Shown here in pieces: positions 1 to 64,000 of a stretch of DNA of 64,000 nucleotides. The stretch spans positions 1 through 64,000 of the forward strand of contig NZ_VCQU01000007.1 of the NCBI RefSeq assembly GCF_012932915.1, in the 5' to 3' direction. Positions within the stretch are counted from its first letter, which is position 1, and every line of letters begins with the position of its first letter. The translations under genes were made by a program, and so were the position numbers. The stretch comes from Antrihabitans stalactiti (GTDB taxonomy: Bacteria > Actinomycetota > Actinomycetes > Mycobacteriales > Mycobacteriaceae). Under the pieces are notes generated by a model. It ran no database searches and was not told the DNA's origin. It saw nothing but the letters and a program-made list of their open reading frames with translations.

Positions 1-264
1 GCAAACGACCCGGCACAACAGCCACCTGACACCGACCACAACCCCAGCTACCCTCAGCACAGCAGCGCCGAACGTGAGGAATTACGTGACGGCTACCCCT
101 GGGGAATTACGCGACGGCCGACAAGCAAGGAAGATCATGCACGGTCGGATCCCGATGCCGCCGCCTATCAGCATCGCGTAGAAGATCTCTCGCGAGTTCG
201 ACGCGTCCTTCGTGTCGGTCAGTCAAACTCTGGGGTGCCCTATCGATTAGCGAGCACGCGACGA
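1..264. other. No confident gene; short direct repeat
   Basis: No gene can be supported here. A plus-strand frame is open from the window edge, but its translation has no recognisable domain and it runs on over an oppositely oriented secreted-protein gene, so it may only be the tail of a gene to the left. Two copies of a 16-base sequence (GGAATTACGTGACGGC and the same with one T to C change) lie at 78-93 and 103-118. Their role is unknown. Confidence 0.4.
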
Positions 265-621
265 TCAGATGGCGGGCTCGTAGGAGATCTGGTATCCGTT
301 GGGCGCCACCACGGCAAGGCCGCGCCCGACATCGATCCGGTAGGTGTAGCCGTTGTTGACGGCACTGTAAGACGACCCGTTCGACCACACCACCGGCGCG
401 GTCACTGCAAGGCCGTTGGCCTTGCCGAACCCGCGGTACTCGGTGCGTCCATCGCCCTGCCACTGGCAGATGGACGCACTGGATGTCGGAGTCTCGATGT
501 GGGTGATGACCAACTGGTGCGAATCGCAGCCGTTGGGCGATGCGTTCGCGACCCCATGGACGGCAAGGGCGATCCCCGCAGCTGCGGAGAAGACTGCGAT
601 ACTGGCGACCTGCTTGTTCAT
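265..621 (-). CDS. Small predicted secreted protein
   Basis: Not recognised. The chosen start (MNKQVAS) gives a clean Sec signal peptide: a charged tip, a hydrophobic stretch at residues 5-25 and likely cleavage after VANA near residue 27. AGGA lies about 7 bases before this ATG. A longer frame reaching 714 would put an arginine-rich tail in front of the signal peptide and is unlikely. The mature part is about 90 residues with two cysteines (in NGCDSH and SICQW) that could form a disulfide, and a Tyr/Asn/Val-rich C-terminal half. It stands alone next to a decayed region. Secretion is well supported; function cannot be given. Confidence 0.75.
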   Translation of the reverse strand: MNKQVASIAVFSAAAGIALAVHGVANASPNGCDSHQLVITHIETPTSSASICQWQGDGRTEYRGFGKANGLAVTAPVVWSNGSSYSAVNNGYTYRIDVGRGLAVVAPNGYQISYEPAI

Positions 622-736
622 GGGTGTCCTAACGATGATCGGGTGAACTCGATAGGTAAATCGTCGGCGACGACGAACCCACACTCCACTCCCCACAGGG
701 TGATAGTTCAGCACCCCGACAGGGCGAATGAAACCC

Positions 737-797
737 CCGCGGGTTGGCGCAAGCCAAGCACAACGGCTGGGTCGAGGCGCTGACCAATCCTAGTGAT
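737..797 (+). pseudogene. Fragment matching the 3' end of the split-barrel gene at 3331-4335
   Basis: About 61 bases here are nearly identical to 4275-4338, the last codons of the flavin split-barrel gene further right. In the matching frame this copy reads GLAQAKHNGWVEALTNP where the intact gene reads GLAQAKRNGRVEALTNP, so the relation is visible in both DNA and protein. Nothing of the rest of that gene is present. The stop codon is lost and the frame runs on into sequence without recognisable content. It is a relic of a duplicated gene or of a rearrangement. The 300 bases after it, up to the next gene remnant, hold nothing I can support. Confidence 0.6.
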
Positions 798-1095
798 TCC
801 GTTGTGTCACAACGCCGAAGATTGTGCGCATTCCAAGTCACACTCCTTCTCGGCGTGGGCCATTGGCGCCGTCAGGTTTCCGGTCCAATCCAGACCGAGC
901 CTGCCGTAGTCCGGCAACCACCCGTCCAGGCCTTCGACGAGGACCTGCCCGTACACGGCTAAGACTTTGCCGCGGATACGTCGCTTGGTCATGTGCGGAA
1001 CATCCGATCAACTGCCGGACGTGGCGAGACGCGCATCACGTGAGGCGGATGGTGGTAGATCCAGCTCGACACCACTGGCGAAACGCCATGCCAGT

Positions 1096-1718
1096 TCACG
1101 AAAACTCGGCAGCAGCGTGCGGTCTTGTTGACCAGGAACGCCAGCGCCCGTCTTCTGGGGGTTGAACGTCCGTGCCACGCAACTCGGCTGCGCGTCGCCG
1201 AGACAGGAACAGCTTGCCGCTGCTGCTCCAATTCTCGCCTCCCCAGACGTGTTCCAGTCTGGGCCGCAGTCCCCCAACAACGCGTTCGACAGCCGGCCCT
1301 CGGCAAGGGCCGTGCAGTACATTTCCAGCTCGCGCACGGCATCCTCGACGTGCTCATCGCACGCGTCGCATGCACACCCCGGAAACGCAATGTGCTGCCA
1401 AGCACCCACATCGAGGTACAAACCCGGAAGGGACGTAGTGGTGATCGTCAGCGGCGCCTGGTCCGCGAGCCGCGGTGTGATCCATATCGACTCCACCGGC
1501 TGGACATCTGACGACAGCCACCCCACTGCAGACCCACGGGTGACGATCACCTCGAATCGGCGTTCAAGATCCGCGACGAGATTCTCGGCGGCGGGAAGCA
1601 GCGGAGCGAACCGCTCCGGATTCGTGACCCTTTCATACGCTTCGTCCGGCGGATCCTCCATCACGATCTCCCCGCTCCCCTTATCGTCGATGCGGTTTTC
1701 GAATCCAGCTTGACGCAC
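1096..1718 (-). pseudogene. DUF6226-like gene, frameshifted near 1290
   Basis: The N-terminal two thirds (from GTG at 1718 or ATG at 1661, which has GGGGAG upstream) read like the actinobacterial DUF6226 family, with PPDEAYERVTNPERFAPL near the start. Close to position 1290 the reading frame changes. The original frame degenerates into Cys/Ala/Gly-rich sequence, while an adjacent frame continues with family-like text (HVWGGENW, GKLFLSRRRAAEL, DGRWRSW) to a TGA at 1096-1098. One indel therefore splits the gene. It is either truly broken or an indel in the assembly. The family has no known function. A second broken gene lies immediately upstream on the other strand. Confidence 0.55.
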
Positions 1719-1838
1719 ACGCGAACGAAAGGTGGCACCGCGCCAATCACTTGCGTGGAATGACGTCCCGACGCGTGTCGGAGAGCCCCACGCACAGCCT
1801 CCGGAACCAGACAGCGAAACCTTGGATACCTTCCTTAA

Positions 1839-2197
1839 ATGCTCGAAATCGGTAGTAGGCGCCGTAACCAGCCGGCGCCGCCCTTCGTAGTTTTCGAAGC
1901 GCTAACCCAGCCGCACCGTGACCCACTCGACCGTGGCTTCGACTGCTCGACGACGAGCAAGAGCCCCGGATCGTCAACGCAAACGAACCGGAACAGGTCA
2001 CCTGGAGTTCTCTATGGATCCGGTGCCCTGAAGCAACCGTGCAGTTCGACCTTCCGCCCGGCGCGCGCGGTGGAACCGATCTGCGGTGGACGCTGTTCGT
2101 CCAGCCGCCCGCGCCGAGCATCTCGACCATCGGTCACATGCGTAAACGCATAAACACGCTGATCAACGCCAACCTTCGCTACACCTTCGGTCAATAG
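1839..2197 (+). pseudogene. Small SRPBCC-like hypothetical gene, frameshifted near 1920
   Basis: Two adjacent frames together make one plausible protein of about 118 residues. The first, from ATG 1839, reads APPFVVFEALTQPHRDP. A -1 shift at about 1920 then gives TRPWLRLLDDEQEPRIV and continues through W-SLW, FDLPPGARGGTDLRWTLF and GHMRKRINTLINANLRYTFGQ to a TAG at 2195-2197. The pattern of a conserved Trp/Phe core with a C-terminal helix is like the START/SRPBCC fold, but the exact family is not named. Neither frame alone gives the full protein. Together with the frameshifted gene at 1096-1718 it marks this stretch as decayed or poorly assembled. Confidence 0.5.
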
Positions 2198-2404
2198 CTC
2201 ACCCGGCACGAAGAGCTCTACACGAATCGTGGATAGAGTGCCGCGCTCAGGTCGAATACGACGGAACCGAATTCGCAGGGTTACCAGGAAACTCTGCGAG
2301 AAGCCTCGATCGGCGATACCGAACTGTTCGTCGTGTATGCCGACTACATGGACCTCGAGTTGCCGGTCACGAAGTCCGGGCTAGCGGCGAGGATTCACCG
2401 GTAG
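2198..2404 (+). other. Probable remnant of another coding sequence
   Basis: After the preceding stop, protein-like text appears in two frames. One reads IECRAQVEYDGTEFAG at about 2233-2280; the other reads GYQETLREASIGDTELFVVY followed by ADYMDLELPVTKSGLAARIHR, ending at a TAG at 2402-2404. The even composition and lack of low complexity suggest a real but broken gene. No start codon with a ribosome-binding site is visible and no family is recognised. Its 3' end overlaps that of the convergent SnoaL-like gene. Confidence 0.3.
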
Positions 2405-2712
2405 TAGATGTCCAGAGACTGAACTAGCCCGTCCTCGACGATGAAGACGTCGACGGCGTGGCGCGTTTCACCCGTCGGACTGGTCGCCTTGAACTGGACG
2501 ATCTGTGCGCTCCCATCGGCAAACTGATTCTCGATCTCGTGGGCGGATGGGCCGCCGAGCCAGAGGTTGCGATAGAAATCGGCGATCTGACCGGTTCCGC
2601 GGTAGACCCCCTCTCGCTGTCTCAAAGTCGCCGTCGGCGCGAAGATGGCAGTCAAGGCATCGATGTCGGCACGGTTGACGGCGTCGATGTACTTGTCGAC
2701 AAGCAGGGTCAT
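2395..2712 (-). CDS. SnoaL-like / NTF2-fold protein
   Basis: A 105-residue protein with the SnoaL-like (NTF2 cone) fold: an N-terminal helix (LVDKYIDAVNRADIDALTAIF) followed by the strand region around ATLRQREGVYRGTGQIADFY and an antiparallel sheet ending in VFIVEDGLVQSLDIYYR. The length is normal for a single-domain member. Such proteins act as small isomerases, hydrolases or ligand-binding proteins in the cytoplasm; the substrate cannot be read from the sequence. It has its own start and no clear operon partner. The next gene on this strand begins about 170 bases upstream. Confidence 0.75.
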   Translation of the reverse strand: MTLLVDKYIDAVNRADIDALTAIFAPTATLRQREGVYRGTGQIADFYRNLWLGGPSAHEIENQFADGSAQIVQFKATSPTGETRHAVDVFIVEDGLVQSLDIYYR

Positions 2713-2885
2713 GGCGAAGAACGATAGCCGGTGGCGACGCGATGGTCGAGAGTCCTACTTTGGCACCCATCCGCTGATGGCCTTCGGCTCGTTTCCGATC
2801 TCGTGGGCATTCTCCAAGTGGCCGGCGCATCCGCGCTACCTCAGTTCGCGGTAACCGCCCTAGACCAGACAAGACAGCGTTGCCG

Positions 2886-3248
2886 CTACGGCTCCTGCAG
2901 ACAGAACGGGTGGCCCGCCGGATCGAGAAGGACGCGGTAGCGGTCCCCGCCCGGTTGATGCTGAGGTCGAGTCGCTCCCAGGGACAGCATCAGTTCTACA
3001 GCCGCACCGAGATCCTCGACGGCGAAGTCGAGGTGGAGCTGTTGCGGAATTTGCTGACCGGGCCACTGAGGAGCCCGATAGTTCTCGACCCGCTGAAACC
3101 CAATAGCAGGACCAGCCCCACCGGTGAGCGCGACATACTCGTCGCTGCGGAAGCCCACGGTCATCCCTGTCAGCTTTTGATAGAACCGGGACAACGACTC
3201 GGGGTCGTCGCAGTCGACGGTGACGCCCCGGAGTTGGGCGGAGGGCAT
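2886..3248 (-). CDS. VOC-superfamily (glyoxalase-like) protein
   Basis: A 120-residue single VOC unit made of two beta-alpha-beta-beta-beta halves. The first half is LRGVTVDCDDPESLSRFYQKL with FRSDEYVALTGG; the second is QLHLDFAVEDLGAAVELMLSLGA with YRVLLDPAGHPFCL. His in LHLDF and the Asp-Pro-x-Gly turn near the C-terminus are the usual landmarks of glyoxalase/bleomycin-resistance-like proteins. These act as dimers in the cytoplasm, often metal-dependent, on diverse small molecules. The substrate is unknown. It is separated from the SnoaL-like gene by about 170 bases with no visible feature. Confidence 0.8.
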   Translation of the reverse strand: MPSAQLRGVTVDCDDPESLSRFYQKLTGMTVGFRSDEYVALTGGAGPAIGFQRVENYRAPQWPGQQIPQQLHLDFAVEDLGAAVELMLSLGATRPQHQPGGDRYRVLLDPAGHPFCLQEP

Positions 3249-3330
3249 TTGTCCATCTCACTTCCATTGATGAAGGTAGCGTGGCGGCACTCTACCCACT
3301 CGCTCACGCAATCGCATCAACGTCAACTTT

Positions 3331-4335
3331 GTGCCTGATCATGCTGGTGTTTCGACGATCCTGGCTAGTAATTTTTGCGATATGCCAGTGCGGTGGCCGG
3401 ACGAAGTCGACGATGTCATCGGCGGCGACATGACGGTCGCCGTGGCATATGCGACGCCCGCAGGCGGCGCAGTGGTTTCCCCGGTGACGCCGGTCGGAAT
3501 GCGTGACCGCGACTCCGGCACAGTAAGTTTCACCACATCCCTGGGGTTCGGGCGCAAACTCGAACGCATGCGTGCGGAACCGAAAGTTGGACTTGCGTAC
3601 CATACCCGCCAGCACGGTTTGGGTCATCCCGGCAATACTCGATACGTACTTGTCAACGGCGAAGCGACCTTCGACGTCCATCCGGATCCTGCCCAGCTCG
3701 AGAAGATCTTCGTGCAGTCGATTCCGTTCATGGGCGACCCCCGCCGCGGATGGTTCTGGGATCGCTGGCTGGGTGCCTATCACGCCGACCGTGTCGTCGT
3801 GACAGTCGCGGTTACGCGCATTGTGGCGTGGCCTCAGCTGGATTGCACCGGCGTGCCGGAAGTGTTCGGCGACCCGATCACCGACGACGTTGCGGTCCCC
3901 CAGGCCCCACCGAAGAAGGGAACGGGTCCGCGTGTCGATGCAGCGAAAATCGGCGCGCGCGCAGCGAAACTGCCGTTCCGCCTCGTGTCGTACATCGACG
4001 CGGACGGATATCCGACCGTCATGCCCGTCATCGTAACCGGGGCCGACAAGAGCGGCATTTCACTTCGAGTGCCACACTGTACCCCCACGGGTGGACGTCG
4101 GGCCGGGCTGTTGGCACACGACTATCGCAACCAGTTCGACGGCGTCGAGTTGCGCCAGAACACCGGGTGGCTCGACGTCTCGGGAACGAATACTCGATAC
4201 TTCCCTCATACCGCGCTGGGCTTCAAGGTCCCGAACAAAACTGTGCTGTTGCTCGGCAACGGATTCATGGCCCGCCGCGGGTTGGCGCAAGCCAAGCGCA
4301 ACGGTCGGGTCGAGGCGCTGACAAACCCGCAGTGA
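3331..4335 (+). CDS. Pyridoxamine 5'-phosphate oxidase-like split-barrel protein, two halves
   Basis: A 334-residue protein starting at GTG that appears to contain two flavin/F420-binding split barrels in tandem. The first (residues about 20-165) shows the strand pattern MTVAVAYATPAGGAVVSPVTP and GTVSFTTSLGFGRKLERMRAEPKVGL. The second (about 205-320) shows KLPFRLVSYIDADGYPTVMPV and later GWLDVSGTNTRYFPHTALGF. Single-domain family members bind FMN or F420 and reduce diverse substrates; substrate and cofactor here are not determinable. Its last 20 codons are duplicated at 737-797, so a second copy of this gene once existed or part of it moved. A long perfect hairpin starts 33 bases after the stop codon. 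Confidence 0.75.
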   Translation: MPDHAGVSTILASNFCDMPVRWPDEVDDVIGGDMTVAVAYATPAGGAVVSPVTPVGMRDRDSGTVSFTTSLGFGRKLERMRAEPKVGLAYHTRQHGLGHPGNTRYVLVNGEATFDVHPDPAQLEKIFVQSIPFMGDPRRGWFWDRWLGAYHADRVVVTVAVTRIVAWPQLDCTGVPEVFGDPITDDVAVPQAPPKKGTGPRVDAAKIGARAAKLPFRLVSYIDADGYPTVMPVIVTGADKSGISLRVPHCTPTGGRRAGLLAHDYRNQFDGVELRQNTGWLDVSGTNTRYFPHTALGFKVPNKTVLLLGNGFMARRGLAQAKRNGRVEALTNPQ

Positions 4336-4367
4336 TTATGTCGATGGCGCGGAGCCCGGCCCGACCG

Positions 4368-4427
4368 CCGAGTGCATAGTTTTGGTCGTTCGGCAGGCGC
4401 GATTTGCCACCAAAACTATGCACTCGG
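4368..4427. repeat. Dispersed palindromic element, copy 1 (terminator-like)
   Basis: A perfect inverted repeat with 19-base arms, CCGAGTGCATAGTTTTGGT at 4368-4386 and its complement at 4409-4427, around a 22-base loop. A diverged copy with a similar loop lies at 46554-46611. It sits between two convergent genes, so it may end transcription in both directions, although there is no U tract. Confidence 0.85.
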
Positions 4428-4589
4428 CAAACGGACTTCGCCGAATTCCAGCTGCGCAACGCTCTTCCCAGCGCTCCCCCGCCCGGCAGCTGGATCGATC
4501 GGACTGTGACGATCTGGGCTCATCGGCCTCGCTGCGGCAATGACGATGTGCATCGTGGCGGGGTGGCGTCACCGCGAATTGCAGACGGC

Positions 4590-5036
4590 TCAGATGCAGA
4601 GCGATCCGAAGATGCAATTTTGATTGTTCGGCACCGTAACCGTGACTGGTTCAGTGGTCTTCGAAATGTCTTGGGAGTTGAATGTCGCCCACTTCTCGGT
4701 GACGCCCGCGTTCGCGCACAGAAAGTGAATGTCATAGGTACCGTTCGGCACGTTTTCGAATACCACGGACGCCGTTCCGCCGGCCGGAACGTCCCTATAT
4801 GTGAGGCCGAACGTCGGAGCTGACATGTTCGGATCAACTGTCCCAGCGGGAAAGCCACCAACTGCGCAGGTGATCACCCCGCCGGAGTTGTTGGTTATTA
4901 CCGACGTGACCTTGTTCCCTGCCACGCTGGCTGCCCCGGACACATCGGTGGGTGCTGCACCAGCCGATGCGGGGGCAAATAAGCAGAAAAGCAGCAGTCC
5001 CGCAATAGCGGCGAACGTCCGAAGCGAGAACTTCAT
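4590..5036 (-). CDS. Predicted secreted protein
   Basis: A 148-residue protein with a Sec signal peptide (MKFSLRTFAAIAGLLLFCLF then APASAGAAP, cleavage near residue 28). The mature part is Gly/Val/Thr/Asn-rich with beta-sandwich-like spacing and four cysteines (ITCAVG, LCANAG, NQNCIF, SLCI) that could form two disulfides. No family is recognised. It ends about 160 bases from the palindromic element and has no operon partner. It resembles other small orphan secreted proteins of this window in size and composition but not in sequence. Confidence 0.75.
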   Translation of the reverse strand: MKFSLRTFAAIAGLLLFCLFAPASAGAAPTDVSGAASVAGNKVTSVITNNSGGVITCAVGGFPAGTVDPNMSAPTFGLTYRDVPAGGTASVVFENVPNGTYDIHFLCANAGVTEKWATFNSQDISKTTEPVTVTVPNNQNCIFGSLCI

Positions 5037-5227
5037 TTTCGACCTTTCGACTTGTGTTTACTCCATAGGGATACGGGCTAATCAATCACACTTCCTGGTC
5101 TGCTTTCCCTGGTTGGTGAAGATCGAAACCCGAAAGAGGCGAAGGAGTCGACCCGAATGCTCTCAGCTGAAGATCCCGATCGCTTTCTCGCACACACGGT
5201 GCAGCACAGTCTGAAACAGTGGATTCC

Positions 5228-5620
5228 ATGACTCGGATCTTGATGGTCGGCATCCACGCACGCGCGCTCGACTACAGCAAACTGCCACCGGGCCTTGACG
5301 AGGCGACGATGGCCGAGCGGATCGAGGCCGGTTTCGGAGCGACCGTCGCCGCCGGGTTCGACGCGGTGTCTTGCCTGATCGGAACCTCACCTGACGAGGC
5401 CGAACAGGACATTCGAGCCGCGTTCGGCCGTGATCGGTTCGGCCTGGTGATGATCGGCGGCGGCATCAGGTTGTTCCCGGAAAACACGCTGCTGTTCGAG
5501 CGAATCGTCAACGTCTGCAGCGCGGAATCACCCGGAATCGCCTTCTGCTTCAACACGTCTCCCGAAACATCTCTGGACGCATTGAGGCGTCACGTCCAGC
5601 CTGGAAGAGAAGAGGTCTGA
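5228..5620 (+). CDS. Conserved hypothetical protein, operon with YCII-like gene
   Basis: A 130-residue cytoplasmic protein beginning MTRILMVGIHARALDYSKLP. It has an alternating beta-alpha layout: a first strand ILMVGI, a helix around MAERIEAGFGATVAAG, a strand AVSCLIG, a helix SPDEAEQDIRAAF, a strand FGLVMIGGGI and a C-terminal part GIAFCFNTSPE. This looks like a small Rossmann-like domain, but I cannot assign a function. An earlier in-frame GTG at 5219 is possible. It is followed after 5 bases by the YCII-like gene, so the two are very probably co-transcribed. Confidence 0.65.
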   Translation: MTRILMVGIHARALDYSKLPPGLDEATMAERIEAGFGATVAAGFDAVSCLIGTSPDEAEQDIRAAFGRDRFGLVMIGGGIRLFPENTLLFERIVNVCSAESPGIAFCFNTSPETSLDALRRHVQPGREEV

Positions 5621-5625
5621 TCAAG

Positions 5626-5964
5626 ATGAGCATCGACGTCACAGATGACCAGATTCAAGCGCTCGCCGCGACCGCCAAGCCCTTCAGCCTGGTTCAACTC
5701 CGGTGGACCGCGGACCGACATCAGGCTGAAGCCGAGGCTATCGAACTTGAACATCAACGCCGCATGGTGTCGTTACGCGCCGAAGGTGTGATCGCGGTCC
5801 TCTGTCCCGTCATCTCCGATGCGCTTGCGGGCGTGGCGATCATGACTGAGCCACTCGAGCGGGCGCAGCAGATCATGGCCGCCGATCCGTGTGTGCAGGC
5901 GGGAATGATGACCTGCGAGGTACTCCCCTGCCTCGGCTTCCCGGGCGACTCACTTCCTGGCTAG
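5626..5964 (+). CDS. YCII-like / muconolactone isomerase-like small protein
   Basis: A 112-residue protein whose core (FSLVQLRWTADRHQAEAEAIELEHQRRMVSLRAEGVIAVLCPV, then GVAIMTEPLERAQQIMAADP) follows the YCII/dimeric alpha-beta barrel pattern: strand, helix with His in EHQRRM, strand, helix, and a final strand around EVLPCLGF. YCII-like proteins are small cytoplasmic dimers of mostly unknown catalytic role. It is the second gene of a two-gene operon with the preceding hypothetical gene, so the two may act on the same metabolite. Family assignment is by pattern only. Confidence 0.6.
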   Translation: MSIDVTDDQIQALAATAKPFSLVQLRWTADRHQAEAEAIELEHQRRMVSLRAEGVIAVLCPVISDALAGVAIMTEPLERAQQIMAADPCVQAGMMTCEVLPCLGFPGDSLPG

Positions 5965-6033
5965 CGACCAAGCCGTTGATGTATTTCGCCCGACTGGCCA
6001 CCATGTGGCCGGATGACTTGGAGGTGCCGTGAA

Positions 6034-6603
6034 ATGGCCAAACTGATCTACGTGACGAACGTGTCTCTCGACGGCTACATCGAGGACGAACGCGGCGATT
6101 TCGCCTGGTTCCCACCGGACGATGACGTGTTCGCCTCTCACACAAGCCTCCTGCAATCCGCGAGCACGCTCCTCTACGGGCGGCGACTCTACGAATTCAT
6201 GGCTGTGTGGGAAACCGACGCCACGCTGGCGGCGCAGTCCGACCTGTGGGCCGACTTCGCGACCGCTTGGCAGGCAGCAGAGAAGGTCGTCTACTCCACG
6301 ACGATGACCGCTGCGTTGACCGCGAACACCACAATCGACCGCCACTTCGACCCCGCCGCGGTGCGTGAACTTAAGGACGCGGCCACCAGCGACATCACCG
6401 TAGGGGGTGCGAATCTTGCAGCCCAAGCACTGAACGCCGGGCTGGTCGACGAGTGCCAAATGTACGTCTGGCCAACAGTTCTCGGTGGTGGCAAGCCGGC
6501 CTTCCCGATCGACGCTCGCGCCGACCTCGAGCTCATCGATGAACACCGATTCGGAAACGGTGTTGTGCTACTCCGATACCGCCCAGCTGGTCTGTCACGA
6601 TAA
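6034..6603 (+). CDS. Dihydrofolate reductase-like (RibD C-terminal) family protein
   Basis: A 189-residue member of the RibD C-terminal/DHFR-like family. The N-terminus is IYVTNVSLDGYIEDERGDF; LLYGRRLYEFMAVWE corresponds to the nucleotide-binding LGRxTYE region; DITVGGANLAAQALNAGLVDE is the typical GG-x-x-L-A-x-x-hhxxGLVDE signature; the end is the usual C-terminal sheet. GGAGGTG lies 9 bases before the ATG at 6034, which decides the start over 6013. Most such stand-alone actinobacterial proteins are uncharacterised NADPH-dependent reductases. The next gene starts 4 bases after the stop. Confidence 0.85.
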   Translation: MAKLIYVTNVSLDGYIEDERGDFAWFPPDDDVFASHTSLLQSASTLLYGRRLYEFMAVWETDATLAAQSDLWADFATAWQAAEKVVYSTTMTAALTANTTIDRHFDPAAVRELKDAATSDITVGGANLAAQALNAGLVDECQMYVWPTVLGGGKPAFPIDARADLELIDEHRFGNGVVLLRYRPAGLSR

Positions 6604-6607
6604 TCAG

Positions 6608-6940
6608 ATGTACGAATCGGTATTTGAGCTTGTCGACCGGTTCGCAGCCGCTCTCCCGAAGTCCACGGCGCTTGCGGAGCCTGTCGCCTCGATCGTCCAA
6701 CAACTGACAAGGAAGGTCGAACGGGTCGGGCGGACCTTACGAAGACTTGAGGGCAACTCCATCCCCGACGTTCGCGAGATATTCGGGCGGCTGAGCGCCG
6801 AGCTCAAAGCGACCAAAGCGGAGCTCCTTCACTGGCAGGTCGTCCTGGCGCGGCTCACGGGCAGCGGGCTGCCGATTGATCCAAATCCAGTTCCTAAGGG
6901 TGTCTGGGTGGTTACCCCACCGCAAGATCTCGAAAAGTGA
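6608..6940 (+). CDS. Hypothetical helical protein
   Basis: A 110-residue protein beginning MYESVFELVDRFAAALP, mostly amphipathic helix. It has heptad-like stretches at IVQQLTRKVERVGRTLRRLEG and REIFGRLSAELKATKAELLHW, then a short Pro-rich tail (IDPNPVPKGVWVVTPPQDLEK). It follows the DHFR-like gene by 4 bases and is probably translated from the same message. No family is recognised. A longer frame from 6485 overlaps the upstream gene and is rejected. Function is unknown. Confidence 0.6.
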   Translation: MYESVFELVDRFAAALPKSTALAEPVASIVQQLTRKVERVGRTLRRLEGNSIPDVREIFGRLSAELKATKAELLHWQVVLARLTGSGLPIDPNPVPKGVWVVTPPQDLEK

Positions 6941-6974
6941 GTCATCGAAAGACCGATGTCAGATGCTTAGTCCA

Positions 6975-7595
6975 CTACCGCTCCCGGACCGCGTAGGTCA
7001 GATGCGTCACCCGCGGCGACGAGTCGACGTGGACCTGCTTCAAAGCGACACGACTCGCGTCGACGCCCTCGAACAGGCGGATTCCGGAACCGAACAGCAC
7101 CGGTGACAGTGCGATCGTGAACTCGTCGACCAAGACTGCGTTCACGTACTCCAGGATGGTTTCACCACCGCCGGCGATGCGGACGTCTCGGTCACCGGCG
7201 GCCCCACGCGCCTGGTCGAGCGCCGACTCGATGCCGTCGTTGACGAAGTAGAACGTGGTCCCACCCGGCCGTTCCCATGGGTCTCGTTTCTCGTGCGTCA
7301 CGACGAAGACCGGCGTGTGGAATGGCGCGTCATCCGGCCACATCCGCTCGCCGGCGTCGAACATTCGCTTGCCCATCACGCTCGCCCCGGTCCGCTCGAA
7401 GGTTTCTCGCGCGATGTCGTTGTCGCGGCCTTCCTCGCCGCCCCCGCCGAGCTTCAGGTTCTCGCGGAAGAAGCGCAACGGGAAGATCCATCGCTGCAAC
7501 TCCATCCACTGCTTCCCCATCAATTCGCCGACGGACTCGGGCGCGATGAATCCGTCGAGCGACATCGACACACTGAAGAACACTTTTCCGGCCAT
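6975..7595 (-). CDS. Dihydrofolate reductase-like family protein (cassette 1)
   Basis: A 206-residue RibD C-terminal/DHFR-like protein: VFFSVSMSLDGFIAPE at the start, GASVMGKRMFDAGERMW as the cofactor-side segment, and DVRIAGGGETILEYVNAVLVDEFTIALSPVLFGSG as the family signature. Its start overlaps the stop of the SRPBCC gene (TGATG), so it is the third gene of an ArsR-SRPBCC-DHFR-like operon. The same three-gene order is repeated at 29354-30776. Enzyme activity is inferred only from the family; the substrate is unknown. Confidence 0.85.
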   Translation of the reverse strand: MAGKVFFSVSMSLDGFIAPESVGELMGKQWMELQRWIFPLRFFRENLKLGGGGEEGRDNDIARETFERTGASVMGKRMFDAGERMWPDDAPFHTPVFVVTHEKRDPWERPGGTTFYFVNDGIESALDQARGAAGDRDVRIAGGGETILEYVNAVLVDEFTIALSPVLFGSGIRLFEGVDASRVALKQVHVDSSPRVTHLTYAVRER

Positions 7596-8101
7596 CAGTC
7601 CTCCACTCCCTTGCGAAGCATGTCGGCGACGTAGGCGGCCAGATTGCTCAGGGTCTGCTGTCCACCCTCGACTGCGTGGTACTTCTCGACCGCCTCGTCG
7701 CGCAGTTCCTTCGTGGGGAACACGGTCCGCATCTCGATCCGCGTCGCTGCCCCCTCCACCGCAAACGTGAGGACAGACTCGAAGGCGTTCGGATCGCCGC
7801 GGAACTCACCGTGCAGCAACGCAATTCGCTCCGGCGGGGAAATCTCGGTCCAGGAGATCCACTCCTGGTAGTCGGTCCCGTCCGGTCCGTGCATCACGAA
7901 ATCCCACACACCGCTGACGCGGAACTCGAACGCTCGCGTTGTGGTGGTGAACCCCTCCGGCCCCCACCAATGCGACAGATGCCGGACCTCGGTGAACGCC
8001 TCGAACACCAACTCCCTTGGGGCACTGATAATCCGAGAGATCACGATCTCACGGTCTTCTGTCGCCGACTGCGTCTGCGCGGCGTTTTCTGTCGCTGTCA
8101 T
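7595..8101 (-). CDS. SRPBCC / AHSA1-domain protein (cassette 1)
   Basis: A 168-residue protein of the AHSA1-like SRPBCC superfamily: VISRIISAPRELVFEAFTEVRHLSHWWGPEGFTTT at the N-terminus, WDFVMHGPDGTDYQEW in the middle, and a C-terminal helix around YHAVEGGQQTLSNLAAYVADML. The fold forms a hydrophobic ligand cavity in the cytoplasm. In actinobacteria such genes usually sit directly behind an ArsR regulator, as here: only 3 bases separate them. The ligand is unknown. Translation is likely coupled to the downstream DHFR-like gene by a TGATG overlap. Confidence 0.9.
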   Translation of the reverse strand: MTATENAAQTQSATEDREIVISRIISAPRELVFEAFTEVRHLSHWWGPEGFTTTTRAFEFRVSGVWDFVMHGPDGTDYQEWISWTEISPPERIALLHGEFRGDPNAFESVLTFAVEGAATRIEMRTVFPTKELRDEAVEKYHAVEGGQQTLSNLAAYVADMLRKGVED

Positions 8102-8104
8102 CGG

Positions 8105-8446
8105 TTACTCCCCTTGCCTTGTCTTTTCGAGGTCCTGCACATATGCGTCAAGCCGGTCGAAGCTGTCGTTCCAGAACTGCTCGAACCCGCCGGTCCACTC
8201 GTGGATCGGTCGCAGCCCGCGCGCGTCGATGCCGTACAGGCGTTGCTTCCCTGCCTTACGGTCCCGCACGAGCCCTACTTCCCGCAGCACCCGCAGGTGC
8301 TTGGACGCCCCCGGCTGGGTCATGCCCAGTTGCTCGGCCAGTTCGGTCACCGGCCGCTCACCCGCTCGCAGTAGGACCAAAATCTCCCGCCGCTGCGGCT
8401 CGGCAATCGCGTTGAAGACGTCCGATGTCGTCGCTGCTCGTGCCAT
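8105..8446 (-). CDS. ArsR-family transcriptional regulator (cassette 1)
   Basis: A 113-residue winged-helix repressor: FNAIAEPQRREILVLLRAGERPVTELAEQLGMTQPGASKHLRVLREVGLV contains the helix-turn-helix with recognition helix QPGASKHLRVL, followed by the wing RDRKAGKQRLYGI. No cysteine cluster for metal sensing is present, so it belongs to the non-metal ArsR type that accompanies SRPBCC genes. First gene of the operon. A small inverted repeat, CATAT-gccg-ATATG, lies 8 bases before the start and is a candidate operator for autoregulation. Confidence 0.9.
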   Translation of the reverse strand: MARAATTSDVFNAIAEPQRREILVLLRAGERPVTELAEQLGMTQPGASKHLRVLREVGLVRDRKAGKQRLYGIDARGLRPIHEWTGGFEQFWNDSFDRLDAYVQDLEKTRQGE

Positions 8447-8454
8447 GTCGCAAT

Positions 8455-8468
8455 CATATGCCGATATG
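8455..8468. promoter_or_regulatory. Candidate operator of the ArsR cassette
   Basis: Inverted repeat CATAT-GCCG-ATATG immediately upstream of the ArsR start and 84 bases before the divergent MFS gene. Position and symmetry suit an ArsR operator; binding is inferred. Confidence 0.4.
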
Positions 8469-8551
8469 GGAATACGTCAAGCACGTGAAATTTGCGCGGT
8501 CGTGCCAAGTGGCGCACCTGCAGCAAAGGAACAGCGACTATCGTCCCCGTC

Positions 8552-10012
8552 ATGACACGTTTCCGCGGCCTAGCGATGGCAATTCTGACCTTCGCGATGT
8601 TCATGGATCTCATGGACGTCACCATCGTCAACGTCGCACTGCCCGCCATCCGCGACGATCTCGGCAGCACCCCGTCGCAGCTCGAATGGATCATCAGCGG
8701 CTACGTCCTTGCATTCGCCGGAGTACTCATCACCTCGGGCCGACTGGGTGATCGCTACGGTCGGCAGCGTGTATTCATTACGGGCATAACCGGTTTCACC
8801 ATCGCGTCGCTAACCGCGTCGGTCGCGCAGAACGGCGAGACGCTTGTCGCGTCGCGGGTCGCGCAGGGACTTTTCGCAGGGTTGATGGTTCCGCAGGTAC
8901 TCGCAAGCGTCCAGGCGTTGTACAAACCACGCGAACGCGCGGCGATCTTCGCCGTCATCGGCGTCATTACGGCCATGGCGGCGGTCATCGGACCCGTTCT
9001 CGGCGGATGGCTGGTCACGAACAACCCGCTCGGTGGCGGTTGGCGGGCCATATTCTTCATCAACATCCCGATCGGGATCATCATCGTGATCGCGGCATTG
9101 TTCCTGGTTCCGAACACGAAATCCGAACGTCCGTCGCCGCTGGATCCGCTCGGCGTTCTCTTGGCTGTGGGCGGGATTTTGCTGATCGTCTACCCGCTGG
9201 TGGAGGGCCGCCAGCTCGGCTGGCCCGCATGGTCGTTCGTGCTGATGGTCTTGTCGCCGGTGGTACTGGCGCTTTTCGTCCTCAACGAACGACGCCACAG
9301 CGAGGACAGCGCGATGATGCCGTTGCGCCTGTTCACCAACCGCGGATTCACCGGCGGCCTCACCATCCAGTTCCTGTTCCAAGCGTCGATCAACTCGTTC
9401 TTCCTGATCCTCGCGCTGTATGTGCAGACCGGGTTGGGCTTCACCGCAATCGTTTCAGGCGCACTGACGCTGCCATTCAGCATCGGCGCCACCGTTGCTG
9501 CCGGCGTCGCGGCGGCGCTGGTCGCGCGGCTCGGACGGATCCTGCCCGCCATCGGCGGCACACTCATGGCTATCGGCACAGGCTGGGTCATTTACGTGTT
9601 CAACGACACCGGCGCTGACTACTCAGCGTGGGACACGGTGATCCCTATGGCGATCGCAGGAGTCGGTCTCACCGTCATGGTCGTCCCACTCCTCGACATC
9701 GCCTTGGCCACAGTCGATTCGAAGGATTCCGGCGCAGCATCGGGAGTGCTGGGAACGTTCCAGCAAGTTGGCGGCGCACTGGGCATCGCGGTGACCGGCG
9801 TGCTGTTCTTCGACGCCGCCGGTCGCTATACGCAGCCCGAACTGTTGCACGCCCTCACCATCGCGGCATGGGTGCCGATCATCGGCTATGCCCTGGCTGC
9901 ACTGTGCAGCGGACTGCTCCCCGGCATCTCAGCCGTGAAAGCGCATCTGAAAGCGGTCGAGGACGAGGCGGAAGACGAACCCGCCGGCGGTGCCCCAGCG
10001 TCTGTCTCCTGA
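8552..10012 (+). CDS. DHA2-type (EmrB/QacA) MFS drug exporter
   Basis: A 486-residue integral membrane protein with about 14 hydrophobic segments, typical of the DHA2 proton-antiport exporters. Seen motifs are the D1 signature LMDVTIVNVALPAI in TM1, motif A (SGRLGDRYGRQR) between TM2 and TM3, and motif C (AVIGPVLGGWL) in TM5, the mark of antiporters. The tail is acidic (KAVEDEAEDEPAGG). The start at MTRFRGLAM is preferred over an upstream frame start that lacks a membrane pattern. It is divergent from the ArsR cassette. The substrate cannot be deduced; efflux of a hydrophobic drug is the family default. Confidence 0.9.
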   Translation: MTRFRGLAMAILTFAMFMDLMDVTIVNVALPAIRDDLGSTPSQLEWIISGYVLAFAGVLITSGRLGDRYGRQRVFITGITGFTIASLTASVAQNGETLVASRVAQGLFAGLMVPQVLASVQALYKPRERAAIFAVIGVITAMAAVIGPVLGGWLVTNNPLGGGWRAIFFINIPIGIIIVIAALFLVPNTKSERPSPLDPLGVLLAVGGILLIVYPLVEGRQLGWPAWSFVLMVLSPVVLALFVLNERRHSEDSAMMPLRLFTNRGFTGGLTIQFLFQASINSFFLILALYVQTGLGFTAIVSGALTLPFSIGATVAAGVAAALVARLGRILPAIGGTLMAIGTGWVIYVFNDTGADYSAWDTVIPMAIAGVGLTVMVVPLLDIALATVDSKDSGAASGVLGTFQQVGGALGIAVTGVLFFDAAGRYTQPELLHALTIAAWVPIIGYALAALCSGLLPGISAVKAHLKAVEDEAEDEPAGGAPASVS

Positions 10013-10058
10013 TACCCGCTAGCTGAAGCGAGCCGCTGAGCACGATGTAGCGACTGAA

Positions 10059-10514
10059 TCAATCCCCTGCGTCTGTTGACGATTCAGCCTTAACCGATTC
10101 GTTCTCGGAGTCTGAGTCGTTCTCGGCGTCTGATTCGGTCTCGGAATCGCCCGTCTTGGAGCGTTCGCCGTTCTCCGAGCCAGATTCCGCGTCGCCTTCT
10201 GAGGCCGAAGCTGAGTCGGAATCGGAACTTGATTCGGATTCCGAGGCCGAGCCACCGCCTGACGACCCACCGCCCGCTCGCGCGGCATTCACGATGCCGC
10301 GTGCGCTCTCGTCATCGAGTTCGAGTCCGGACTTTTCCTCGTACTGTTTCTGCACCTGCTCCGCAGCCTCGTCCTCTGGCTTCTTCGTGGGTACGTCCAG
10401 GCTCTGCTCAACCGAGTCGCCGTCGGGCCGGTCTTCGTCTTTGTCGCTTGCCGCGTTTTCGACCTGCTCTTCCAACTTCGCGGCCGCATCCTGCGATAAC
10501 TCGAAGTCCTTCAT
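10059..10514 (-). CDS. Highly acidic, Ser/Asp/Glu-rich low-complexity protein
   Basis: A 151-residue protein with a strong ribosome-binding site (GAGGAG) before its ATG. Residues 1-75 are charged and helical (MKDFELSQDAAAKLEEQVEN and KKPEDEAAEQVQKQYEEKSG). From about residue 80 it becomes almost pure Gly, Ser, Glu and Asp (GGGSSGGGSASESESSSDSD and similar), so the C-terminal half must be disordered and strongly negative. No signal peptide or membrane segment. No family recognised. Possible roles such as ion buffering or binding a basic partner are speculation. It lies alone between an exporter and a cyclase gene on the same strand as the latter. Confidence 0.7.
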   Translation of the reverse strand: MKDFELSQDAAAKLEEQVENAASDKDEDRPDGDSVEQSLDVPTKKPEDEAAEQVQKQYEEKSGLELDDESARGIVNAARAGGGSSGGGSASESESSSDSDSASASEGDAESGSENGERSKTGDSETESDAENDSDSENESVKAESSTDAGD

Positions 10515-10575
10515 GCCTGCTCCTCAATCTGTCGATTGAAGTAGGCATACCCGCAAGTCGGGCGTTCTATGCGGG

Positions 10576-11619
10576 TTAGAAGATCGCGATCGGATTGACC
10601 GGCGAGCTGGTGGCGCCTTTGAACCGCCAGGGAGCGACGCTTACAAAGAACGCCCAACGCTTCTCAGCGGCGCAGGCTTTGGCGAGGGCGTCGAGATCGG
10701 TGTTGTCGAGTATGGGCATGCCGAGGTACGGGATGAGGACCATATGCATCGGTTCGGTCCAGCGTTCGAAGCCAGGGAGCGGCGGGTGCACGTCACTGTC
10801 GGAGTCGCTGCTGAGCACTGACGCGCGACGCTCACGCAACCACGACAGGCACGAGGCGTGCAGACCAGTTCCACGCTGATAGGTGTTGCCTACTCCCCCG
10901 CCGTTGCGGACGAACACGATGTCGCCCTCGCCGACTCGCACGTCGTGCAAACGTTCTGCGGCTTCGAGGTCGTCGGGCCGGATGACGGAGCCGACCTCCA
11001 GCGGACCACCGCGGACCTCGGCGACGTCGAGCAGAACGCCTCGACCGACGATGCCGATCTCGCCGATCTTCTCGATACCTAGGCGTTGGGCCCCGCCCTC
11101 GGTCACTTCCTCGACGGAATAGCCGTTGTACATGCCTTGCTTGCCTTCGGGCGTGAAGATGTGGCACAACGCGTCGACATGCGTCACTGCGAAGCCGTGA
11201 TAAGTCATTCCAATTTCGTCGATACAGCCCGATTCTTCGGGCAACGGGTCGTCGTAGCGCTTCATCTTGTACGTGACGTCGCGGAGATTCGGTGTCGTCG
11301 AGGAAATCTCGCGCGCGAACGGCACGACCCGCCCGGTACGGATCAACGCCACGGCAGCGAGTGTGGTCTGCGGCGTCATGAAGTTCAACGTCCCAATTTG
11401 ATCGTCGCCACCCCACCTCCCCCAATTCGACAGTGACGGCAATGCCCGCTCGAGGTCCGCGTCGTTTTCGATTGCGGTAATGGGCGTTGGGGCGGTCGAG
11501 GGTTTAGCCGATGCGGGTTCTGTTGTCTCACTGCCACATCCAGCCACCGCGAGCGCTGCCGCACCTGCGATCAGACTGCGTCTGGATAGTCGATACGAGA
11601 CGTCCATGGGCTCTGTCAT
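10576..11619 (-). CDS. Cyclase-family (kynurenine formamidase-like) Tat lipoprotein
   Basis: A 347-residue protein of the cyclase family (PF04199 type). The start MTEPMDVSYRLSRRSLIAGA gives a twin-arginine signal ending in a lipobox (AVAGCGSE), so the protein should be exported folded and lipid-anchored outside the membrane. The metal-binding signature appears as HGFAVTHVDALCHIF near the middle (compare H-x-G-T-H-x-D of the family). The C-terminal half (HASCLSWLRERRASVLSSDS and later HMVLIPYLGMP) matches the conserved end of the family. Related enzymes hydrolyse N-formylkynurenine or open ring substrates; the substrate here is unknown. The longer frame from 11730 puts extra sequence before the Tat motif and is rejected. 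Confidence 0.85.
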   Translation of the reverse strand: MTEPMDVSYRLSRRSLIAGAAALAVAGCGSETTEPASAKPSTAPTPITAIENDADLERALPSLSNWGRWGGDDQIGTLNFMTPQTTLAAVALIRTGRVVPFAREISSTTPNLRDVTYKMKRYDDPLPEESGCIDEIGMTYHGFAVTHVDALCHIFTPEGKQGMYNGYSVEEVTEGGAQRLGIEKIGEIGIVGRGVLLDVAEVRGGPLEVGSVIRPDDLEAAERLHDVRVGEGDIVFVRNGGGVGNTYQRGTGLHASCLSWLRERRASVLSSDSDSDVHPPLPGFERWTEPMHMVLIPYLGMPILDNTDLDALAKACAAEKRWAFFVSVAPWRFKGATSSPVNPIAIF

Positions 11620-11777
11620 CGCTAGATGATCTCCCTTTCGGATTGCGGCGTCCACCATCAGCGCTTCCGCACGCCGAAAGTGCAGTTGTTCAGATCGATT
11701 CGGCCGATTCTGGCTGAACAACTTCCACACTGGATGACCGACGCTGGCGTCCTGCGCCGTGCTGGTTTACTCAGGAT

Positions 11778-12128
11778 GTGAATACATTCCAAAAGGCAGC
11801 TGCGGCAACCAACAAGCTCGTACTTGCAGCGATGCGGGCACCGATTCTCGGCAACATCGCTGGCAAGTCGATGGTCTTGATCACCTACACAGGACGCAAG
11901 TCGGGCAAGACATTCAGCCTGCCTGTCTCATACCGCCAGAAAGGCAACGTACTTCTCATCGGGGTTGCCATGCCCGACCAGAAGAATTGGTGGCGCAACT
12001 TTCTCGATGACGGTGGCCGGGTCACGGTCAAGCTTCGGGGGGTCGATCACGCCGGACATGCCGTCAGTCGTCGCAACGACGACGGTCAGGTGTCGGTCAA
12101 GGTGACGTTGGAGACCGCCGCGAGTTGA
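11778..12128 (+). CDS. DDN-like (nitroreductase/F420 split-barrel) protein
   Basis: A 116-residue protein starting at GTG, of the deazaflavin-dependent nitroreductase-like family common in mycobacteria and relatives. The signature is MVLITYTGRKSGKTFSLPVSYRQKGNVLLIGV, where TGRKSG is the cofactor-phosphate loop, followed by NWWRNFLDDGGRVTVKLRG. The usual members bind F420H2 and reduce quinones, nitro compounds or similar. It is short but complete. The gene stands alone about 100 bases before the VOC-HxlR operon and reads in the same direction. Confidence 0.85.
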   Translation: MNTFQKAAAATNKLVLAAMRAPILGNIAGKSMVLITYTGRKSGKTFSLPVSYRQKGNVLLIGVAMPDQKNWWRNFLDDGGRVTVKLRGVDHAGHAVSRRNDDGQVSVKVTLETAAS

Positions 12129-12147
12129 TGCGTCCACCTTCGTCCTT

Positions 12148-12190
12148 ACTTGCTATTGACAAGCGGGCTTGTTTTTTGCAAGTATCAAAT
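12148..12190 (+). promoter_or_regulatory. Promoter with nested operator-like palindromes for VOC-hxlR
   Basis: TTGACA (12156-12161) is a good -35 box. Around and after it lie two symmetric elements: ACTTGC (12148-12153) with GCAAGT (12178-12183), and ACAAG-CGGG-CTTGT (12159-12172). Overlap of operator and promoter suits repression by the HxlR regulator encoded as the second gene of the operon. Confidence 0.5.
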
Positions 12191-12228
12191 CCGGACAAGG
12201 TCACGACTCACCCGAGGGAGCAATTGCC

Positions 12229-12660
12229 ATGCCTACCAACATCTTTGTCAGCTACCCAACCTCCGACCTCAAGCGCGCCACGGCTTTCTACACAGCACTA
12301 GGTGCGACGATCAATCCGGTCCTGACCGATGACAACGCCACGTGTTTCGTATGGGACGACAACATCTCCACCATGGTGCTCAAGCGCGAATTCTTCGCCA
12401 GCATGACCGAGAAGCAGATCGGCGATCAGAAAACCGCCGCGACATTCCAGATTGCGTTCACCCGCGATTCGAGGGAAGAAGTCGACAAAACGATCGAAGC
12501 GGGGCTGGCGGTTGGTGGCCGCGAGCCCGGACCGGCGCAGGACTACGGCTTCATGTACACCCGTGACATAGAAGACCTGGACGGCAACACCTTGGCGTTC
12601 ATCTACTCGGCGCCGCAGGCGGTAGAACAAGCCCCCGAGACCGCGCAGGCGCAGGCCTAA
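12229..12660 (+). CDS. VOC-superfamily protein (PhnB-like)
   Basis: A 143-residue VOC protein: NIFVSYPTSDLKRATAFYTALGATINP starts the first half, TCFVWDDNISTMVLKREFFASM follows, and the second half holds QIAFTRDSREEVDKTIEAGLAVGG and FMYTRDIEDLDGNTLAFIY, close to the lactoylglutathione-lyase-like VOC proteins that accompany HxlR regulators. The start is fixed by GAGGGAG about 8 bases before the ATG; the longer frame from 12169 begins inside the promoter. The stop codon is followed directly by the ATG of the HxlR gene, so the two are co-translated. The substrate is unknown. Confidence 0.85.
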   Translation: MPTNIFVSYPTSDLKRATAFYTALGATINPVLTDDNATCFVWDDNISTMVLKREFFASMTEKQIGDQKTAATFQIAFTRDSREEVDKTIEAGLAVGGREPGPAQDYGFMYTRDIEDLDGNTLAFIYSAPQAVEQAPETAQAQA

Positions 12661-13335
12661 ATGGCCGCCCGCAGCTACGGGCAGTACTGCGGGATCACCA
12701 CCGCTGCGGAGCTGATCACGGAACGGTGGGCCCTGCTCATAATCCGTGACCTTCTGGTCGGACCTCGTCGTTACACCGACCTGAACCAGGGACTGCCCAA
12801 AATTCCAACGAACATCCTCGCCGCACGCCTGAAGGAACTGCAGGAGGGCGGGGTGATCCGACGTATCCCGATCCCAAAATGCGGACTCGTCTACGAGCTC
12901 ACCGACTACGGCCGCGACCTCGAGCCGATCGTGCTGGCCCTCGGCAGATGGGGATTCCGGTCGATGGGCGACCCGAAGGACGACGATATCGTCACGGCAG
13001 ACTCACTGACGATGGCTCTGCGTACAGCCTTCAGACCGGAATTTGCTTCCGCATCACTGGATTTCCAGATCCAGGTCGATGCCGTGGAATTGCGTGCTCA
13101 GGTCGGCGGTGGCGAGCTGAGGGTCGTTCAGATCGCTCCCCCCGCACCGCCAGTGGGCGGCGTGCTGCCCGGTGGCGAACCTGAACTGAAGTTCGCCACC
13201 GGCCCGGACCTCCGCCACCTGATCGCGGGCACGCTGACCCCAGCCGAGGCCGTGAAGCAGAACGTGGTCAGGATTCTGCAGGGCGATCTGACGTCGCTCG
13301 AGCGATTTACGACCCTGTTTCACGTCGACTCGTGA
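12661..13335 (+). CDS. HxlR-family regulator with C-terminal extension
   Basis: A 224-residue regulator. Residues 1-100 are a typical HxlR winged helix: CGITTAAELITERWALLIIRDLLVGPRRYTDLNQGLPKIPTNILAARLKELQEGGVI. Ordinary HxlR proteins end near residue 110-130. Here a further domain follows (FRPEFASASLDFQIQVDAVELRAQVGGGELRVVQ, then ATGPDLRHLIAGTLTPAEAV), which resembles the SCP-2-like sterol/lipid-binding domains seen on some actinobacterial HxlR proteins and could sense a hydrophobic ligand. It starts at the base after the VOC stop. Its 3' end overlaps the convergent gene by 29 bases. The operator candidates are at 12148-12190. Confidence 0.85.
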   Translation: MAARSYGQYCGITTAAELITERWALLIIRDLLVGPRRYTDLNQGLPKIPTNILAARLKELQEGGVIRRIPIPKCGLVYELTDYGRDLEPIVLALGRWGFRSMGDPKDDDIVTADSLTMALRTAFRPEFASASLDFQIQVDAVELRAQVGGGELRVVQIAPPAPPVGGVLPGGEPELKFATGPDLRHLIAGTLTPAEAVKQNVVRILQGDLTSLERFTTLFHVDS

Positions 13336-14428
13336 CAGCGAAATCGGGTGCGGCGCGGTTCACGGCTTCGCAGTCGATGTACTCCATGTATCCGCGCGCC
13401 TCGAACGAGGCGCCCTGGTAGCTACCCTCACATCGGTAGCCGAGGATGTATCCACGTCCGACACCGAATCGTGGTGGTGAGTCGATGGTTCCGTGGACGA
13501 CGAGTTCCGAACCGGCAGTCCAGGTGAATCGCACCGGAAGCCGCATCTCGTTGCCGTAGGGATCGGTGGTCGTATCGGTCGCGAATTCGGTGACCTCGAA
13601 CCGCACGTTCTCGTGCGTGACCCACGTCGGCTGGCCTACCGATCGGTGATAGGCCATCGTCGCGAGCGGCTCTCCCATCGCATGGACGTCCGCGAGCAGC
13701 AGGTGTGAGCGGTCGTCGATGGCGATCACGTTGTAGGTGAAGAAGTCGAGAGGAGCCTTCACCGACGAGCCCAGTTCTCGGTCGACGAGTCCGTGCAAAC
13801 CCGCACAGGCGGCGTATTCGAATGTGCCGACGCCGCTCACGTCGGTGCGGTCCCCGCCCACTGCGACCCAGCCGTCGTACTCGACACACAGGCTCAAGTG
13901 GTCGTAGAAGGGAGTCCGCGCGAACCACGCAACTTGTCCGGTTGCGCGCAGACGCAATTCAGCGGTCAATGTCCCGGTTCGCGCCGATACCTGAAAGTCC
14001 GGGTACGTACCGCTGATGACCAGGTCGTCCCCAAAGTTGAGGACGGACCCATCGGCGCGAAGATCGCACTCGCCGGTCATCGAGTAGGCACGGTAGAACG
14101 CCGCGTCGGGTGCGGCCGTCGACACCGAGACCGCGGCGGTGTCGCGCGGGCTGGTGGTCACTCCCTGGTCGTTGTCGAATGCGGTCGCACCGGGCAGGCC
14201 AGCGATGATCATGGTGCTGAAGTACCGGTGCGGCTCGGGCAGGTCGGGAATCATCACGCCGTAGTGCGTCCACCCGTATCGATGACCGCCGACGTGTGGT
14301 TTCAGCATCGACGGCTGCGTGAACGGGCGATTCGTCTCGCGAATCGCGAACCGCGACACCAGCCGCATAGCTTCGAAGATGCCGGGTTTGATTGCGCGCC
14401 AAATAAAATGGGGGTGTGAAGGCGTCAT
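13307..14428 (-). CDS. DUF6670-like conserved hypothetical protein
   Basis: A protein of about 373 residues, rich in beta strands and aromatic residues, without membrane segments: HRYGWTHYGVMIPDLPEPHRYFSTMII, then CDLRADGSVLNFGDDLVISGTYPDF, and near the end GRGYILGYRCEGSYQGASFEARGYMEYIDCE. It resembles the DUF6670 family, whose function I do not know; the layout is reminiscent of lipocalin-like hydroxyneurosporene-synthase/AttH proteins. Start choice: ATG at 14428 has AAGGA at a good distance; ATGs at 14434 and 14449 are alternatives, while 14551 would reach into the promoter region of the divergent methyltransferase gene. Confidence 0.6.
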   Translation of the reverse strand: MTPSHPHFIWRAIKPGIFEAMRLVSRFAIRETNRPFTQPSMLKPHVGGHRYGWTHYGVMIPDLPEPHRYFSTMIIAGLPGATAFDNDQGVTTSPRDTAAVSVSTAAPDAAFYRAYSMTGECDLRADGSVLNFGDDLVISGTYPDFQVSARTGTLTAELRLRATGQVAWFARTPFYDHLSLCVEYDGWVAVGGDRTDVSGVGTFEYAACAGLHGLVDRELGSSVKAPLDFFTYNVIAIDDRSHLLLADVHAMGEPLATMAYHRSVGQPTWVTHENVRFEVTEFATDTTTDPYGNEMRLPVRFTWTAGSELVVHGTIDSPPRFGVGRGYILGYRCEGSYQGASFEARGYMEYIDCEAVNRAAPDFAVTSRRETGS

Positions 14429-14587
14429 CTGCATCCTTGAAGGTGACATTGCGGCGGGTCGACGGACAGTCTGACTGTAATACGGAGTCACACATATTCG
14501 GCGGCTAGGGCCGAACATCGCTGACAACGGTGGATCGAGGTCTACGCTCAACGCGCGGGGCAGAACGTTACAACCGAGAGGTGAGCC

Positions 14588-15388
14588 ATGTCAGGCGACA
14601 ACGTGTTCACCAGCGCGGTGGCGGAATTCTACGAAAACTACATGGTGCCTTTGATTTTCGCGCCGTATGCGGCGCCGATGGTCGCGCAGCTGAGGTCACC
14701 GGACATCTCCGACATACTGGAAATCGCCGCTGGGACGGGCGTTCTCACGCGCGCGTTGGCGGAGGGATTGACCGACCGCGTATCGATCGTCGCGACCGAT
14801 CTCAATGAAGCGATGCTCGACCAAGCCGCCGCGATCGGGACAGCAAGACCTGTCGAATGGCGGCAGGCGGATGCCATGCAGCTTCCGTTCGCGGACGCGA
14901 GTTTCGACGCCGTGATCTGCCAGTTCGGCGCAATGTTCTTCCCCGACAGAGCATTTGCGTATGCCGAGGCACGCCGCGTGCTACGACCGGGTGGGCAATT
15001 CGTGTTCAGTACCTGGGATCGTATCGAGGAGAACGAGTTCGCCGATACGGTGACGACCGCTTTGCAGGAAGTGTTTCCCAACGATCCCCCGCGTTTCCTC
15101 GCGCGCACCCCACACGGCTACTACGACACTGCGACAATCACCGAGGACCTGGCTCGAGCCGGCTTCGCCACCGCACCACAGATCACCACGATCGCTGCGC
15201 GAAGTCGCGCGCAGTCACCACACATTCCGGCTCTCGCCTACTGCCACGGGACACCCCTGAGAGACGAGATCGAAGCCCGAGGCGATCTCGACCGTGCCAC
15301 CGCAGCAGCGGAGCGGGCCCTGGCCGAGCAATTCGGTACCGGCGCCGTGGACGGGAAAATCCAGGCGCACATCGTCACTGTTTGCTAG
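14588..15388 (+). CDS. Class I SAM-dependent methyltransferase
   Basis: A 266-residue Rossmann-fold methyltransferase. Motif I is DILEIAAGTGVLTRALAEG (residues 39-57). The acidic residue of motif II is in VSIVATDLNEAML. Motif III region is WRQADAMQLPFADASFDAVICQFG and the post-motif region is EARRVLRPGGQFVFSTWD. These match the UbiE/COQ5-like Methyltransf_11 group. It acts in the cytoplasm on an unidentified small molecule. Start preceded by GAGAGGTGAG. Divergent from the DUF6670-like gene; its 3' end overlaps the convergent membrane-protein gene by 14 bases. Confidence 0.9.
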   Translation: MSGDNVFTSAVAEFYENYMVPLIFAPYAAPMVAQLRSPDISDILEIAAGTGVLTRALAEGLTDRVSIVATDLNEAMLDQAAAIGTARPVEWRQADAMQLPFADASFDAVICQFGAMFFPDRAFAYAEARRVLRPGGQFVFSTWDRIEENEFADTVTTALQEVFPNDPPRFLARTPHGYYDTATITEDLARAGFATAPQITTIAARSRAQSPHIPALAYCHGTPLRDEIEARGDLDRATAAAERALAEQFGTGAVDGKIQAHIVTVC

Positions 15389-15713
15389 TCGACAGTGTCC
15401 TGGTCCGTGCGATCAAGTAGAGCGGAAATGCCACGCTGACCGCGACGACAAATACGAGTACGACGTAAAGCCACAGCAGCGGAACGCGATTGCGACGACC
15501 GTCGACGATCATGAAAGCCGTCGCCGCGACGGCGACGCCGAGCAGGTCGATCGTGACGAACGTGGCGGCGTGCCCGTCAACGGTGGCTGCCAGAGCGTCT
15601 GCCGTGCTTCCGCCGCCGATCATGTAGTCGACCAACACCCATTGGGTGCCGATCAAGCATGCGATCGCAACCAACGCGTACAAGACGCACAGAAGTTTGT
15701 CGGTCTTGGTCAT
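15375..15713 (-). CDS. DUF2834-like small membrane protein
   Basis: A 112-residue integral membrane protein with three hydrophobic segments: LLCVLYALVAIACLIGTQW, FVTIDLLGVAVAATAFMIV and VPLLWLYVVLVFVVAVSVAF. The layout with DGRRNR between the second and third segments and a first segment followed by a short loop matches DUF2834-type proteins. The start at MTKTDKLL is preferred because the longer frame adds a non-hydrophobic Pro/Arg tail. Function unknown. Confidence 0.7.
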   Translation of the reverse strand: MTKTDKLLCVLYALVAIACLIGTQWVLVDYMIGGGSTADALAATVDGHAATFVTIDLLGVAVAATAFMIVDGRRNRVPLLWLYVVLVFVVAVSVAFPLYLIARTRTLSTSKQ

Positions 15714-15872
15714 GGTCGACACCCTAGCCAGCACAGGTGTCCCCCGATTGGGGGAAGCGGATATCACCTGGTAGACGACCTCTTTGGTGGATGCCGTGCG
15801 GGGTCGTGGCGAGGGATAGTTGTCGCAACGGCAGATGAGCCGCAGACAAAGACTTCCGAAAGGTCCACTCCA

Positions 15873-16352
15873 ATGACCACCACCTCGATCCGCCGCCGCC
15901 TCATCCTCGCGCCACTCGCCGCAACCGCAGCCCTCGCGACCATGGTCGGGGTAGCAGGAATTGCTTCCGCCGGCACGCTTCCCACGAACGCCCCCACCAC
16001 CACAATGTCAATCACCAACGACACCGACCAGACGATGTGGCTCACAAACTCGAACAACCCCTACGGTTCGTTCATTGCCGGACCGCGTCAGTCCCTGGCA
16101 CCACATGCCACGGAGATCGTGACCGCAGTATCGAACAACACCACCCCGGTGTTCCCGATCAACATCTCCTACGGATACGGCAGCCTCGGTGCGGTCGCGA
16201 ACTTCGTCTCGACCAACGACTATATGGGCGCAACGACCAACGGTTCGGGTGTGTCCGGTTACAACGTCCAAAACTACGGCGTACAAACCACTATCGACTC
16301 GGGTGCGCCCACCGTGAACGCGAGCTACATCCTCGCCCCGATGATGATGTGA
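15873..16352 (+). CDS. Predicted secreted protein
   Basis: A 159-residue protein starting MTTTSIRRRLILAPLAATAA, with a signal peptide that ends near GIASAG at about residue 33. The mature chain is Thr/Asn/Ser/Tyr-rich (SITNDTDQTMWLTNSNNPYG and ISYGYGSLGAVANFVSTNDY) and has no cysteine. The composition suggests an extracellular beta-rich protein; no family recognised. AAAGGT lies about 10 bases before the ATG. The stop is 4 bases from the end of the convergent OPT transporter gene. Confidence 0.75.
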   Translation: MTTTSIRRRLILAPLAATAALATMVGVAGIASAGTLPTNAPTTTMSITNDTDQTMWLTNSNNPYGSFIAGPRQSLAPHATEIVTAVSNNTTPVFPINISYGYGSLGAVANFVSTNDYMGATTNGSGVSGYNVQNYGVQTTIDSGAPTVNASYILAPMMM

Positions 16353-16356
16353 CCTG

Positions 16357-18333
16357 CTACTGGGCCGCGCTGTCCTCGACGACGGCGCGGCTACGGGTGT
16401 GGCGGTAAAGCCACGCGACGACCCCGACGAAGAGGACGACGCCGAGCAACTCGGCCCAGTTCTCGAATCCGGCGCCGACGATACCCAACGGTTGTTCTTG
16501 GCCCGTGCCAGCGACAACTGCCGCGAAAACGACTCCGTACAGGCTTTCGCCGACGATCAGACCGGTTGCCAGCAAAACGCCCAACCGCTTCTTCCGATCG
16601 ACATCCGCACCGGTTCGCTCGGCCCAGGAGTCGTACACGCGGCCAAGAATCGCGCCGATCGGGATGATCAGTGTGAGCGCCATCGGTAGGTACATTCCCA
16701 TCCCCACCGCGAGCGGTGGCAGCCGGAACTTCGATGTCGTCCTGGAGAGCGTCTCGTCGATGGCGATAACCGCGACGCCGATCAGTGCACCCAGTCCGAT
16801 CAGCGCCCAGTTCAGATCACCGCCGAAAACACCTTTCGCGAGCGACGAGATGAGTGCGGCCTGTGGTGCCGCGAGCGCATCCGGCCCCGCCCCGGGCGTC
16901 CCGGCAAATCCGAACGCGGTCTGCATGAGCTGCAGCACCGGCGGGATGATCGCCGAGCCGAACAACACGCCGATGACCAGGGCGACCTGCTGTTTCCACG
17001 GCGTCGACCCGACTAGTTGACCTGTCTTGAGATCCTGCAAGTTGTCGTTCGAAATCGTCGCTACACCGAAAACGATGGCGGCAGTGAAAAGAGTGAACGC
17101 GATCAGCGCGGCCGATTGCGTGGCATCGGCGTCGCCGAACGTCATCCGGATCAACAACGCGGCAATGAGAACGACCAGAATGCCGACCCCGGAGATTGGG
17201 CTGTTCGACGACCCGATGAGCCCGGCCATGTAGCCGCACACAGCGGCGATCACCAGACCGATCAACAACACGAGCACCAGACTGACCGCGATGATGCCCA
17301 GCGAATGACCGTCCAGGGCGGTTCCGTCAACGAAATCCCACAACAAGAGCGCGATCGGTACGAGTGACGCGACGACCACGATCGCCACGTACTGGATCGG
17401 AATATCGCGCTCGGTGACGTCGACGGTCGTCCCCTGTCGACGGTTCTGCGAGGAAAGCAGCGCACCTTTGATACCGGCGATGACGGGGCCGATGATTTTC
17501 AGCAACGTCCAGATCGCTGCGACTGCAATCGCGCCGGCGCCGATGAATCGCACTTCGGTGGAAAAGATCGCAGGAATCACGTCGGCAGCAGGTTCGGAGC
17601 CCACCAATCCCCAACTGCGCACCGGCAACAGCACGCCGTACGAGATGACCAAGCCGACGAGCATTGCGATGCCGACTGTGATGCCCACGAGATGCCCGAC
17701 GCCGATCAACGCGAACGACAGGCTGGCGCCGAACATTGTTCCGCCTGAACCGATTTTGAAGACGTGCGCGAGGGAGTTGCTGATCAACTTGAGCGAAGCC
17801 AGAAACGCAAATGCCGCGGATACGACGCTTCCGAGCGCGATGATCCGCAGACCGTCACGGTTCTCGTCAGCGCCCTGCTGGGTGTCGCCCACCTTCAGGA
17901 CTTCCGCGGCTGCAACACCTTCCGGATACGGCAGATCCGAACCTGTCACCAGAGCGCGTCGCAGCGGAATCGAATACATCACGCCGAGGATGCCGCCGAC
18001 GCCACACACGGCCACTGTGATCCAGTACGGAAAGCCGCTCCACCAACCGATCATCACTAGGCCTGGAAGCACGAAGATGATCGCGGAGAGCGTGCCTGCC
18101 GCGGACGCGATCGTCTGGACGATGTTGTTCTCGACAATGGAGTGATTGCTGAAATAGCGCAGGATGCTCATCGAAATCACGGCTGCGGGAATCGCGGTCG
18201 CGAACGTGAGCCCGACCTTGAGGCCGAGATACACATTTGCTGCGGTGAATACCAGGGTGATCGCGCCGCCGAGAAGAGCACCTCGCAGCGTCAATTCGCG
18301 AACGCTAGACGTTCTGGATTCCGTTGTAGACAT
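16357..18333 (-). CDS. OPT-family oligopeptide/metal-complex transporter
   Basis: A 658-residue integral membrane protein with about 15-16 hydrophobic segments, the normal size of bacterial OPT proteins. Recognisable parts are RELTLRGALLGGAITLVFTAANVYLGLKVGLTFATAIPAAVIS at the N-terminus, DLPYPEGVAAAEVLKVGDT, which is the conserved loop of the family, and LPPLAVGMGMYLPMALTLIIPIGA near the C-terminus. OPT proteins import small peptides or metal chelates driven by protons. The bacterial substrates are poorly known. It stands alone. Confidence 0.9.
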   Translation of the reverse strand: MSTTESRTSSVRELTLRGALLGGAITLVFTAANVYLGLKVGLTFATAIPAAVISMSILRYFSNHSIVENNIVQTIASAAGTLSAIIFVLPGLVMIGWWSGFPYWITVAVCGVGGILGVMYSIPLRRALVTGSDLPYPEGVAAAEVLKVGDTQQGADENRDGLRIIALGSVVSAAFAFLASLKLISNSLAHVFKIGSGGTMFGASLSFALIGVGHLVGITVGIAMLVGLVISYGVLLPVRSWGLVGSEPAADVIPAIFSTEVRFIGAGAIAVAAIWTLLKIIGPVIAGIKGALLSSQNRRQGTTVDVTERDIPIQYVAIVVVASLVPIALLLWDFVDGTALDGHSLGIIAVSLVLVLLIGLVIAAVCGYMAGLIGSSNSPISGVGILVVLIAALLIRMTFGDADATQSAALIAFTLFTAAIVFGVATISNDNLQDLKTGQLVGSTPWKQQVALVIGVLFGSAIIPPVLQLMQTAFGFAGTPGAGPDALAAPQAALISSLAKGVFGGDLNWALIGLGALIGVAVIAIDETLSRTTSKFRLPPLAVGMGMYLPMALTLIIPIGAILGRVYDSWAERTGADVDRKKRLGVLLATGLIVGESLYGVVFAAVVAGTGQEQPLGIVGAGFENWAELLGVVLFVGVVAWLYRHTRSRAVVEDSAAQ

Positions 18334-18433
18334 GTGTTACCCCTTTTACTCCGGCCTCGGGGTGGTCGGCTCAACAAATGTAAGCGTCACATGCTGCTCA
18401 CGAGTCGCAATCACGACATCGGATCCCGGTGTG

Positions 18434-19573
18434 TCACATCCAGGTGACCGTGATGTCGAGTTTCTGCGCGAACCGCTCTAGATGCCGTCCCAGAACGTCT
18501 TTGACGACGGCGAGGGTGTCCGCGGTGGCCGCCTCGGCATTCAGCCGCAGGCCTGACGCGGTGTCCGTGACGGTGCCGAACCCTCCGTCGAAATCGAAGG
18601 TCGACGTCGTGTCGTCGGATTTGACGGCGATTTTGTGCCCGAGGTGGCTACCGAGTTGTTTTCGCCAGCGGCCGGGATTCTCGATTGCCACCTCGGCGGC
18701 ACTGCTGAAGCCGTACAGCCCAGCGAGGGTCGACGGGTTGTCCTTCAGATACTGCCTCAACGACACCGGCGGACGGCCGAGCACAGTTTCGACGGTGTCC
18801 GACACCGACGCGAGCTCCCCCGTCGCGATCGCCTCGTACGAACTGACCCAACCCTCGACAGCCCAGTGCGGCGCACCGTAATGCGCGCGGCTGGCGAAGG
18901 CTTCTTCGCGCGTTTCGGGGACGTAGCTGATGGCGCGTCCGGTTCGTTCGGTGAGAATGCGAGCGGCTTCATCCAGGGTGAAAGCCTCCGGACCTGTGAC
19001 GTCACGGGTTTCGCCGACCAGCAACGTGTTGTCTGCCAGCACCGCGGCGGCGACAGCGGCGATATCGGCGTGCGCAACCGGTGCGAACTTTCCGGTTCCG
19101 GCCGGTCCGCGGATCACGCCGTCAGCGGGATTCACCAGCCCTGGAACATGACTGAGGTAGTTATTGTCCCGCAGGAAGGTGTGATCGACTCCGCTGGACG
19201 CGATGTGCTGTTCGGTGTGCCAATGGTCGCGGGCAAAGGTGAATGTCGCGTCGGGGGCCGCACCTTGGAACGAGATGTAGACGATCCTGCCGACACCCGC
19301 CGCGATCGCGGCGTCGACGGCCGTAATATGTTCTGCGACACGGTTTTCGCTCTCCGTCGCCGAGACGAGGAACAACGTGTCTGCCCCGGCCACCGCTGAC
19401 CCGAAGGCTGCGGCGTCGCCGTACTCGGCAGCCGCGACCACCGCGCCGTCGATCGTTTTCACCCGTGCAGGATTTCGCGCAATCAGCCGCAGACCAATTC
19501 CCCGGGCTGCAAGGTCTGCGGCGACCAGTGAGCCGAGCTGACCGGTCACACCGGTGACAGCGATTGTCGTCAC
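18434..19573 (-). CDS. NmrA-like NAD(P)-binding protein fused to a DUF2218 domain
   Basis: A 379-residue two-domain protein. Residues 1-285 are an atypical short-chain reductase of the NmrA type: the nucleotide loop VTGVTGQLGS at residues 6-15, RNPARV, and the substrate part HWHTEQHIASSGVDHTFLRDNNY through SLRQYLKDNPSTLAGLYG. Residues about 305-379 look like a complete DUF2218 domain: NPGRWRKQLGSHLGHKIAV, TFDFDGGFGTV and KDVLGRHLERFAQKLDITVTW. DUF2218 is normally a free-standing protein of about 95 residues. NmrA-like proteins often sense NAD(P) or reduce quinones. No linker frameshift is visible, so the fusion is read as real. Confidence 0.85.
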   Translation of the reverse strand: MTTIAVTGVTGQLGSLVAADLAARGIGLRLIARNPARVKTIDGAVVAAAEYGDAAAFGSAVAGADTLFLVSATESENRVAEHITAVDAAIAAGVGRIVYISFQGAAPDATFTFARDHWHTEQHIASSGVDHTFLRDNNYLSHVPGLVNPADGVIRGPAGTGKFAPVAHADIAAVAAAVLADNTLLVGETRDVTGPEAFTLDEAARILTERTGRAISYVPETREEAFASRAHYGAPHWAVEGWVSSYEAIATGELASVSDTVETVLGRPPVSLRQYLKDNPSTLAGLYGFSSAAEVAIENPGRWRKQLGSHLGHKIAVKSDDTTSTFDFDGGFGTVTDTASGLRLNAEAATADTLAVVKDVLGRHLERFAQKLDITVTWM

Positions 19574-19635
19574 GATGAAAGTCCTTCCGATGCCGCTGAA
19601 TGACGCAGTGGTTTCAGGCTACGACACCCCTCAGG

Positions 19636-19664
19636 TGTAACCCCGTCTCCTATTACCTAGGGAA
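19636..19664 (+). promoter_or_regulatory. Shared ECF-type promoter motif, copy 3
   Basis: TGTAACC at 19636-19642, then six bases, then CCTAT at 19649-19653. The same arrangement precedes the sigma-factor unit and the cupredoxin unit. It lies about 45 bases before the start of the small secreted protein gene. Confidence 0.55.
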
Positions 19665-19686
19665 GGAATCAACCTAGGAGACAACG

Positions 19687-19857
19687 ATGTTCACGAAATC
19701 GATCCACACCGGACTCGCCCTGCTGGGCGCCACCGCAGCCATTGCTCTCGGCACCTCGACCGCCAACGCGGCTCCCCCGGACGTCGACCCGCCCTGCTTC
19801 TCGCACTACAACCCGTCGTCGGACACCTTCGAGTGGACCTGCGGACTGGGTGCCTGA
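19687..19857 (+). CDS. 56-residue secreted protein, probable ECF-regulon member
   Basis: A very small gene with a good ribosome-binding site (TAGGAGA, 6 bases before the ATG). The product MFTKSIHTGLALLGATAAIA continues through a signal peptide cut near TANAAP (residue 28), leaving a mature peptide of about 28 residues: Pro/Asp-rich with two cysteines (DPPCFSHY and FEWTCGLGA) that could form a loop. Function unknown. The promoter carries the TGTAACC-n6-CCTAT motif shared with the sigma-factor and cupredoxin units, so it is likely co-regulated with them. Short and unmatched, so annotation rests on the signal peptide and start context. Confidence 0.65.
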   Translation: MFTKSIHTGLALLGATAAIALGTSTANAAPPDVDPPCFSHYNPSSDTFEWTCGLGA

Positions 19858-19984
19858 GCGATCCAACAACCACCGTCGTCCCGCAGGGCAATTTGTTCGA
19901 CGCACGGGCAAATTGCGCCTGCGGGATACAAAATGGGGTGCGGGAGTGGCCCAGCCTTGGCCGAGGGGGTCTTTCCGCAAGAAA

Positions 19985-20021
19985 CGGCCGCGCGGGTCTC
20001 CCCTCCGGAGCCGCGCGGCCG
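19985..20021. terminator. Strong GC-rich stem-loop between convergent units
   Basis: CGGCCGCGCGG at 19985-19995 pairs with its complement at 20011-20021 around a 15-base loop. It lies 18 bases after the end of the minus-strand tatA gene and downstream of the plus-strand small secreted gene, so it can end both transcripts. There is no long U tract. Confidence 0.7.
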
Positions 20022-20039
20022 TTCGATACGACCTCCACC

Positions 20040-20201
20040 TCAGGAGGGCGGATCGTCTCGCTGCATCGCCTTGACCTCGCTCGTGAAGATTCGCAACGAC
20101 TGGCCCAAACCCCGTTCCGCAGCAGGGAGTCTCGTCGAACCGAAGAGAACCATGAGGACCACAATCACCAGCGCCCAGTGCCAAGGACTCATACTGCCCA
20201 T
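20040..20201 (-). CDS. tatA: TatA-like Tat translocase subunit (short, 53 residues)
   Basis: A small gene encoding MGSMSPWHWALVIVVLMVLF then GSTRLPAAERGLGQSLRIF and a short tail SEVKAMQRDDPPS. This is the TatA pattern: one transmembrane helix, the FG hinge, and an amphipathic helix with conserved LP, GLG-x-SLRIF and KSEV-like features, closest to mycobacterial TatA. The acidic/Pro-rich C-terminal tail of housekeeping TatA is almost absent. GGAGACGGG precedes the ATG, which lies inside the last codons of tatB (13-base overlap), so translation is coupled. It would form the pore-lining multimer of a Tat system, needing TatC from elsewhere. Confidence 0.85.
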   Translation of the reverse strand: MGSMSPWHWALVIVVLMVLFGSTRLPAAERGLGQSLRIFTSEVKAMQRDDPPS

Positions 20202-20455
20202 TTCCCGTCTCCTTCGTTGTCAGGTTCGGTGAAGACGACGGTCGGAGTGACCTCTGGTATCGACTCACCCAATTCGCTTAATACCGGCTGCAATTCGGCG
20301 TGCAGCTGCTCGCTGATGCCGCTCGCGTAGTCGCGAGCCCGTCGCACGTACTGCAGGGTTTGTCGCACCGCACCAGGGAGGCGCTCCGGGCCGAGAACGA
20401 CGAGCGCGGCGACGATGAGGAGAAACAGTTTGTCCCACCCGATGTTGTTGAACAT
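20189..20455 (-). CDS. tatB: TatB-like Tat translocase subunit
   Basis: An 88-residue protein: MFNNIGWDKLFLLIVAALVV then LGPERLPGAVRQTLQYVRRARDY. The single N-terminal helix starting with N-IGW, the LGPERLP hinge and the following amphipathic helix are the TatB signature. The C-terminal region (SEQLHAELQPVLSELGESIPEV) matches the charged tail but is shorter than in housekeeping TatB. TatB with TatC recognises twin-arginine signals. The start ATG overlaps the stop of the upstream four-TM gene (TGATG) and the end overlaps tatA, so it is the fourth gene of a five-gene coupled operon whose second gene encodes a Tat substrate. Confidence 0.9.
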   Translation of the reverse strand: MFNNIGWDKLFLLIVAALVVLGPERLPGAVRQTLQYVRRARDYASGISEQLHAELQPVLSELGESIPEVTPTVVFTEPDNEGDGKWAV

Positions 20456-20877
20456 CAGGCGACCTCGCGCCTGGACCTGAGCAACCACAACCGGTGCACG
20501 ATGGACACCACAACCAAAGCAACAGTGACGATTTCGGCAATGACGCTGATAGCTGCTTTCGGTGCGGGTTCCCAGCCGATCTCGGTGAAGCCGAAGATCC
20601 CGACAGTGCGCGAGAGCGCGAAGGCCACCAATGCGCCGCCGGCAATTGCGGCCCCGGCGATTCGCAGGGTGAACGGTCCGCCGAGGAGGAGCAGCACCGC
20701 GATCGCAAACGACGCCGCAGCCTGCACGAGGAACGACGGACCGATCATGTGGATATACCGGTAGCCGCCTCGATACAGGTCGTAGTGGACGTAACCGCTG
20801 ATCGCGAGGGACGCGCTGATCCCGGCGCGCAGCAACACATCTGGCCACACTCGGGGAAGGGTCTGCGTCAAAGTCAT
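20455..20877 (-). CDS. Four-TM membrane protein of the cupredoxin-Tat operon
   Basis: A 140-residue integral membrane protein with four helices: LLRAGISASLAISGYVHYDL (about 16-35), MIGPSFLVQAAASFAIAVLL (44-63), IAGAAIAGGALVAFALSRTV (72-91) and ISVIAEIVTVALVVVSIVHR (109-128). His and Tyr residues cluster at the outer ends of helices 1 and 2 (YVHYDLYRGGYRYIHM) and again in IVHRLW. These could bind heme or metal, which is speculation. No family named. Start and stop overlap those of its neighbours (ATGA and TGATG), so it is produced together with the metallophosphoesterase and TatB. Confidence 0.8.
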   Translation of the reverse strand: MTLTQTLPRVWPDVLLRAGISASLAISGYVHYDLYRGGYRYIHMIGPSFLVQAAASFAIAVLLLLGGPFTLRIAGAAIAGGALVAFALSRTVGIFGFTEIGWEPAPKAAISVIAEIVTVALVVVSIVHRLWLLRSRREVA

Positions 20878-21845
20878 TTCAGCACCTGCTCTTTCAGGGC
20901 AAGCATTTGCTGTCCCTTCTGGTAACTGACTTCCCGGATCCCGAGCGCATCGTGCAACTTCCCGGCGGGAAGGACCAGTGGCTTGGGAACCGTGATTCCC
21001 GGCTCACCGGGCTTCGGCAACGCGTACGCGGTGGTGGTGCCGCTGTAGAACGTGATGTTGCCTTCGGTCTTCGTGAACAGTTGGTGGACATGCCCGTTGA
21101 GACACGTCACCGACGCGAAGCGCTTCAGGTAGCTCAGGGCTTGGGTGGCATCGTCTGTGCCCCAACCCCATTGCGGATACATCTCGAACAACGGGATGTG
21201 GCTGAACACGATGATCGGTGTGTCGCTGGACAGTCCCTCGACATCCTTGCGGACGAACTCGAGCTGCTCCTGCCCGAGATGGCCCAGCAGCTTCATGTTC
21301 AACGTATTGACCAGCGCGATGACATGAACGCCTGCGACGTCGAAGCTGTACCAACCGTCTCCACGAGTGCCCTTGCCGAAAGCATCCCGATACCGCTGAC
21401 CGTGATCGTCGGTCGAGTCGTGTTCGCCGGGGACGGTGAAGATGTGTGGTGTATTCAGCCCTTTCATCATCTCCTTCACCTGGTCGAACTGCTCCGGCGT
21501 CGCGAGATGGGTGAGATCACCGGTGTGAATGACGAAGTCGGGTGTGTAACCGAGCGAGTTGACCTGCCCGATCGCCTCGGTGAACGTGTCTGCCACGTTG
21601 GTGTTCGCCGCGCCCTGGAAGCCGATGTGGCTGTCGCTGATCTGGGCGAATCGCAACGTCGGACGCGACGGTGCAGCGCTGCTGACCGGAGTCCCAGCGA
21701 CCTGGGAGATCACCTCTCCCCCAACGATACTCAATCCAACTGCCGCACCGAACCACGCCGTGTGCCGCATCAACTGCCTGCGCGACATCGTGTGCGGGTC
21801 ACGCGGGTCCGTGTGCTCGTTGTGTTCGGACTCGACGGTGCTCAT
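20874..21845 (-). CDS. Tat-exported calcineurin-like metallophosphoesterase
   Basis: A 323-residue protein. Near residue 22 a twin-arginine motif (SRRQLMRHTAWF) is followed by a hydrophobic helix (GAAVGLSIVGG), so it should leave the cell folded. After it come all five metallophosphoesterase blocks: ISDSHIGF, HTGDLTH, VPGEHDS, FSHIPLF and CLNGHVHQLF. Two metal ions are expected at the active site. Related exported enzymes cleave phosphoesters of nucleotides, lipids or wall polymers; the substrate is unknown. It overlaps both neighbours by ATGA, so it is made with the cupredoxin and the four-TM protein, and the same operon supplies TatB and TatA that could export it. Confidence 0.9.
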   Translation of the reverse strand: MSTVESEHNEHTDPRDPHTMSRRQLMRHTAWFGAAVGLSIVGGEVISQVAGTPVSSAAPSRPTLRFAQISDSHIGFQGAANTNVADTFTEAIGQVNSLGYTPDFVIHTGDLTHLATPEQFDQVKEMMKGLNTPHIFTVPGEHDSTDDHGQRYRDAFGKGTRGDGWYSFDVAGVHVIALVNTLNMKLLGHLGQEQLEFVRKDVEGLSSDTPIIVFSHIPLFEMYPQWGWGTDDATQALSYLKRFASVTCLNGHVHQLFTKTEGNITFYSGTTTAYALPKPGEPGITVPKPLVLPAGKLHDALGIREVSYQKGQQMLALKEQVLK

Positions 21846-22333
21846 GGCGTCACCACCACGGTCGCCTGCATGAACGGGTGGATCGAGCAGATGTAGTCGA
21901 ACGTGCCCGCCTCGGTGAATGTGTAGGTGTAGGTGCTGCCTGCACCCATGCCCGGCGAATGGAAGGTGCCGTCGCTGCTGGCCACCGTGTGCGGTTCTTC
22001 GTCTTTGTTGGTCCAGGTCACGGTCGTGCCGACGGGCACGGTGAGTTTGGCCGGCGCGAACGCGAAATTGTCGATGTTCACTGCATTGGCCGCCGCCGGC
22101 GCTGCGGGCGCCTCGGTCGGCGCCGTCATACCTGGCATCCCAGGCATCGACATAGCCGTGGGGCTCATCCCCGGCATCCCGGGCGTCTCCGCACCGGACG
22201 CGAAAGTGAACGACGGCGACGCATCGTCAGCCTGTGATCCGGTGTCGGATCCGCATGCGCTGAACGTCAAAGCCGTAGCAGCGGCGCAGGTCACGGCAAC
22301 GATCGCGTGCCGCCGATCCAGAATCTTTCTCAT
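21842..22333 (-). CDS. Met-rich cupredoxin lipoprotein
   Basis: A 163-residue protein. The signal peptide ends in a lipobox (LTFSACGS, Cys about 27), so it should be lipid-anchored outside the membrane. Residues about 50-72 repeat Met-Pro-Gly-Met units (MPGMSPTAMSMPGMPGM), typical of copper-handling segments. The C-terminal 95 residues are a plastocyanin/azurin-like cupredoxin: VNIDNFAFAPAKLTVPVGTT, with copper ligands His in EEPHTV, Cys in DYICSIH, His in the same motif and Met in HPFM. It could carry electrons or hold copper. First gene of the five-gene unit, about 65 bases after the shared promoter motif. Confidence 0.9.
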   Translation of the reverse strand: MRKILDRRHAIVAVTCAAATALTFSACGSDTGSQADDASPSFTFASGAETPGMPGMSPTAMSMPGMPGMTAPTEAPAAPAAANAVNIDNFAFAPAKLTVPVGTTVTWTNKDEEPHTVASSDGTFHSPGMGAGSTYTYTFTEAGTFDYICSIHPFMQATVVVTP

Positions 22334-22378
22334 GGGTGCAATCTCCGATTCCGTAGTCCTCCCGTCCCACGCGGACGG

Positions 22379-22406
22379 TCATCAACAGATAGGGAGGGGG
22401 GTTACA
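22379..22406 (-). promoter_or_regulatory. Shared ECF-type promoter motif, copy 2
   Basis: On the minus strand TGTAACC (22406-22400), six bases, CCTATC (22393-22388) and GATGA 16 bases after GTAACC. Nearly the same string precedes the sigma-factor gene. It drives the cupredoxin-to-tatA unit. Confidence 0.65.
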
Positions 22407-22411
22407 AACAG

Positions 22412-22457
22412 ACTGTGCGTGAGTTTGGCCCCCAGAGGGGCCAAACTCACGCACAGT
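22412..22457. repeat. Perfect 21-base intergenic palindrome
   Basis: ACTGTGCGTGAGTTTGGCCCC at 22412-22432 has its exact complement at 22437-22457, with a 4-base loop. It lies 11 bases after the stop of the Rieske gene and 6 bases before the next promoter motif, so it probably separates the two transcription units. Its CGTGAGT core recurs in the palindrome at 28575-28618. Confidence 0.85.
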
Positions 22458-22468
22458 TGTTGGGCGGG

Positions 22469-23173
22469 TCAGGCGGGTTCGGTTGGCGCGAAAACCTCGA
22501 TGGTGCCGTCGTTTTCGCGGATCTGCAATTTCGGCAACGGCGCCGGACTGATCGGCAGCTGGTGGGTGAGCACCTCGCCCGCAGTGGAGAAGGAGGTCGA
22601 ATGGCACGGGCAGCGCAATTTGTCGGCTGGAGCGTCCAGCCACAACTTGCAGCCCTGATGCGTGCAGACCCCCGACACCGCGGTCGGTTGCCCGTCGACT
22701 CGACGCACGAATCCGCTGATCGTGCCGACGTTGAAGGCAACGGTCGCTCCGTTCGGAACGTCCGCACTAGCGGCTATCGCGCGCCACGCTCCGGTGGTCG
22801 GTTCCAGCGTTCCCTGCGAGAGGACGGGCGTCTGCTTGTCGGCCGCATTTCCGCGGACGATCGTGTTGTCGACAACCGCGCCGACTGCGGCCGCGGCAGC
22901 TGCGACCGATCCGCCGATGAGGACCGTCCGGCGCGTCGTCGAAGGTCCTGTCTTCCGCGCATCGTCGGGGGAAGGATCATCGATCTCGGCAGCGAGACGC
23001 TGCTGGAGGTCGGTGAGAAACGATTCGCTCGGCGTGTCCGCGCCGAGGCGTCCCGCGCGTAACGTGATCGCGGCGCGCATCTCCTCGGCCTCGGCCTCAT
23101 CGGGACGGAACGACCGTGCCCGCCGTCCAGCCAGCAGATCTTCGACGTATCGCCGTACTTCCCTTCGGGTCAC
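22469..23173 (-). CDS. Membrane Rieske protein with anti-sigma-like cytoplasmic extension
   Basis: A 234-residue protein. Residues 1-80 are soluble and charged (TRREVRRYVEDLLAGRR, RPDEAEAEEMRAAI). A membrane segment at about 81-105 is preceded by RR (TTRRTVLIGGSVAAAAAAVG), which is also a Tat-type signal anchor. The C-terminal 120 residues are a Rieske domain with both boxes complete (CTHQGC and CPCHSTSF), so a 2Fe-2S cluster is expected outside the membrane. The gene overlaps the ECF sigma gene by ATGA, the usual place of an anti-sigma factor. I infer a redox-sensing anti-sigma role for the N-terminal extension. No zinc-finger HxxxCxxC motif is present, so this remains a hypothesis. Confidence 0.8.
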   Translation of the reverse strand: MTRREVRRYVEDLLAGRRARSFRPDEAEAEEMRAAITLRAGRLGADTPSESFLTDLQQRLAAEIDDPSPDDARKTGPSTTRRTVLIGGSVAAAAAAVGAVVDNTIVRGNAADKQTPVLSQGTLEPTTGAWRAIAASADVPNGATVAFNVGTISGFVRRVDGQPTAVSGVCTHQGCKLWLDAPADKLRCPCHSTSFSTAGEVLTHQLPISPAPLPKLQIRENDGTIEVFAPTEPA

Positions 23174-23748
23174 TTCGCACCTCCTTCAGGCAACTGTGCC
23201 GCCATCTGCAACGCCCGGTGTTGCAATACTTTCGCATTCGCGACGCTGACTCCCAGGTCACTTGCGGAATCGTTCACCGAAAGTCCATGCAGAAACCGTA
23301 GCTCCAGAATGCGTCGGTATCGGTCAGGAAGCCGATTCAGCAGCGTGTGCGCTCGACTCACCGCCGTCGTGTTCGCCACCGATTCTTCAGCAACTTCGGC
23401 TGGGACGTCGTCATCGATGGTCGTGATCTCGCGGCCCATCCGGGTGCGCCAGTAGCCGGCCAGCACGGTCCGTGCGGTCGCGCGCAAATATGCGCGAACC
23501 TCCCCCACGCTCGCCGACACTCGCAATGGTCGTAGCGCTGCCATGAATACCTCGGTGGTCAGGTCCTCCGCGTCCGGGCGGTTACCGACCTTCGAGAACA
23601 TCAGTCCGTACACCCAGCCGACGTTGTCTCGATACAGTGCGTCCCAGTCGGGGTAGGTGTCATCGGACACCAGCCGCAACTCCCGCCGCACTTTCGGATC
23701 TCGACCATCGCCGCTGTGCCGGGGCCCGGATTCCGGCCGTCCCGTCAT
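23170..23748 (-). CDS. ECF (group IV) sigma-70 factor
   Basis: A 192-residue sigma factor. Region 2 is YRDNVGWVYGLMFSKVGNRPDAEDLTTEVFMAAL (about residues 39-72) and region 4 is LLNRLPDRYRRILELRFLHGLSVNDSASDLGVSVANAKVLQHRAL (about 137-181). Regions 1.1 and 3 are absent, as in ECF factors. It directs RNA polymerase to a small regulon. Its own promoter and two neighbouring units share a TGTAACC-n6-CCTAT motif, so autoregulation and control of the Tat/cupredoxin genes are likely. It overlaps the Rieske gene by 4 bases and heads the unit. Confidence 0.92.
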   Translation of the reverse strand: MTGRPESGPRHSGDGRDPKVRRELRLVSDDTYPDWDALYRDNVGWVYGLMFSKVGNRPDAEDLTTEVFMAALRPLRVSASVGEVRAYLRATARTVLAGYWRTRMGREITTIDDDVPAEVAEESVANTTAVSRAHTLLNRLPDRYRRILELRFLHGLSVNDSASDLGVSVANAKVLQHRALQMAAQLPEGGAK

Positions 23749-23790
23749 TGACTCTTGCCTTCCGACTCTGCCGCCGACGCATCGCCACGC

Positions 23791-23818
23791 CTATCAGTAG
23801 ATAGGGAAGGTGGTTACA
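23791..23818 (-). promoter_or_regulatory. Shared ECF-type promoter motif, copy 1
   Basis: On the minus strand TGTAACC (23818-23812), six bases, CCTATC (23805-23800) and GATAG 16 bases after GTAACC, about 65-70 bases before the sigma-factor start. Matches the copies at 22379-22406 and, in part, 19636-19664. Confidence 0.65.
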
Positions 23819-23899
23819 CGGTCAGCAGATTTCGAAGAAAGCGTCCGGTTCCAGCCGCGCGAAACCGACGAAATGGACGAATGGAACGGCGCGTGGCGA

Positions 23900-24817
23900 C
23901 TACGCCGTTCCCGCCCACGACGGGTCTTCACCGGCGCGCAGGTCCAGGACTTCGCAGCCCGTCGCCGTGACGGCGACGATGTGTTCCCAGTACGCGGCCG
24001 GTGCGTGGTCCGCGGTGACCAAACTGGATACATCGTTGGTCAGAAACTTCAGCTCGCCGGTCCCTGTGGTCAGGTAGATCTCGATGCTGAACGTCATGCC
24101 TTCTTCGACCACACGTCCCTCGTTCAGCCCACCCACCTTCCATGGGATGAACCAACCGTCGTTGTGCTCGCGTCCGATGCTGTGTCCCACCGCGGGGAAC
24201 GTATGGATGATTTTGTAGCCGTGGTTCTCAGCGAAAGTTGTTGCAGCGTGACCCAGTTCGTTCAGCGAGACGCCCGGCCGCACGAGCCCGATCACGTGCC
24301 ACATCACTTGAAGACTCGCCGCATAAAGGCCGGTGATCTCTGGTGAGGCGTCGTTTCCGACGATCCACCGCCTGGCCGTATCGCACGACCAGCCGTCCTT
24401 GCGTGCGCTGATGTCCATGCCGAACAGATCGCCCGTCCGGAGTGCTCGCTCGTCGGCGGGTGCGTTTGCGACGACGTCGTTGAGCGCATAACTGGCAGAG
24501 ATGTTGTCCGCGTGCGCCATTCCGGTGCCCGACGCTTTCACGGCAAGTCGCACGATCTCTGCGCCGTGTTTGCCGACGATCAGGTCGCGGGTCAGCTTGT
24601 CGATCTCGCGGATCGTGATGCCCGGCACGATGTGCGGGGTGATCTCGTCGAGAACGGTCGCACCGATCGCTCCAGCAGCCTTCATCTTGGCGATGTCGTC
24701 CGCCGATTTGATCGTCATCTGCTGCCAACGCTCGCCCTCGAACAACTTCTGTATGTTCGCCGTCGCCTCGTCGCTCATGTAGGGAATTCCCCAGCGACTT
24801 ATGGTCGGGTCACCCAT
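23900..24817 (-). CDS. map: Type I methionine aminopeptidase-like M24 metallopeptidase
   Basis: A 305-residue enzyme with the pita-bread fold. All metal ligands are visible: Asp in GMDISARKDGWSCDTAR (two), His in VGHSIGREHND, Glu in EEGMTFSIEI and Glu in AYWEHIVAVT. Such enzymes remove the initiator Met from new proteins in the cytoplasm, using two Co/Mn/Fe ions. It is slightly longer than Escherichia coli MetAP, with an N-terminal 35-residue extension. GGAGCT lies about 7 bases before ATG 24817, which supports that start. It may be an accessory copy, since housekeeping map usually sits in the ribosomal-protein region, which is not present here. Confidence 0.88.
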   Translation of the reverse strand: MGDPTISRWGIPYMSDEATANIQKLFEGERWQQMTIKSADDIAKMKAAGAIGATVLDEITPHIVPGITIREIDKLTRDLIVGKHGAEIVRLAVKASGTGMAHADNISASYALNDVVANAPADERALRTGDLFGMDISARKDGWSCDTARRWIVGNDASPEITGLYAASLQVMWHVIGLVRPGVSLNELGHAATTFAENHGYKIIHTFPAVGHSIGREHNDGWFIPWKVGGLNEGRVVEEGMTFSIEIYLTTGTGELKFLTNDVSSLVTADHAPAAYWEHIVAVTATGCEVLDLRAGEDPSWAGTA

Positions 24818-24887
24818 TTCAGCTCCACTCTCCCGCCGGATTGGTTCAATTGTGAACTGTTCCCGGTTGTGAGGGGCCGAATTTTCT

Positions 24888-24949
24888 GTTGATCATGGAG
24901 AAAAGGTCCGAAAGCCCGTGCGATTTGGGTAATTATCTCCATGATCAAC
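24888..24949. repeat. Intergenic palindrome with 14-base arms
   Basis: GTTGATCATGGAGA at 24888-24901 and its exact complement at 24936-24949, with a 34-base loop. It lies between the divergent methionine aminopeptidase and rho-like genes. Its role is unknown; it is one of several long palindromes between genes in this window. Confidence 0.75.
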
Positions 24950-25013
24950 GGGGTGGGGTGGGTCGTCGTGTGGCCCAGGGAACAATCCGGCGCTATTGCG
25001 TGTTGTAGAAAAT

Positions 25014-25031
25014 GCCGCTACCGTTAGCGGC
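25014..25031 (+). promoter_or_regulatory. Small stem-loop in the rho-like leader
   Basis: GCCGCTA-CCGT-TAGCGGC forms a 7-base-pair stem with a tetraloop about 160 bases before the rho-like start. The long leader (about 240 bases without a gene) could take part in autoregulation, as known for rho genes elsewhere; this is inference. Confidence 0.35.
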
Positions 25032-25188
25032 GTATCGATCTTGTGGATGTAGGTAGACCTCGTCCCTCCCACAAAAATCAGCTTCTCAGTAGCGCCCCGA
25101 TCGATTCCGCATACCGGCGACTCATCTGCCCGTCGGAGACTCTCGGCGATCTGCCGAACCTACACACTCACTCCCGTAGGAGAAAACC

Positions 25189-26334
25189 ATGCAAGACAAC
25201 ACAATTCACCCAGAAGACAACCCACCACAGAAGACCGTGACCGGGATCGTCGACATTACCAACGACCATGCGTCGGTGCACGTCGACGGCTACCTCGCTG
25301 GTCGGCGTGACGCTCACGTTCCCCCACGGCTGATCCGCGAGTACGGACTGCGCCGCGGCGATACCGTGACCGGCGCAGTCGGTCCGAAGCGCGAAGGCGC
25401 CAAGTTCGCCCCGCTGGTTCGGATCGACACCATCAACGGTCTGCCGCCCGGACAGGCGAAATCGCGACCGCACTTCGCCGATTTGGTCCCTCTCTATCCG
25501 CAAGAACGGCTGCGGCTGGAGACCGAGTCGCACGAAATGACCACGCGCATCACAGATCTGGTGATGCCGATCGGCAAAGGCCAGCGCGCACTCGTCGTGG
25601 CACCACCCAAGGCCGGCAAAACGTCTGTGCTGCAATCCATTGCGCACGGTATCGCGAAGAACCATCCCGAGTGCCAGTTGATGCTGGTGCTCGTCGGCGA
25701 ACGCCCGGAAGAAGTCACCGACTTGTCCCGTTCGGTGCCTGCCGAGATTGCCGCGTCGACCTTCGACGAGCCAGCCCGCGACCACATCGCTCTCGCCGAA
25801 TTGGCGATCGAACATGCCAAACGCCTCGTCGAAATGGGCCGCGACGTCGTCGTTCTGCTCGACTCACTGACCCGACTGGCCCGCGCCTACAACCTTGCCG
25901 CCGCCGGTTCCGGTCGCATCCTCTCGGGCGGCGTCGACGCCGGTGCGCTGGCACCACCGAAGAAGTTCCTCGGCGCCGCGCGCAATATCGAGAACGGCGG
26001 CTCGCTCACGATTATCGCCACAGCCCTCGTCGAGACTGGATCGCTCGCCGACACAGTCATTTTCGAGGAATACAAGGGCACCGGCAACGCTGAGTTGAAG
26101 CTCGACCGGCACCTCGCCGACCGCCGACTGTTCCCCGCGATCGACATCGACCGCTCCAGCACGCGCAAAGAAGAACTGCTGCTCTCGGCGAACGAACTCG
26201 GTGCAACACGCTCGCTGCGAAGCACACTCGCAGGACGCGACCCGCAACAAGCGCTCGAACTGTTGCTGACCGGCTTGAAGCAGACCGAAACGAACGGCGA
26301 ATTCCTTACTCAGATCCGCGCATCAGCCCGCTAA
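25189..26334 (+). CDS. Short paralogue of transcription termination factor Rho
   Basis: A 381-residue Rho. It starts directly with the primary RNA-binding region (TGIVDITNDHASVHVDGYLAG, REYGLRRGDTVTGAVG), then FADLVPLYPQERLRLE, Walker A VVAPPKAGKTSV (about residue 144), Walker B VVVLLDSLTRLARAYN, the Q-loop region SGGVDAGALAPPKKFLGAARN and the arginine-finger region. Housekeeping actinobacterial Rho is about 600-700 residues because of a long Arg/Asn/Asp-rich N-terminal insertion, wholly absent here. All ATPase motifs are intact, so it should be an active RNA-dependent helicase/terminator. GTAGGAG precedes the ATG. A KOW protein gene lies convergent downstream. Confidence 0.9.
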   Translation: MQDNTIHPEDNPPQKTVTGIVDITNDHASVHVDGYLAGRRDAHVPPRLIREYGLRRGDTVTGAVGPKREGAKFAPLVRIDTINGLPPGQAKSRPHFADLVPLYPQERLRLETESHEMTTRITDLVMPIGKGQRALVVAPPKAGKTSVLQSIAHGIAKNHPECQLMLVLVGERPEEVTDLSRSVPAEIAASTFDEPARDHIALAELAIEHAKRLVEMGRDVVVLLDSLTRLARAYNLAAAGSGRILSGGVDAGALAPPKKFLGAARNIENGGSLTIIATALVETGSLADTVIFEEYKGTGNAELKLDRHLADRRLFPAIDIDRSSTRKEELLLSANELGATRSLRSTLAGRDPQQALELLLTGLKQTETNGEFLTQIRASAR

Positions 26335-26460
26335 GGCATTAGGCGGCGCCGAGAGGCGAGTCTTCGACGGTCTGCTCCTCTACTGGCCCGACTGCATCAC
26401 TCCGACATCATGATGGCGAGCGCTGCGCCGGCGACGAGGAGGAATTGGTGGTCCACGCGG

Positions 26461-26670
26461 CTACGCCAGTTCGACTTCGTCGAACGCTGCGGTCAAGGTG
26501 TGTCGTCGGACCGACAACACCCCACCCTCGCGGTGGACGAGCCCCTCGTCGACGTCGACCCGCAATGTGGCTCGGCGCGAATCGACTTCCCGCACGACCC
26601 CGCACACACCCCAGAAGGGTCCGGCTGGGAAGTAGACGACGTCACCGGGCGCATACTCGATAATCCCCAC
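26461..26670 (-). CDS. Free-standing KOW-domain protein resembling the NusG C-terminus
   Basis: A 69-residue protein starting at GTG. YAPGDVVYFPAGPFWGVCGVVREVDSRRATLRVDV matches the NusG/Spt5 C-terminal KOW pattern (G-D-x-V, GPF-x-G-x-x-G-x-V-x-E-V-D, L-x-V-x-V), and the end TLTAAFDEVELA matches the last strand (P-V-E-L-x-F-x-x-V). The NGN domain of NusG is absent. In NusG this domain binds Rho or ribosomal protein S10. The gene lies 127 bases from the end of the rho-like gene, in opposite orientation, and 13 bases behind the TetR gene on the same strand. Role as a Rho partner is inference. Confidence 0.6.
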   Translation of the reverse strand: MGIIEYAPGDVVYFPAGPFWGVCGVVREVDSRRATLRVDVDEGLVHREGGVLSVRRHTLTAAFDEVELA

Positions 26671-26683
26671 CGAGCCACTGTAA

Positions 26684-27283
26684 TCAAGGCGTAGTGATTC
26701 CGAGCGCGAGTTGGAGCTGCCGTGCCCACCAGCTCACCTGAGCACTCGAATCGTCCGCCGCGGCGCCGGTCATGCCCGCGCTGCGGCGGAAGGCGGTTCC
26801 GTAAAGGGATTCCGTTGCCATCGCTTGGTGGAGTGCTGCGACCGCGAGACGAGTGTCGTCGATCGAGCTGCCGTGAGGTCGCAGCCCATGGAGCGCGTCG
26901 ACGACCGGATTCAGCATGCCTTTGCCTGGGTCGCGCCAGCCCGCCGCATGCATTGCAACCGCCAGTTCGCCGTAGCCGCCGCGGCGATATGTGCCTTCGA
27001 GCGATTCGACGAGCTCGAGCAGATCGGCATCTCGGTCCAGCCATGCACCGACGACGTCCTCGAGCGCGGTGCGCAGTCGCCGTCCCCCGTGCCGCAGCAG
27101 TTCGGCGAGCAGTTGCTCGCGATTGCCGAAGTGGTGGGTGACGCCGGCGTCGGTCATCCCGACGGCAGCCGCCACCTGACGCACTTGCACGGCGGCCACC
27201 CCACCCTTGGCGAGCAATTCTGCTGCTGCGTCCAGGATCATCCGGCGTGCCTCGTCGGGAGGCCTACGTGTTCTGGATCCCAC
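26684..27283 (-). CDS. TetR-family repressor
   Basis: A 199-residue regulator starting at GTG 27283 (GSRTRRPPDEARRMI). The helix-turn-helix is LLAKGGVAAVQVRQVAAAVGMTDAGVTHHFGNREQLLAELLRH. The rest is an all-helical ligand domain (WLDRDADLLELVESLEGTYR and later LAVAALHQAMATESLYGTAF). The start is chosen where the family N-terminus begins; the longer frame covers the intergenic operators. It is divergent from the hydrolase-DUF6817 gene, and two palindromic operators lie between them, so it should repress both itself and that gene. The ligand is unknown. Confidence 0.88.
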   Translation of the reverse strand: MGSRTRRPPDEARRMILDAAAELLAKGGVAAVQVRQVAAAVGMTDAGVTHHFGNREQLLAELLRHGGRRLRTALEDVVGAWLDRDADLLELVESLEGTYRRGGYGELAVAMHAAGWRDPGKGMLNPVVDALHGLRPHGSSIDDTRLAVAALHQAMATESLYGTAFRRSAGMTGAAADDSSAQVSWWARQLQLALGITTP

Positions 27284-27293
27284 GACTGCACTA

Positions 27294-27342
27294 TACCTTG
27301 ACTGGTCCAGGTAGGGTCTCTTACCTTGGTACTTCAAGGTAA
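27294..27342. promoter_or_regulatory. Two TetR operators
   Basis: TTACCTTG-GTACTT-CAAGGTAA at 27321-27342 is a perfect palindrome with 8-base arms. TACCTTG-ACTGGT-CCAGGTA at 27294-27313 is a second copy with one mismatch. Both lie in the 70-base gap between the tetR gene and the divergent hydrolase gene. Confidence 0.75.
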
Positions 27343-27353
27343 AGGGGACGGCC

Positions 27354-28565
27354 ATGGCGACAGTCGAATACGCGGTGCGGGATGCGACCCTTCGGGCCAC
27401 GGTGACCGGCGCGGGGCCGACGGTCCTGTTGCTGCACGCAGGCGGCGAGCAGCGAGGCGTGTGGGCGCCCGTGACAGCGCGGATGGCCGGATTGCGGACC
27501 GTGGCGGTCGACCTACGCGGCCACGGGGACAGTTCAGGGGAGGCAACCACGCTTCAGGCTGTCTCCGACGACGTCGCCGACATCGTGGAGCGTGAACCCG
27601 AGCCGATCGTCATGGTGGGAGCGTCGCTCGGCGGTCTCGCCGCCATGGCGGCGCTCGCGAAACCGGCTGTTGCGCAACGTGTTGCCGGTCTGATTCTCGT
27701 GGACGTCGTTCCGGATCCAGATCCGGTCCGGGCACGCGCTTGGCTTGGCGCGCAAGGACTTCTCGATCAATCCCCCGAAATCGTCAACGACATTCTCGCC
27801 GGGAAAGCCGGATTACTCGAGACGGTCGCGGCGCTGGAAATGCCGATCCTGCTGGTCCGTGCAGGACCTCAGTCGCCAGTCGATGACACGGACGCGGACC
27901 GGCTGTGCGCAGCCAACCGACAAGTCACCGTCGTCCAAGTTCCGGAAGCCGGTCACCTTGTGGCGCGCGATGCACCGGCAGCGCTAGCACGCATTGTGTC
28001 TGCGCACACGACCCAATGGCTCGCAACGGACGACGTCGTTCGCGAGGCATTCGACTTGCAGCGGACCCTCGGCGCCGAGCAACTCGCGCACCCTGGCGGA
28101 ACTTTGCTCGCTCACGTCGGTCGGGTGTACGACCTCACCGTCGAATGGATTGCCGCGCCGCGGACGCGTCTCGCCGCGATCTGTCATGCGACCTACGGCA
28201 CCGACGGGTTCCAGCATGAACTGACCAACGACCGGCAACGCCTCCAGCACGTCATCGGGTCCGATGCCGAGGCGCTCGTCTACCTCTATGGCTCGTGCGA
28301 CCGAACCTCGTCCTATGCAGATTTGGGCGGGCCGCAGTTGCTAGTTGTCGACCGATTCACCGGCACCGCGAGCCCAATTCACGGCGCCCAACTGCGCGAC
28401 TTCGCCGTCCTGACAATCGCCAACGAACTCGACGTCGCCCGGCACGCGCGCCTGTCGGAATCGGTGCTCGACGGGATCCGCAGGCTCATCACCGCTTTGG
28501 CGAACTACGCGCCCAAGGAGGCGGCCCTCGCGCTTGCCGACGAATCCCTCACTCCCCCAATCTAA
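27354..28565 (+). CDS. Alpha/beta hydrolase fused to a DUF6817-like domain
   Basis: A 403-residue two-domain protein. Residues 1-220 are an alpha/beta hydrolase: LLLHAGGEQRGVW (oxyanion strand), nucleophile elbow IVMVGASLGGLAAM with Ser in GASLGG, acid in LVRAGPQSPVDDTDAD and catalytic His in PEAGHLV. Residues about 235-403 resemble DUF6817: LAHPGGTLLAHVGRVYDLTVEW, ICHATYGTDGFQH, RQRLQHVIGSDAEALVYLYGSCDR. DUF6817 is otherwise known to me as a separate domain, with His residues suggesting a metal site. The chain is continuous. It is controlled by the divergent TetR through two palindromes. The substrate is unknown. Confidence 0.8.
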   Translation: MATVEYAVRDATLRATVTGAGPTVLLLHAGGEQRGVWAPVTARMAGLRTVAVDLRGHGDSSGEATTLQAVSDDVADIVEREPEPIVMVGASLGGLAAMAALAKPAVAQRVAGLILVDVVPDPDPVRARAWLGAQGLLDQSPEIVNDILAGKAGLLETVAALEMPILLVRAGPQSPVDDTDADRLCAANRQVTVVQVPEAGHLVARDAPAALARIVSAHTTQWLATDDVVREAFDLQRTLGAEQLAHPGGTLLAHVGRVYDLTVEWIAAPRTRLAAICHATYGTDGFQHELTNDRQRLQHVIGSDAEALVYLYGSCDRTSSYADLGGPQLLVVDRFTGTASPIHGAQLRDFAVLTIANELDVARHARLSESVLDGIRRLITALANYAPKEAALALADESLTPPI

Positions 28566-28574
28566 GGCACCCCC

Positions 28575-28618
28575 TCGTGAGTCTTTTCGGAGTCCCTGGA
28601 CTCCGAAAAGACTCACGA
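28575..28618. terminator. Perfect 21-base palindrome, terminator-like
   Basis: TCGTGAGTCTTTTCGGAGTCC at 28575-28595 with its exact complement at 28598-28618 and a 2-base loop, 9 bases after the stop of the hydrolase-DUF6817 gene. It shares the CGTGAGT core with 22412-22457. Confidence 0.8.
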
Positions 28619-28634
28619 CCACTAGCATGGGAAA

Positions 28635-29381
28635 GTGGCCGATTCTGTCCGCTACGGCGAGGACTCCCAACAGGTCGCGGATGTGTGGCTGCCCGACACT
28701 GCTCCCCTCGCGGTGATTCTGTTGCTACACGGCGGTTTTTGGCGCCCGATGTACGACCGTCAACCCCTGGCCCCGTTGGCCGAAGAGCTCGCTGTGAACG
28801 GCTTCGTAGTTGGGAATGTGGAGTATCGCCGGACCGGCGACGCAGGTACCTTCGATGACGTCGCGCGTGCAGTGGACGAGCTTCCCGCCACGCTCGGCAC
28901 GCCAGGGCTACCTGTGCTGGTCGCCGGCCACTCGGCGGGAGGCCATCTCGCGCTGTGGGTTTCGGCGCGGCACAGACTCCCGACCGGCTCACGGTGGCAT
29001 CGCAACACCCCCGCCGTCGACGGTGTCCTTTCGATTGCCGGGGTGTGCAGCATCGCGACAGCCCTGTCGGACAAGCTCGGAAACTCCGCTGCGAAACAGC
29101 TCCTGGGCGGTAAGTATGAGACGTCGATCGATCCAGGCGCCATCGGTGCGACCGGTGTCGCCACGGCACTGATCCACGGCGAGCGAGACAATCTCGTCCC
29201 CTTGTCCTACAGCGTCACGCACCGCGACCTGCTCGACGCGGGCGGCACCCCCACGCGGCTGTTCGAGCTACCTGGCGTTGGACATTTCGAACCGATCGAT
29301 CCCGCGAGTTCGGCCTGGCCGGCAATGACCGCCGCACTCGAGTGGCTACTGCGTCAGACCCATTCCGAACTGCTCTCGTAG
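28635..29381 (+). CDS. Alpha/beta hydrolase (carboxylesterase-like)
   Basis: A 248-residue single-domain hydrolase starting at GTG. Landmarks are ILLLHGGFWRPMYDRQPLAP (oxyanion His-Gly-Gly), nucleophile VAGHSAGGHLALW (Ser in GHSAG), acid in GERDNLVPLSYS and catalytic His in PGVGHFEPID. HGGFW with the Trp is typical of esterases of the kynurenine-formamidase/HSL-like group. It likely acts in the cytoplasm on a small ester or amide. Separated from the upstream fusion gene by the palindrome at 28575-28618. Its 3' end overlaps that of the convergent DHFR-like gene by 28 bases. Confidence 0.88.
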   Translation: MADSVRYGEDSQQVADVWLPDTAPLAVILLLHGGFWRPMYDRQPLAPLAEELAVNGFVVGNVEYRRTGDAGTFDDVARAVDELPATLGTPGLPVLVAGHSAGGHLALWVSARHRLPTGSRWHRNTPAVDGVLSIAGVCSIATALSDKLGNSAAKQLLGGKYETSIDPGAIGATGVATALIHGERDNLVPLSYSVTHRDLLDAGGTPTRLFELPGVGHFEPIDPASSAWPAMTAALEWLLRQTHSELLS

Positions 29382-29980
29382 GTCCCGTATGTCGGCGGCC
29401 CGATTACGTCGAACACCAGAATGGTCAGCCCGCCGGGAGTGCTGTCGTTGCGCTCGAGACGCAGCCCAGCCGGCGGTCCGCCAGTCTCGAAAAGTCTTCT
29501 GCCGCTGCCGACCACGACGGGCGCGATAACCAACCGCAGTTGGTCGATCAGTCCGGCAGCCAGTAGCGATTGACCGAGGCGAGCGCTGCCGTGGATCTGC
29601 AGTTCCCTACCCGGGCGCCGTTTCAGCTCCTCGACGTGTGCGACCACGTCGCCCGACAGAATCGTTGTCGGTGCCCAGTCGGCATGTTGCAGGGTTTGGG
29701 AGGCAACGTATTTGGGGAGGCTGTTCATCAGCTCGGTGAAAGGGTCGTCCGGGTCGGTGATCTGCGGCCAGTCCCGCGCGAAGCTGTCATAGGTGCGACG
29801 CCCCAGCAGAAGTGCATCGGCTTCGCGCAGCCACGCCGCGGTCTGCTTGATGAATGCTTCGTCGATGTGCGGGACGAGCCAGCCGCCGTTGGCGAAGCCA
29901 TCGGACGTGTCCTCGTCCGGCGATCCAGGTCCCTGCGAGACCCCGTCCAGCGACAAGAACTGCATCAGAACGGTTTTCAT
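29354..29980 (-). CDS. Dihydrofolate reductase-like family protein (cassette 2)
   Basis: A 208-residue RibD C-terminal/DHFR-like protein: LMQFLSLDGVSQGPGSPDED at the start, ADALLLGRRTYDSFARDWP as the nucleotide-side segment, and LQIHGSARLGQSLLAAGLIDQLRLVIAPVVVGSGRRLF as the family signature. The start MKTVLMQF overlaps the stop of the SRPBCC gene (ATGA). It is the third gene of a second ArsR-SRPBCC-DHFR-like operon. It is not a close duplicate of the copy at 6975-7595, so the gene order, not the sequence, is what is conserved. Confidence 0.87.
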   Translation of the reverse strand: MKTVLMQFLSLDGVSQGPGSPDEDTSDGFANGGWLVPHIDEAFIKQTAAWLREADALLLGRRTYDSFARDWPQITDPDDPFTELMNSLPKYVASQTLQHADWAPTTILSGDVVAHVEELKRRPGRELQIHGSARLGQSLLAAGLIDQLRLVIAPVVVGSGRRLFETGGPPAGLRLERNDSTPGGLTILVFDVIGPPTYGTYESSSEWV

Positions 29981-30441
29981 GATTCCTCCTCGACCAGCTC
30001 GGCCAATTGCCTTGTGACGGTCCCCCACCCGTCGTGGAATCCCAACTCCTCGTGCCGGTTTCGGTCCGCGTTGTTGCGGTGCAGCACGGTGGCGACGTAC
30101 TCGGTTCCGAGCGGGTGGTCAGCCATGGTGATGACCGCCGTCATGAACGGGTCGTCCGCGGGGCGCCAGCCGCCGACCAGCGAATTGGTGAAGACGATCC
30201 GTTCGACCTCGTCTATCGCAAGGAAGCAGCCGTTGATGTGTGGCATGAATTCGCCGCCGTCTTCGCTGATCTGGGTACGGAACGCGCCTCCCGGCCGCAG
30301 GTCCATGTCGACCACTTTGCAGCGCGCAGGCGCGGGAACCCACCACTGTTCGAAGCGCGCGGGGTCGGTCCATGCCTTCCAGATCGCGGCGCGCGGCGCG
30401 CGGATGATTCGCGAAATCGTCAGATCCAGATCGCGATTCAT
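29977..30441 (-). CDS. SRPBCC / AHSA1-domain protein (cassette 2)
   Basis: A 154-residue AHSA1-like protein: DLTISRIIRAPRAAIWKAWTDPARFEQWWVPAPARCKVVDMDLRPGGAFRTQI is the characteristic N-terminal half, and FHDGWGTVTRQLAELV the C-terminal helix. The start at 30441 overlaps the stop of the ArsR gene by ATGA. Longer frames run into the ArsR gene and are rejected. As in cassette 1 it sits between the regulator and the DHFR-like gene, so all three probably serve one function, still unknown. Confidence 0.9.
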   Translation of the reverse strand: MNRDLDLTISRIIRAPRAAIWKAWTDPARFEQWWVPAPARCKVVDMDLRPGGAFRTQISEDGGEFMPHINGCFLAIDEVERIVFTNSLVGGWRPADDPFMTAVITMADHPLGTEYVATVLHRNNADRNRHEELGFHDGWGTVTRQLAELVEEES

Positions 30442-30776
30442 CGTCGGCCTTCTTCCTCGTTGATGACGAACTGCTCCAGCCGGTCGGTACGGCGCTCCCA
30501 GATGTCGCGTTGCTCGGACAGCCACGCCTCGACCACGTCGAACGACGTCCGCTCGATGACGCAGGTCCGTACGCGGCCGGTCTTCTCAGTCCGGATCCAC
30601 CCGCTGTCCTCGAGCTGATGGATGTGTTTCATGAACGACGGCAATGCCATATCGAACGGCTTCGCCAGCTCACTGATACTCGCGGGCCCCTGCCCCAACC
30701 GGCCCAGCACGGACCGGCGAGTCGGGTCCGCAAGAGCTTGGAACACCCCATTCAGATCCTGTGAATACTGAGCCAT
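30438..30776 (-). CDS. ArsR-family transcriptional regulator (cassette 2)
   Basis: A 112-residue winged-helix protein: VFQALADPTRRSVLGRLGQGPASISELAKPFDMALPSFMKHIHQLEDSGWI holds the helix-turn-helix (recognition helix LPSFMKHIHQL), followed by the wing TEKTGRVRTCVI. No metal-binding CxC pattern. First gene of the cassette. A perfect 10-base-arm palindrome lies 21 bases upstream of the start and is the likely operator. Confidence 0.9.
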   Translation of the reverse strand: MAQYSQDLNGVFQALADPTRRSVLGRLGQGPASISELAKPFDMALPSFMKHIHQLEDSGWIRTEKTGRVRTCVIERTSFDVVEAWLSEQRDIWERRTDRLEQFVINEEEGRR

Positions 30777-30797
30777 AAGGCAAAGTATCAGCGGTTG

Positions 30798-30823
30798 GAC
30801 ACTTAGCGCAAGAGCTAAGTGTC
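30798..30823. promoter_or_regulatory. Operator palindrome of ArsR cassette 2
   Basis: GACACTTAGC (30798-30807) and GCTAAGTGTC (30814-30823) form a perfect inverted repeat with a 6-base spacer between the ArsR gene and the divergent lipoprotein gene. Confidence 0.75.
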
Positions 30824-30856
30824 ATCTCATTCTCGCGGCTGTGCGAGCATGACCCG

Positions 30857-31546
30857 ATGTTCCGCACAATCACCGTGGTGCTGTGCCTCGTGGCGGCTGG
30901 GTGCTCTTCGACAACTCCCGACGAAACCCCAACCGCCTTCTGCGCCGAGGTCGGGGGCACCTGGGACAACGACGCGTGCAAGCTGACGGGGACGAATGCG
31001 AAGCACATCACAGTGGACGTGAGTGCCGAATATCCGACGGACCTCGTTGACGAACCAGCGCTGCAAGACTTCCTGCGCAAGTTCTTCGCGACATACGGCC
31101 ACCCGGACGACCAGGTGGCGCAGAACGGTCACGCCTCGCTGACGTACAAGACGTACACCCACGGCGGCCACGTCAAATCCATTGTGTTCAGCAATGATTG
31201 GTACCTCGGCGGCGCGCATCCGAACGACGAGATCGTGACGTACAGCTTCGACGACAAGAAGGCGATCACCCTGACCGATCTCCTCTGCCCTGGAAACGAC
31301 GCACTTACCGCGCTGCCGCCGATAGTGCGTCCGTTCATCCGGCAGGCGATCGGCGAAGACGGCGACATCAGTCGCTACGAGCCGGGCGGTGACTACGCCG
31401 AGAACTACAAGGCGTGGTACCTCGACGGCGACGACCTCGTTCTTGTCATGCCGGCCAGCCGTTTCGGACCTGTCCACTCGGGGATGTGGCAGCCCCGAAT
31501 TCCGTTGTCCGCGTTACGACCGATCCTTCGCGAGACCGGCTGCTAG
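30857..31546 (+). CDS. DUF3298 (RsiV/MPT64-like) lipoprotein
   Basis: A 229-residue protein. The signal peptide ends in a lipobox (LCLVAAGCSS, Cys about 15), followed by an acidic, Cys-containing linker. The C-terminal 150 residues match the DUF3298/RsiV-like domain: YGHPDDQVAQNGHASLTYKTYTHGG, VFSNDWYLGGAHPNDEIVTYSFDDKKAITLTDLLCPG and a final DGDDLVLVMPASRFGPVHSG. The GGAHPN motif is characteristic. Similar domains occur in MPT64-type antigens and in the anti-sigma factor RsiV; here no sigma factor is adjacent and no cytoplasmic part exists, so it is an exported anchored protein of unknown role. Confidence 0.8.
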   Translation: MFRTITVVLCLVAAGCSSTTPDETPTAFCAEVGGTWDNDACKLTGTNAKHITVDVSAEYPTDLVDEPALQDFLRKFFATYGHPDDQVAQNGHASLTYKTYTHGGHVKSIVFSNDWYLGGAHPNDEIVTYSFDDKKAITLTDLLCPGNDALTALPPIVRPFIRQAIGEDGDISRYEPGGDYAENYKAWYLDGDDLVLVMPASRFGPVHSGMWQPRIPLSALRPILRETGC

Positions 31547-31905
31547 ACGAGCGCTCGCAGTTCGGCGGCTGTTCGGGCAATGCAATCGGCAAGGCTTCCC
31601 GGGTCGCCGACCGTCCCGACCCATTGCGTGAACGCGACCTGGAAGACGGTTACAGCACTCTGAGCGGCGAGGCTCGCGACCGGCTCGTGCGTGCCACGCT
31701 CGCGCAAAGCCGTCGCTGCCATCGCCGCCATTTTGGTGAGTTTGTGCAGCTCGCGTTCCTGCAGACCAGGATTGGCAGCGATGATCGCAGCGCGGCGCAC
31801 TGCGTGGTCGTGCCGACCCTCGAGCAAGCCGGCGGCTGCGTTCATGCCGACCAAGGCGGCCTCGAGGACATCGCCGCAGGCGCGTACTGACCGGTCAGAC
31901 TTAGC
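31543..31905 (-). pseudogene. Truncated TetR-family gene (C-terminal part only)
   Basis: The frame encodes DRSVRACGDVLEAALVGMNAAAGLLEGRHDHAVRRAAIIAANP then RELHKLTKMAAMAATALRERG and ends AFTQWVGTVG..LRALV. This is the ligand-binding half of a TetR regulator of the type with a conserved R-A-x-x-I-x-A-x-P-x-L-x-x-R-E. The DNA-binding N-terminus is missing, since a stop codon at 31906-31908 interrupts the frame upstream. An ATG inside (31851) would give only 103 residues. It looks like the remains of a gene cut near its middle, directly beside an intact tetR gene. Confidence 0.6.
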
Positions 31906-31929
31906 TCACGATTATGGGAAGCAGCGAGG

Positions 31930-31957
31930 CTATTTGACCGCGCGTGCGGTCAAATAG
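31930..31957. repeat. Perfect palindrome over the tetR stop codon
   Basis: CTATTTGACCGC (31930-31941), GCGT, GCGGTCAAATAG (31946-31957). The first base triplet is the complement of the TAG stop of the tetR gene at 31930-32577, so the last codons and the stop are in the stem. Likely a terminator hairpin of the tetR message. Confidence 0.7.
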
Positions 31958-32577
31958 CGGTCGCCGAAGGCCGAGACGAGGCGGCCGGTCTGCTCGACGA
32001 TCGCCTGACCGTCGCATTCGATGACCCCCGCCTGCCATGCGCTGAGTAGTTCGACGAAGCCGCCGACCGCGACGACGGCGTCCATGCGCAATGCCAGTTG
32101 GTCGGTCTCAGCCCGCAGGTGCGGCTGCGCGGCGGCGACGACAAGGCCGGTGGTCAGCTGCAGCGCCGTGGACCGGCACTGTTCGAGAGCCGGACTGCCG
32201 CCGTGGTGCATGAAGAGAATGCGCGCCGCGCCGGGGTCGTCGGTGATTCGCGCAACGATGACTTCGGCTGCCGCCGTAGCAATCTCGTGCGGTGAGCGGC
32301 CGAGGTTCTGCGCGAAGGCGACAGTCAGCGCGGACAGCATTTCATCTCGCACGTGTTCCCATACGGCGACGAGCAACTGGTCGAGGTCTCCGAACTCCGC
32401 GTAGAAGTACCGGTCGTTGAGCGCTGCCTTCGAGCAGACACCACGCATCGTCACCGCGGCCCAGCCGTCGCGTCGCCAGATGTCCATCGCGGCGTCGATC
32501 AACCGTTTGCGGCGCTCGGCGCGGCGTTCCGCAGTGGTTCGACCGCGCCAGGTTCCGACCTCTCGTGCCTGTCGCAC
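31930..32577 (-). CDS. TetR-family repressor of the P450 operon
   Basis: A 215-residue regulator, start taken at GTG 32577 (VRQAREVGTWRG); a TTG at 32607 is the other option. The helix-turn-helix is IDAAMDIWRRDGWAAVTMRGVCSKAALNDRYFYAEFGDLDQLLVAVW. The C-terminal domain (ALRMDAVVAVGGFVELLSAWQAGVI) is the usual effector part. It is divergent from the P450-SDR-monooxygenase operon, with a 70-base shared promoter region, so it probably represses that operon in response to the substrate. Confidence 0.88.
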   Translation of the reverse strand: MRQAREVGTWRGRTTAERRAERRKRLIDAAMDIWRRDGWAAVTMRGVCSKAALNDRYFYAEFGDLDQLLVAVWEHVRDEMLSALTVAFAQNLGRSPHEIATAAAEVIVARITDDPGAARILFMHHGGSPALEQCRSTALQLTTGLVVAAAQPHLRAETDQLALRMDAVVAVGGFVELLSAWQAGVIECDGQAIVEQTGRLVSAFGDRYLTARAVK

Positions 32578-32586
32578 TTCTACATA

Positions 32587-32614
32587 TTGACAAACGTCGG
32601 CGGGCAATTACAAA
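32587..32614 (+). promoter_or_regulatory. Promoter of the P450 operon
   Basis: TTGACA at 32587-32592, 16-base spacer, TACAAA at 32609-32614, then AGGAGGACAACG before the ATG at 32648. It lies in the gap between the divergent tetR gene and the operon. Confidence 0.5.
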
Positions 32615-32647
32615 CTGGTGTCACGTGCCACCAATAGGAGGACAACG

Positions 32648-34057
32648 ATGTCCCTAGCACTGAGCAGCGCTCCGCCGACCACTTCGGGCCGGACCCGCAC
32701 TCTTGTCGCGACGTACGAAGCATTGACCATCGGTCTCGATTACGAAGACGGCATGATCGGCCGGATGAAGGGCATCGACGTCCTTCGATTCCGTGCCGGG
32801 ACAAGACGATTCGTCGCATTCACCAAACCCGAGTACGTCGACCACGTGCTGCACTCCGGTCGCCTGAAGTACCACAAGTCGTTCGAATACGAGATCCTGC
32901 GGGCAATCCTCGGCGTCAGCCTGTTCACCGACGAAGACGAATCGTGGCAGCGCCACCGGACGATGCTCGGACCGATGTTCGCCAAACGCCACCTCGACGG
33001 TCTGATCGAGCTGATGATCGAGCCGATCGAAGCCGCCCGCACCGCGATCGGCGCGCAGGACGGGCGCATAGAGGTGGATATGGTCGGCGAGATGGTCGAA
33101 CTGACGCTCAACGTCGTCGGCAACGCCCTGTTCGGACAGCAGTTCGCCAAAATCGCGACCAGCATGTCCGGGCTCGTGACCTACGGACTTCGCTTCGCCG
33201 AACACCTCGAGCGGTTGTTCATCGTGTTCGCGCCGCCGAAGCGCGCCTGGCGCGGCCTCTCCTCGGTCGCGTTCACACCGGTCCCGCTGCCACCACCGTT
33301 CCGCCGAATCCAGCGGATCGTCCGCATCCTCGACAAAGCGGTATGGAACGTCATCGACGAGCGTCGCGCGCATCCGACCGACAGCCCGGACCTCCTCAAC
33401 CACCTACTGAACGCAGCAGACGAAACCGGACAACTGCCGGTCAGACGGGTTCGCGACGAGGCTCTGACCTTCATGCTCGCGGGCCACGAAACAACCGCCA
33501 ATGCGCTGTCCTGGATGTGGTACTTGTTGGCGCTCAACCCGATTGCGCGGGAGCGCCTGCTCGACGAGGTCGATACGGTCTTGCAGGGTCGGACGCCGAC
33601 AGTCGACGATTTGCCTCGATTGCGGTGGACAGCAGCGTGTTTCCACGAGGCGATGCGGTACTTCTCCCCCGCCTGGGCGATTCCGCGGGTCGCGATCGAA
33701 GACGACGTCGTCGACGGCCACCACATCCGCAAGGGCACCACGGTCATCATTCCGGTCCACCACATCCACCACGACGCGCGCTGGTGGCCGAATCCCGACG
33801 AGTTCGATCCCTCGCGATTCCTGCCCGGGGCGTCGAAAGACCGGCCCCGTTCCGCTTACCTGCCGTTCGGTGGCGGCAAGCGGATGTGCATCGGATCCAG
33901 CTTCGCCACAATGGAATCGGTGCTGATCACCGCGATGCTGAGCCAGCAATTCGTGTTCGACCTGGCACCCGGCCATCCGGTCGAACCGGAAGCGACGCTG
34001 ACGCTGCGTCCCCGCTACGGTCTGAAGATGATCGCTCGGCGACGGGTGACGGCATGA
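32648..34057 (+). CDS. Cytochrome P450
   Basis: A 469-residue P450 with all signatures: I-helix oxygen-binding motif FMLAGHETTANAL (about 277-289), K-helix ExxR in HEAMRYFSPAW, the PERF-like region EFDPSRFLP and the heme loop LPFGGGKRMCIG with axial Cys. The absence of a membrane helix makes it soluble. The sequence style (GHETT, FGGGKRMCIG) is that of class-II-like CYP4/CYP102-type bacterial P450s, many of which hydroxylate fatty or sterol-like substrates. No reductase or ferredoxin gene is adjacent, so electrons come from elsewhere. First gene of a three-gene operon; its stop overlaps the next start (ATGA). Confidence 0.93.
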   Translation: MSLALSSAPPTTSGRTRTLVATYEALTIGLDYEDGMIGRMKGIDVLRFRAGTRRFVAFTKPEYVDHVLHSGRLKYHKSFEYEILRAILGVSLFTDEDESWQRHRTMLGPMFAKRHLDGLIELMIEPIEAARTAIGAQDGRIEVDMVGEMVELTLNVVGNALFGQQFAKIATSMSGLVTYGLRFAEHLERLFIVFAPPKRAWRGLSSVAFTPVPLPPPFRRIQRIVRILDKAVWNVIDERRAHPTDSPDLLNHLLNAADETGQLPVRRVRDEALTFMLAGHETTANALSWMWYLLALNPIARERLLDEVDTVLQGRTPTVDDLPRLRWTAACFHEAMRYFSPAWAIPRVAIEDDVVDGHHIRKGTTVIIPVHHIHHDARWWPNPDEFDPSRFLPGASKDRPRSAYLPFGGGKRMCIGSSFATMESVLITAMLSQQFVFDLAPGHPVEPEATLTLRPRYGLKMIARRRVTA

Positions 34058-34794
34058 CACGCATCGACCCGAAAGGTGCTGTCGTCGTTGTGACCGGCGC
34101 GGGCAGCGGAATTGGTGCCGCTGTCGCAAAGCGCTACGCATCGATGGGCGCAAAGGTGGCAGCCGTCGATATCGACGGCAAGACCGAGTACCAGTGCGAC
34201 GTGAGCGACTCCGCTGCCGTTGCGGAGTTGGCAGGCAAGATCGGCCCGGTCGACATTCTGGTCAACAACGCGGGCGTCGGCGTCGGCGGCTCATTTCTCG
34301 ACACGTCGCTCGACGACTGGACGTGGCTACGGTCGGTCAACATCGACGGAGTCGTCAACTGCTGCCACATCTTCGGCGCCGGGATGGTCGAGCGCGGCCG
34401 AGGCCACGTCGTGAACATCGCCTCGGGTGCGGGCTACCTACCGAACCGGCGAATGGCGACCTACTGCGCGTCGAAAGCTGCCGTGATCATGCTCTCGCGT
34501 TGCCTGCGTGCCGACTGGGCGTCGCACGGCGTCGGTGTCAGTGCGATCTGCCCTGGTGTGATCAACACAGGAATCCACACGCGGTCCCGGTTGCGTGGCA
34601 GCACAATTGCCGAGCAAGACTGGATCGCCAAGGCATTCGGTTTCGGCCATTCTCCGGACACGGTCGCGAAGTCGGTCGTCTCTGCGGTGGCTCGCAACCG
34701 AGGGCTCGTCTCGTCGGGAATCGAAGTACAGCTCGCGTATCCAGTGTCCCGAGTGCTGCCGGGACCACTTCAGGATCTGGTGGCCCGCCTGTGA
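34054..34794 (+). CDS. Short-chain dehydrogenase/reductase
   Basis: A 246-residue SDR: cofactor motif VVTGAGSGIGAAV (residues 13-25), NNAG motif LVNNAGVGVGG, catalytic Ser in NIASGAGYLPNR and YxxxK in TYCASKAAV. The early Asp in AAVDIDG suggests a preference for NAD(H). It oxidises or reduces an alcohol/ketone in the cytoplasm. Start and stop overlap the neighbours (ATGA with the P450, GTGA with the monooxygenase). The order P450, SDR, Baeyer-Villiger enzyme would fit stepwise hydroxylation, oxidation to a ketone, then ester formation. Confidence 0.92.
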   Translation: MTRIDPKGAVVVVTGAGSGIGAAVAKRYASMGAKVAAVDIDGKTEYQCDVSDSAAVAELAGKIGPVDILVNNAGVGVGGSFLDTSLDDWTWLRSVNIDGVVNCCHIFGAGMVERGRGHVVNIASGAGYLPNRRMATYCASKAAVIMLSRCLRADWASHGVGVSAICPGVINTGIHTRSRLRGSTIAEQDWIAKAFGFGHSPDTVAKSVVSAVARNRGLVSSGIEVQLAYPVSRVLPGPLQDLVARL

Positions 34795-36272
34795 AGACTC
34801 ATCACGAAATTATCGTCATCGGTGCCGGCTTTTCCGGAATCGGCGTCGCGATCAAGCTGCGCGAGCGCGGGTTCGACGATTTCATCGTCGTCGACGAGGC
34901 GACAGGGCCTGGTGGAACGTGGCACTGGAACACCTATCCCGGTATCGCCGTAGACATTCCGTCGTTCAGCTACCAGTACTCGTTCGAGAAGCGACCGACC
35001 TGGTCGCGTACGTACGCCAAAGGCGCCGAGCTCAAGTCGTACGCCGAGTATTGCGTCGACAAGTACGAATTGCGCCCGCACATACGGTTCGGTGTGTCGA
35101 TCGTCGCGGCTGACTACGACGATGACCGCACGCTGTGGCGACTGACCACAGAATCCGGCGACGTGTTGACCGCCCGTTTCGTGATCAACGCCGCCGGCGT
35201 GCTCACCAGGCCCAAACTGCCCGACATCGACGGCATCGACACCTTCGCAGGCGTCAAAATGCACACGTCGCGTTGGAACCACTCGATCGACCTGCGCGGC
35301 AAGAAGGTTGGCATCATCGGCACGGGCGCCTCGGCAGTCCAGGTGATCCCGGAGATCGCGCCACAGGTCGCGCACTTGACCGTCTTCCAGCGCACTCCGA
35401 TCTGGTGCATGCCCAAGCTGGACGTGCCGATTGCAACGCCAGCGAAAGTGTTGCTGAAGCGGCTTCCCGGTGGTCAGCAGCTCGCGCGCCTGGCCAGCCA
35501 GGCGTTCGTCGAGGTGACCTTCCCGATCGCCGCGCATTACAACGGCATCGTGCCCGCGGGTAAAGCCGGTGAGCGGATCGGCCGGGCATTCCTTCGCAAG
35601 CAGGTCCGCGACCCAGCCCTCCGCGACAAGCTCACCCCGCGCTACGGGCTCGGCTGCAAGCGCCCGAGCTTCCACAACAGCTACCTCGCGACGTTCAATC
35701 GTCCCGATGTGACCCTGGAGACCGGCTCGATCACGCATGTCGACGCGGGGGCAGTGCACACGGTGAACGGCACCCACGACCTCGACGTCCTTATCCTCGC
35801 GACTGGCTTCAAGGTCGCCGATCCAGGCAACATGCCGACCTACCAATTGCACGGGCGCGGTGGCCTCGAGCTCGAACAGTGGTGGGACGCGAACCGGCTG
35901 CAGGCATACGAAGGCGTCAGCGTGCCCGAATTCCCGAACCATTTCTCGATTTTCGGGCCCTACGGATACAACGGCTCCTCGTACTTCGCACTGATCGAGG
36001 CGCAGGCGCACCACATCATGCGGCTGCTCGAGGAGGCACGGTCGTCGCACACCAACCTCGTCGAGGTCACGCGCTCCGCGAACGAGCGATTCTTTGCCGA
36101 GATGCTGGCACGGCGTAAGTACCAGATCTTCTGGCAAGACAGCTGCGCAAGCGCGAACAGTTACTACTTCGACCGCCACGGCGACGTGCCCCTTCGTCCC
36201 ACCACGACGGTTGAATCTATCTGGCGCAGTAGGCATTTCGATCTGAAGGATTATCGATTCGAGCGCGTGTAG
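34791..36272 (+). CDS. Baeyer-Villiger-type flavin monooxygenase
   Basis: A 493-residue FAD/NADPH monooxygenase starting at GTG that overlaps the SDR stop. FAD motif IIVIGAGFSGIGVAI (residues 6-20), NADPH motif VGIIGTGASAVQV (about 171-183) and the Baeyer-Villiger fingerprint FAGVKMHTSRWN (about 150-161) are visible; the final Pro/Asp of the usual FxGxxxHxxxW(P/D) is Asn. The domain order and the end (YDRHGDVPLRP-like tail) match the mycobacterial EthA/MymA-like group. It inserts an oxygen next to a ketone or oxidises S/N atoms. Last gene of the operon; possibly degrades a cyclic or sterol-like ketone. Confidence 0.9.
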   Translation: MKTHHEIIVIGAGFSGIGVAIKLRERGFDDFIVVDEATGPGGTWHWNTYPGIAVDIPSFSYQYSFEKRPTWSRTYAKGAELKSYAEYCVDKYELRPHIRFGVSIVAADYDDDRTLWRLTTESGDVLTARFVINAAGVLTRPKLPDIDGIDTFAGVKMHTSRWNHSIDLRGKKVGIIGTGASAVQVIPEIAPQVAHLTVFQRTPIWCMPKLDVPIATPAKVLLKRLPGGQQLARLASQAFVEVTFPIAAHYNGIVPAGKAGERIGRAFLRKQVRDPALRDKLTPRYGLGCKRPSFHNSYLATFNRPDVTLETGSITHVDAGAVHTVNGTHDLDVLILATGFKVADPGNMPTYQLHGRGGLELEQWWDANRLQAYEGVSVPEFPNHFSIFGPYGYNGSSYFALIEAQAHHIMRLLEEARSSHTNLVEVTRSANERFFAEMLARRKYQIFWQDSCASANSYYFDRHGDVPLRPTTTVESIWRSRHFDLKDYRFERV

Positions 36273-36365
36273 CGGCTGGCTCACAGGTCCGGTTGTGAAT
36301 CCGTGAGCGAGGAAGGATGATGGCACCACCTTTTTCGGTCAGGTTTCACAGTGAGGCGTCCGCTC

Positions 36366-36794
36366 ATGCACAAACTCGTAGCCGCTGGTGTGCTGTCACT
36401 GGCGTTGTTCGGCGCCGGGTGCTCGTCGTCCGACGGTTCCGGAACAACAACCACCACGACGACGCCCACGACGTCGACGACCAGCGCAACCACGACGCCT
36501 TCGAGTTCGGCGGCAACATCACCCGCTGCGAAGCCGCAGACACCCGCTCCCGCCCCGGCTCCGGCACCGGCCCCTGTGCCGGGCAAGCCGACGCCTGTCG
36601 CGCCGACCCCGCCGCCCGGCGATAACACCGATCACATCAACGGACCGAGCGAGACCCCGCCGCCCGGCGACAACACCGACCACATCAACGGACCAACCGA
36701 CACCCAACCTCCCGGCGACAACACCGATCACATCAATGGGCCGACCCCGCCGCCTGGCGATAACACCGACCACATCAACGGACCGCAGGGTTAA
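36366..36794 (+). CDS. Lipoprotein with four GDNTDHINGP repeats
   Basis: A 142-residue protein. The signal peptide ends in a lipobox (LALFGAGCSS, Cys 19). Then follow a Thr/Ser-rich spacer (residues 24-55), a Pro/Ala stretch (PAPAPAPAPAPVPG) and four near-identical repeats of PPPGDNTDHINGP at residues 82-140, separated by SET, TDT and T. The layout is a membrane anchor, a long extended spacer across the cell wall, and a repeated displayed motif. Asp/Asn/His in the repeat could bind metal such as Ca or Zn (speculation). No family recognised. The convergent Imm5-like gene overlaps the stop by 4 bases. Confidence 0.8.
   Translation: MHKLVAAGVLSLALFGAGCSSSDGSGTTTTTTTPTTSTTSATTTPSSSAATSPAAKPQTPAPAPAPAPAPVPGKPTPVAPTPPPGDNTDHINGPSETPPPGDNTDHINGPTDTQPPGDNTDHINGPTPPPGDNTDHINGPQG
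36609..36785 (+). repeat. Four tandem coding repeats (about 39-48 bases each)
   Basis: The DNA behind the four protein repeats; codons differ at several third positions between units (for example GAT/GAC and CCG/CCA), so the copies are old or kept by selection on the protein. Confidence 0.8.
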
Positions 36795-37291
36795 GTGCGC
36801 AGCGACGCGTCCAGGCTCCGTATCAACTCGCCTACCCGGCCGCCACCACCGGGAGCGTTCGGGTAGCGAGTAAGCACCGCAACCACAATCGGGCCTGCAA
36901 GGCCTTGTGCCGTCTCGACGAAGTCGGATCCACCATCCAGTTCGATGGCTCGAGCGGCATGCGCCGCCGAACCGAGAATGTGCAGTACTTGAGTCGCCTT
37001 TGCGAGCGGATGCAAATATGCCGCACCACCGGCGTGGCCAGCGGCCCGCGCAGCGTGAGCTGCCGGTTCGCTCACCGCCTCGCGAGCCGCGCGGTGCGCA
37101 TCGAATGCGGCCATGCGTAACGCCTTCGTTCGGTTGCCGCCGTCGACGAATTTGCGCGCCTCATCGAGGACGGCTCGTGCGCGTGCGTCGTCTGCGCAGT
37201 CGCGTTCGAAGATCGGTAAAGCCGCTTCAGCGCAGGCCACCGCATACCGTGTGACCTCGCGGAGTTCGTCTGTGGTGAGCGCGACGGTCAA
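36791..37291 (-). CDS. Imm5-like putative immunity protein
   Basis: A 166-residue all-helical protein, start at TTG 37291 overlapping the TetR stop (TTGA). LREVTRYAVACAEAALPIFERDCADDARARAVLDEARKFVDGG, then AAFDAHRAAREAVSEPAAHAARAAGHAGGAAYLHPLAKATQVLHI, fits the Imm5 group of predicted polymorphic-toxin immunity proteins. Toxin genes are not seen near it, so the label describes the family, not a shown role. It is co-transcribed with the upstream tetR gene. Confidence 0.55.
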   Translation of the reverse strand: MTVALTTDELREVTRYAVACAEAALPIFERDCADDARARAVLDEARKFVDGGNRTKALRMAAFDAHRAAREAVSEPAAHAARAAGHAGGAAYLHPLAKATQVLHILGSAAHAARAIELDGGSDFVETAQGLAGPIVVAVLTRYPNAPGGGGRVGELIRSLDASLRT

Positions 37292-37941
37292 CGCGGGCGG
37301 GCCTCGGGCGGATATGTCGCGGTAAGGATATCGCCGAGCTTCGCGAACAGTGGCGTGAAACGACCAGTCCCCCATGGCAGTTCAGGTTCATTGGCGATCG
37401 CCTGTCCGATGATTCCACTGACGAAAATCGATACGAGATAGAGCGCTTCGTCGGTATCGGCGCCCGGTCCAAGCTCGTTGGCGGCGGCGGCGTCGGCCAG
37501 CGCTCGGCGTTGCAGGTCGACCATCGCGTGGCTTGCCGCCATCGATTCGGCACTCGGAACGAAGTTGGGAACCGGTCGCCAGAACAGCAACTGGGCGAGA
37601 TGTGCGTTCGACAGTCCCCAACGGCAGGATGCTTCGAGGCCGGCCCGTAGCGCGGCGAGTCCGGGCTCCGCGCCGGCCATCGCACTTCGGAGAGCTTCCA
37701 GATTGGCGTCCTGACCACGTCGGAAAAGCGCGTCGTACACCGCCATCAACGAGCCGAAATACTTGTACAGCGACGGCGGCTGCACACCGAGGCGCCGCGC
37801 AACCTCGGCGAGACTCAGCCCGTTGACGCCGTCTTCGGCCATCACCTGCTCGGCGATATCGAGAATCTCTTCGATCGTCGCTTGCCTTCGTTTGGCGCGC
37901 CGATCGAGAACGGGGGCCCCATCGACTGGCTCAGAACTCAT
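37288..37941 (-). CDS. TetR-family regulator
   Basis: A 217-residue regulator: the helix-turn-helix is IAEQVMAEDGVNGLSLAEVARRLGVQPPSLYKYFGSLMAVYDALFR, where PSLYKYF is the recognition helix of the type usually followed by a WHG-like ligand domain (GLEASCRWGLSNAHLAQLLF and FVSGIIGQAIANEPELPW). It is divergent from the SRPBCC gene at 38037 and leads an operon with the Imm5-like gene. A short palindrome AGCTATAGCT at 37972-37981 overlaps the promoter of the divergent gene and may be its operator. Confidence 0.88.
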   Translation of the reverse strand: MSSEPVDGAPVLDRRAKRRQATIEEILDIAEQVMAEDGVNGLSLAEVARRLGVQPPSLYKYFGSLMAVYDALFRRGQDANLEALRSAMAGAEPGLAALRAGLEASCRWGLSNAHLAQLLFWRPVPNFVPSAESMAASHAMVDLQRRALADAAAANELGPGADTDEALYLVSIFVSGIIGQAIANEPELPWGTGRFTPLFAKLGDILTATYPPEARPR

Positions 37942-37964
37942 TCTCGAATAGTAGCCTAAGTTTC

Positions 37965-37981
37965 TATTGACAGCTATAGCT
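37965..37981 (+). promoter_or_regulatory. Promoter/operator of the SRPBCC gene
   Basis: TTGACA at 37967-37972 as -35 box with the 10-base palindrome AGCTATAGCT (37972-37981) directly after it, in the divergent tetR intergenic region. Confidence 0.4.
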
Positions 37982-38036
37982 AATGGTCGTAACTTTTCTT
38001 ACAGACGTTAGCTGCATCAGCGAAGAGGAGAACCCC

Positions 38037-40081
<2,045 letters not shown>

Positions 40082-40184
40082 CCGAGCCGAGCCGAAATCA
40101 AAGGCCTGTTGGATGAGCGGATCAGCGCAGAAAGCGAATGGAGGAGAAACACACTCCTCCCATATTTAACGTATATCGCACTAG

Positions 40185-40204
40185 GGGGCTTGCCGCAAGA
40201 CCCC
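40185..40204 (+). promoter_or_regulatory. Rifamycin-associated element (RAE) 2
   Basis: GGGGCTTGCCGCAAGACCCC, with TATATCGCACT at 40172-40182 before it. Spacing between the -10-like box and the palindrome is the same as in RAE 1, and about 50 bases around it are nearly identical to the rox promoter. It precedes the helR gene. Confidence 0.85.
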
Positions 40205-40261
40205 CGTTGTGCAGCAAAATTGCCGACCTAACCCAAAACTCGAAGATGGAGCTGACGAAAT

Positions 40262-42430
40262 TTGACCTCCCTGACCACGAGTGCGTTCGACCTTCCCGCC
40301 AACCTTTCTGCTAAGGCTGACTCGGCCCTTATCGCTGCCGACGAGCAACATTTTGCGGCGATTTCCGACAGTCTCGAGCGATCCATCGCCAAATTGACCA
40401 GCCAGCTCGATGCCGCGCGCAAGGCGCCGGGCCGGCTGGGTCAGGAGGCGTTGGAGCGCGACATGTTGGTCCACCAGCTCAACGGTCAGTTACGTGCGCT
40501 GCGGCGCTACGGCCTCGACCTGTGCCTCGGTCGCATCGTCCGCGCAGACAACCCCGAGCCGATCTATGTGGGACGGCAAGGACTGCTGGACAGTGCGGGC
40601 AATCAGTTGCTGATCGACTGGCGCTCCCCCGCCGCCGAGCCGTTCTTCGGCGCGACCCACGGCAACCCGCAGGGTTTGGTCAGCCGTCGGCGGTATCGCT
40701 GGACGCGCGGGCGGATCAGCGACTACTGGGATGAAGTTTTTACCGCGGACGGCCTGGCGAGCAACGCCGCGCTCGACGACCAGTCCGCCTTCATCGCGAG
40801 CCTCGGCAGCAACCGATCACCACAGATGCGCGACGTGCTCGGCACCATTGCGGCCGACCAGGACGCGATCATCCGGGCAGGGTCCCGCGGTGCTCTCGTC
40901 GTCGACGGCGGTCCGGGCACCGGTAAAACGGTCGTCGCACTGCACCGGTCGGCGTATCTCCTCTACAGCGATCCGCGGCTTCGCCATGCTGTGCTGTTCG
41001 TCGGTCCGCACGAGCCCTACCTCGCCTACGTCGCCGATGTTCTCCCCAGTCTCGGCGAGGAGAGTGTGCAGCTCTGCACGCTGCGCGACCTGGTGTCCGA
41101 AGGTGCGACCGCGAAGCCCGAGACCGATCCTGAGGTGGCTCGACTGAAGTCGTCGGCCGAGCTCGTCAAGGCCATCGAGGCCGCCGTGAAGTTTTACGAG
41201 CAGCCGCCCAAGAAGGCGATGACGGTCGCCACCGACTGGTCCGACATCACCTTGACCCCGGACGACTGGGCCGAGGCCTTCGAAGCGGCGGATCCTGGCA
41301 CGCCACACAACGAAGCGCGCGAGCAGATCTGGGAGCTGCTGCTCACGATCCTGATCGACAAGTCGGATGGCACTGTTCCCGCGGCCCAGCTGCGTCGGTC
41401 GTTGCTGCAGAACGACGACCTGCGGACCGCGCTCGACAACTCCTGGACGTTGATAGAAGCAGCAGACCTGGTCGGCGACCTGTGGTCGGTGCCTGCCTAT
41501 CTGCGCAAATGCGCGCCATGGCTCAGCGCCGACGACGTCAGGACGCTGCAACGCGCGGACGCACAGAACTGGACGGTGTCGGACCTGCCGCTCTTGGACG
41601 CGGCACGTCAGCGACTAGGTGATCCCGAGGCCTCGCTACGCGAGCGGCGGGACAGCGCTGCCCTGGCTGCCGAACGCGAGCAGAGATCGAAGGTCATCGA
41701 CGACCTGATCGCGTCCAACGAATTCGACGATGGCGAAGGGGTGATGACGCAACTTCGGCAGTTGAGCATCCAGGACGCCTTGATCGATGGGTCCGCGCTG
41801 TCGCGCGTCGAGCCGGACCTGCTCGCCGGACCGTTTGCCCACATCGTCGTCGACGAAGCGCAGGAACTCACCGACGCGGAGTGGCAGATGTTGTTGCTGC
41901 GCTGCCCGTCTCGCAGTTTCACGATCGTCGGCGACCGCGCCCAGGCGCGCCATGGCTTCACGGAAACGTGGCAGGAACGCCTCGAGCGAGTTGGACTCGA
42001 CCGGGTCAGGCTGGCGTCGCTGAGCATCAACTACAGGACGCCGGAAGAGGTGATGGTCGAGGCCGAACCGGTCATTCGAGCGGCGCTCCCCGATGCCAAC
42101 GTGCCGACGTCGGTCCGTAGCAGCGGCATTCCGGTCCGACATGGATCCGCGTCCGACCTGGACTCCATAGTCGACACCTGGCTCGCCGCGCATTCGGAAG
42201 GGATCGCGTGTGTCATCGGCGCGCCGTCGTATCGAACGAAGTCTCGTGTTCGGTCGCTGACTCCGCAGTTGGCGAAGGGCCTCGAATTCGACCTGGTCGT
42301 CCTCGTCGACCCTGTGTCGTTCGGCGACGGGATCGAAGGGGCGGTCGACCGCTATGTCGCCATGACCCGCGCGACGCAGCAGTTGGTCATCCTCACCACC
42401 CGTGTGCGCGTCTCACCCCCACAAGGGTGA
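40262..42430 (+). CDS. helR: HelR-type RNA polymerase-recycling ATPase
   Basis: A 722-residue superfamily 1 ATPase starting at TTG (GGAG 10 bases before). Walker A VDGGPGTGKTVVALH (about 213-227), Walker B IVVDEAQELTDAEW (about 526-539), QRTPEE-like NYRTPEEVM and the C-terminal YVAMTRATQQLVIL are as in UvrD/Rep relatives. The N-terminal long helical arm (residues about 20-85) is typical of HelD/HelR proteins that reach into RNA polymerase. HelR of actinomycetes displaces rifamycin from RNA polymerase and rescues stalled complexes. The RAE-bearing promoter and the rox gene next door support this assignment over a DNA-repair helicase. Confidence 0.9.
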   Translation: MTSLTTSAFDLPANLSAKADSALIAADEQHFAAISDSLERSIAKLTSQLDAARKAPGRLGQEALERDMLVHQLNGQLRALRRYGLDLCLGRIVRADNPEPIYVGRQGLLDSAGNQLLIDWRSPAAEPFFGATHGNPQGLVSRRRYRWTRGRISDYWDEVFTADGLASNAALDDQSAFIASLGSNRSPQMRDVLGTIAADQDAIIRAGSRGALVVDGGPGTGKTVVALHRSAYLLYSDPRLRHAVLFVGPHEPYLAYVADVLPSLGEESVQLCTLRDLVSEGATAKPETDPEVARLKSSAELVKAIEAAVKFYEQPPKKAMTVATDWSDITLTPDDWAEAFEAADPGTPHNEAREQIWELLLTILIDKSDGTVPAAQLRRSLLQNDDLRTALDNSWTLIEAADLVGDLWSVPAYLRKCAPWLSADDVRTLQRADAQNWTVSDLPLLDAARQRLGDPEASLRERRDSAALAAEREQRSKVIDDLIASNEFDDGEGVMTQLRQLSIQDALIDGSALSRVEPDLLAGPFAHIVVDEAQELTDAEWQMLLLRCPSRSFTIVGDRAQARHGFTETWQERLERVGLDRVRLASLSINYRTPEEVMVEAEPVIRAALPDANVPTSVRSSGIPVRHGSASDLDSIVDTWLAAHSEGIACVIGAPSYRTKSRVRSLTPQLAKGLEFDLVVLVDPVSFGDGIEGAVDRYVAMTRATQQLVILTTRVRVSPPQG

Positions 42431-42433
42431 AAT

Positions 42434-43546
42434 TCACTCACGGTTCCGGCGGACTCCGCGGTAGATGCCTAGCCGGACGATCAGCGGTTGGAGAACGGTG
42501 TTGATCGTCCACGAGGGCAGCCGGAATGCGCGGCCGTTGGGGGCGAAGATCTGCAAGCCATCTCGTTGGGCGCCCAGGACCGACCCCCAACGGCGCCGCG
42601 GTGGCCGGTACCTCCGCAGCTTCCTTCCGGCCAGCTCGGCTCGAATGTTGTGGGCGAGCAACCGATCTGCACGATTGCGTGCCGAGGTCCGCAGTGGGTC
42701 CGTGGCAGCGACGTCTCCGATGGCGAACACACCGGGGTGGCCGGGGACGCGCAGGTCCGGGGTGACGCGGACGAAGCCGTTCGCGTCCAGCAGGTCCGTC
42801 GGTAGCCAGTCGGTGTTCGGCTGGACGCGGCCGACGGCCCACAGCACGGCGTCGGCGGTCGTCGCCGATTGGCCGGTGGACCACTCGACCGGCTTATCGG
42901 TGATGCGGTCGTGTGCGGCTGGCACTATTGCGCGATGGTCGGGGTGCATACCGACGCCTGACGCGCGCAGCCGCCGGCTGACCGTGCGCCACACCCGCGG
43001 ATGGTGGCGCGGAAGTGCCTGGGCGCCTGGGTAATAGAGGTCGACGCGTTTGTCCGGCCACGTCGACGCGATGTTCGCGGCGCTACTGACCGCCGCGGCC
43101 CCACCGCCGATGATCACGACCGACGACGCCGAGGCGACTCGGTTGTGGGCAGCGCGCAGGTCGGCGTCGACGTCCGCCGCCGATTGGAGGTTCGGTCTAC
43201 GCCAGAAGCCGTTCGTCACGCCCGTCGAGATGACAAGGACGTCGTACTGCTCGTCGGCCGTCGTGCCGTCAGCGAATCGGACGGTGACAGTTCGCTCGGC
43301 CAGGTCGACGGCGGTCAGAGTGGCGTGCACCGTACGGACCGAGTCGAGGCGCCGGAACCGGTCGAAGGTGACGCGGTAGTCGCGAGCCCATACGTCTGGC
43401 CTGGTCAGGCGAATGCCCAGTTCCTGGCCGCTGACCAGGCCCGGCTTGGCCGAAATGCCGACAATATCGGCGTGACGGGACAGATTGATCGCCGTGAGCA
43501 GACCGCTGTCGCCAAGCCCGGCGACAACCACACGCGGTCGGCTCAC
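42434..43546 (-). CDS. NAD(P)/FAD-dependent oxidoreductase (NDH-2/AIF-like)
   Basis: A 370-residue pyridine nucleotide-disulfide-type oxidoreductase without the redox Cys pair. FAD motif VVVAGLGDSGLLTAINL at residues 5-21 (the third Gly region is GDSG), the middle VISTGVTNG, a second nucleotide motif SVVIIGGGAAAVSSAANIA, and GVFAIGDVAATDP near the C-terminus. The start GTG 43546 overlaps the stop of the DUF1295 gene (GTGA). Family members are quinone reductases or ferredoxin reductase-like; the electron acceptor is unknown. Its 3' end is 4 bases from the end of helR. Confidence 0.85.
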   Translation of the reverse strand: MSRPRVVVAGLGDSGLLTAINLSRHADIVGISAKPGLVSGQELGIRLTRPDVWARDYRVTFDRFRRLDSVRTVHATLTAVDLAERTVTVRFADGTTADEQYDVLVISTGVTNGFWRRPNLQSAADVDADLRAAHNRVASASSVVIIGGGAAAVSSAANIASTWPDKRVDLYYPGAQALPRHHPRVWRTVSRRLRASGVGMHPDHRAIVPAAHDRITDKPVEWSTGQSATTADAVLWAVGRVQPNTDWLPTDLLDANGFVRVTPDLRVPGHPGVFAIGDVAATDPLRTSARNRADRLLAHNIRAELAGRKLRRYRPPRRRWGSVLGAQRDGLQIFAPNGRAFRLPSWTINTVLQPLIVRLGIYRGVRRNRE

Positions 43547-44424
43547 ACGCGCACCCGCCGCGGTGGACGCGGCACGAATCGCGATACTCGGTCGATCACG
43601 GCTTGGTAGTCGGGGCGACGCTCGACGCTCCGCTTCTCCATCATCGGGATGCTGGCGCCGAGGAACATCGCCAACATCGCGAGTGCGCCAAGGAAGAGCC
43701 ACCACGCATCCGCCGGCGACGCGGCGACGCCGAACAACGCGAGCGCGAACCAGAAGCTCACCTCACCGAAGTAGTTCGGGTGCCGCGACCAACTCCACAC
43801 ACCCGTCGCCATGACTTGGCCCGGTTGCCGTTGCTTGGTGAAGCGGTGCAATTGCGTGTCCGCGACGAGTTCGAGGGTCACTGCTCCGAGGCCGACGATG
43901 AAGGCAACGACATCGAGCCAGCCGAAAGCTCGTCCCGACGCCGTGACTGCGACGTACACCGGAAGCAGGCCGAGAAAGACCTGTCCCGTCGGAAAGAGAT
44001 GGATCGCAAAAAGATCGACGACGAATTCGGCACGGCCCGCCCTGGACTTCAGCATCGGGTACCGCCAGTCCTCGTGCCGCAGTCCGGGAAACGTCGCGAC
44101 CCAGTTGCCGGTCAGGCGAATTGCCCACAGCAGGATCAGGACCGTGATGAAGGCGCTGCGGATGTCGTTCGTATCAGGGCTGCTGTGGATCCACCAATAC
44201 AGCGTGAGCAGCGGCGGAAGGACACTCCAGTACGGGTCGTAGCAGCTGGAGTTGCGGTAGAAGCGACTCGCGGCGAACACCACGACCGTGGCAAGTATGT
44301 CGGCGATCAACGAGTCGAGCCACAGGCGACCGGTGGGCGGCCCCCACACCAGCCAGGCGAAACCCACCGCGAATGCGACAACATAGACCACCGAGATGCG
44401 CGCCAGCGACGCTGCTTTGCCCAC
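43543..44424 (-). CDS. DUF1295 membrane reductase-like protein
   Basis: A membrane protein of about 293 residues (GTG at 44424 preceded by GGAGG; 44433 and 44469 are other options) with 6-7 hydrophobic helices. The signature GQVMATGVWSWSRHPNYFGEVSFWFALALFG, with RHPNY-GE, is shared by DUF1295 and the steroid 5-alpha-reductase/isoprenylcysteine methyltransferase family; WRYPMLKSRAG is also typical. Such proteins reduce steroid-like enones or methylate in the membrane. First gene of a pair with the FAD oxidoreductase, which could supply electrons. Divergent from a secreted-protein gene. Confidence 0.82.
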   Translation of the reverse strand: MGKAASLARISVVYVVAFAVGFAWLVWGPPTGRLWLDSLIADILATVVVFAASRFYRNSSCYDPYWSVLPPLLTLYWWIHSSPDTNDIRSAFITVLILLWAIRLTGNWVATFPGLRHEDWRYPMLKSRAGRAEFVVDLFAIHLFPTGQVFLGLLPVYVAVTASGRAFGWLDVVAFIVGLGAVTLELVADTQLHRFTKQRQPGQVMATGVWSWSRHPNYFGEVSFWFALALFGVAASPADAWWLFLGALAMLAMFLGASIPMMEKRSVERRPDYQAVIDRVSRFVPRPPRRVRV

Positions 44425-44467
44425 AGCCTCCACAGTAGAGCGGGTGCAACGTGATTCAATTCGTTCC

Positions 44468-44983
44468 ATGCGAAAAGCCCTGCTGGTGTTCGCGTTTGTC
44501 GGTGGCTTGCTGCTTGCTTGGGCTCCGTCGGCGAGTGCAGCCGACCCCTCGTGGTCCGGCGACTACTCCTTGAAGCGATTCGCCGCGTCGAAGACCGGAA
44601 CGAGTTTGGCAGCACGACAAGGCGAGCCGGACTTCTCCGACACCTACACTTTCGCCACCAGCTGCACGAGCGGGACGTGCGTGGCGACAGTCGTCGGCGG
44701 ACCGAAGCCCGCGAATCCCACACTCCCCCAACCGGCGACCTACACCTGGGACGGCACCAGCTGGGTACATCCCTACGACTGGCAATGGGACTGCTACATG
44801 GGCGAAGGCGTTCCGAAGGTGTGGGCACCTGCGCATTCGGAGGCGTACTACACGCCGCAACCCGACGGCACGCTGACCGGCTCGTGGCGCACCGACATCG
44901 CAAGCGGTCCGTGCGAGGGCTCGGTGATCATGCAGGTCGCGGCCTACCCGGTCCGTCCGCCTGCGAGTCCGTTCGGGAGCTGA
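44468..44983 (+). CDS. Predicted secreted protein
   Basis: A 171-residue protein with a signal peptide (MRKALLVFAFVGGLLLAWAP then SASAAD, cut near residue 24). The mature part has Trp/Tyr-rich strands (DPSWSGDYSLKRFAASKTG, TYTWDGTSWVHPYDWQWDCY) and four cysteines (TSCTSGTC, WDCY, GPCEG) that may form two disulfides. Similar secreted proteins of mycobacteria are uncharacterised. Its ATG lies within the longest possible start of the divergent DUF1295 gene; its 3' end overlaps the convergent isomerase gene by 56 bases, unusual for the window. Confidence 0.78.
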   Translation: MRKALLVFAFVGGLLLAWAPSASAADPSWSGDYSLKRFAASKTGTSLAARQGEPDFSDTYTFATSCTSGTCVATVVGGPKPANPTLPQPATYTWDGTSWVHPYDWQWDCYMGEGVPKVWAPAHSEAYYTPQPDGTLTGSWRTDIASGPCEGSVIMQVAAYPVRPPASPFGS

Positions 44984-45602
44984 TCGCCGCACGCAGGACG
45001 GTAGCGCCCGGTCCGGTGAGCTCGTCTAGCGCAACCCGGCGGCCACTGATCGCCAGCAACAGCGACAACGCCGGACCTGCAACGTCCGAACCTTCACCGA
45101 TCGTCACGTCGGCGTCGGTTGCCGTCAGCCTGATGCCGGCAATTGATTCCTTTGCCCCGCCCAAAGATGCAGACGTGCGAGCCTGCAGGCGGAGGGCTCT
45201 GACGACCGCGTCGCGCGGGTAGTTCCGGGTTAGGCCGAGCGGTCGGCGGATGTCTTCACCGTGGACGATTTCTTCGACAATCCTCGTATCGAGGTGTGCG
45301 GGCGGAGTCGACGTGCGTGTCGCTACTCGACGAAGCTGCTCGAGCGTTTCCTGCGGTGAGGCGCCACGCCAGCGCTCCACGCCGCGAGTGTTCTGCCGGT
45401 CGAAATCGAACCGAGCTCGTGCTAGGGCGATTACAAAACTTAGCCGCGTGGTCCGGGCGGTGTCGATCAAATGCGCGACGACGTCGTGCACCGACCACTC
45501 CCCACATAACGACGGCTCGTCCCACTGCTGATCGTCGATCGCCTCGAGGTCCGCGATCAACGCTGCCCGCTCCGCATGCACGATCGTCCACACATCTGCC
45601 AC
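44928..45602 (-). CDS. Mycothiol-dependent maleylpyruvate isomerase-family protein
   Basis: A 224-residue DinB-fold protein: MADVWTIVHAERAALIADLE then WDEPSLCGEWSVHDVVAHLIDTARTTRL and IVEEIVHGEDIRRPLGL. His residues in VHDVVAHL and in VHGEDIRRPLG are the metal ligands of the MDMPI family, whose members use mycothiol, a thiol limited to actinobacteria. The C-terminal domain (GIRLTATDADVTIGEGSDVAGPALSLLLAISGR) is the usual SCP2-like/MDMPI C-terminal part. The substrate is unknown. Confidence 0.87.
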   Translation of the reverse strand: MADVWTIVHAERAALIADLEAIDDQQWDEPSLCGEWSVHDVVAHLIDTARTTRLSFVIALARARFDFDRQNTRGVERWRGASPQETLEQLRRVATRTSTPPAHLDTRIVEEIVHGEDIRRPLGLTRNYPRDAVVRALRLQARTSASLGGAKESIAGIRLTATDADVTIGEGSDVAGPALSLLLAISGRRVALDELTGPGATVLRAAISSRTDSQADGPGRPRPA

Positions 45603-45698
45603 GTTTGCTCCTTGGGTTCAGGGTTTCAGAGTTGAGACCGTCGCTGCCGCGAGAACTCATCGGTCTGCCGTGTCGGACCCCGGCGCTAGCTTCGACGT

Positions 45699-46115
45699 AT
45701 GAGCACATTGTCGATGACTTCAACCGAACGAGAAGAGTTCCTTGCTGGCGTCCACATCGGTGTTTTCGCAGTGGGACGAGACGGCGAAGCCCCGTTAGCG
45801 GCGCCGGTTTGGTACCGCTACGCAGACGGCGTGGTAGAGATAGTGACTGCGGCACGCACCCGGAAGGTCGGGGTACTGCGGAAGTCGCCCGAGGCCACCC
45901 TGTGCGTCCAGCGCGAGGAGAACCCGCCCGCCTACGTCACGGTCGAGGGCACGGTCACCATCGAACCTTTGCCCGAAGGCCTGGTCACCGAGATCGCCGC
46001 TCGCTACCTCGGTCCGAAAGGCGCTGCGAAGTACGCAGAGACGGCCGAAGACGACACGCTGCTTCGGTTGCACGTCCGCACGTGGCGATCGACCGACTTC
46101 GCGAAACTTGGTTGA
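45699..46115 (+). CDS. PPOX-class F420/flavin split-barrel protein
   Basis: A 138-residue protein: EREEFLAGVHIGVFAVGRDGEAPLAAPVWYRYADGVVEIVTAARTRKVGVLRKSPEATLCVQREENPPAYVTVEGTV is a single split-barrel domain of the F420-dependent PPOX type (PLAAPVWYRY and TARTRKVGVLRKSPEATLCV are typical). Such enzymes reduce small molecules with F420H2 or bind flavin/heme products. Complete and stand-alone. Substrate unknown. Confidence 0.87.
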   Translation: MSTLSMTSTEREEFLAGVHIGVFAVGRDGEAPLAAPVWYRYADGVVEIVTAARTRKVGVLRKSPEATLCVQREENPPAYVTVEGTVTIEPLPEGLVTEIAARYLGPKGAAKYAETAEDDTLLRLHVRTWRSTDFAKLG

Positions 46116-46166
46116 CCTCCTATTCGTCCAATTCAGGGTCGTAGCGCTGAGACGACCCTGGGATAC

Positions 46167-46532
46167 ATGACAACGCACGATGAATTCGCACAGCTGCTCG
46201 ATGATTGGAATGCAGCCCTCATCGCCAACGACGCTGAGCGAATCGCTGAATTTGCCACTGCAGAATGGACTTTCGTCTCGCAAGACGGAGTCACCCCGGG
46301 GCGCCAATTTCTCGAGGCGGTCGCAAACGGGACCGTGTCCCACGACACCATGAGCAGTGACTTGATCTCGGTCCGTGTATACGGCGACGTTGCGGTGGTC
46401 GTCGCGCGGGTCGTGAATTCGGGCTACTTCCAAGGCACGCGATTCGAGAACGACGAATGGACCTCTGACGTCTTTATCCGCCAAGACGGTCGTTGGCGTT
46501 GCGTGTTGACGCACCTCACGCCTGCACGGTGA
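46167..46532 (+). CDS. NTF2-like (DUF4440) protein
   Basis: A 121-residue protein with the NTF2 cone fold: DEFAQLLDDWNAALIANDAERIAEFATAEWTFVSQDGVTPG, then VRVYGDVAVVVARVVNSGYFQG and a final DVFIRQDGRWRCVLTHLTPA. The WNAALIANDAE and DGRWRCVLTH elements are characteristic of the DUF4440/SnoaL-like group. Function unknown. Follows the split-barrel gene by about 50 bases. A palindromic element begins 22 bases after the stop. Confidence 0.8.
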   Translation: MTTHDEFAQLLDDWNAALIANDAERIAEFATAEWTFVSQDGVTPGRQFLEAVANGTVSHDTMSSDLISVRVYGDVAVVVARVVNSGYFQGTRFENDEWTSDVFIRQDGRWRCVLTHLTPAR

Positions 46533-46553
46533 CGTTGCGAGCGACCACCGCGT

Positions 46554-46611
46554 CGAGTGCATAGAAATGGTCGAACTGAGGCGCTGATTCGCCACCGTTT
46601 CTATGCGCTCG
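46554..46611. repeat. Dispersed palindromic element, copy 2
   Basis: CGAGTGCATAGAAATGGT at 46554-46571 pairs with 46594-46611 with two mismatches. The loop is close to that of copy 1 (4368-4427), and the central stem bases differ on both arms together (TTTTGG with CCAAAA against AAATGG with CCGTTT), so pairing is kept. It lies just before the 13E12-type gene. Confidence 0.8.
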
Positions 46612-46664
46612 GCGGCGCAAGATATCTCTTGACTCGCACGTATGTTCTACGTAAAATAGGTGGC

Positions 46665-47963
46665 ATGGGGTTGGGGGAGGTTCTCGAAGCGATCGACATG
46701 CTCGACACAGTCGAACCGTGGCGCTACACCACCACCCAGTTGATGGATGTGCTCCCGGAACTGTCCGGAGCAATCCACACGTTGGAAGCGATGCGGGTCG
46801 CGTTGGTCGCCGAACTCGACAAACACGGTGTCCCCGGAGGGCTCGGAGCCACCTCGACCGCGACCTGGTTGGCCAACCGCACCTCACTCTCACCTGGGGA
46901 GTCGAACCGGATCCTCACACTCGGGGTCGCATTGGAGGCCTACCCCGACATCGCCGCGGCGTATCAGGCGAAGGAGATCAACGCCGACGCGGCGCGGTTG
47001 ATCGTGGCGTTCCTGGAAAAACCCCCACCGGGCATGCCGGTGGAAGCGGTGGACTCGGTGCGGGCGTTTCTGCTCGACGCCGCCAAACCTGGTGATCTGC
47101 GGGAGTTGCGGGTGCATATCGCGCGGTTGCGGGAAACGTTCGAGGCCGACGACACCCCGGCCAGTGAGGACACCGACCGCAACGAGTTCTACGCCTCCAC
47201 CACACTCAACGGGCGAATGGCAGTCAAAGGCGACTTCGACGCCGAAACCGGGGAAATGCTGTTGGCGGCGTTGTCACCACTGTCGATACCACGCCCCACC
47301 GACGAAGCGGGTCCAGACAACCGGACTCCGGCGCAACGCCGGGCGGACGGGTTCACCGAGATTCTGCGTCGCTACCTCGACTCCGGTGCCAGCCCCGACG
47401 ACGGCGGCGAACGACCACACCTGCATCTGCATATTCAGGCCAATGATTTGGCCGGTCAAGAACCCGCGACGGAGGCGGTGTCGGACAAGCCGGACAATGC
47501 CTACTTCTTCGACTTGTTCGGCAAAACGACTGTGGGACACTTGCCGTGGATGGGTGCGATGAGCATCGAAGGAGCGCGGCGAATTGCCTGCGATTCTGTG
47601 GTGCACCCGATCGTGATGGACGACAACGGTTCCCCGCTCAATCTGGGCCGTAGCGTGCGGACGGCGAACCGCAAACTCCGCCGCGCCCTCCTCGCTCGCG
47701 ACGGTGGGTGCGCGTTCCGGGGCTGCGGGAGACCGGCCGCGTGGTGCGACGCGCACCATATTCAGCATTGGATCGACGGCGGCGCAACGGATTTGGACAA
47801 CCTCGTCCTGCTCTGCCGGTTCCACCACCGACTGATCCACCACAGTGAATGGGAGGTCGTGATGGGCCGAGACCGGCACCCCTGGTTCATCCCACCCGCC
47901 AGGATCGATCCGTTGCGAAGACCCATCGCGGCACATGGCCGCGCGAATCCGCAAGCGGCGTAA
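46665..47963 (+). CDS. 13E12-type DUF222-HNH endonuclease
   Basis: A 432-residue protein starting ATGGGGTTGG at 46665. The N-terminal DUF222 region (LMDVLPELSGAIHTLEAMRVALVAELDKHG, WLANRTSLSPGESNRIL, INADAARLIVAFLEKPPPGMP) is followed by the HNH domain: LLARDGGCAFRGCGRPAAWC then DAHHIQHWIDGGATDLDNLVLLCRFHH with both zinc Cys pairs and catalytic His. This is the 13E12-repeat family that is multiplied in mycobacterial and related genomes and thought to be mobile or linked to phage-like elements. It is flanked by a palindrome on each side. The nuclease motif is intact; its target is unknown. Confidence 0.9.
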   Translation: MGLGEVLEAIDMLDTVEPWRYTTTQLMDVLPELSGAIHTLEAMRVALVAELDKHGVPGGLGATSTATWLANRTSLSPGESNRILTLGVALEAYPDIAAAYQAKEINADAARLIVAFLEKPPPGMPVEAVDSVRAFLLDAAKPGDLRELRVHIARLRETFEADDTPASEDTDRNEFYASTTLNGRMAVKGDFDAETGEMLLAALSPLSIPRPTDEAGPDNRTPAQRRADGFTEILRRYLDSGASPDDGGERPHLHLHIQANDLAGQEPATEAVSDKPDNAYFFDLFGKTTVGHLPWMGAMSIEGARRIACDSVVHPIVMDDNGSPLNLGRSVRTANRKLRRALLARDGGCAFRGCGRPAAWCDAHHIQHWIDGGATDLDNLVLLCRFHHRLIHHSEWEVVMGRDRHPWFIPPARIDPLRRPIAAHGRANPQAA

Positions 47964-47981
47964 CACAACTACGAAACCCAA

Positions 47982-48015
47982 GGCTCTGCATCGGACCACC
48001 AACCGATGCAGAGCC
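47982..48015. terminator. Palindrome behind the 13E12-type gene
   Basis: GGCTCTGCATCGG (47982-47994) and CCGATGCAGAGCC (48003-48015), 8-base loop, 18 bases after the stop codon. Terminator-like, or an element end. Confidence 0.65.
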
Positions 48016-48058
48016 AACGTGCATTTGGTACAACGGGTTACGAGCGATAGGGGGCGCG

Positions 48059-48841
48059 GTGGCGACAGACCACGCACTTGGCAAGCGAGACACGACGTCG
48101 CCTGGCACACCGTGCTGGGTCGAGTCGTTTCAGCCGAATCCACGAGCAGCGACCGAATTCTATGGATCGCTGTTCGGCTGGACATTCGACGAGGCCACCC
48201 CGATGCCGACGGGGCTCGACGGCGAGTACTTCACTGCACGACTCGACGGGCGGCGAGTAGCTGGGATCGGTCAAGCACCCCCGTCGACGCCGGCGGGTTG
48301 GGTGGTCCACGTGCGAGTCGACGACATCGCCGAGACCCTTGCTCGTGCCGAACACGCGGGCGGCACACCCCTGATCGGCCCGCTTACCGCCGGCTCCGAC
48401 GGCCAGTTCGCGCTCCTTGCCGACGCAACGGGAGTGCCTTTCTGCGTGTGGCAGTCCGGCGACCGGAATGGCGCCGAGGTGGTCGACGAACCGAACTCGT
48501 GGGCAATGAGCTCGCTGCACACGACCGACCTCGAGCGAGCAAATGCGTTCTACGGCAATCTGTTCGGTTGGGAGCTCGCATCCGTTCCGGGCGCCGGCTT
48601 CGCCCAGTGGCGCCGCGGGGACCGTCTCGTCGCGGTCGTGACCGCGACGGACGGCATTGCCGTTCCACCGCACTGGAGTATCAATTTCGCCATTTCGGAC
48701 GTCGACGATTTCGCTGCTCGTGCGGTCACGCTGGGTGGCTCGATCCTGATGCCACCCACGAACTCTCCCGGCTTTCGCAATGCCGTCGTCGCCGACCCCC
48801 AAGGTGGCGTGGTCGCGGTCAGCGCGAGACCAGCCGTTTAG
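48059..48841 (+). CDS. Two-domain VOC protein (Rv0577/CFP30B-like)
   Basis: A 260-residue protein starting at GTG, with two VOC units. The first begins GTPCWVESFQPNPRAATEFYGSLFGWTFDE and the second WAMSSLHTTDLERANAFYGNLFGWELASV; both have FYG-x-LFGW, and the halves end in ADATGVPFCVWQ and ADPQGGVVAVSA. The tandem layout matches the mycobacterial 27-30 kDa antigen Rv0577-like group. Such proteins are reported as cytoplasmic/secreted glyoxalase-fold proteins of unclear substrate. The longer frame from 47849 overlaps the HNH gene and is rejected. Confidence 0.85.
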   Translation: MATDHALGKRDTTSPGTPCWVESFQPNPRAATEFYGSLFGWTFDEATPMPTGLDGEYFTARLDGRRVAGIGQAPPSTPAGWVVHVRVDDIAETLARAEHAGGTPLIGPLTAGSDGQFALLADATGVPFCVWQSGDRNGAEVVDEPNSWAMSSLHTTDLERANAFYGNLFGWELASVPGAGFAQWRRGDRLVAVVTATDGIAVPPHWSINFAISDVDDFAARAVTLGGSILMPPTNSPGFRNAVVADPQGGVVAVSARPAV

Positions 48842-49260
48842 GCGGCATACTCGGCAGCGACATCGAGGACCCAGGTGACGCCGAATTGGTCGGTGAGCAT
48901 GCCGTACAACGGTGCCCAGCCAGCGGGTGCGAGGGGCGCGACGACCGTCCCGTGGGCGCTGAGCCGCTCCCAGTAGCTGGTGATTTCGGCGGTATCCTTG
49001 CCGCGAATCGAGACGAAGAACGCTTCGTTGCCTTGGCTCCACGCTCGCGAGGACGGCACGTCGAAGGCCATGATCTGGAAGCCGTCATCGGAAGTCACTT
49101 GGCCCCAGATGATCTGGTCGGCTTCTTCGGGGTTGGTCACACTGCGGGCGTCTTGGTAGGTGATGGCAACGAGGTCACCGCCGAAGACCGACTGGTAGAA
49201 CTCCAGCGCAGCGCGTGCGTCGCCGCGGAGGTTGATGTGGGTGACGGTGTTGATGCTCAT
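48838..49260 (-). CDS. PhnB-like VOC protein
   Basis: A 140-residue PhnB-type VOC protein: THINLRGDARAALEFYQSVFGGDLVAITY, then QVTSDDGFQIMAFDVPSSRA, SIRGKDTAEITSYWERLSAHGTVVAPLAPAGWAPLYGMLTDQFGVTWVLDV. FGGDL and the GWAPLYGMLTDQFGVTW stretch are diagnostic. PhnB-like proteins bind metals weakly and have unknown substrate. It is divergent from a WYL-domain regulator that may control it. Start MSINTVTH has GGAGTAA before the ATG. Confidence 0.85.
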   Translation of the reverse strand: MSINTVTHINLRGDARAALEFYQSVFGGDLVAITYQDARSVTNPEEADQIIWGQVTSDDGFQIMAFDVPSSRAWSQGNEAFFVSIRGKDTAEITSYWERLSAHGTVVAPLAPAGWAPLYGMLTDQFGVTWVLDVAAEYAA

Positions 49261-49348
49261 GGTTACTCCTTGGTGTCGTGTGCGTACACGGCAATACTTC
49301 AAGGAGAAGCGGACAGGATGTGTCCGCTACTCGGGGCATGATGAAGAT

Positions 49349-50308
49349 ATGCAGAAAACTTCGTCGCGACTTCTGGCGTTGCTCTCGCTGCTTCAGGCGC
49401 GTCGGGACTGGCCCGGCACGCTCCTGGCCGAACGCCTGGATATCAGCGCACGGACCGTGCGGCGCGACGTCGACCGGCTCCGCGAGTTGGGCTATCCCAT
49501 AGTGGCGTTCAAGGGTCCCGACGGTGGTTACCGTCTCGACGCCGGTTCCGAATTGCCGCCGCTCCTGTTCGACGACGAGCAAGCGGTCGCGCTGGCGATC
49601 GCCTTGCAAATTGCGACGACCACCGGCGCGGGTATCGAGGAGGCCGCCGCCCGCGCGTTGACGACGGTGCGGCAGGTCATGCCCTCGCGTCTACGCAATC
49701 GGATCGACGCCATTCAAGTCTCAGTCGCCGAACGAGCAGCGAGTCAACCGAATCCGCAGGTCGACAGCACTGTGCTGCTAGCCCTCAGCGCCGCGGTCCA
49801 TGCCGGAATGGTTCTTCGGTTCGACTACTCCCCTGCGTCGCCGGATGCCCCGCCCCGCCGCGTGGAGCCCCATCATGTCGTCGCGTGGGGCGGCCGTTGG
49901 TATCTCGTCGCTTGGGACCTCGACCGCGCAGAGTGGCGGACCTTTCGCGCCGATCGGATCACGCCGCGCACCCCGACCGGTCCGCGGTTCGTGCCGCGCG
50001 AGTTACCAGGCGGGGACGTCGCGGCCTTCGTCAACAGCCGATTCCGCGGTGGCGACAGCGAATGGCCGTGCCGGGGCGAGGTGATCCTCGAACTCCCCGC
50101 GACGGCCGTCACCCCCTTTGTCGACGACGGAGTGGTCGAAAATCTCGGACCGAACCGGTGCCGGGTGGTTCTGGGCTCATGGTCGTGGGTGGGTTTGGCT
50201 GCGTCGATCGGGCGATTCGACGCCGATATCGAGGTCATCGATCCGCAGGAACTGAAGAATGCGTTCGCGAACCTGGCTCGCCGCTACGCCCGCGCCACTG
50301 CTCAATGA
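49349..50308 (+). CDS. WYL-domain transcriptional regulator
   Basis: A 319-residue regulator. N-terminal HTH (RLLALLSLLQARRDWPGTLLAERLDISARTVRRDVDRLRELGYPI) of the DeoR-like HTH_11 type, then a WYL domain (HAGMVLRFDYSPASPDAPPRRVEPHHVVAWGGRWYLVAWDLDRAEWRTFRADRI, with GGRWYLVAWD) and a C-terminal WCX-like domain (ATAVTPFVDDGVVENLGPNRCRVVLGSWSW). WYL proteins sense nucleic acids or small ligands in the cytoplasm. It is divergent from the PhnB-like gene, so it likely regulates it, a pairing common in actinobacteria. Confidence 0.9.
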   Translation: MQKTSSRLLALLSLLQARRDWPGTLLAERLDISARTVRRDVDRLRELGYPIVAFKGPDGGYRLDAGSELPPLLFDDEQAVALAIALQIATTTGAGIEEAAARALTTVRQVMPSRLRNRIDAIQVSVAERAASQPNPQVDSTVLLALSAAVHAGMVLRFDYSPASPDAPPRRVEPHHVVAWGGRWYLVAWDLDRAEWRTFRADRITPRTPTGPRFVPRELPGGDVAAFVNSRFRGGDSEWPCRGEVILELPATAVTPFVDDGVVENLGPNRCRVVLGSWSWVGLAASIGRFDADIEVIDPQELKNAFANLARRYARATAQ

Positions 50309-50445
50309 TTCAATTCATTCGAGGAAATCAATTATTCGAGCAATCCCCGCCCAGCGTCCGTGCATACTCGGGTTGCGTTGCTTGTCTGTGAGATCGATTT
50401 CCCGCGTGCGCTGAACAATTGCCTGCGACCACTGCTGGAGGCCCG

Positions 50446-51990
50446 ATGACTTCTGCCGATCCTGTAGCTCCAGCGCAAGTGTCCGGGTTCGCGGGAACAA
50501 TGACGGTCGCCGCGATGGGCCTCGGGTACAGCATCTCGATGACGGACCCCACCATCCTCTCTGCGAATATCTCGGAAATCCGCGCTGGTCTCGACATGAC
50601 CAGCAGCACGGCCAGTTTCGTAGCGAGCCTTGCCACGCTCGCGCTCGCCGCGGCAGTACTCGGGGCAGGCGCGTTAGGCGACCTCTACGGCAAGAAGCGA
50701 TTGTTCGTCATCGGTTCGGTCGGCGCTGTCGTGTTCAACGTCGTAGCGGCTACCGCGCCTAACAGCGCGACCCTCATGGTCGCCCGGGCCGGCGCGGGCG
50801 TGGGATTCGCGCTCCTCCTAGGACTTTCGTTGGCCATCGTCAACGACGTCTTCCCACCCGAACGCCGAGCCGCGGCGATCTCGCTGTATCTCGGGGCATC
50901 ATTCGCGTTCTCGGCTCCGCAACCTGCGATCGGGAGCCTGTTGGCGGAGCATTTCGGCTGGCGCACAGGGTTCCTCGTCGCACCAGTGGTTGCGGTGATT
51001 ACGTTGCTCATCACCTTGCGGTATGTGCCCGAAACCCCCCGCGCTCCGCGAAAGCCCGATCTGGTGGGCGTCGGATTGGTGGCGGTCGCCCTTCTCGCGA
51101 TCGTGTACGGAATCTCGCGCCTCGCAGAGGGTTTGAAGCCGAGCGCGCTCGTGCCGATCATCATTGGACTGATCGCCGCCGCCGGTTTCGTGATACGCGA
51201 GTTGCGGACCCCCACACCGGCATTGGACCTCCATATCTTTCGTTCCAAGAGCGTCTCTGTCGCAGTGTCTGCGGGGGTTACCAAGAACTTTCTCACCGGC
51301 GGCTGCACGATCCTCTTCGCGTATTACATCGTCGCTATCCGTGGGGAATCGCCCGCACTGCTCGGACTTCTGCTCGTACCAGCGACGATCCTGCAGGCGT
51401 TCGCAGCTATCGGTTCGGGCCGATTGGCGGACCGCATCGGAAACAAATCTGTTCTCGTTATTGGGCTCGCCCTGTTGTTGGCCGGTTTACTCGTCCTGAC
51501 CGTGCTGGAGAAAGACAGCCCGATGGTCGTGTTGTTTACTGCAATCGTTTTGATTTGCCTGGGTGGTGCAGTTGTTCAAACACCACAATCGACGATCATG
51601 ATGAGCAGTGCGCCGCCAGGCCTCAGCGGTGCTGTGGCGGCTCTGAAATCAGCGACCGGCCAAGCCGGCTATTCCTTGGGTCCGACTTTGTTCGCACTCA
51701 TCGGGACCGCGATCTTCGTACAGGATGGCGCGCGCAAATTGGCCGTCTCCAACATCACCGAAGAACAAGCGCGGGAAGCACTTCGAGTCGCGCATGGCGG
51801 TACGGAATCAGGTAGCGGTGGGACGAACGTGCTCGATCCGGATCGGGCACGTGCGGTGGTTGCAGCGGCGACCGACAGCATGGTCGATGCCATTCATACC
51901 TTGAGTTTCATCATGGCGGCCGTCCCCATTGCCGCGATCATTCTCGCGCTGGTGCTTTTGCGTCCCGATAAACGCTCCGCACCTGCGTGA
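50446..51990 (+). CDS. MFS transporter (DHA2-like)
   Basis: A 514-residue membrane protein with about 14 helices. Motif A GALGDLYGKKRLF between TM2 and TM3 is present. In TM5 the usual antiporter motif C (GPxLGG) is replaced by ASFAFSAPQPAIGSLLAEHFGW, so the transport mode may differ from normal exporters. A helical cytoplasmic or external insert (NITEEQAREALRVAHGG, DPDRARAVVAAATDSM) lies before the last helices, as in DHA2 proteins. GGAGG precedes the ATG at 50446. Substrate unknown. Confidence 0.88.
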   Translation: MTSADPVAPAQVSGFAGTMTVAAMGLGYSISMTDPTILSANISEIRAGLDMTSSTASFVASLATLALAAAVLGAGALGDLYGKKRLFVIGSVGAVVFNVVAATAPNSATLMVARAGAGVGFALLLGLSLAIVNDVFPPERRAAAISLYLGASFAFSAPQPAIGSLLAEHFGWRTGFLVAPVVAVITLLITLRYVPETPRAPRKPDLVGVGLVAVALLAIVYGISRLAEGLKPSALVPIIIGLIAAAGFVIRELRTPTPALDLHIFRSKSVSVAVSAGVTKNFLTGGCTILFAYYIVAIRGESPALLGLLLVPATILQAFAAIGSGRLADRIGNKSVLVIGLALLLAGLLVLTVLEKDSPMVVLFTAIVLICLGGAVVQTPQSTIMMSSAPPGLSGAVAALKSATGQAGYSLGPTLFALIGTAIFVQDGARKLAVSNITEEQAREALRVAHGGTESGSGGTNVLDPDRARAVVAAATDSMVDAIHTLSFIMAAVPIAAIILALVLLRPDKRSAPA

Positions 51991-52055
51991 TTTCACCCAA
52001 GCAGTCAGGCGGTTTGTGCTTAGGTGTGAAATAACAACGAAAGAAAGGACTCTCC

Positions 52056-52397
52056 ATGACTAAGAAGTCGTCGGCCAGCGTATTTCTCGGCATTGCGGCA
52101 GCCGGAGCGTTGTCTCTCGGCCTCGCACCGAGCGCGTCCGCACAACCGGTCGGGCCGTGGGGCGTAGAGGGTCCGTGCGCGGGCATCGCCGCGAGCGATT
52201 GTCTGTGGACCCCATCGGCGGACGGCTTGACCTGGAGTCTCTACAACCGCTCGGCGCACTACGACAAGGCAGGCAACTTCGTGTGCCAGACCGGATACTT
52301 GGTGAACGACGCCGCCGGATGCGAGGGCATGATGGTCGCGGTCCGAGCGTTGCCGCAGCTGCCAATTGGCGACTGGATTTGGGCAGTCGCCAACTAG
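52056..52397 (+). CDS. Small predicted secreted protein
   Basis: A 113-residue protein with a signal peptide (MTKKSSASVFLGIAAAGALS then LGLAPSASAQ, cut near residue 29). The mature part is Trp/Gly-rich with four cysteines (GPCAGI, SDCLW, FVCQTG, AGCEGM) that could form two disulfides. No family recognised. Preceded by AAAGGA 7 bases before the ATG. Located alone between an exporter and another small secreted-protein gene on the other strand. Confidence 0.78.
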   Translation: MTKKSSASVFLGIAAAGALSLGLAPSASAQPVGPWGVEGPCAGIAASDCLWTPSADGLTWSLYNRSAHYDKAGNFVCQTGYLVNDAAGCEGMMVAVRALPQLPIGDWIWAVAN

Positions 52398-52413
52398 CGC
52401 TGGCTGATAGCCG

Positions 52414-52800
52414 TCAGGCGGTGTTCATCGGGTTCGTCGGGCTGGTCGGGTTCAGCGGACTCAGCGGATTGGCCGGGTTCATTTCGTTCTGCGGGTTCCC
52501 GGGGTTCAGCGGGCTCAACGGGTTTGTCGGATCATTGAGATCGCCGCCTGCAGGCCCCTTGGGGAGCGGATTCGGCGTGGCGTTCGGATCTGCGACCCAT
52601 GGACCATTCGCGCAAATCGGATTCCCTTGCGCCAATATGCATCGGGGATCCAACGGTCCGGACGGGTTGACCTGGCGAGGCGTCAGGATGCTGGAGACCT
52701 CTCCAACAGCAGGCATCGCGTACGCCGCTCCTGCCGCAGCCGACCAAGCGATTCCAACAAACACCGCAACCCCAGCTGTTCGAAGATTCACCCTGCTCAT
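52414..52800 (-). CDS. Predicted secreted protein with Asn-Pro-rich tail
   Basis: A 128-residue protein. The start MSRVNLRTAGVAVFVGIAWS gives a signal peptide cut near AAYAMP (residue 27). The middle has two cysteines (DPRCILAQ and NPICANG). From about residue 75 it is almost only Asn, Pro, Leu, Ser and Thr in short repeats (NPLSPLNP appears twice, with NPANP and TNPMN), so the tail is extended. Such tails can cross or bind the cell wall. Unknown family. The longer frame from 53016 adds a charged segment before the signal and is rejected. Confidence 0.7.
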   Translation of the reverse strand: MSRVNLRTAGVAVFVGIAWSAAAGAAYAMPAVGEVSSILTPRQVNPSGPLDPRCILAQGNPICANGPWVADPNATPNPLPKGPAGGDLNDPTNPLSPLNPGNPQNEMNPANPLSPLNPTSPTNPMNTA

Positions 52801-52922
52801 CCGTCTCTCCCTACCTGCGGACCTAGTTTGACCATGCTGACCTACCTGTCCCCCGATATTGTCATATTCGCAATTCGGCGGAGGTGAAACAGTCCTAGGC
52901 GAATTCGATAGTTTTGGCAGAT

Positions 52923-54131
52923 TCAACCGAGGGAATAGTTCGGCAGATCGATCGCGTCGGCGATCGTGAACCACTTCTTCTCGGCGTACGAGCGAAACGG
53001 CCAGCGCTGCATCCATTTCATGATTCCGGTTCGGATCGCGATCTCGCTCGGTGTCGCCGGCATATAGGTATCGAGGTCGTTGGCCAGGTGCTGACAGCTC
53101 TCGATGTATGGCGCCATGATGGCTTCGTAGCGCTCGAATGCCGCTGCAATGCCTGCAGTGTCGAGTGATTCTGCGGGACCCAGCTCACCGGCAAGAACAT
53201 ACGAACCGACCAGCGCCAAACTGGTTCCCATTCCGCTCAAAGGCGATGCGCAGTAACCTGCGTCGCCGACCAATGTCACCCGGCCACGCGAGACCGTCGG
53301 CATGTGCACTTGAGCGAAGGAATCGAAATAGAAGTCGTCGGCCTCGGCGGCTGCTGCGAGAAGTTCATCGCAGTGCCACCCCTGGCCTGCCAGTCGCTCT
53401 TCCAACAGCCCGCGTTGCTGTGCCACATCGTGGCGGTCGTAGTCGATTGGCTCCGACCGAAACGCCAGACCGGCTTTCGCAATGTGGGGATCGTGCGACG
53501 GCCGCATCGATGCGTTGATTCCGGGCGCTTGGTACAGCAGGTACCAACCGTCGAGGCCGACCGTATCCGGTGCTGTGAACCAGGCGTGGTACCCACCAAG
53601 CGGTACGACGAACTGCTCTTCAGGCCCGAACACCAACCGCCGTACCGCCGAATGCGGACCGTCTGCCCCGACCACGAGATCGACCGTCAGCGACGTGCCG
53701 TCGGTCAGCGTGACGTCGACCGCGTCCCCACGGTCCGAGAGCGCGGAAATCCTTGTGCTGAAACGGTACTCGACGCCGTCTTTCGTAGCCTGATATAGCC
53801 CGTCCGCCAGGTCGCCTCGAAGAATCTCCAATTGGGAGATCAAGCCGTTGCCGTGAAACGCCGTTACCGGCATTTCGGCACGTCGACTGCCGTCGGACCG
53901 CACCCACGCCGCGCCTGCTTGGTCGAGGGACCGTGACCGCATCTCCTCGAGCAAGCCCATGCGCTGCACGACCTCGCGGCCTGCACCGCGTAGGTCGACG
54001 GTTTGACCACCCGGGCGTATCCCATCGGCGAGTTCGAGAACGATTACCCGGTAATCTGATTCGCTCAGCCAGTACGCCAGCGAGGGGCCTGCAAGTCCGG
54101 CGCCGCTGATCAGAACCGTCGGTGCGTTCAT
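52923..54131 (-). CDS. FAD-dependent aromatic-type monooxygenase
   Basis: A 402-residue class A flavoprotein: FAD motif VLISGAGLAGPSLAYWLSE (residues 5-23), RPGGQTVDLRGAGREVVQRMGLLEEMRS, DG motif VVGADGPHSAVRRLVFG and GDAGYCASPLSGMGTSLALVGSYVLAGEL near residue 295. The layout is that of TetX-like/PheA-like hydroxylases. It hydroxylates an unknown aromatic or polyketide substrate with NAD(P)H. Start MNAPTVLIS is taken because the FAD fold starts there. It is the last gene of a possible unit with acyl-CoA ligase and MarR genes (22-base gap). Confidence 0.88.
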   Translation of the reverse strand: MNAPTVLISGAGLAGPSLAYWLSESDYRVIVLELADGIRPGGQTVDLRGAGREVVQRMGLLEEMRSRSLDQAGAAWVRSDGSRRAEMPVTAFHGNGLISQLEILRGDLADGLYQATKDGVEYRFSTRISALSDRGDAVDVTLTDGTSLTVDLVVGADGPHSAVRRLVFGPEEQFVVPLGGYHAWFTAPDTVGLDGWYLLYQAPGINASMRPSHDPHIAKAGLAFRSEPIDYDRHDVAQQRGLLEERLAGQGWHCDELLAAAAEADDFYFDSFAQVHMPTVSRGRVTLVGDAGYCASPLSGMGTSLALVGSYVLAGELGPAESLDTAGIAAAFERYEAIMAPYIESCQHLANDLDTYMPATPSEIAIRTGIMKWMQRWPFRSYAEKKWFTIADAIDLPNYSLG

Positions 54132-54153
54132 GATCGTCAGCTTAGAACTTAGG

Positions 54154-55620
54154 TCAGCCTTCCGATAGTTCGCGACGGTTGATTTTGCCGCTTGTCGTGA
54201 GCGGGAGCGCGGCACGGAAATACAGCCGTGCCGGGATTTTGTATGCGGCAATTCGGTTGCGCAAGAAAGACAGTAGGTCTTCGATCGTCAGCACAGCGTC
54301 GTCGCGTGGGACGACGAAGGCGACCGGAACCTGACCTTCCTCTGCGTCGGGGACGCCGATCACGGCGGCCGCGGCAACACCGGGATGCTCGTCGAGAGCG
54401 GACTCCACCTCGCCAGGTGAGATTTTCGACGTGCGGCGCACGATGATGTCCTTGATTCGACCGGTGAACCACCAGACACCGTCGGCGTCCTGTTCGCCGA
54501 GGTCGCCGGTGTGCAACCACCCGTCGGTGAGGGTTGCGGCGGTGAGCGTTTCGTCCTCCCAGTAGTGGTCCATCACCATCGGCCCGCGCACCAGCAACTC
54601 GCCGGTCTCGGGGTCGGTGCGGACCTCGAGGCCCGTGACGGGCACACCTATGCACCCGTCTCGGTCCAGCTGCGGATCACGACTGATCGTCAGCCAGATC
54701 GCTTCCGTCATTCCCCAGCCGACGCCGATGGGTAAACCGCTGGCCGCCATGAATTCTCGCTGCAATGCGGCAGGCACCGTGTCGCCGCCGGTGTAGACGC
54801 CGCGCAGCGAAGAGAACCACGATCGCTGCATTCCCGGTTCCCGCAGCACCTGCGCGAGGACGTCGATGTGCGTGCACACGAGTGTCGGACGATGTTTCTG
54901 CAGCGCTTCCACATACCTGGCCGGGTCGAAACCGTCGTACAGCGCGACAGTGCCGCCTGCCAGCAACGTCGTCATCGTCGCGATGAAACCACTGACATGG
55001 ACCTGCGGTTCGAAGACCTGAGTGACGTCGTCAGCGGTCACGTCACCCAAGGCCTCGGACGTGCTCGTCAAGATCCCAAGCGCCGAACGATGGCTGTGTA
55101 CAACACCTTTCGGCCGACCTGTCGATCCGGACGTGAAGAACATGACGGCCGGCGCTCCTGGGTCCGACGCCTCCGGATCGCGCGAACCGGACGGAGCGCG
55201 CACAGCCCCGAATTCCTCGTGGCCTCCGGCCGAGTCACCGACGACGAGCACACGGGTGTCGTCGAGGACGGCTGGATCGATGAGCGCGAGGTCCGCCAGT
55301 TTGCCCGAGTGCACAACGAGCCAGCGCGGGCGAGCGCGACGCAGCGCCTGCTCGAGTTCCGGTGGCGCGTAACGGGTATTGAATGGTGTTGCGACCGCGC
55401 CCGAGGCGAAACACGCGAGGTAGCACAGCACCAACTCCGGGCAATTCGGCAGCGCAAGTGCAACTCGTTCGCCTCGCAGGTCTGCGGCGGTCATCGCGCG
55501 TGCCAATTCGTCTGCTGCTGCCGCCAGTTCGGCGTACGACCACGACTCCCCCGCATAAACGAGTGCAGTTCGTTCGCTCGCCGACACGAGGGTGCTCAAT
55601 TGACGCTGTGGACTGTTCAT
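54154..55620 (-). CDS. Acyl-CoA synthetase / AMP-dependent ligase
   Basis: A 488-residue ANL-family enzyme: the P-loop-like A3 motif MFFTSGSTGRPKGVVHS (about 159-175), A5 VGWGMTEAIWL, A7 LHTGDLGEQDADG, A8 FTGRIKDIIVRRTSKISPGEVE and the A10 catalytic Lys in TTSGKINRREL. All are intact. It activates a carboxylic acid with ATP and CoA; closest in style to fatty/aromatic acid CoA ligases. The start overlaps the MarR stop by ATGA, so it is co-translated with its regulator. Confidence 0.92.
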   Translation of the reverse strand: MNSPQRQLSTLVSASERTALVYAGESWSYAELAAAADELARAMTAADLRGERVALALPNCPELVLCYLACFASGAVATPFNTRYAPPELEQALRRARPRWLVVHSGKLADLALIDPAVLDDTRVLVVGDSAGGHEEFGAVRAPSGSRDPEASDPGAPAVMFFTSGSTGRPKGVVHSHRSALGILTSTSEALGDVTADDVTQVFEPQVHVSGFIATMTTLLAGGTVALYDGFDPARYVEALQKHRPTLVCTHIDVLAQVLREPGMQRSWFSSLRGVYTGGDTVPAALQREFMAASGLPIGVGWGMTEAIWLTISRDPQLDRDGCIGVPVTGLEVRTDPETGELLVRGPMVMDHYWEDETLTAATLTDGWLHTGDLGEQDADGVWWFTGRIKDIIVRRTSKISPGEVESALDEHPGVAAAAVIGVPDAEEGQVPVAFVVPRDDAVLTIEDLLSFLRNRIAAYKIPARLYFRAALPLTTSGKINRRELSEG

Positions 55621-56060
55621 CGAATGTGCTCCGTACCAGTTGCGAGCGCGAGATCGATGAGCGCACGCTTGAATTCGTCGGTCCGTTCCGGTCCTAGTGT
55701 GAGTTCCCACGCGCGGCCGAGCTTGTCGAATCCCCTCATCGCCCCCACGACGGCTTGCTCGCCTTTGGGAGTGAGCATGACAAGCTTCGCGCGCCCGTCG
55801 GCTGGATCGGGCCTGCGCTCGAGGTAGCCCTGCCGTTGGAGCGCATTGACCAACTCGGACACCGACTGCACGCTGATCCGCGCTCGGGCTGCGATTTCGG
55901 TGATGCGCGTCCCCTCGCGGTCGAGCATATGCATGACTACGCCCTGGCTTCGAGTGATGTCACCACACCCGACGCCTTGCAAACCCTCGTCGATGTGGTC
56001 CTCGAGTGTGCGATCGAGGATGGAAACGAGCTGACCGAGAGGATAACCACTCAAGTCCAT
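55617..56060 (-). CDS. MarR-family regulator
   Basis: A 147-residue regulator starting at ATG 56060 (a TTG at 56084 is possible): GCGDITRSQGVVMHMLDREGTRITEIAARARISVQSVSELVNALQRQGYLERRPDPADGRAKLVMLTPKG holds the winged helix-turn-helix and the DGRAK wing. It probably controls the acyl-CoA ligase and flavin monooxygenase downstream, responding to an aromatic or acyl ligand. A palindrome 25 bases upstream is the likely operator. Confidence 0.9.
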   Translation of the reverse strand: MDLSGYPLGQLVSILDRTLEDHIDEGLQGVGCGDITRSQGVVMHMLDREGTRITEIAARARISVQSVSELVNALQRQGYLERRPDPADGRAKLVMLTPKGEQAVVGAMRGFDKLGRAWELTLGPERTDEFKRALIDLALATGTEHIR

Positions 56061-56084
56061 ACTTAGCCCGTCCTTGCTCGACAA

Positions 56085-56103
56085 TACTCAGGTTGCCTGA
56101 GTA
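56085..56103. promoter_or_regulatory. MarR operator palindrome
   Basis: TACTCAGG-TTG-CCTGAGTA, a perfect inverted repeat just upstream of the marR gene. Confidence 0.7.
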
Positions 56104-56213
56104 CTCTTGGTTTGTCTGAGTCATGATAAACCGACCATTGGTCGGCATATCGGAGGTCGGAACCGATATCCACACACGGGGTTCGAAGCCGAAGTCGCTG
56201 GGAGAGGCCACCG

Positions 56214-57053
56214 ATGAACTCAGCGTCCACGCTCACCGACACCGAGCGCGAATGGACAGCTCGGCGGCTGAGCATCTCGACGCGCATACGCCATGCGATC
56301 GCGTCAGGCAATATCACCACGGAGTTTCAGCCGGTCGTTCGAATTCGGGACCGGTCGATCGTGGGCTGCGAAGCGCTCGCTCGATGGAACGATCCGATCC
56401 TGGGCACGGTGTGCCCGAGCGAATTCATCACGCTCATCGAGGCGTCGCCACTGATCAACGACTTGTTCGATACCGTGCTGCAGCAGGCCCTCGCCGCAGC
56501 GGTCACCTGGCAATCCGATTCGCCCGCTCACCCACCCGCATGGGTCAGCGTCAACTTGTCCGCACGCCAGCTACGTAACCCGGCACTACCGGACATGATT
56601 CTGCGTTCCGTCAGCGAAGCCGGGCTGCCGACGAACCTGCTCACCCTCGAACTGACCGAGACCGCAATTCTCGAACCTGATCCGATCACCGACCGCGCGC
56701 TGCACACCCTCCGCGAGGCGGGCATCGGCTTCCACCTGGACGATTTCGGCGTCGGCTACTCGAACATGGCGCGCCTGGGCGAACTGATCGCGAAGGGCGT
56801 GTTGCGCAGCGTCAAAATCGATCGGCAATTGGTGCAGCCGCTTCCCGACAACGACGCCCGCTCGCTGCTGAACGCCCTCCGCACCATCACGCACGCCGTC
56901 GGACTGGATGTCATTGCCGAAGGCGTCGAATGCACTGCCCAGCTCGACTCGCTGGCCAGCCTCGGCTACGACTACGCGCAGGGTTGGCTGTTTCATCGAG
57001 CGATGCCCGCGCATGCGGCGCGCACCCTGATTCTCGGGCAACGCGCGGAATAG
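56214..57053 (+). CDS. Stand-alone EAL-domain c-di-GMP phosphodiesterase
   Basis: A 279-residue protein made of one EAL domain (about residues 25-270). The catalytic set is complete: EAL in GCEALARWNDP, Asn in VSVNLSARQL, Glu in LELTETAIL, Asp-Asp in LDDFGVGYSNMARL, Lys in SVKIDRQLV, and Glu in VIAEGVE with Gln-Gly in YAQGWLF. It should cleave c-di-GMP to pGpG with Mg or Mn in the cytoplasm. There is no GGDEF or sensor domain in this protein and no cyclase in the window. Confidence 0.92.
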   Translation: MNSASTLTDTEREWTARRLSISTRIRHAIASGNITTEFQPVVRIRDRSIVGCEALARWNDPILGTVCPSEFITLIEASPLINDLFDTVLQQALAAAVTWQSDSPAHPPAWVSVNLSARQLRNPALPDMILRSVSEAGLPTNLLTLELTETAILEPDPITDRALHTLREAGIGFHLDDFGVGYSNMARLGELIAKGVLRSVKIDRQLVQPLPDNDARSLLNALRTITHAVGLDVIAEGVECTAQLDSLASLGYDYAQGWLFHRAMPAHAARTLILGQRAE

Positions 57054-57080
57054 GACTTCTCGTTCGCTGTTCTAACGAAT

Positions 57081-57920
57081 ATGACCAACGAAAACTCTGC
57101 CCACATCGCCCGTTTCGGAACACACGGCGTCTGGGGGTCGTTCGGCAAGTTCGCCCCGGACCAGGCGCGCGCGATCGAGGAGTTGGGTTACGGCACCATC
57201 TGGCTCGGCGGGTCGCCTAAGCATCTGAGGCCGGTCCGTAAGGTTCTCGACGCCACGGAGGCCATTACGGTGGCGACCGGCATCGTCAACATCTGGAACA
57301 CCGACGCCGCGACGATCGCCGACGAGTTCTTCGACCTCGAGCAGGACTTTCCCGGTCGCTTCTACCTCGGCATCGGCGCGGGACATCCCGAGGCCACCGC
57401 GGAGTACGAGAAGCCATACGACGCGGTCAGTCACTACCTCGACGTGCTCGACAAGAAGGAGGTTCCGGTCGAGCGTCGCGTGCTCGCCGCCCTCGGCCCA
57501 CGGATGCTGCGACTCGCGGCAGATAGGTCCCTGGGAGCGCACCCATACTTGACGCCGCCGGCGCACACGCAGTTCGCTCGCGAGCAGCTCGGGCCGCATG
57601 CGTTGCTCGCCCCGGAGCACAAGGTTGTTCTCGACGCCGACCCCGAAGCCGCCCGTGCGGTCGGGCGTCCACCGGTGGACCGCCCGTACCTGCACCTGCG
57701 CAATTACGTCTCGAACTTGAAGCGCGTCGGCTGGACCGACGCCGACATTGCCGACGGTGGCAGCGATGCGCTCATCGACGCCCTCGTCGCGCACGGAACC
57801 GCAGCCAGCGTCCGCGCGCAGGTCGATGCGCATCTCGCGGCCGGTGCCGACCATGTGGCCGTCCAGATCCTCGGCGACGGCGATCCCGTAGCCGCACTGA
57901 CTGAGATCATCCGCGCCTGA
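57081..57920 (+). CDS. LLM-class F420-dependent oxidoreductase
   Basis: A 279-residue TIM-barrel luciferase-like protein. HIARFGTHGVWGSFGKFAPDQARAIEELGYGTIWLGGSP starts the barrel, followed by TVATGIVNIWNTDAATIADEFFDLEQDFPGRFYLGIGAGH and RVLAALGPRMLRLAADRSLGAHPYLTPPAHT. This is the layout of the TIGR03620-type F420 subgroup. It would transfer hydride between F420 and an unknown substrate. It follows the EAL gene closely in the same direction. Confidence 0.88.
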   Translation: MTNENSAHIARFGTHGVWGSFGKFAPDQARAIEELGYGTIWLGGSPKHLRPVRKVLDATEAITVATGIVNIWNTDAATIADEFFDLEQDFPGRFYLGIGAGHPEATAEYEKPYDAVSHYLDVLDKKEVPVERRVLAALGPRMLRLAADRSLGAHPYLTPPAHTQFAREQLGPHALLAPEHKVVLDADPEAARAVGRPPVDRPYLHLRNYVSNLKRVGWTDADIADGGSDALIDALVAHGTAASVRAQVDAHLAAGADHVAVQILGDGDPVAALTEIIRA

Positions 57921-58013
57921 AATTTTTGCGGAGGTGTCGTATTGCGTCGCGGCCGTTCGTGGCTCTAGTAAGGAGGCAAGCAAGGGGCTGCCTCATTCAC
58001 TGGAGGAGACATC

Positions 58014-58598
58014 ATGACCGCGACCTACACGTACGACATCTTCAGCAGCCTCGACGGGTTCGCCTCGTACGGCGGTGACGGCGACTGGGGCGGCTACTGG
58101 GGCAAGCAAGGGCCCGAATTGCTCGACCATCGCCTTGCCTCGTACGCCGGGGAGCAGCGAATGGTGTTCGGGGCCAACACGTATCGGGCATTCGCGCAGA
58201 TGCTCGCCGAGAGCACCGAGGACTCCGATGTGCGTGACCCCTGGGTCACCCGGATGCGGAACCTGCCGGCAACGGTGGTGTCGTCCACCCTCGAAGGACC
58301 GCTCGACTGGCCGGACGCGACCATCGCGCGAGGTGACGCGGTCGACGTCATTACTCGGCTGAAGGAGGAGTCCGACGCGCCGTTGCGCTCACACGGCAGC
58401 TTGTCGTTGAACCGAGCACTGATGTCCGCTGGACTGGTCGACTTCGTGCAGGTGACGCTCTTCCCGGTCCTTACCGGGCGGTCGGGAACGGAACCGATCT
58501 TCAAAGGTGCCGCCGACTTCGACCTCGAACTGATCGAGACCCGAACCCTCGACGGCCGCACCCAAGAACTCATCTACCGGCCGACCCTGCACGGCTGA
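58014..58598 (+). CDS. Dihydrofolate reductase-like family protein
   Basis: A 194-residue RibD C-terminal/DHFR-like protein, the fourth of this family in the window: YDIFSSLDGFASYGGDGDWGGYWG at the N-terminus, RMVFGANTYRAFAQML in the middle and LRSHGSLSLNRALMSAGLVDFVQVTLFPVLTGRSG as the signature. Unlike the two cassette copies it has no ArsR or SRPBCC partner. GGAGGAGAC lies 6 bases before the ATG. Substrate unknown. Confidence 0.87.
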   Translation: MTATYTYDIFSSLDGFASYGGDGDWGGYWGKQGPELLDHRLASYAGEQRMVFGANTYRAFAQMLAESTEDSDVRDPWVTRMRNLPATVVSSTLEGPLDWPDATIARGDAVDVITRLKEESDAPLRSHGSLSLNRALMSAGLVDFVQVTLFPVLTGRSGTEPIFKGAADFDLELIETRTLDGRTQELIYRPTLHG

Positions 58599-58627
58599 GT
58601 CGGTCCGCGCTATACCATCGCCAGGCC

Positions 58628-60124
58628 ATGAAACTTGTGCGGGATTCACCAGCGGCGCGGACGGTGCTCGATGCCGTCCTCGACCCTGGGACCTTCAGGT
58701 CCTGGGACACCGTCGTCGAGTCGAACTGGAACATCGGTCCGGCCTATCGCGACGCGTTGACTGCCGCGCAAGCGAAAAGTGGTGTCGACGAGGCCGTGGT
58801 CACGGGCGAAGGGACCATCGCCGGACACCGCGTTGCGATAGTCGTCAGCGAGTTCGCGTTTCTTGCCGGGTCCATCGGTGTGGCGACCGCCGAGCGACTG
58901 GTTCTTGCGGTGGAGCGCGCGACTCGCGAAGGGCTTCCGCTCATCGCCGCGCCTGCATCCGGTGGCACCCGGATGCAGGAAGGAACCGTCGCGTTCGTGC
59001 AGATGATCAAGATCGCGATCGCGGTCGCCGATCACAAAGCCGCCGGACTCCCCTACGTCGTCTACCTACGGCATCCGACGACCGGTGGCGTCCTCGCGAG
59101 CTGGGCGTCGCAGGGACACATCACATTCGCCGAACCAGGCGCATTGATCGGTTTTCTGGGCCCGCGCGTGTACAAGGCCATCCATTCGCGCGATTTCCCA
59201 AGCGGAGTCCAAGTCGCCGAGAATTTGTACGCGCACGGCTTGGTCGACGGCGTTGTCCCACTCCACAACCTGGCTGGTGTTCTTGGGCGCGTGTTATCGC
59301 TTGTCGCACAGCCCGGTAAGCGCGAGAAACCCGAAACAGGCCGTCCTGCAACAGTATCCACGAGTGGCGAGGCCTGGGAATCGATCACGCGCTCCAGGCT
59401 GGCCGACCGACCCAGTGTTCGAGATGTGTTCGCCGCGTGCTCGGACGTGGTTCCACTCCACGGCGTGACGGCCGACGGATCGGATCCAGGACTCGTCGTC
59501 GCCCTCGTCCGCCTCAGATCAACGGTCTGCATCTGCATCGGGCACGACCGAAACAGGCAGAGTCCCGCGCATTCCGTCGGCCCCGACGACCTTCGCTCGG
59601 CTCGTCGCGGGATTCGCCTGGCACAGGAACTTCGGCTTCCCGTCGTCACGGTGATCGACACTCCCGGCGCAACGTTGTCGGCCGAAGCGGAGGAAGGCGG
59701 CCTCGCTGCCGAGATCTCGAAGTGCCTCACCGATGTCGTGATGTCGCCCTCGCCTACCGTTGCACTCCTGCTCGGGCAAGGGGCCGGCGGTGCGGCACTC
59801 GCGTTGCTCCCCGCCGACAGAATCGTTGCCTGCCAACATGGCTGGCTATCTGCGCTACCACCCGAAGGCGCGAGCGCCCTTATTCACAGAACCACTGAGC
59901 GGGCGCCCGAGGTCGCCGCAGAACAGCGGGTGGACTCGCAGGATCTGTTCGACGACGGCATCGTGGACAGGATCATCGCCGAGGACGGCACAGACCTGAG
60001 CCAGCAGGTTGTCTCGACGCTGGAGGAGGAGCTCGCGTTGCTGAACTCCTTCTCCACCGATCACCGGATTCAGCTCCGTCGAAACCGATTTCGCGCCGTA
60101 GGAATTCAGCACGCGGGAAGCTGA
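58628..60124 (+). CDS. accD3: AccD3-like carboxyltransferase
   Basis: A 498-residue carboxyltransferase with both CoA- and biotin-side crotonase-like domains. The N-terminal half has LPLIAAPASGGTRMQEGTVAFVQMIKI and GVLASWASQGHITFAEPGALIGFLGPRVYK; the C-terminal half has LRLPVVTVIDTPGATLSAEAEEGGLAAEISKCLTDVV and VALLLGQGAGGAALALLPADRIVACQ. The order beta-then-alpha fused in about 500 residues matches mycobacterial AccD3. It would transfer carboxyl from carboxybiotin (carried by an AccA-type subunit made elsewhere) to an acyl-CoA. The acyl substrate is uncertain. Confidence 0.85.
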   Translation: MKLVRDSPAARTVLDAVLDPGTFRSWDTVVESNWNIGPAYRDALTAAQAKSGVDEAVVTGEGTIAGHRVAIVVSEFAFLAGSIGVATAERLVLAVERATREGLPLIAAPASGGTRMQEGTVAFVQMIKIAIAVADHKAAGLPYVVYLRHPTTGGVLASWASQGHITFAEPGALIGFLGPRVYKAIHSRDFPSGVQVAENLYAHGLVDGVVPLHNLAGVLGRVLSLVAQPGKREKPETGRPATVSTSGEAWESITRSRLADRPSVRDVFAACSDVVPLHGVTADGSDPGLVVALVRLRSTVCICIGHDRNRQSPAHSVGPDDLRSARRGIRLAQELRLPVVTVIDTPGATLSAEAEEGGLAAEISKCLTDVVMSPSPTVALLLGQGAGGAALALLPADRIVACQHGWLSALPPEGASALIHRTTERAPEVAAEQRVDSQDLFDDGIVDRIIAEDGTDLSQQVVSTLEEELALLNSFSTDHRIQLRRNRFRAVGIQHAGS

Positions 60125-60129
60125 GCGCG

Positions 60130-61857
60130 TCAGGAATCCTTCGCCCGCAGGAACTTTCCGGCATGAATCGTACTTCCGAAACCGTCGGCGAAAGTGCCGT
60201 ATTCGTAGAGCACCTGACCGCCGACGATCGTTGCGGCGACGGCGGCATCGTTGCGGTTGACCATGCGGTCGATCCCCTCGAGCCCCGGCATGGGTGCCTC
60301 CGCGTACGCGGCGCTAGAGCCGTCGAAACCGGCGGGGTCGATGACGGCGATGTCGGCGCGAGATCCGATGCGGAGATGGCCGGCGTCGAGGCCGTACCAG
60401 TCGGCGAGTTCGCCCGTGAGGCGGTGCACGGCGCGTTCGATGGACATGAACTTGCGTGTGGCGACGCGTTCGAGCATGCGCACACCGAAGTTGTAGAACG
60501 CCATATTGCGCAGGTGCGCACCGGAATCGGCGAAGCCGACCTGTACGACGTCGGACTGTTGCAATCGGTCGAGGACGTCGTCGCGGTCGTTGGCGATGGT
60601 GGTGCGCCAGCGCAACGCCTTGCCGTGCGCGACCGCGAGGTCGAGCAATGCGTCGGCGGGCTCGATTCCGCGCTCGTCGGCGACGTCACCGAAGGACCGG
60701 CCGACGACTGAGGCATCGGGGCACGCGACGATCTCGGCGTCGTACAGGTCACGGTGCCAGACCTTGAAGCCCCTCGCCGTCATGTCTTTGCGGAACCGGC
60801 GCCGATAGCTTTCGTCGGCAAGTAGATCGCTCCGCTCGAGGACATCGCGGATGTTCAAAGCGTCCGCACCGGAACCGAATTCCTCGAACACCACCAAGTC
60901 GACACCGTCGGCGTAGACCTCGAACGGGACGGGGAGGTGTTGCCAGCGAAACCCGTTCCCGCCGAGTTTGTTGACGACCTTCGCCGCAGCGATCGCCGCC
61001 TTGACCACGGTGCGGTCGGCTTTGACGTCCGCGGCGCTGATGATCGTCGTTTTCAACGGCCTACGTCTGCCGCCCATGCTTTGCGCGAAGTAGCGCGCCA
61101 TCTCCGAGCGCTTCGCGAGATTGGGCGTGCTCTGGTGGATGCGGCCCCGAGATCGCAAGACGTTGTTGAGCGCGCCGAACTCTTTCCAGCTCGCGAAGGT
61201 CGACGGTAGTAGGCGGGTAGGCCAGCGAGTGCCCTCCAATTTCGAGAACGAGCTGCGGATGGTCGAGAGGCCGACGAATCCAGCATCGAGGGCTTCGCTG
61301 AGCATCTCTTTCATGCGAGAAAGTTCGCTGGGGCTGGGCGCGACATCCGCGGTGGTCGCACGGTCCAGGCCCAGCACTGTTGCGCGGATATCGGAGTGTC
61401 CGATGAATCCTGCGACGTTGAGCCCGAGCGGCTTGGCGTTGATCGCGTCGACGTAGGACTTCGGCCCGTCCCACGTCTTGTTCTCCTTGACTGCGGAATG
61501 CACTGCATCCCAAGGCAAGGCTTCGACTCGGGCGAACAGGTCCGCACAATCGTCGGCATCGGCATACACCGTCGACAACGAGCAATTCCCGAGAATCACC
61601 GTCGTCACGCCGTGGCGCACGCTCTCGCCGAGACCTGGAGAGGTCAGAACCTCCGCGTCGTAATGCGTGTGCGCGTCGATCATGCCGGGGATCACCCACT
61701 TGCCGTCCGCATCGATCTCGCGCTCGGCGCTCCCGGGTTCGATACTGCCGATCGTGGCGACGACGCCATCGCGGACACCCAGGTCCGCGCGGATCGGCGC
61801 CGACCCGTCGCCATCGAAGAACGTGCCGTTTCGGATCACGAGAGAGTAGTGCGACAT
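60130..61857 (-). CDS. Amidohydrolase (N-acyl-D-amino acid deacylase-like)
   Basis: A 575-residue metal-dependent hydrolase: LVIRNGTFFDGDGSAPIRADLGVRDGVVATIG, metal-binding DAHTHYDAEVLT (about residue 61), GVTTVILGNCSLS with the Cys typical of D-aminoacylases, GGRRRPLKTTIIS region, and the late Asp in GFADSGAHLRNMAFYNFGV, then GSRADIAVIDP. This is the N-acyl-D-amino-acid deacylase-like group, often annotated amidohydrolase 3. It hydrolyses an N-acyl or imide bond; substrate unknown. Divergent from the serine hydrolase, 22 bases apart. Confidence 0.88.
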   Translation of the reverse strand: MSHYSLVIRNGTFFDGDGSAPIRADLGVRDGVVATIGSIEPGSAEREIDADGKWVIPGMIDAHTHYDAEVLTSPGLGESVRHGVTTVILGNCSLSTVYADADDCADLFARVEALPWDAVHSAVKENKTWDGPKSYVDAINAKPLGLNVAGFIGHSDIRATVLGLDRATTADVAPSPSELSRMKEMLSEALDAGFVGLSTIRSSFSKLEGTRWPTRLLPSTFASWKEFGALNNVLRSRGRIHQSTPNLAKRSEMARYFAQSMGGRRRPLKTTIISAADVKADRTVVKAAIAAAKVVNKLGGNGFRWQHLPVPFEVYADGVDLVVFEEFGSGADALNIRDVLERSDLLADESYRRRFRKDMTARGFKVWHRDLYDAEIVACPDASVVGRSFGDVADERGIEPADALLDLAVAHGKALRWRTTIANDRDDVLDRLQQSDVVQVGFADSGAHLRNMAFYNFGVRMLERVATRKFMSIERAVHRLTGELADWYGLDAGHLRIGSRADIAVIDPAGFDGSSAAYAEAPMPGLEGIDRMVNRNDAAVAATIVGGQVLYEYGTFADGFGSTIHAGKFLRAKDS

Positions 61858-61879
61858 CAGCCCAGCCTAGGCTGGGCGC

Positions 61880-63133
61880 GTGACCAAGGCGACTACCGCT
61901 GCAGAAGGCCGGATCCCCGTTGTCGAGGATCTCGATGCCATTACCGACATAGGCAACGAAGACCATTCCGAAGTCGATGCTGCGTCGGTGGACCGGGTCT
62001 GGCGTGCTGCTCGCCATTGGTACAGCGCCGGTATGCAACCGGCGATTCAGGTCTGCATCCGCCGTAACGGCGTGGTCGTCCTGAACCGAGCGATCGGTCA
62101 CGGCTGGGGCAACGGTCCGAGCGATCCGCCGGACGCGGAGAAGATCGTCGTCCGGACCGACACGCCCTTCTGCGTCTACTCGACGGCGAAGGGCATCTCG
62201 GTGACCGTGCTGCACATGCTCATCGAACGTGGCGTGCTGTCGCTCGACGACCGAGTATGCGACTACCTCTCGACGTACACGAGCCACGGGAAGGATCGGA
62301 CGACGATCCGGCATGTCCTCACGCACAGCGCGGGCGTGCCGATCCCGACCGGTCCGCGCATGGACCTTCGACGTTCCGAGGACAGCGCGTACACCCGCGA
62401 GTGGCTCGGCCAGCTCAAGCCGATCTATCGACCGGGCATGGTGCACATGTACCACGCCTTGACCTGGGGTCCGCTGGTCCGCGAAATCGTCAGCGCCGCA
62501 ACAGGCAAAAGCATTCGCGACGTACTGGCCGACGAAATCCTGGACCCCCTGGGCTTCCGCTGGACCAATTACGGCGTCGCCGAGCAGGACCTCACGCTCG
62601 TCGCGCCGAGTCACGTCACCGGGAAGCCGCCACCGCCCGCGATCGAGGCTGCGTTCCGAAAGGTTCTCGGCGGCAACATGGCAAAGACCATCGCCAGATC
62701 CAACAGACCTGAGTTCTTGACCGGCGTCGTGCCGTCGTCGAACACCGTCTCCACGGCGTTCGAACTCTCGCGGTTCGCCGAGATCCTGCGCCGCGGCGGC
62801 GAATTGGACGGTGTGCGGATCGTGCGGCCCGAAACGTTGCGCGAAGCGGTCGTGCAGTGCCGCCGGCTACGTCCTGACATTGCCAGCGGGGGCACTCCCC
62901 TGCGCTGGGGCACCGGCTACATGCTCGGGTCGCAGCGCTTCGGACCGTTCGGCCGCAACGCGCCTGCCGCCTTCGGGCACACCGGGCTCACCGACATCGC
63001 CATGTGGGCGGACCCCAGTCGCGGACTTGCGGTCGGGGTGGTCAGTAGCGGAAAGCCTGGTTCGCATCCAGAAGCCAAGCGATATCCAGCCCTTCTCGAC
63101 ACAATCGCCGCCACGTTCGCAGCGACGGACTAA
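61880..63133 (+). CDS. Serine hydrolase of the beta-lactamase/class C family
   Basis: A 417-residue protein with the EstB/LACTB-like fold. The nucleophile SxxK is in FCVYSTAKGISVTVLHML (about residue 99). The second motif is YHALTWG (Tyr in place of YxN), and HTG in AAFGHTGLTD is the third. No signal peptide, so it acts in the cytoplasm. The family contains esterases and lipid hydrolases in mycobacteria (LipL/LipD types). GTG start, with RBS-like GGGCGCG weak. Substrate unknown. Confidence 0.87.
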   Translation: MTKATTAAEGRIPVVEDLDAITDIGNEDHSEVDAASVDRVWRAARHWYSAGMQPAIQVCIRRNGVVVLNRAIGHGWGNGPSDPPDAEKIVVRTDTPFCVYSTAKGISVTVLHMLIERGVLSLDDRVCDYLSTYTSHGKDRTTIRHVLTHSAGVPIPTGPRMDLRRSEDSAYTREWLGQLKPIYRPGMVHMYHALTWGPLVREIVSAATGKSIRDVLADEILDPLGFRWTNYGVAEQDLTLVAPSHVTGKPPPPAIEAAFRKVLGGNMAKTIARSNRPEFLTGVVPSSNTVSTAFELSRFAEILRRGGELDGVRIVRPETLREAVVQCRRLRPDIASGGTPLRWGTGYMLGSQRFGPFGRNAPAAFGHTGLTDIAMWADPSRGLAVGVVSSGKPGSHPEAKRYPALLDTIAATFAATD

Positions 63134-63176
63134 CGTTGTTGTGGGCCTGGGTGATCGACGAACTCTGGGAGGTGTT

Positions 63177-63965
63177 TTGCGCAAGCTCGCGTGTCTGCTG
63201 TTGATCGTGCTGGGCATCGTCTTCGGCGCCGGGTCCGCTGTCGCCGAACCGAACATCGACGATGTCACTGCCACGTCCATCGACGAAATGCTTGCGATGC
63301 GCGCCGCGGCAGGCGCGGTGAGCAAGGGCGACCTGATCGGGCTCTTGTCGCGTCAGTTCCTGGGAACGCCGTACGGAGCCGACATGCTCGTCGGTTCGGC
63401 TACCCAGCCTGAACAACTGGTCGTCGACTTCCGCCGAGTCGACTGCTTCACCTACCTCGACTACGTCGAAGCGCTCAGCAAGTCCGCCACCCGGGATCAG
63501 TTCGTGGCCAACGTGATCGCGACGCGCTACGTCGACGGTCAGGTTGCATTCCCGCAGCGCAGACACTTTTTCAGCGATTGGTCGCAGACCGACGCCGCTC
63601 CCGCAAGGGACATCACGGCTGGTCTGGGTGCCGGCACCGTCACGGTCGCCAAGCAGCTCAACGCGAAAGCCGATGGCGGACAGTTCCTTCCCGGCCTGCC
63701 GGTGGTGGATCGCGACATCACCTACATTCCCAGCGACGCCGTGAGCTCCGACGTCATCGGCAATCTACGAACCGGCGACTTCATCGGCGCCTACACCGAC
63801 ATCGCGGGCCTCGACGTGACTCACGTCGGCATCTTCGTCGCGACCCCTGACGGTCCCGTCTTCCGGAACGCATCGTCGCTTGCCGCGAACAACAAGGTCG
63901 TCGATTCGTCATTCGTCGACTACGTACACACGACCCCGGGGATCGTCGTCCTGCGCGCTCAGTGA
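63177..63965 (+). CDS. DUF1460 (N-acetylmuramoyl-L-alanine amidase-like) secreted protein
   Basis: A 262-residue protein; the start at TTG 63177 follows GGGAGG and gives a clean signal peptide (LRKLACLLLIVLGIVFGAG, then SAVAEP). The mature part is DUF1460, an NlpC/P60-like cysteine peptidase: GLLSRQFLGTPYGADMLVG, catalytic Cys in RRVDCFTYLDYVEAL, VVDRDITYIPSDAV and His in DVTHVGIF. Such proteins cleave cell-wall peptides or L-Ala amide bonds outside the membrane. The GTG at 63141 is an alternative start. Confidence 0.85.
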   Translation: MRKLACLLLIVLGIVFGAGSAVAEPNIDDVTATSIDEMLAMRAAAGAVSKGDLIGLLSRQFLGTPYGADMLVGSATQPEQLVVDFRRVDCFTYLDYVEALSKSATRDQFVANVIATRYVDGQVAFPQRRHFFSDWSQTDAAPARDITAGLGAGTVTVAKQLNAKADGGQFLPGLPVVDRDITYIPSDAVSSDVIGNLRTGDFIGAYTDIAGLDVTHVGIFVATPDGPVFRNASSLAANNKVVDSSFVDYVHTTPGIVVLRAQ

Positions 63966-64000
63966 AGATTCAGGCCCGCGTAGATCTCCTCTAGCAGCGG
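63959..64000 (-). CDS. C-terminal end of a gene running off the window
   Basis: The last 13 codons of a minus-strand gene, PLLEEIYAGLNLH then TGA at 63959-63961, overlapping the DUF1460 stop by 7 bases. The sense is not deducible from so little; the fragment is listed because the frame is open to the window edge and the composition is protein-like. Confidence 0.35.
   Translation of the reverse strand, partial: PLLEEIYAGLNLH

Follow-up and report, generated by a model that had tools for sequence, protein, structure and literature searches.

The window, a 64,000 nt stretch of Antrihabitans stalactiti DNA (contig NZ_VCQU01000007.1, positions 1 to 64,000), has seven co-directional genes at 20040-23748. 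These encode an ECF sigma factor and a Rieske-type protein, then a cupredoxin, a metallophosphoesterase, a four-transmembrane-helix (4-TM) protein, TatB and TatA. A small secreted gene lies beside the array (start 19687, plus strand). Open reading frames and Pfam/NCBIfam profile searches at 19687-23748 confirmed the gene cluster given in a preliminary description of this DNA (Table 1). The sigma and Rieske genes do overlap as stated there, but the shared letters are GTGA instead of ATGA, since GTG is the Rieske start codon. For TatB, the most likely start is the ATG at 20455, which overlaps the stop codon TGA of the 4-TM gene. Two hairpins, one between the units and the other after TatA, support the split into two units. 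No Rfam match was found in 15000-28000 of the window.

Table 1. Genes and other features of the sigma-Rieske locus (window coordinates)
Feature	Coordinates	Strand	Evidence
Two-box motif of small secreted gene	19636-19653	+	Exact match
Small protein, 56 aa, with Sec-like signal (our reading) and two Cys in the remainder	19687-19857	+	ORF and translation
Hairpin after TatA, likely terminator	19983-20023		Hairpin and folding analysis
Short TatA paralogue, 53 aa	20040-20201	-	PF02416 and NF001854 above cut-off
Short TatB paralogue, 88 aa	20189-20455	-	TIGR01410 above cut-off; Pfam below cut-off
4-TM membrane protein, conserved, no known family	20455-20877	-	Four modelled helices
Tat-signal metallophosphoesterase	20874-21845	-	PF00149; RR22-23 invariant
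Cupredoxin lipoprotein with Met-rich linker	21842-22333	-	PF00127/PF13473; amicyanin among PDB relatives; conservation
Two-box motif of cupredoxin unit	22389-22406	-	Exact match
Inverted repeat of 21 nt, perfect, separating the two units; likely terminator	22412-22457		-45.8 kcal/mol, z -8.48
Rieske-type candidate anti-sigma factor	22469-23173	-	PF00355; invariant RR and ligands; AlphaFold2 N-helices
ECF sigma factor, BldN-like, 192 aa	23170-23748	-	Pfam Sigma70_r2 and Sigma70_r4_2; best NCBIfam match TIGR02952
Two-box motif of sigma-Rieske unit	23801-23818	-	Exact match; kept upstream of sigma in relatives

The sigma factor scores above cut-off with both Pfam Sigma70_r2 and Sigma70_r4_2, which places it among the ECF (group IV) sigma factors. 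Its best NCBIfam match is TIGR02952 (BldN family), at 63.4 bits, below the cut-off of 206.45. The nearest solved relative in a PDB search is 6dxo_A (E 3.8e-10), from what we take to be the BldN-RsbN complex, with SigE chains close behind. Judged from these matches the protein is BldN-like, not BldN.

The Rieske protein has a predicted three-helix cytoplasmic domain (residues 1-66), an RR anchor at about 81-100 and an extracytoplasmic Rieske domain at about 121-234. AlphaFold2 places the N-domain helices at 3-14, 26-40 and 50-65 with moderate confidence (block pLDDT 60-81), and has none in the anchor region. The residues RR81-82, the ligands C170, H172, C188 and H191, and the cysteines C175 and C190 are invariant in all 62 aligned Rieske proteins. 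F52 and L56 of the N-domain are invariant too. The ligands follow the CxH ... CxxH pattern of a Rieske [2Fe-2S] protein, and the best match by both sequence and fold is 8hn2. Weak UCR_Fe-S_N and TAT_signal matches occur in 14 of the 62 proteins each. Pfam gives no consistent match for the N-domain, and none of its PDB sequence matches up to E 10 is an anti-sigma chain. Used alone as a query, it matches in 25 of 384 class genomes. Sixteen of these matches are outside the family, 15 of them in Rieske proteins and one in an ORF cut by a contig end; N-domains joined to other sensor types were not seen in the 384 genomes. In one distant genome the N-domain is a separate 65-residue ORF behind a motif-led cupredoxin; this ORF could be a decayed copy.

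The cupredoxin has the type 1 copper ligands H115, C149, H152 and M155 (His-Cys-His-Met). In 74 aligned proteins, H115 and C149 are invariant and H152 and M155 are at least 95% conserved. RR22-23 of the phosphoesterase is invariant in 79 aligned proteins. Proteins of 80% or less of the window protein's length were excluded from these conservation counts. The RR-type signals ascribed earlier to the Rieske protein and the phosphoesterase hold across relatives. All 95 Rieske proteins with a length of 200 aa or more have RR-x-hydrophobic, and 77 of 78 phosphoesterases with 250 aa or more have [ST]RRx-hydrophobic (shorter pieces were left out of both counts). The 4-TM protein gives a good model of four helices (mean pLDDT 88.9), yet no fold match at E <= 0.001; the window protein has no Pfam match and some relatives have weak ones. 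Unrelated small two-Cys proteins come after the motif in some mycobacterial loci.

The same two-box motif, TGTAACC-N6-CCTAT, had been reported before the sigma gene, the cupredoxin unit and the small secreted gene. It is exact in all three places, 52, 55 and 33 nt, respectively, from the start codon. Because the pattern was derived from these sites, an exact fit there is no independent evidence. In the window only, with two mismatches allowed, the three matches compare with 1.0 expected, and 3 of 100 shuffles reach three, which is not striking. The significance of the motif rests on two other observations. First, allowing at most one mismatch, there is no further match in the 6.76 Mb genome, against three for the reversed control. 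Second, the relatives keep it, as the proposed search of other genomes with the cluster showed. A refined motif, partly derived from the genomes on which it was scored, matches exactly 34 times in 29 genomes that have a Rieske match; of these 34 sites, 29 lie inside the cluster (reversed control, 9). Twenty genomes lacking a Rieske match have 2, versus 3 for the control. Eight of the 29 genomes have no exact match. Chance occurrence is ruled out by the genome-wide rarity and the enrichment over control in genomes with a Rieske match.

A weight-matrix scan left 13 of 94 sigma loci with no good site. DoxX lies between motif and sigma in eight of them (L089, L094, L107, L109, L111, L112, L114 and L115) and a small protein gene in L133; L058, L090, L092 and L097 are the remainder. 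The two-box patterns used for the other promoter-site counts force a large part of box 1 and some of box 2, and the fair figure is that of a search with box 1 only. From -350 to +60 of the projected start, it found box 1 in 77 of the 94 sigma loci and in 58 of the 78 cupredoxin loci; a wrongly projected start caused some of the cupredoxin sites to be missed. Promoter sites with 80% identity or more were merged, and those set by the longest-ORF rule under wrong-frame Rieske or phosphoesterase ORFs were excluded from the counts.

The usual ECF promoter has two boxes about 16-18 nt apart. Here the best conserved boxes are 8-9 nt apart, and TGTAAC is followed after 16 nt by a weaker TGGTGA consensus. 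The motif is genuinely shared, but with boxes so near to each other and to conserved start codons it would be an odd fit to a normal ECF -35/-10 promoter. It might still be an ordinary BldN-type promoter, TGTAAC-N16-TGGTGA, with CTATCT merely an accessory in the spacer and transcription starting about 10 nt further down. The sigma factor is BldN-like, and the BldN consensus CGTAAC-N16-CGTTGA, as quoted in PMC2375139, has both that spacing and the -35 core GTAAC of the window motif. The start codons make this rather doubtful. An ATG begins exactly at motif position 26 in 22 of 106 non-redundant sites, from three unrelated gene families, and would precede such a start point; in a wider set it does so in 26 of 161 sites, whereas positions 30-59 average 2.3. 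A GGAG resembling a Shine-Dalgarno sequence lies near 28-34, ahead of a GTG at 37-38, in six non-redundant mycobacterial sigma sites. In the box 1-only search, TA at 15-16 (66 of 73 sites, with 5 more at 14-15) is also better kept than the TGGTGA positions (47-71%). Upstream of the CTATCT element there is no clearly conserved candidate for a -35 box.

Nocardia, mycobacteria and members of further actinobacterial families share the sigma-Rieske pair, the motif and the cupredoxin-phosphoesterase pair. The sigma gene is in the same locus as the Rieske gene in 94 of 96 non-redundant loci (108 minus 12 duplicates), the exceptions being L073, which is a broken fragment, and L110, which lies at the edge of a contig. 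The same is true of all 12 order-level loci, although L213 among them repeats a record already counted as L112, and of all 16 class-level loci from outside the family. Such co-encoding is one feature expected of an anti-sigma factor, which would also bind and inhibit its cognate sigma. The phosphoesterase is present in 26 of 401 family genomes, all within the 29 with a Rieske match, and in none of the sampled genomes that lack one; the two counts are taken as the same draw of 401, and the listed genomes agree. One of these phosphoesterase matches (G360) contains an internal TAG.

Given the conserved coupling, the predicted three-helix cytoplasmic domain, the invariant RR and the complete Rieske ligands, the Rieske protein is a probable membrane anti-sigma factor of the BldN-like sigma. 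The earlier proposal of one regulon, with the motif before sigma itself, stands, and its assignment of the Rieske protein as anti-sigma stands as probable. With a probability of about 0.72, the locus would be an ECF sigma/membrane anti-sigma module in which the Rieske [2Fe-2S] domain serves as extracytoplasmic sensor. Rieske proteins often have cupredoxins as redox partners, and the two co-occur at these loci. The Rieske protein could instead be an electron-transfer partner of the cupredoxin, co-regulated by sigma and not inhibiting it, and its co-inheritance with sigma would fit this too. So would the Nocardia nova group, where Rieske is ahead of sigma and the two genes have separate motif-like sites. 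We consider this unlikely, since some loci, for example DoxX-led ones, have sigma and Rieske with no cupredoxin in the fetched stretch, and the conserved N-domain, of which a separate copy exists, has no evident role in electron transfer.

The local TatA, predicted earlier as a very small gene of 53 residues, is real by PF02416 (51.6 bits, cut-off 21) and NF001854 (81.4, cut-off 72). TatB reaches 65.4 bits with TIGR01410 (cut-off 56.5) and 16.5, below the cut-off of 21, with Pfam TatA_B_E, in a search run with one extra upstream codon. Housekeeping TatA-TatC and TatB are elsewhere in the genome, TatC by our reading beside TatA. No TatC accompanies the local pair among ten locus neighbours scanned with Pfam/NCBIfam. 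In 110 other loci (109 different records, as L213 repeats L112), TatA of the local type occurs in 2 and TatB-like genes in 2. The local pair is thus a seldom-seen extra in a genome whose housekeeping Tat system is complete, and does not belong to the core as the preliminary description had it. Of its five-gene order, cupredoxin-phosphoesterase recurs in relatives and the Tat pair seldom does; this rarity rules out a fixed regulon that includes Tat. The two genes could be duplicates with no special role, heading for loss, and this is a real possibility with the odds somewhat against it. Both proteins are shorter than their housekeeping counterparts (TatA 53 versus 85 aa, 59% identity; TatB 88 versus 130 aa, 47%), and the pair is rare and has no TatC of its own. 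The frames, on the other hand, are intact and score above NCBIfam cut-offs, and G265 has a TatA relative with its own motif copy. The retention of TatA and not TatB in A. cavernicola is ambiguous.

The Tat genes also bear on what is sensed. An anti-sigma factor that is a likely Tat client and carries a cofactor could not hold sigma if unexported, and the module might then report failure of Tat or Fe-S assembly. The universal RR of the Rieske proteins and the Tat genes in the regulon of the window's lineage would suit this idea, which is nonetheless very unlikely: Tat genes are missing from nearly all related loci, and the common output is cupredoxin and phosphoesterase.

In the preferred reading, that of a Rieske-sensing anti-sigma module, the three-helix N-domain would hold the sigma factor at the membrane in resting cells. 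An extracytoplasmic change, for instance copper, an oxidant or quinol redox imbalance, would alter or destroy the exposed cluster and free sigma. Freed sigma would then transcribe the motif-led units, its own included; the motif there is observed, its recognition by sigma proposed. The output would be an exported module of copper-type cupredoxin lipoprotein, Tat-signal phosphoesterase and membrane protein. Individual lineages add DoxX, small two-Cys proteins or, in the window, TatA/TatB; the last of these could add export capacity for the Rieske protein and the phosphoesterase. A tentative extension, which we think more doubtful than the module itself, is that across actinobacterial families the exposed cluster is a direct redox/copper sensor, that freed sigma reads the upstream box near -26 and not -35, often giving leaderless mRNAs, and that in the window's lineage the extra TatA/TatB let the sensor control its own export machinery. 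If the model is true, an exposed outer-face iron-sulfur redox sensor joins the list of anti-sigma inputs, and a conserved unnamed actinobacterial gene set (cupredoxin, phosphoesterase, 4-TM protein) gains a function. It also raises the sharp question of how an ECF sigma could use boxes with so little space between them. The motif itself is short and seldom occurs in the genomes checked, and a reporter could readily assay it.

No published ECF-Rieske system was found in the titles, abstract beginnings and some passages of open-licence PMC literature. C. glutamicum SigC, considered as a known counterpart because of its copper-linked respiratory control, was rejected; PMC7337898 has no occurrence of Rieske. 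The Sigma-BldN/RsbN system of Streptomyces resembles the window system in that the best PDB relative of the window sigma is 6dxo_A, and in the -35 core GTAAC. RsbN, like the predicted N-domain of the window, has three helices. The systems differ in that a sequence search with the window N-domain, up to E 10, matched no anti-sigma chain, and in that RsbN, to our knowledge, has no Rieske domain. BldN differs further in its N16 spacing and its developmental role. According to PMC8103513, RsbN is a membrane-anchored anti-sigma factor that blocks sigma4 and defines class ASDIII. Class I (ASDI) anti-sigma factors, as described in PMC7406223, share with the window Rieske protein a helical N-domain, co-encoding with an ECF sigma and further domains on the C-terminal side, where they carry sensors and the window protein its putative one. 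The ASDI domain has four helices, the fourth binding sigma2 (PMC7406223), whereas three are predicted in the window N-domain and the stretch that follows has no confident structure. QcrA and PetC, membrane Rieske proteins of quinol oxidases, have in common with the window protein a Tat-type anchor and a Rieske domain; the window protein differs in being encoded with an ECF sigma and in its extra conserved N-domain. RsmA of Streptomyces is an anti-sigma factor with an iron-sulfur cofactor, cytoplasmic and not Rieske-type. The cofactor would be common to both proteins, and a cluster outside the membrane is predicted for the window protein only.

The sigma-Rieske system is real and conserved, and it was not found in the literature searched (open-licence papers). 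All of the genes listed in the preliminary description are present in the window. The overlap of the sigma and Rieske genes that it noted exists, but the sequence is GTGA and not ATGA. The boundary between the sigma-Rieske unit and the cupredoxin unit carries a perfect inverted repeat of 21 nt, and a second hairpin is located 3' of TatA. The motif TGTAACC-N6-CCTAT, described as preceding three units, is exact at all three places, 33-55 nt upstream of the start codons. The window belongs to contig 24 of the 6.76 Mb host genome, in which no other copy with up to one mismatch was found, whereas the reversed control gave three.

Coordinates of features in and next to the cluster (window numbering)
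Feature	Position	Strand	Remark
Whole cluster	20040-23748	-	
Sigma gene	23170-23748	-	BldN-like ECF sigma
Rieske gene	22469-23173	-	candidate anti-sigma factor
Metallophosphoesterase	20874-21845	-	GEHD at residue E141
TatB	start at 20455	-	most likely start
Small secreted gene	19687-19857	+	
Short Rho-like termination factor gene	25189-26334	+	just outside the cluster; 381 aa, from reading the translation

Rieske matches (E <=1e-25) occur in 29 of 401 family genomes, one of them broken. Among named genomes, scanning turned up 93 relatives. The best 80 of these 93 were retained and belong to Nocardia, Mycobacterium, Mycolicibacterium, Mycobacteroides, Skermania, Smaragdicoccus, Antrihabitans and some MAGs. 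With 28 further loci added and 12 duplicates taken out, the set numbered 96 loci. By tblastn (E <=1e-3) the sigma gene is present in 94 of these, the phosphoesterase in 79, the cupredoxin in 78 and the 4-TM protein in 60. At E <=1e-60 the phosphoesterase matched 26 of the 401 family genomes, every one among the 29 Rieske-positive ones; the three without such a match comprise the broken case plus two genomes (G321, G365) of the genus containing M. colombiense. A thinner phylum-wide draw gave it in 4 of 346 genomes. The order level outside the family yielded 12 loci from 11 genomes (one locus shared with the first set), with sigma beside Rieske in 12/12, and cupredoxin and phosphoesterase in 9/12. 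A profile of the Rieske N-domain only (residues 1-66) matched 25 of 384 class genomes; the 16 outside the family all have sigma upstream, with a motif-like site ahead of it in 15.

Some loci depart from this order. In the Nocardia nova group (L054, L056, L057, L118, L147, L154) Rieske comes before sigma, with a motif-like site at each. In L073 (genome G065) a remnant of Rieske is left, interrupted by a stop codon; no sigma turned up in its vicinity, and it looks like a decayed copy. A more distant actinobacterium, G901 (loci L230, L231, L218), has one sigma followed by two Rieske proteins in tandem. It also encodes two cupredoxins, and a phosphoesterase accompanies one of them. Its 65-residue ORF is the N-domain alone, perhaps a decayed copy. 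In the same genome a motif-like site lies ahead of a large membrane-protein ORF, and one cupredoxin is preceded by two tandem GTGTAACC copies.

The refined pattern TGTAACC-N6-SCTAT, derived from some of the loci later counted, has 34 exact matches in the 29 Rieske-positive genomes, 29 of them within the cluster, against 9 for the reversed control; eight of the genomes have no exact match. Twenty Rieske-negative genomes gave 2 matches versus 3 control matches. The genes downstream of motif sites are cupredoxin units, sigma, DoxX membrane proteins (PF07681) and small two-Cys proteins. Motif-led DoxX genes lie ahead of sigma in L089, L094, L107, L109, L111, L112 (= L213), L114 and L115, several with ATG at position 26 of the motif; the stretch fetched for these loci showed no cupredoxin unit.

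The box spacing of the motif promoter is odd and directly testable. With the first T numbered 0, box 1 occupies positions 0-6. When relatives were searched with box 1 alone in the neighbourhood of their sigma and cupredoxin starts, 73 non-redundant sites emerged; TA occupies 15-16 in 66 of them and 14-15 in another 5. The rival reading is a BldN-like promoter, TGTAAC-N16-TGGTGA. The BldN consensus in an excerpt of PMC2375139 is CGTAAC-N16-CGTTGA, and part of PMC6338062 has C. glutamicum SigD using GTAAC at -35. Such a promoter is a less probable but real alternative here. C18 and T19 are kept in 75% and 74% of the 73 sites, whereas the TGGTGA positions 22-27 reach 47-71%. Of 106 non-redundant motif sites, 22 have an ATG exactly at 26; the genes concerned encode cupredoxins, DoxX and small secreted proteins, and the 8 nt ahead of this ATG lack a Shine-Dalgarno sequence. 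A wider set has 26 of 161 versus 2.3 per position at 30-59, and five order-level cupredoxin loci (L206, L208, L209, L210, L212) keep the same distance. In DoxX genes translation probably does begin at this ATG, since the DoxX proteins of L089, L111 and L114, whose leaders are longer, keep a similar N-terminus. Six non-redundant mycobacterial sigma sites have GGAG near 28-34, then GTG at 37-38. This arrangement and the ATG at 26 imply a transcription start no later than about 26-27, which would put box 1 around -26 and box 2 around -11. T is scarce at position 20, right after TATCT (0/70, 3/161 and 5/73 in three site sets), a pattern that avoidance of a housekeeping TANNNT box would produce.

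The cupredoxin resembles amicyanin and keeps the copper ligands; 76 of 78 cupredoxins show a lipobox-like pattern. In the phosphoesterase the RR is invariant, as is GEHD. The usual form in the superfamily is GNHD/E, so the metal site may differ. The 4-TM protein gave a good-quality model, for which no significant fold match was found.

The local Tat pair does not belong to the conserved system; with TatA and TatB in 2 of 96 loci each (tblastn, E <=1e-3), it is an addition seen in few relatives. Antrihabitans cavernicola has TatA alone in the fetched stretch, and the TatB of L052, full length and on the opposite strand, best matches the housekeeping protein. In genome G265 a separate motif copy precedes a TatA gene. 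Local TatA is 59% identical to housekeeping TatA and 73% to that of G265, local TatB 47% and 52%. The housekeeping genes lie elsewhere in the genome, a TatA adjoining an ORF that reads as TatC-like, plus TatB. The local pair plausibly raises the export capacity available to the two proteins with Tat signals.

An anti-sigma role of the Rieske protein is likely. An alignment of 62 proteins shows no variation at the twin arginines (RR81-82), at the four cluster ligands or at two other cysteines. The AlphaFold2 model has three N-terminal helices (block pLDDT 60-81), a stretch without confident structure (67-117) and a confident Rieske domain, whose nearest relatives are soluble Rieske domains, e.g. 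8hn2. The N-domain gave no consistent Pfam match, and a sequence search of the PDB gave no anti-sigma match for it. The best PDB match of the sigma is 6dxo_A (E 3.8e-10), which we take to be BldN with RsbN; SigE chains are nearly as close. From this match we think that the N-domain works like RsbN, as an analogy and not as class membership. RsbN, the BldN partner, forms its own anti-sigma class according to an excerpt of PMC8103513, and the class I anti-sigma domains in part of PMC7406223 have four helices, whereas the N-domain is modelled with three.
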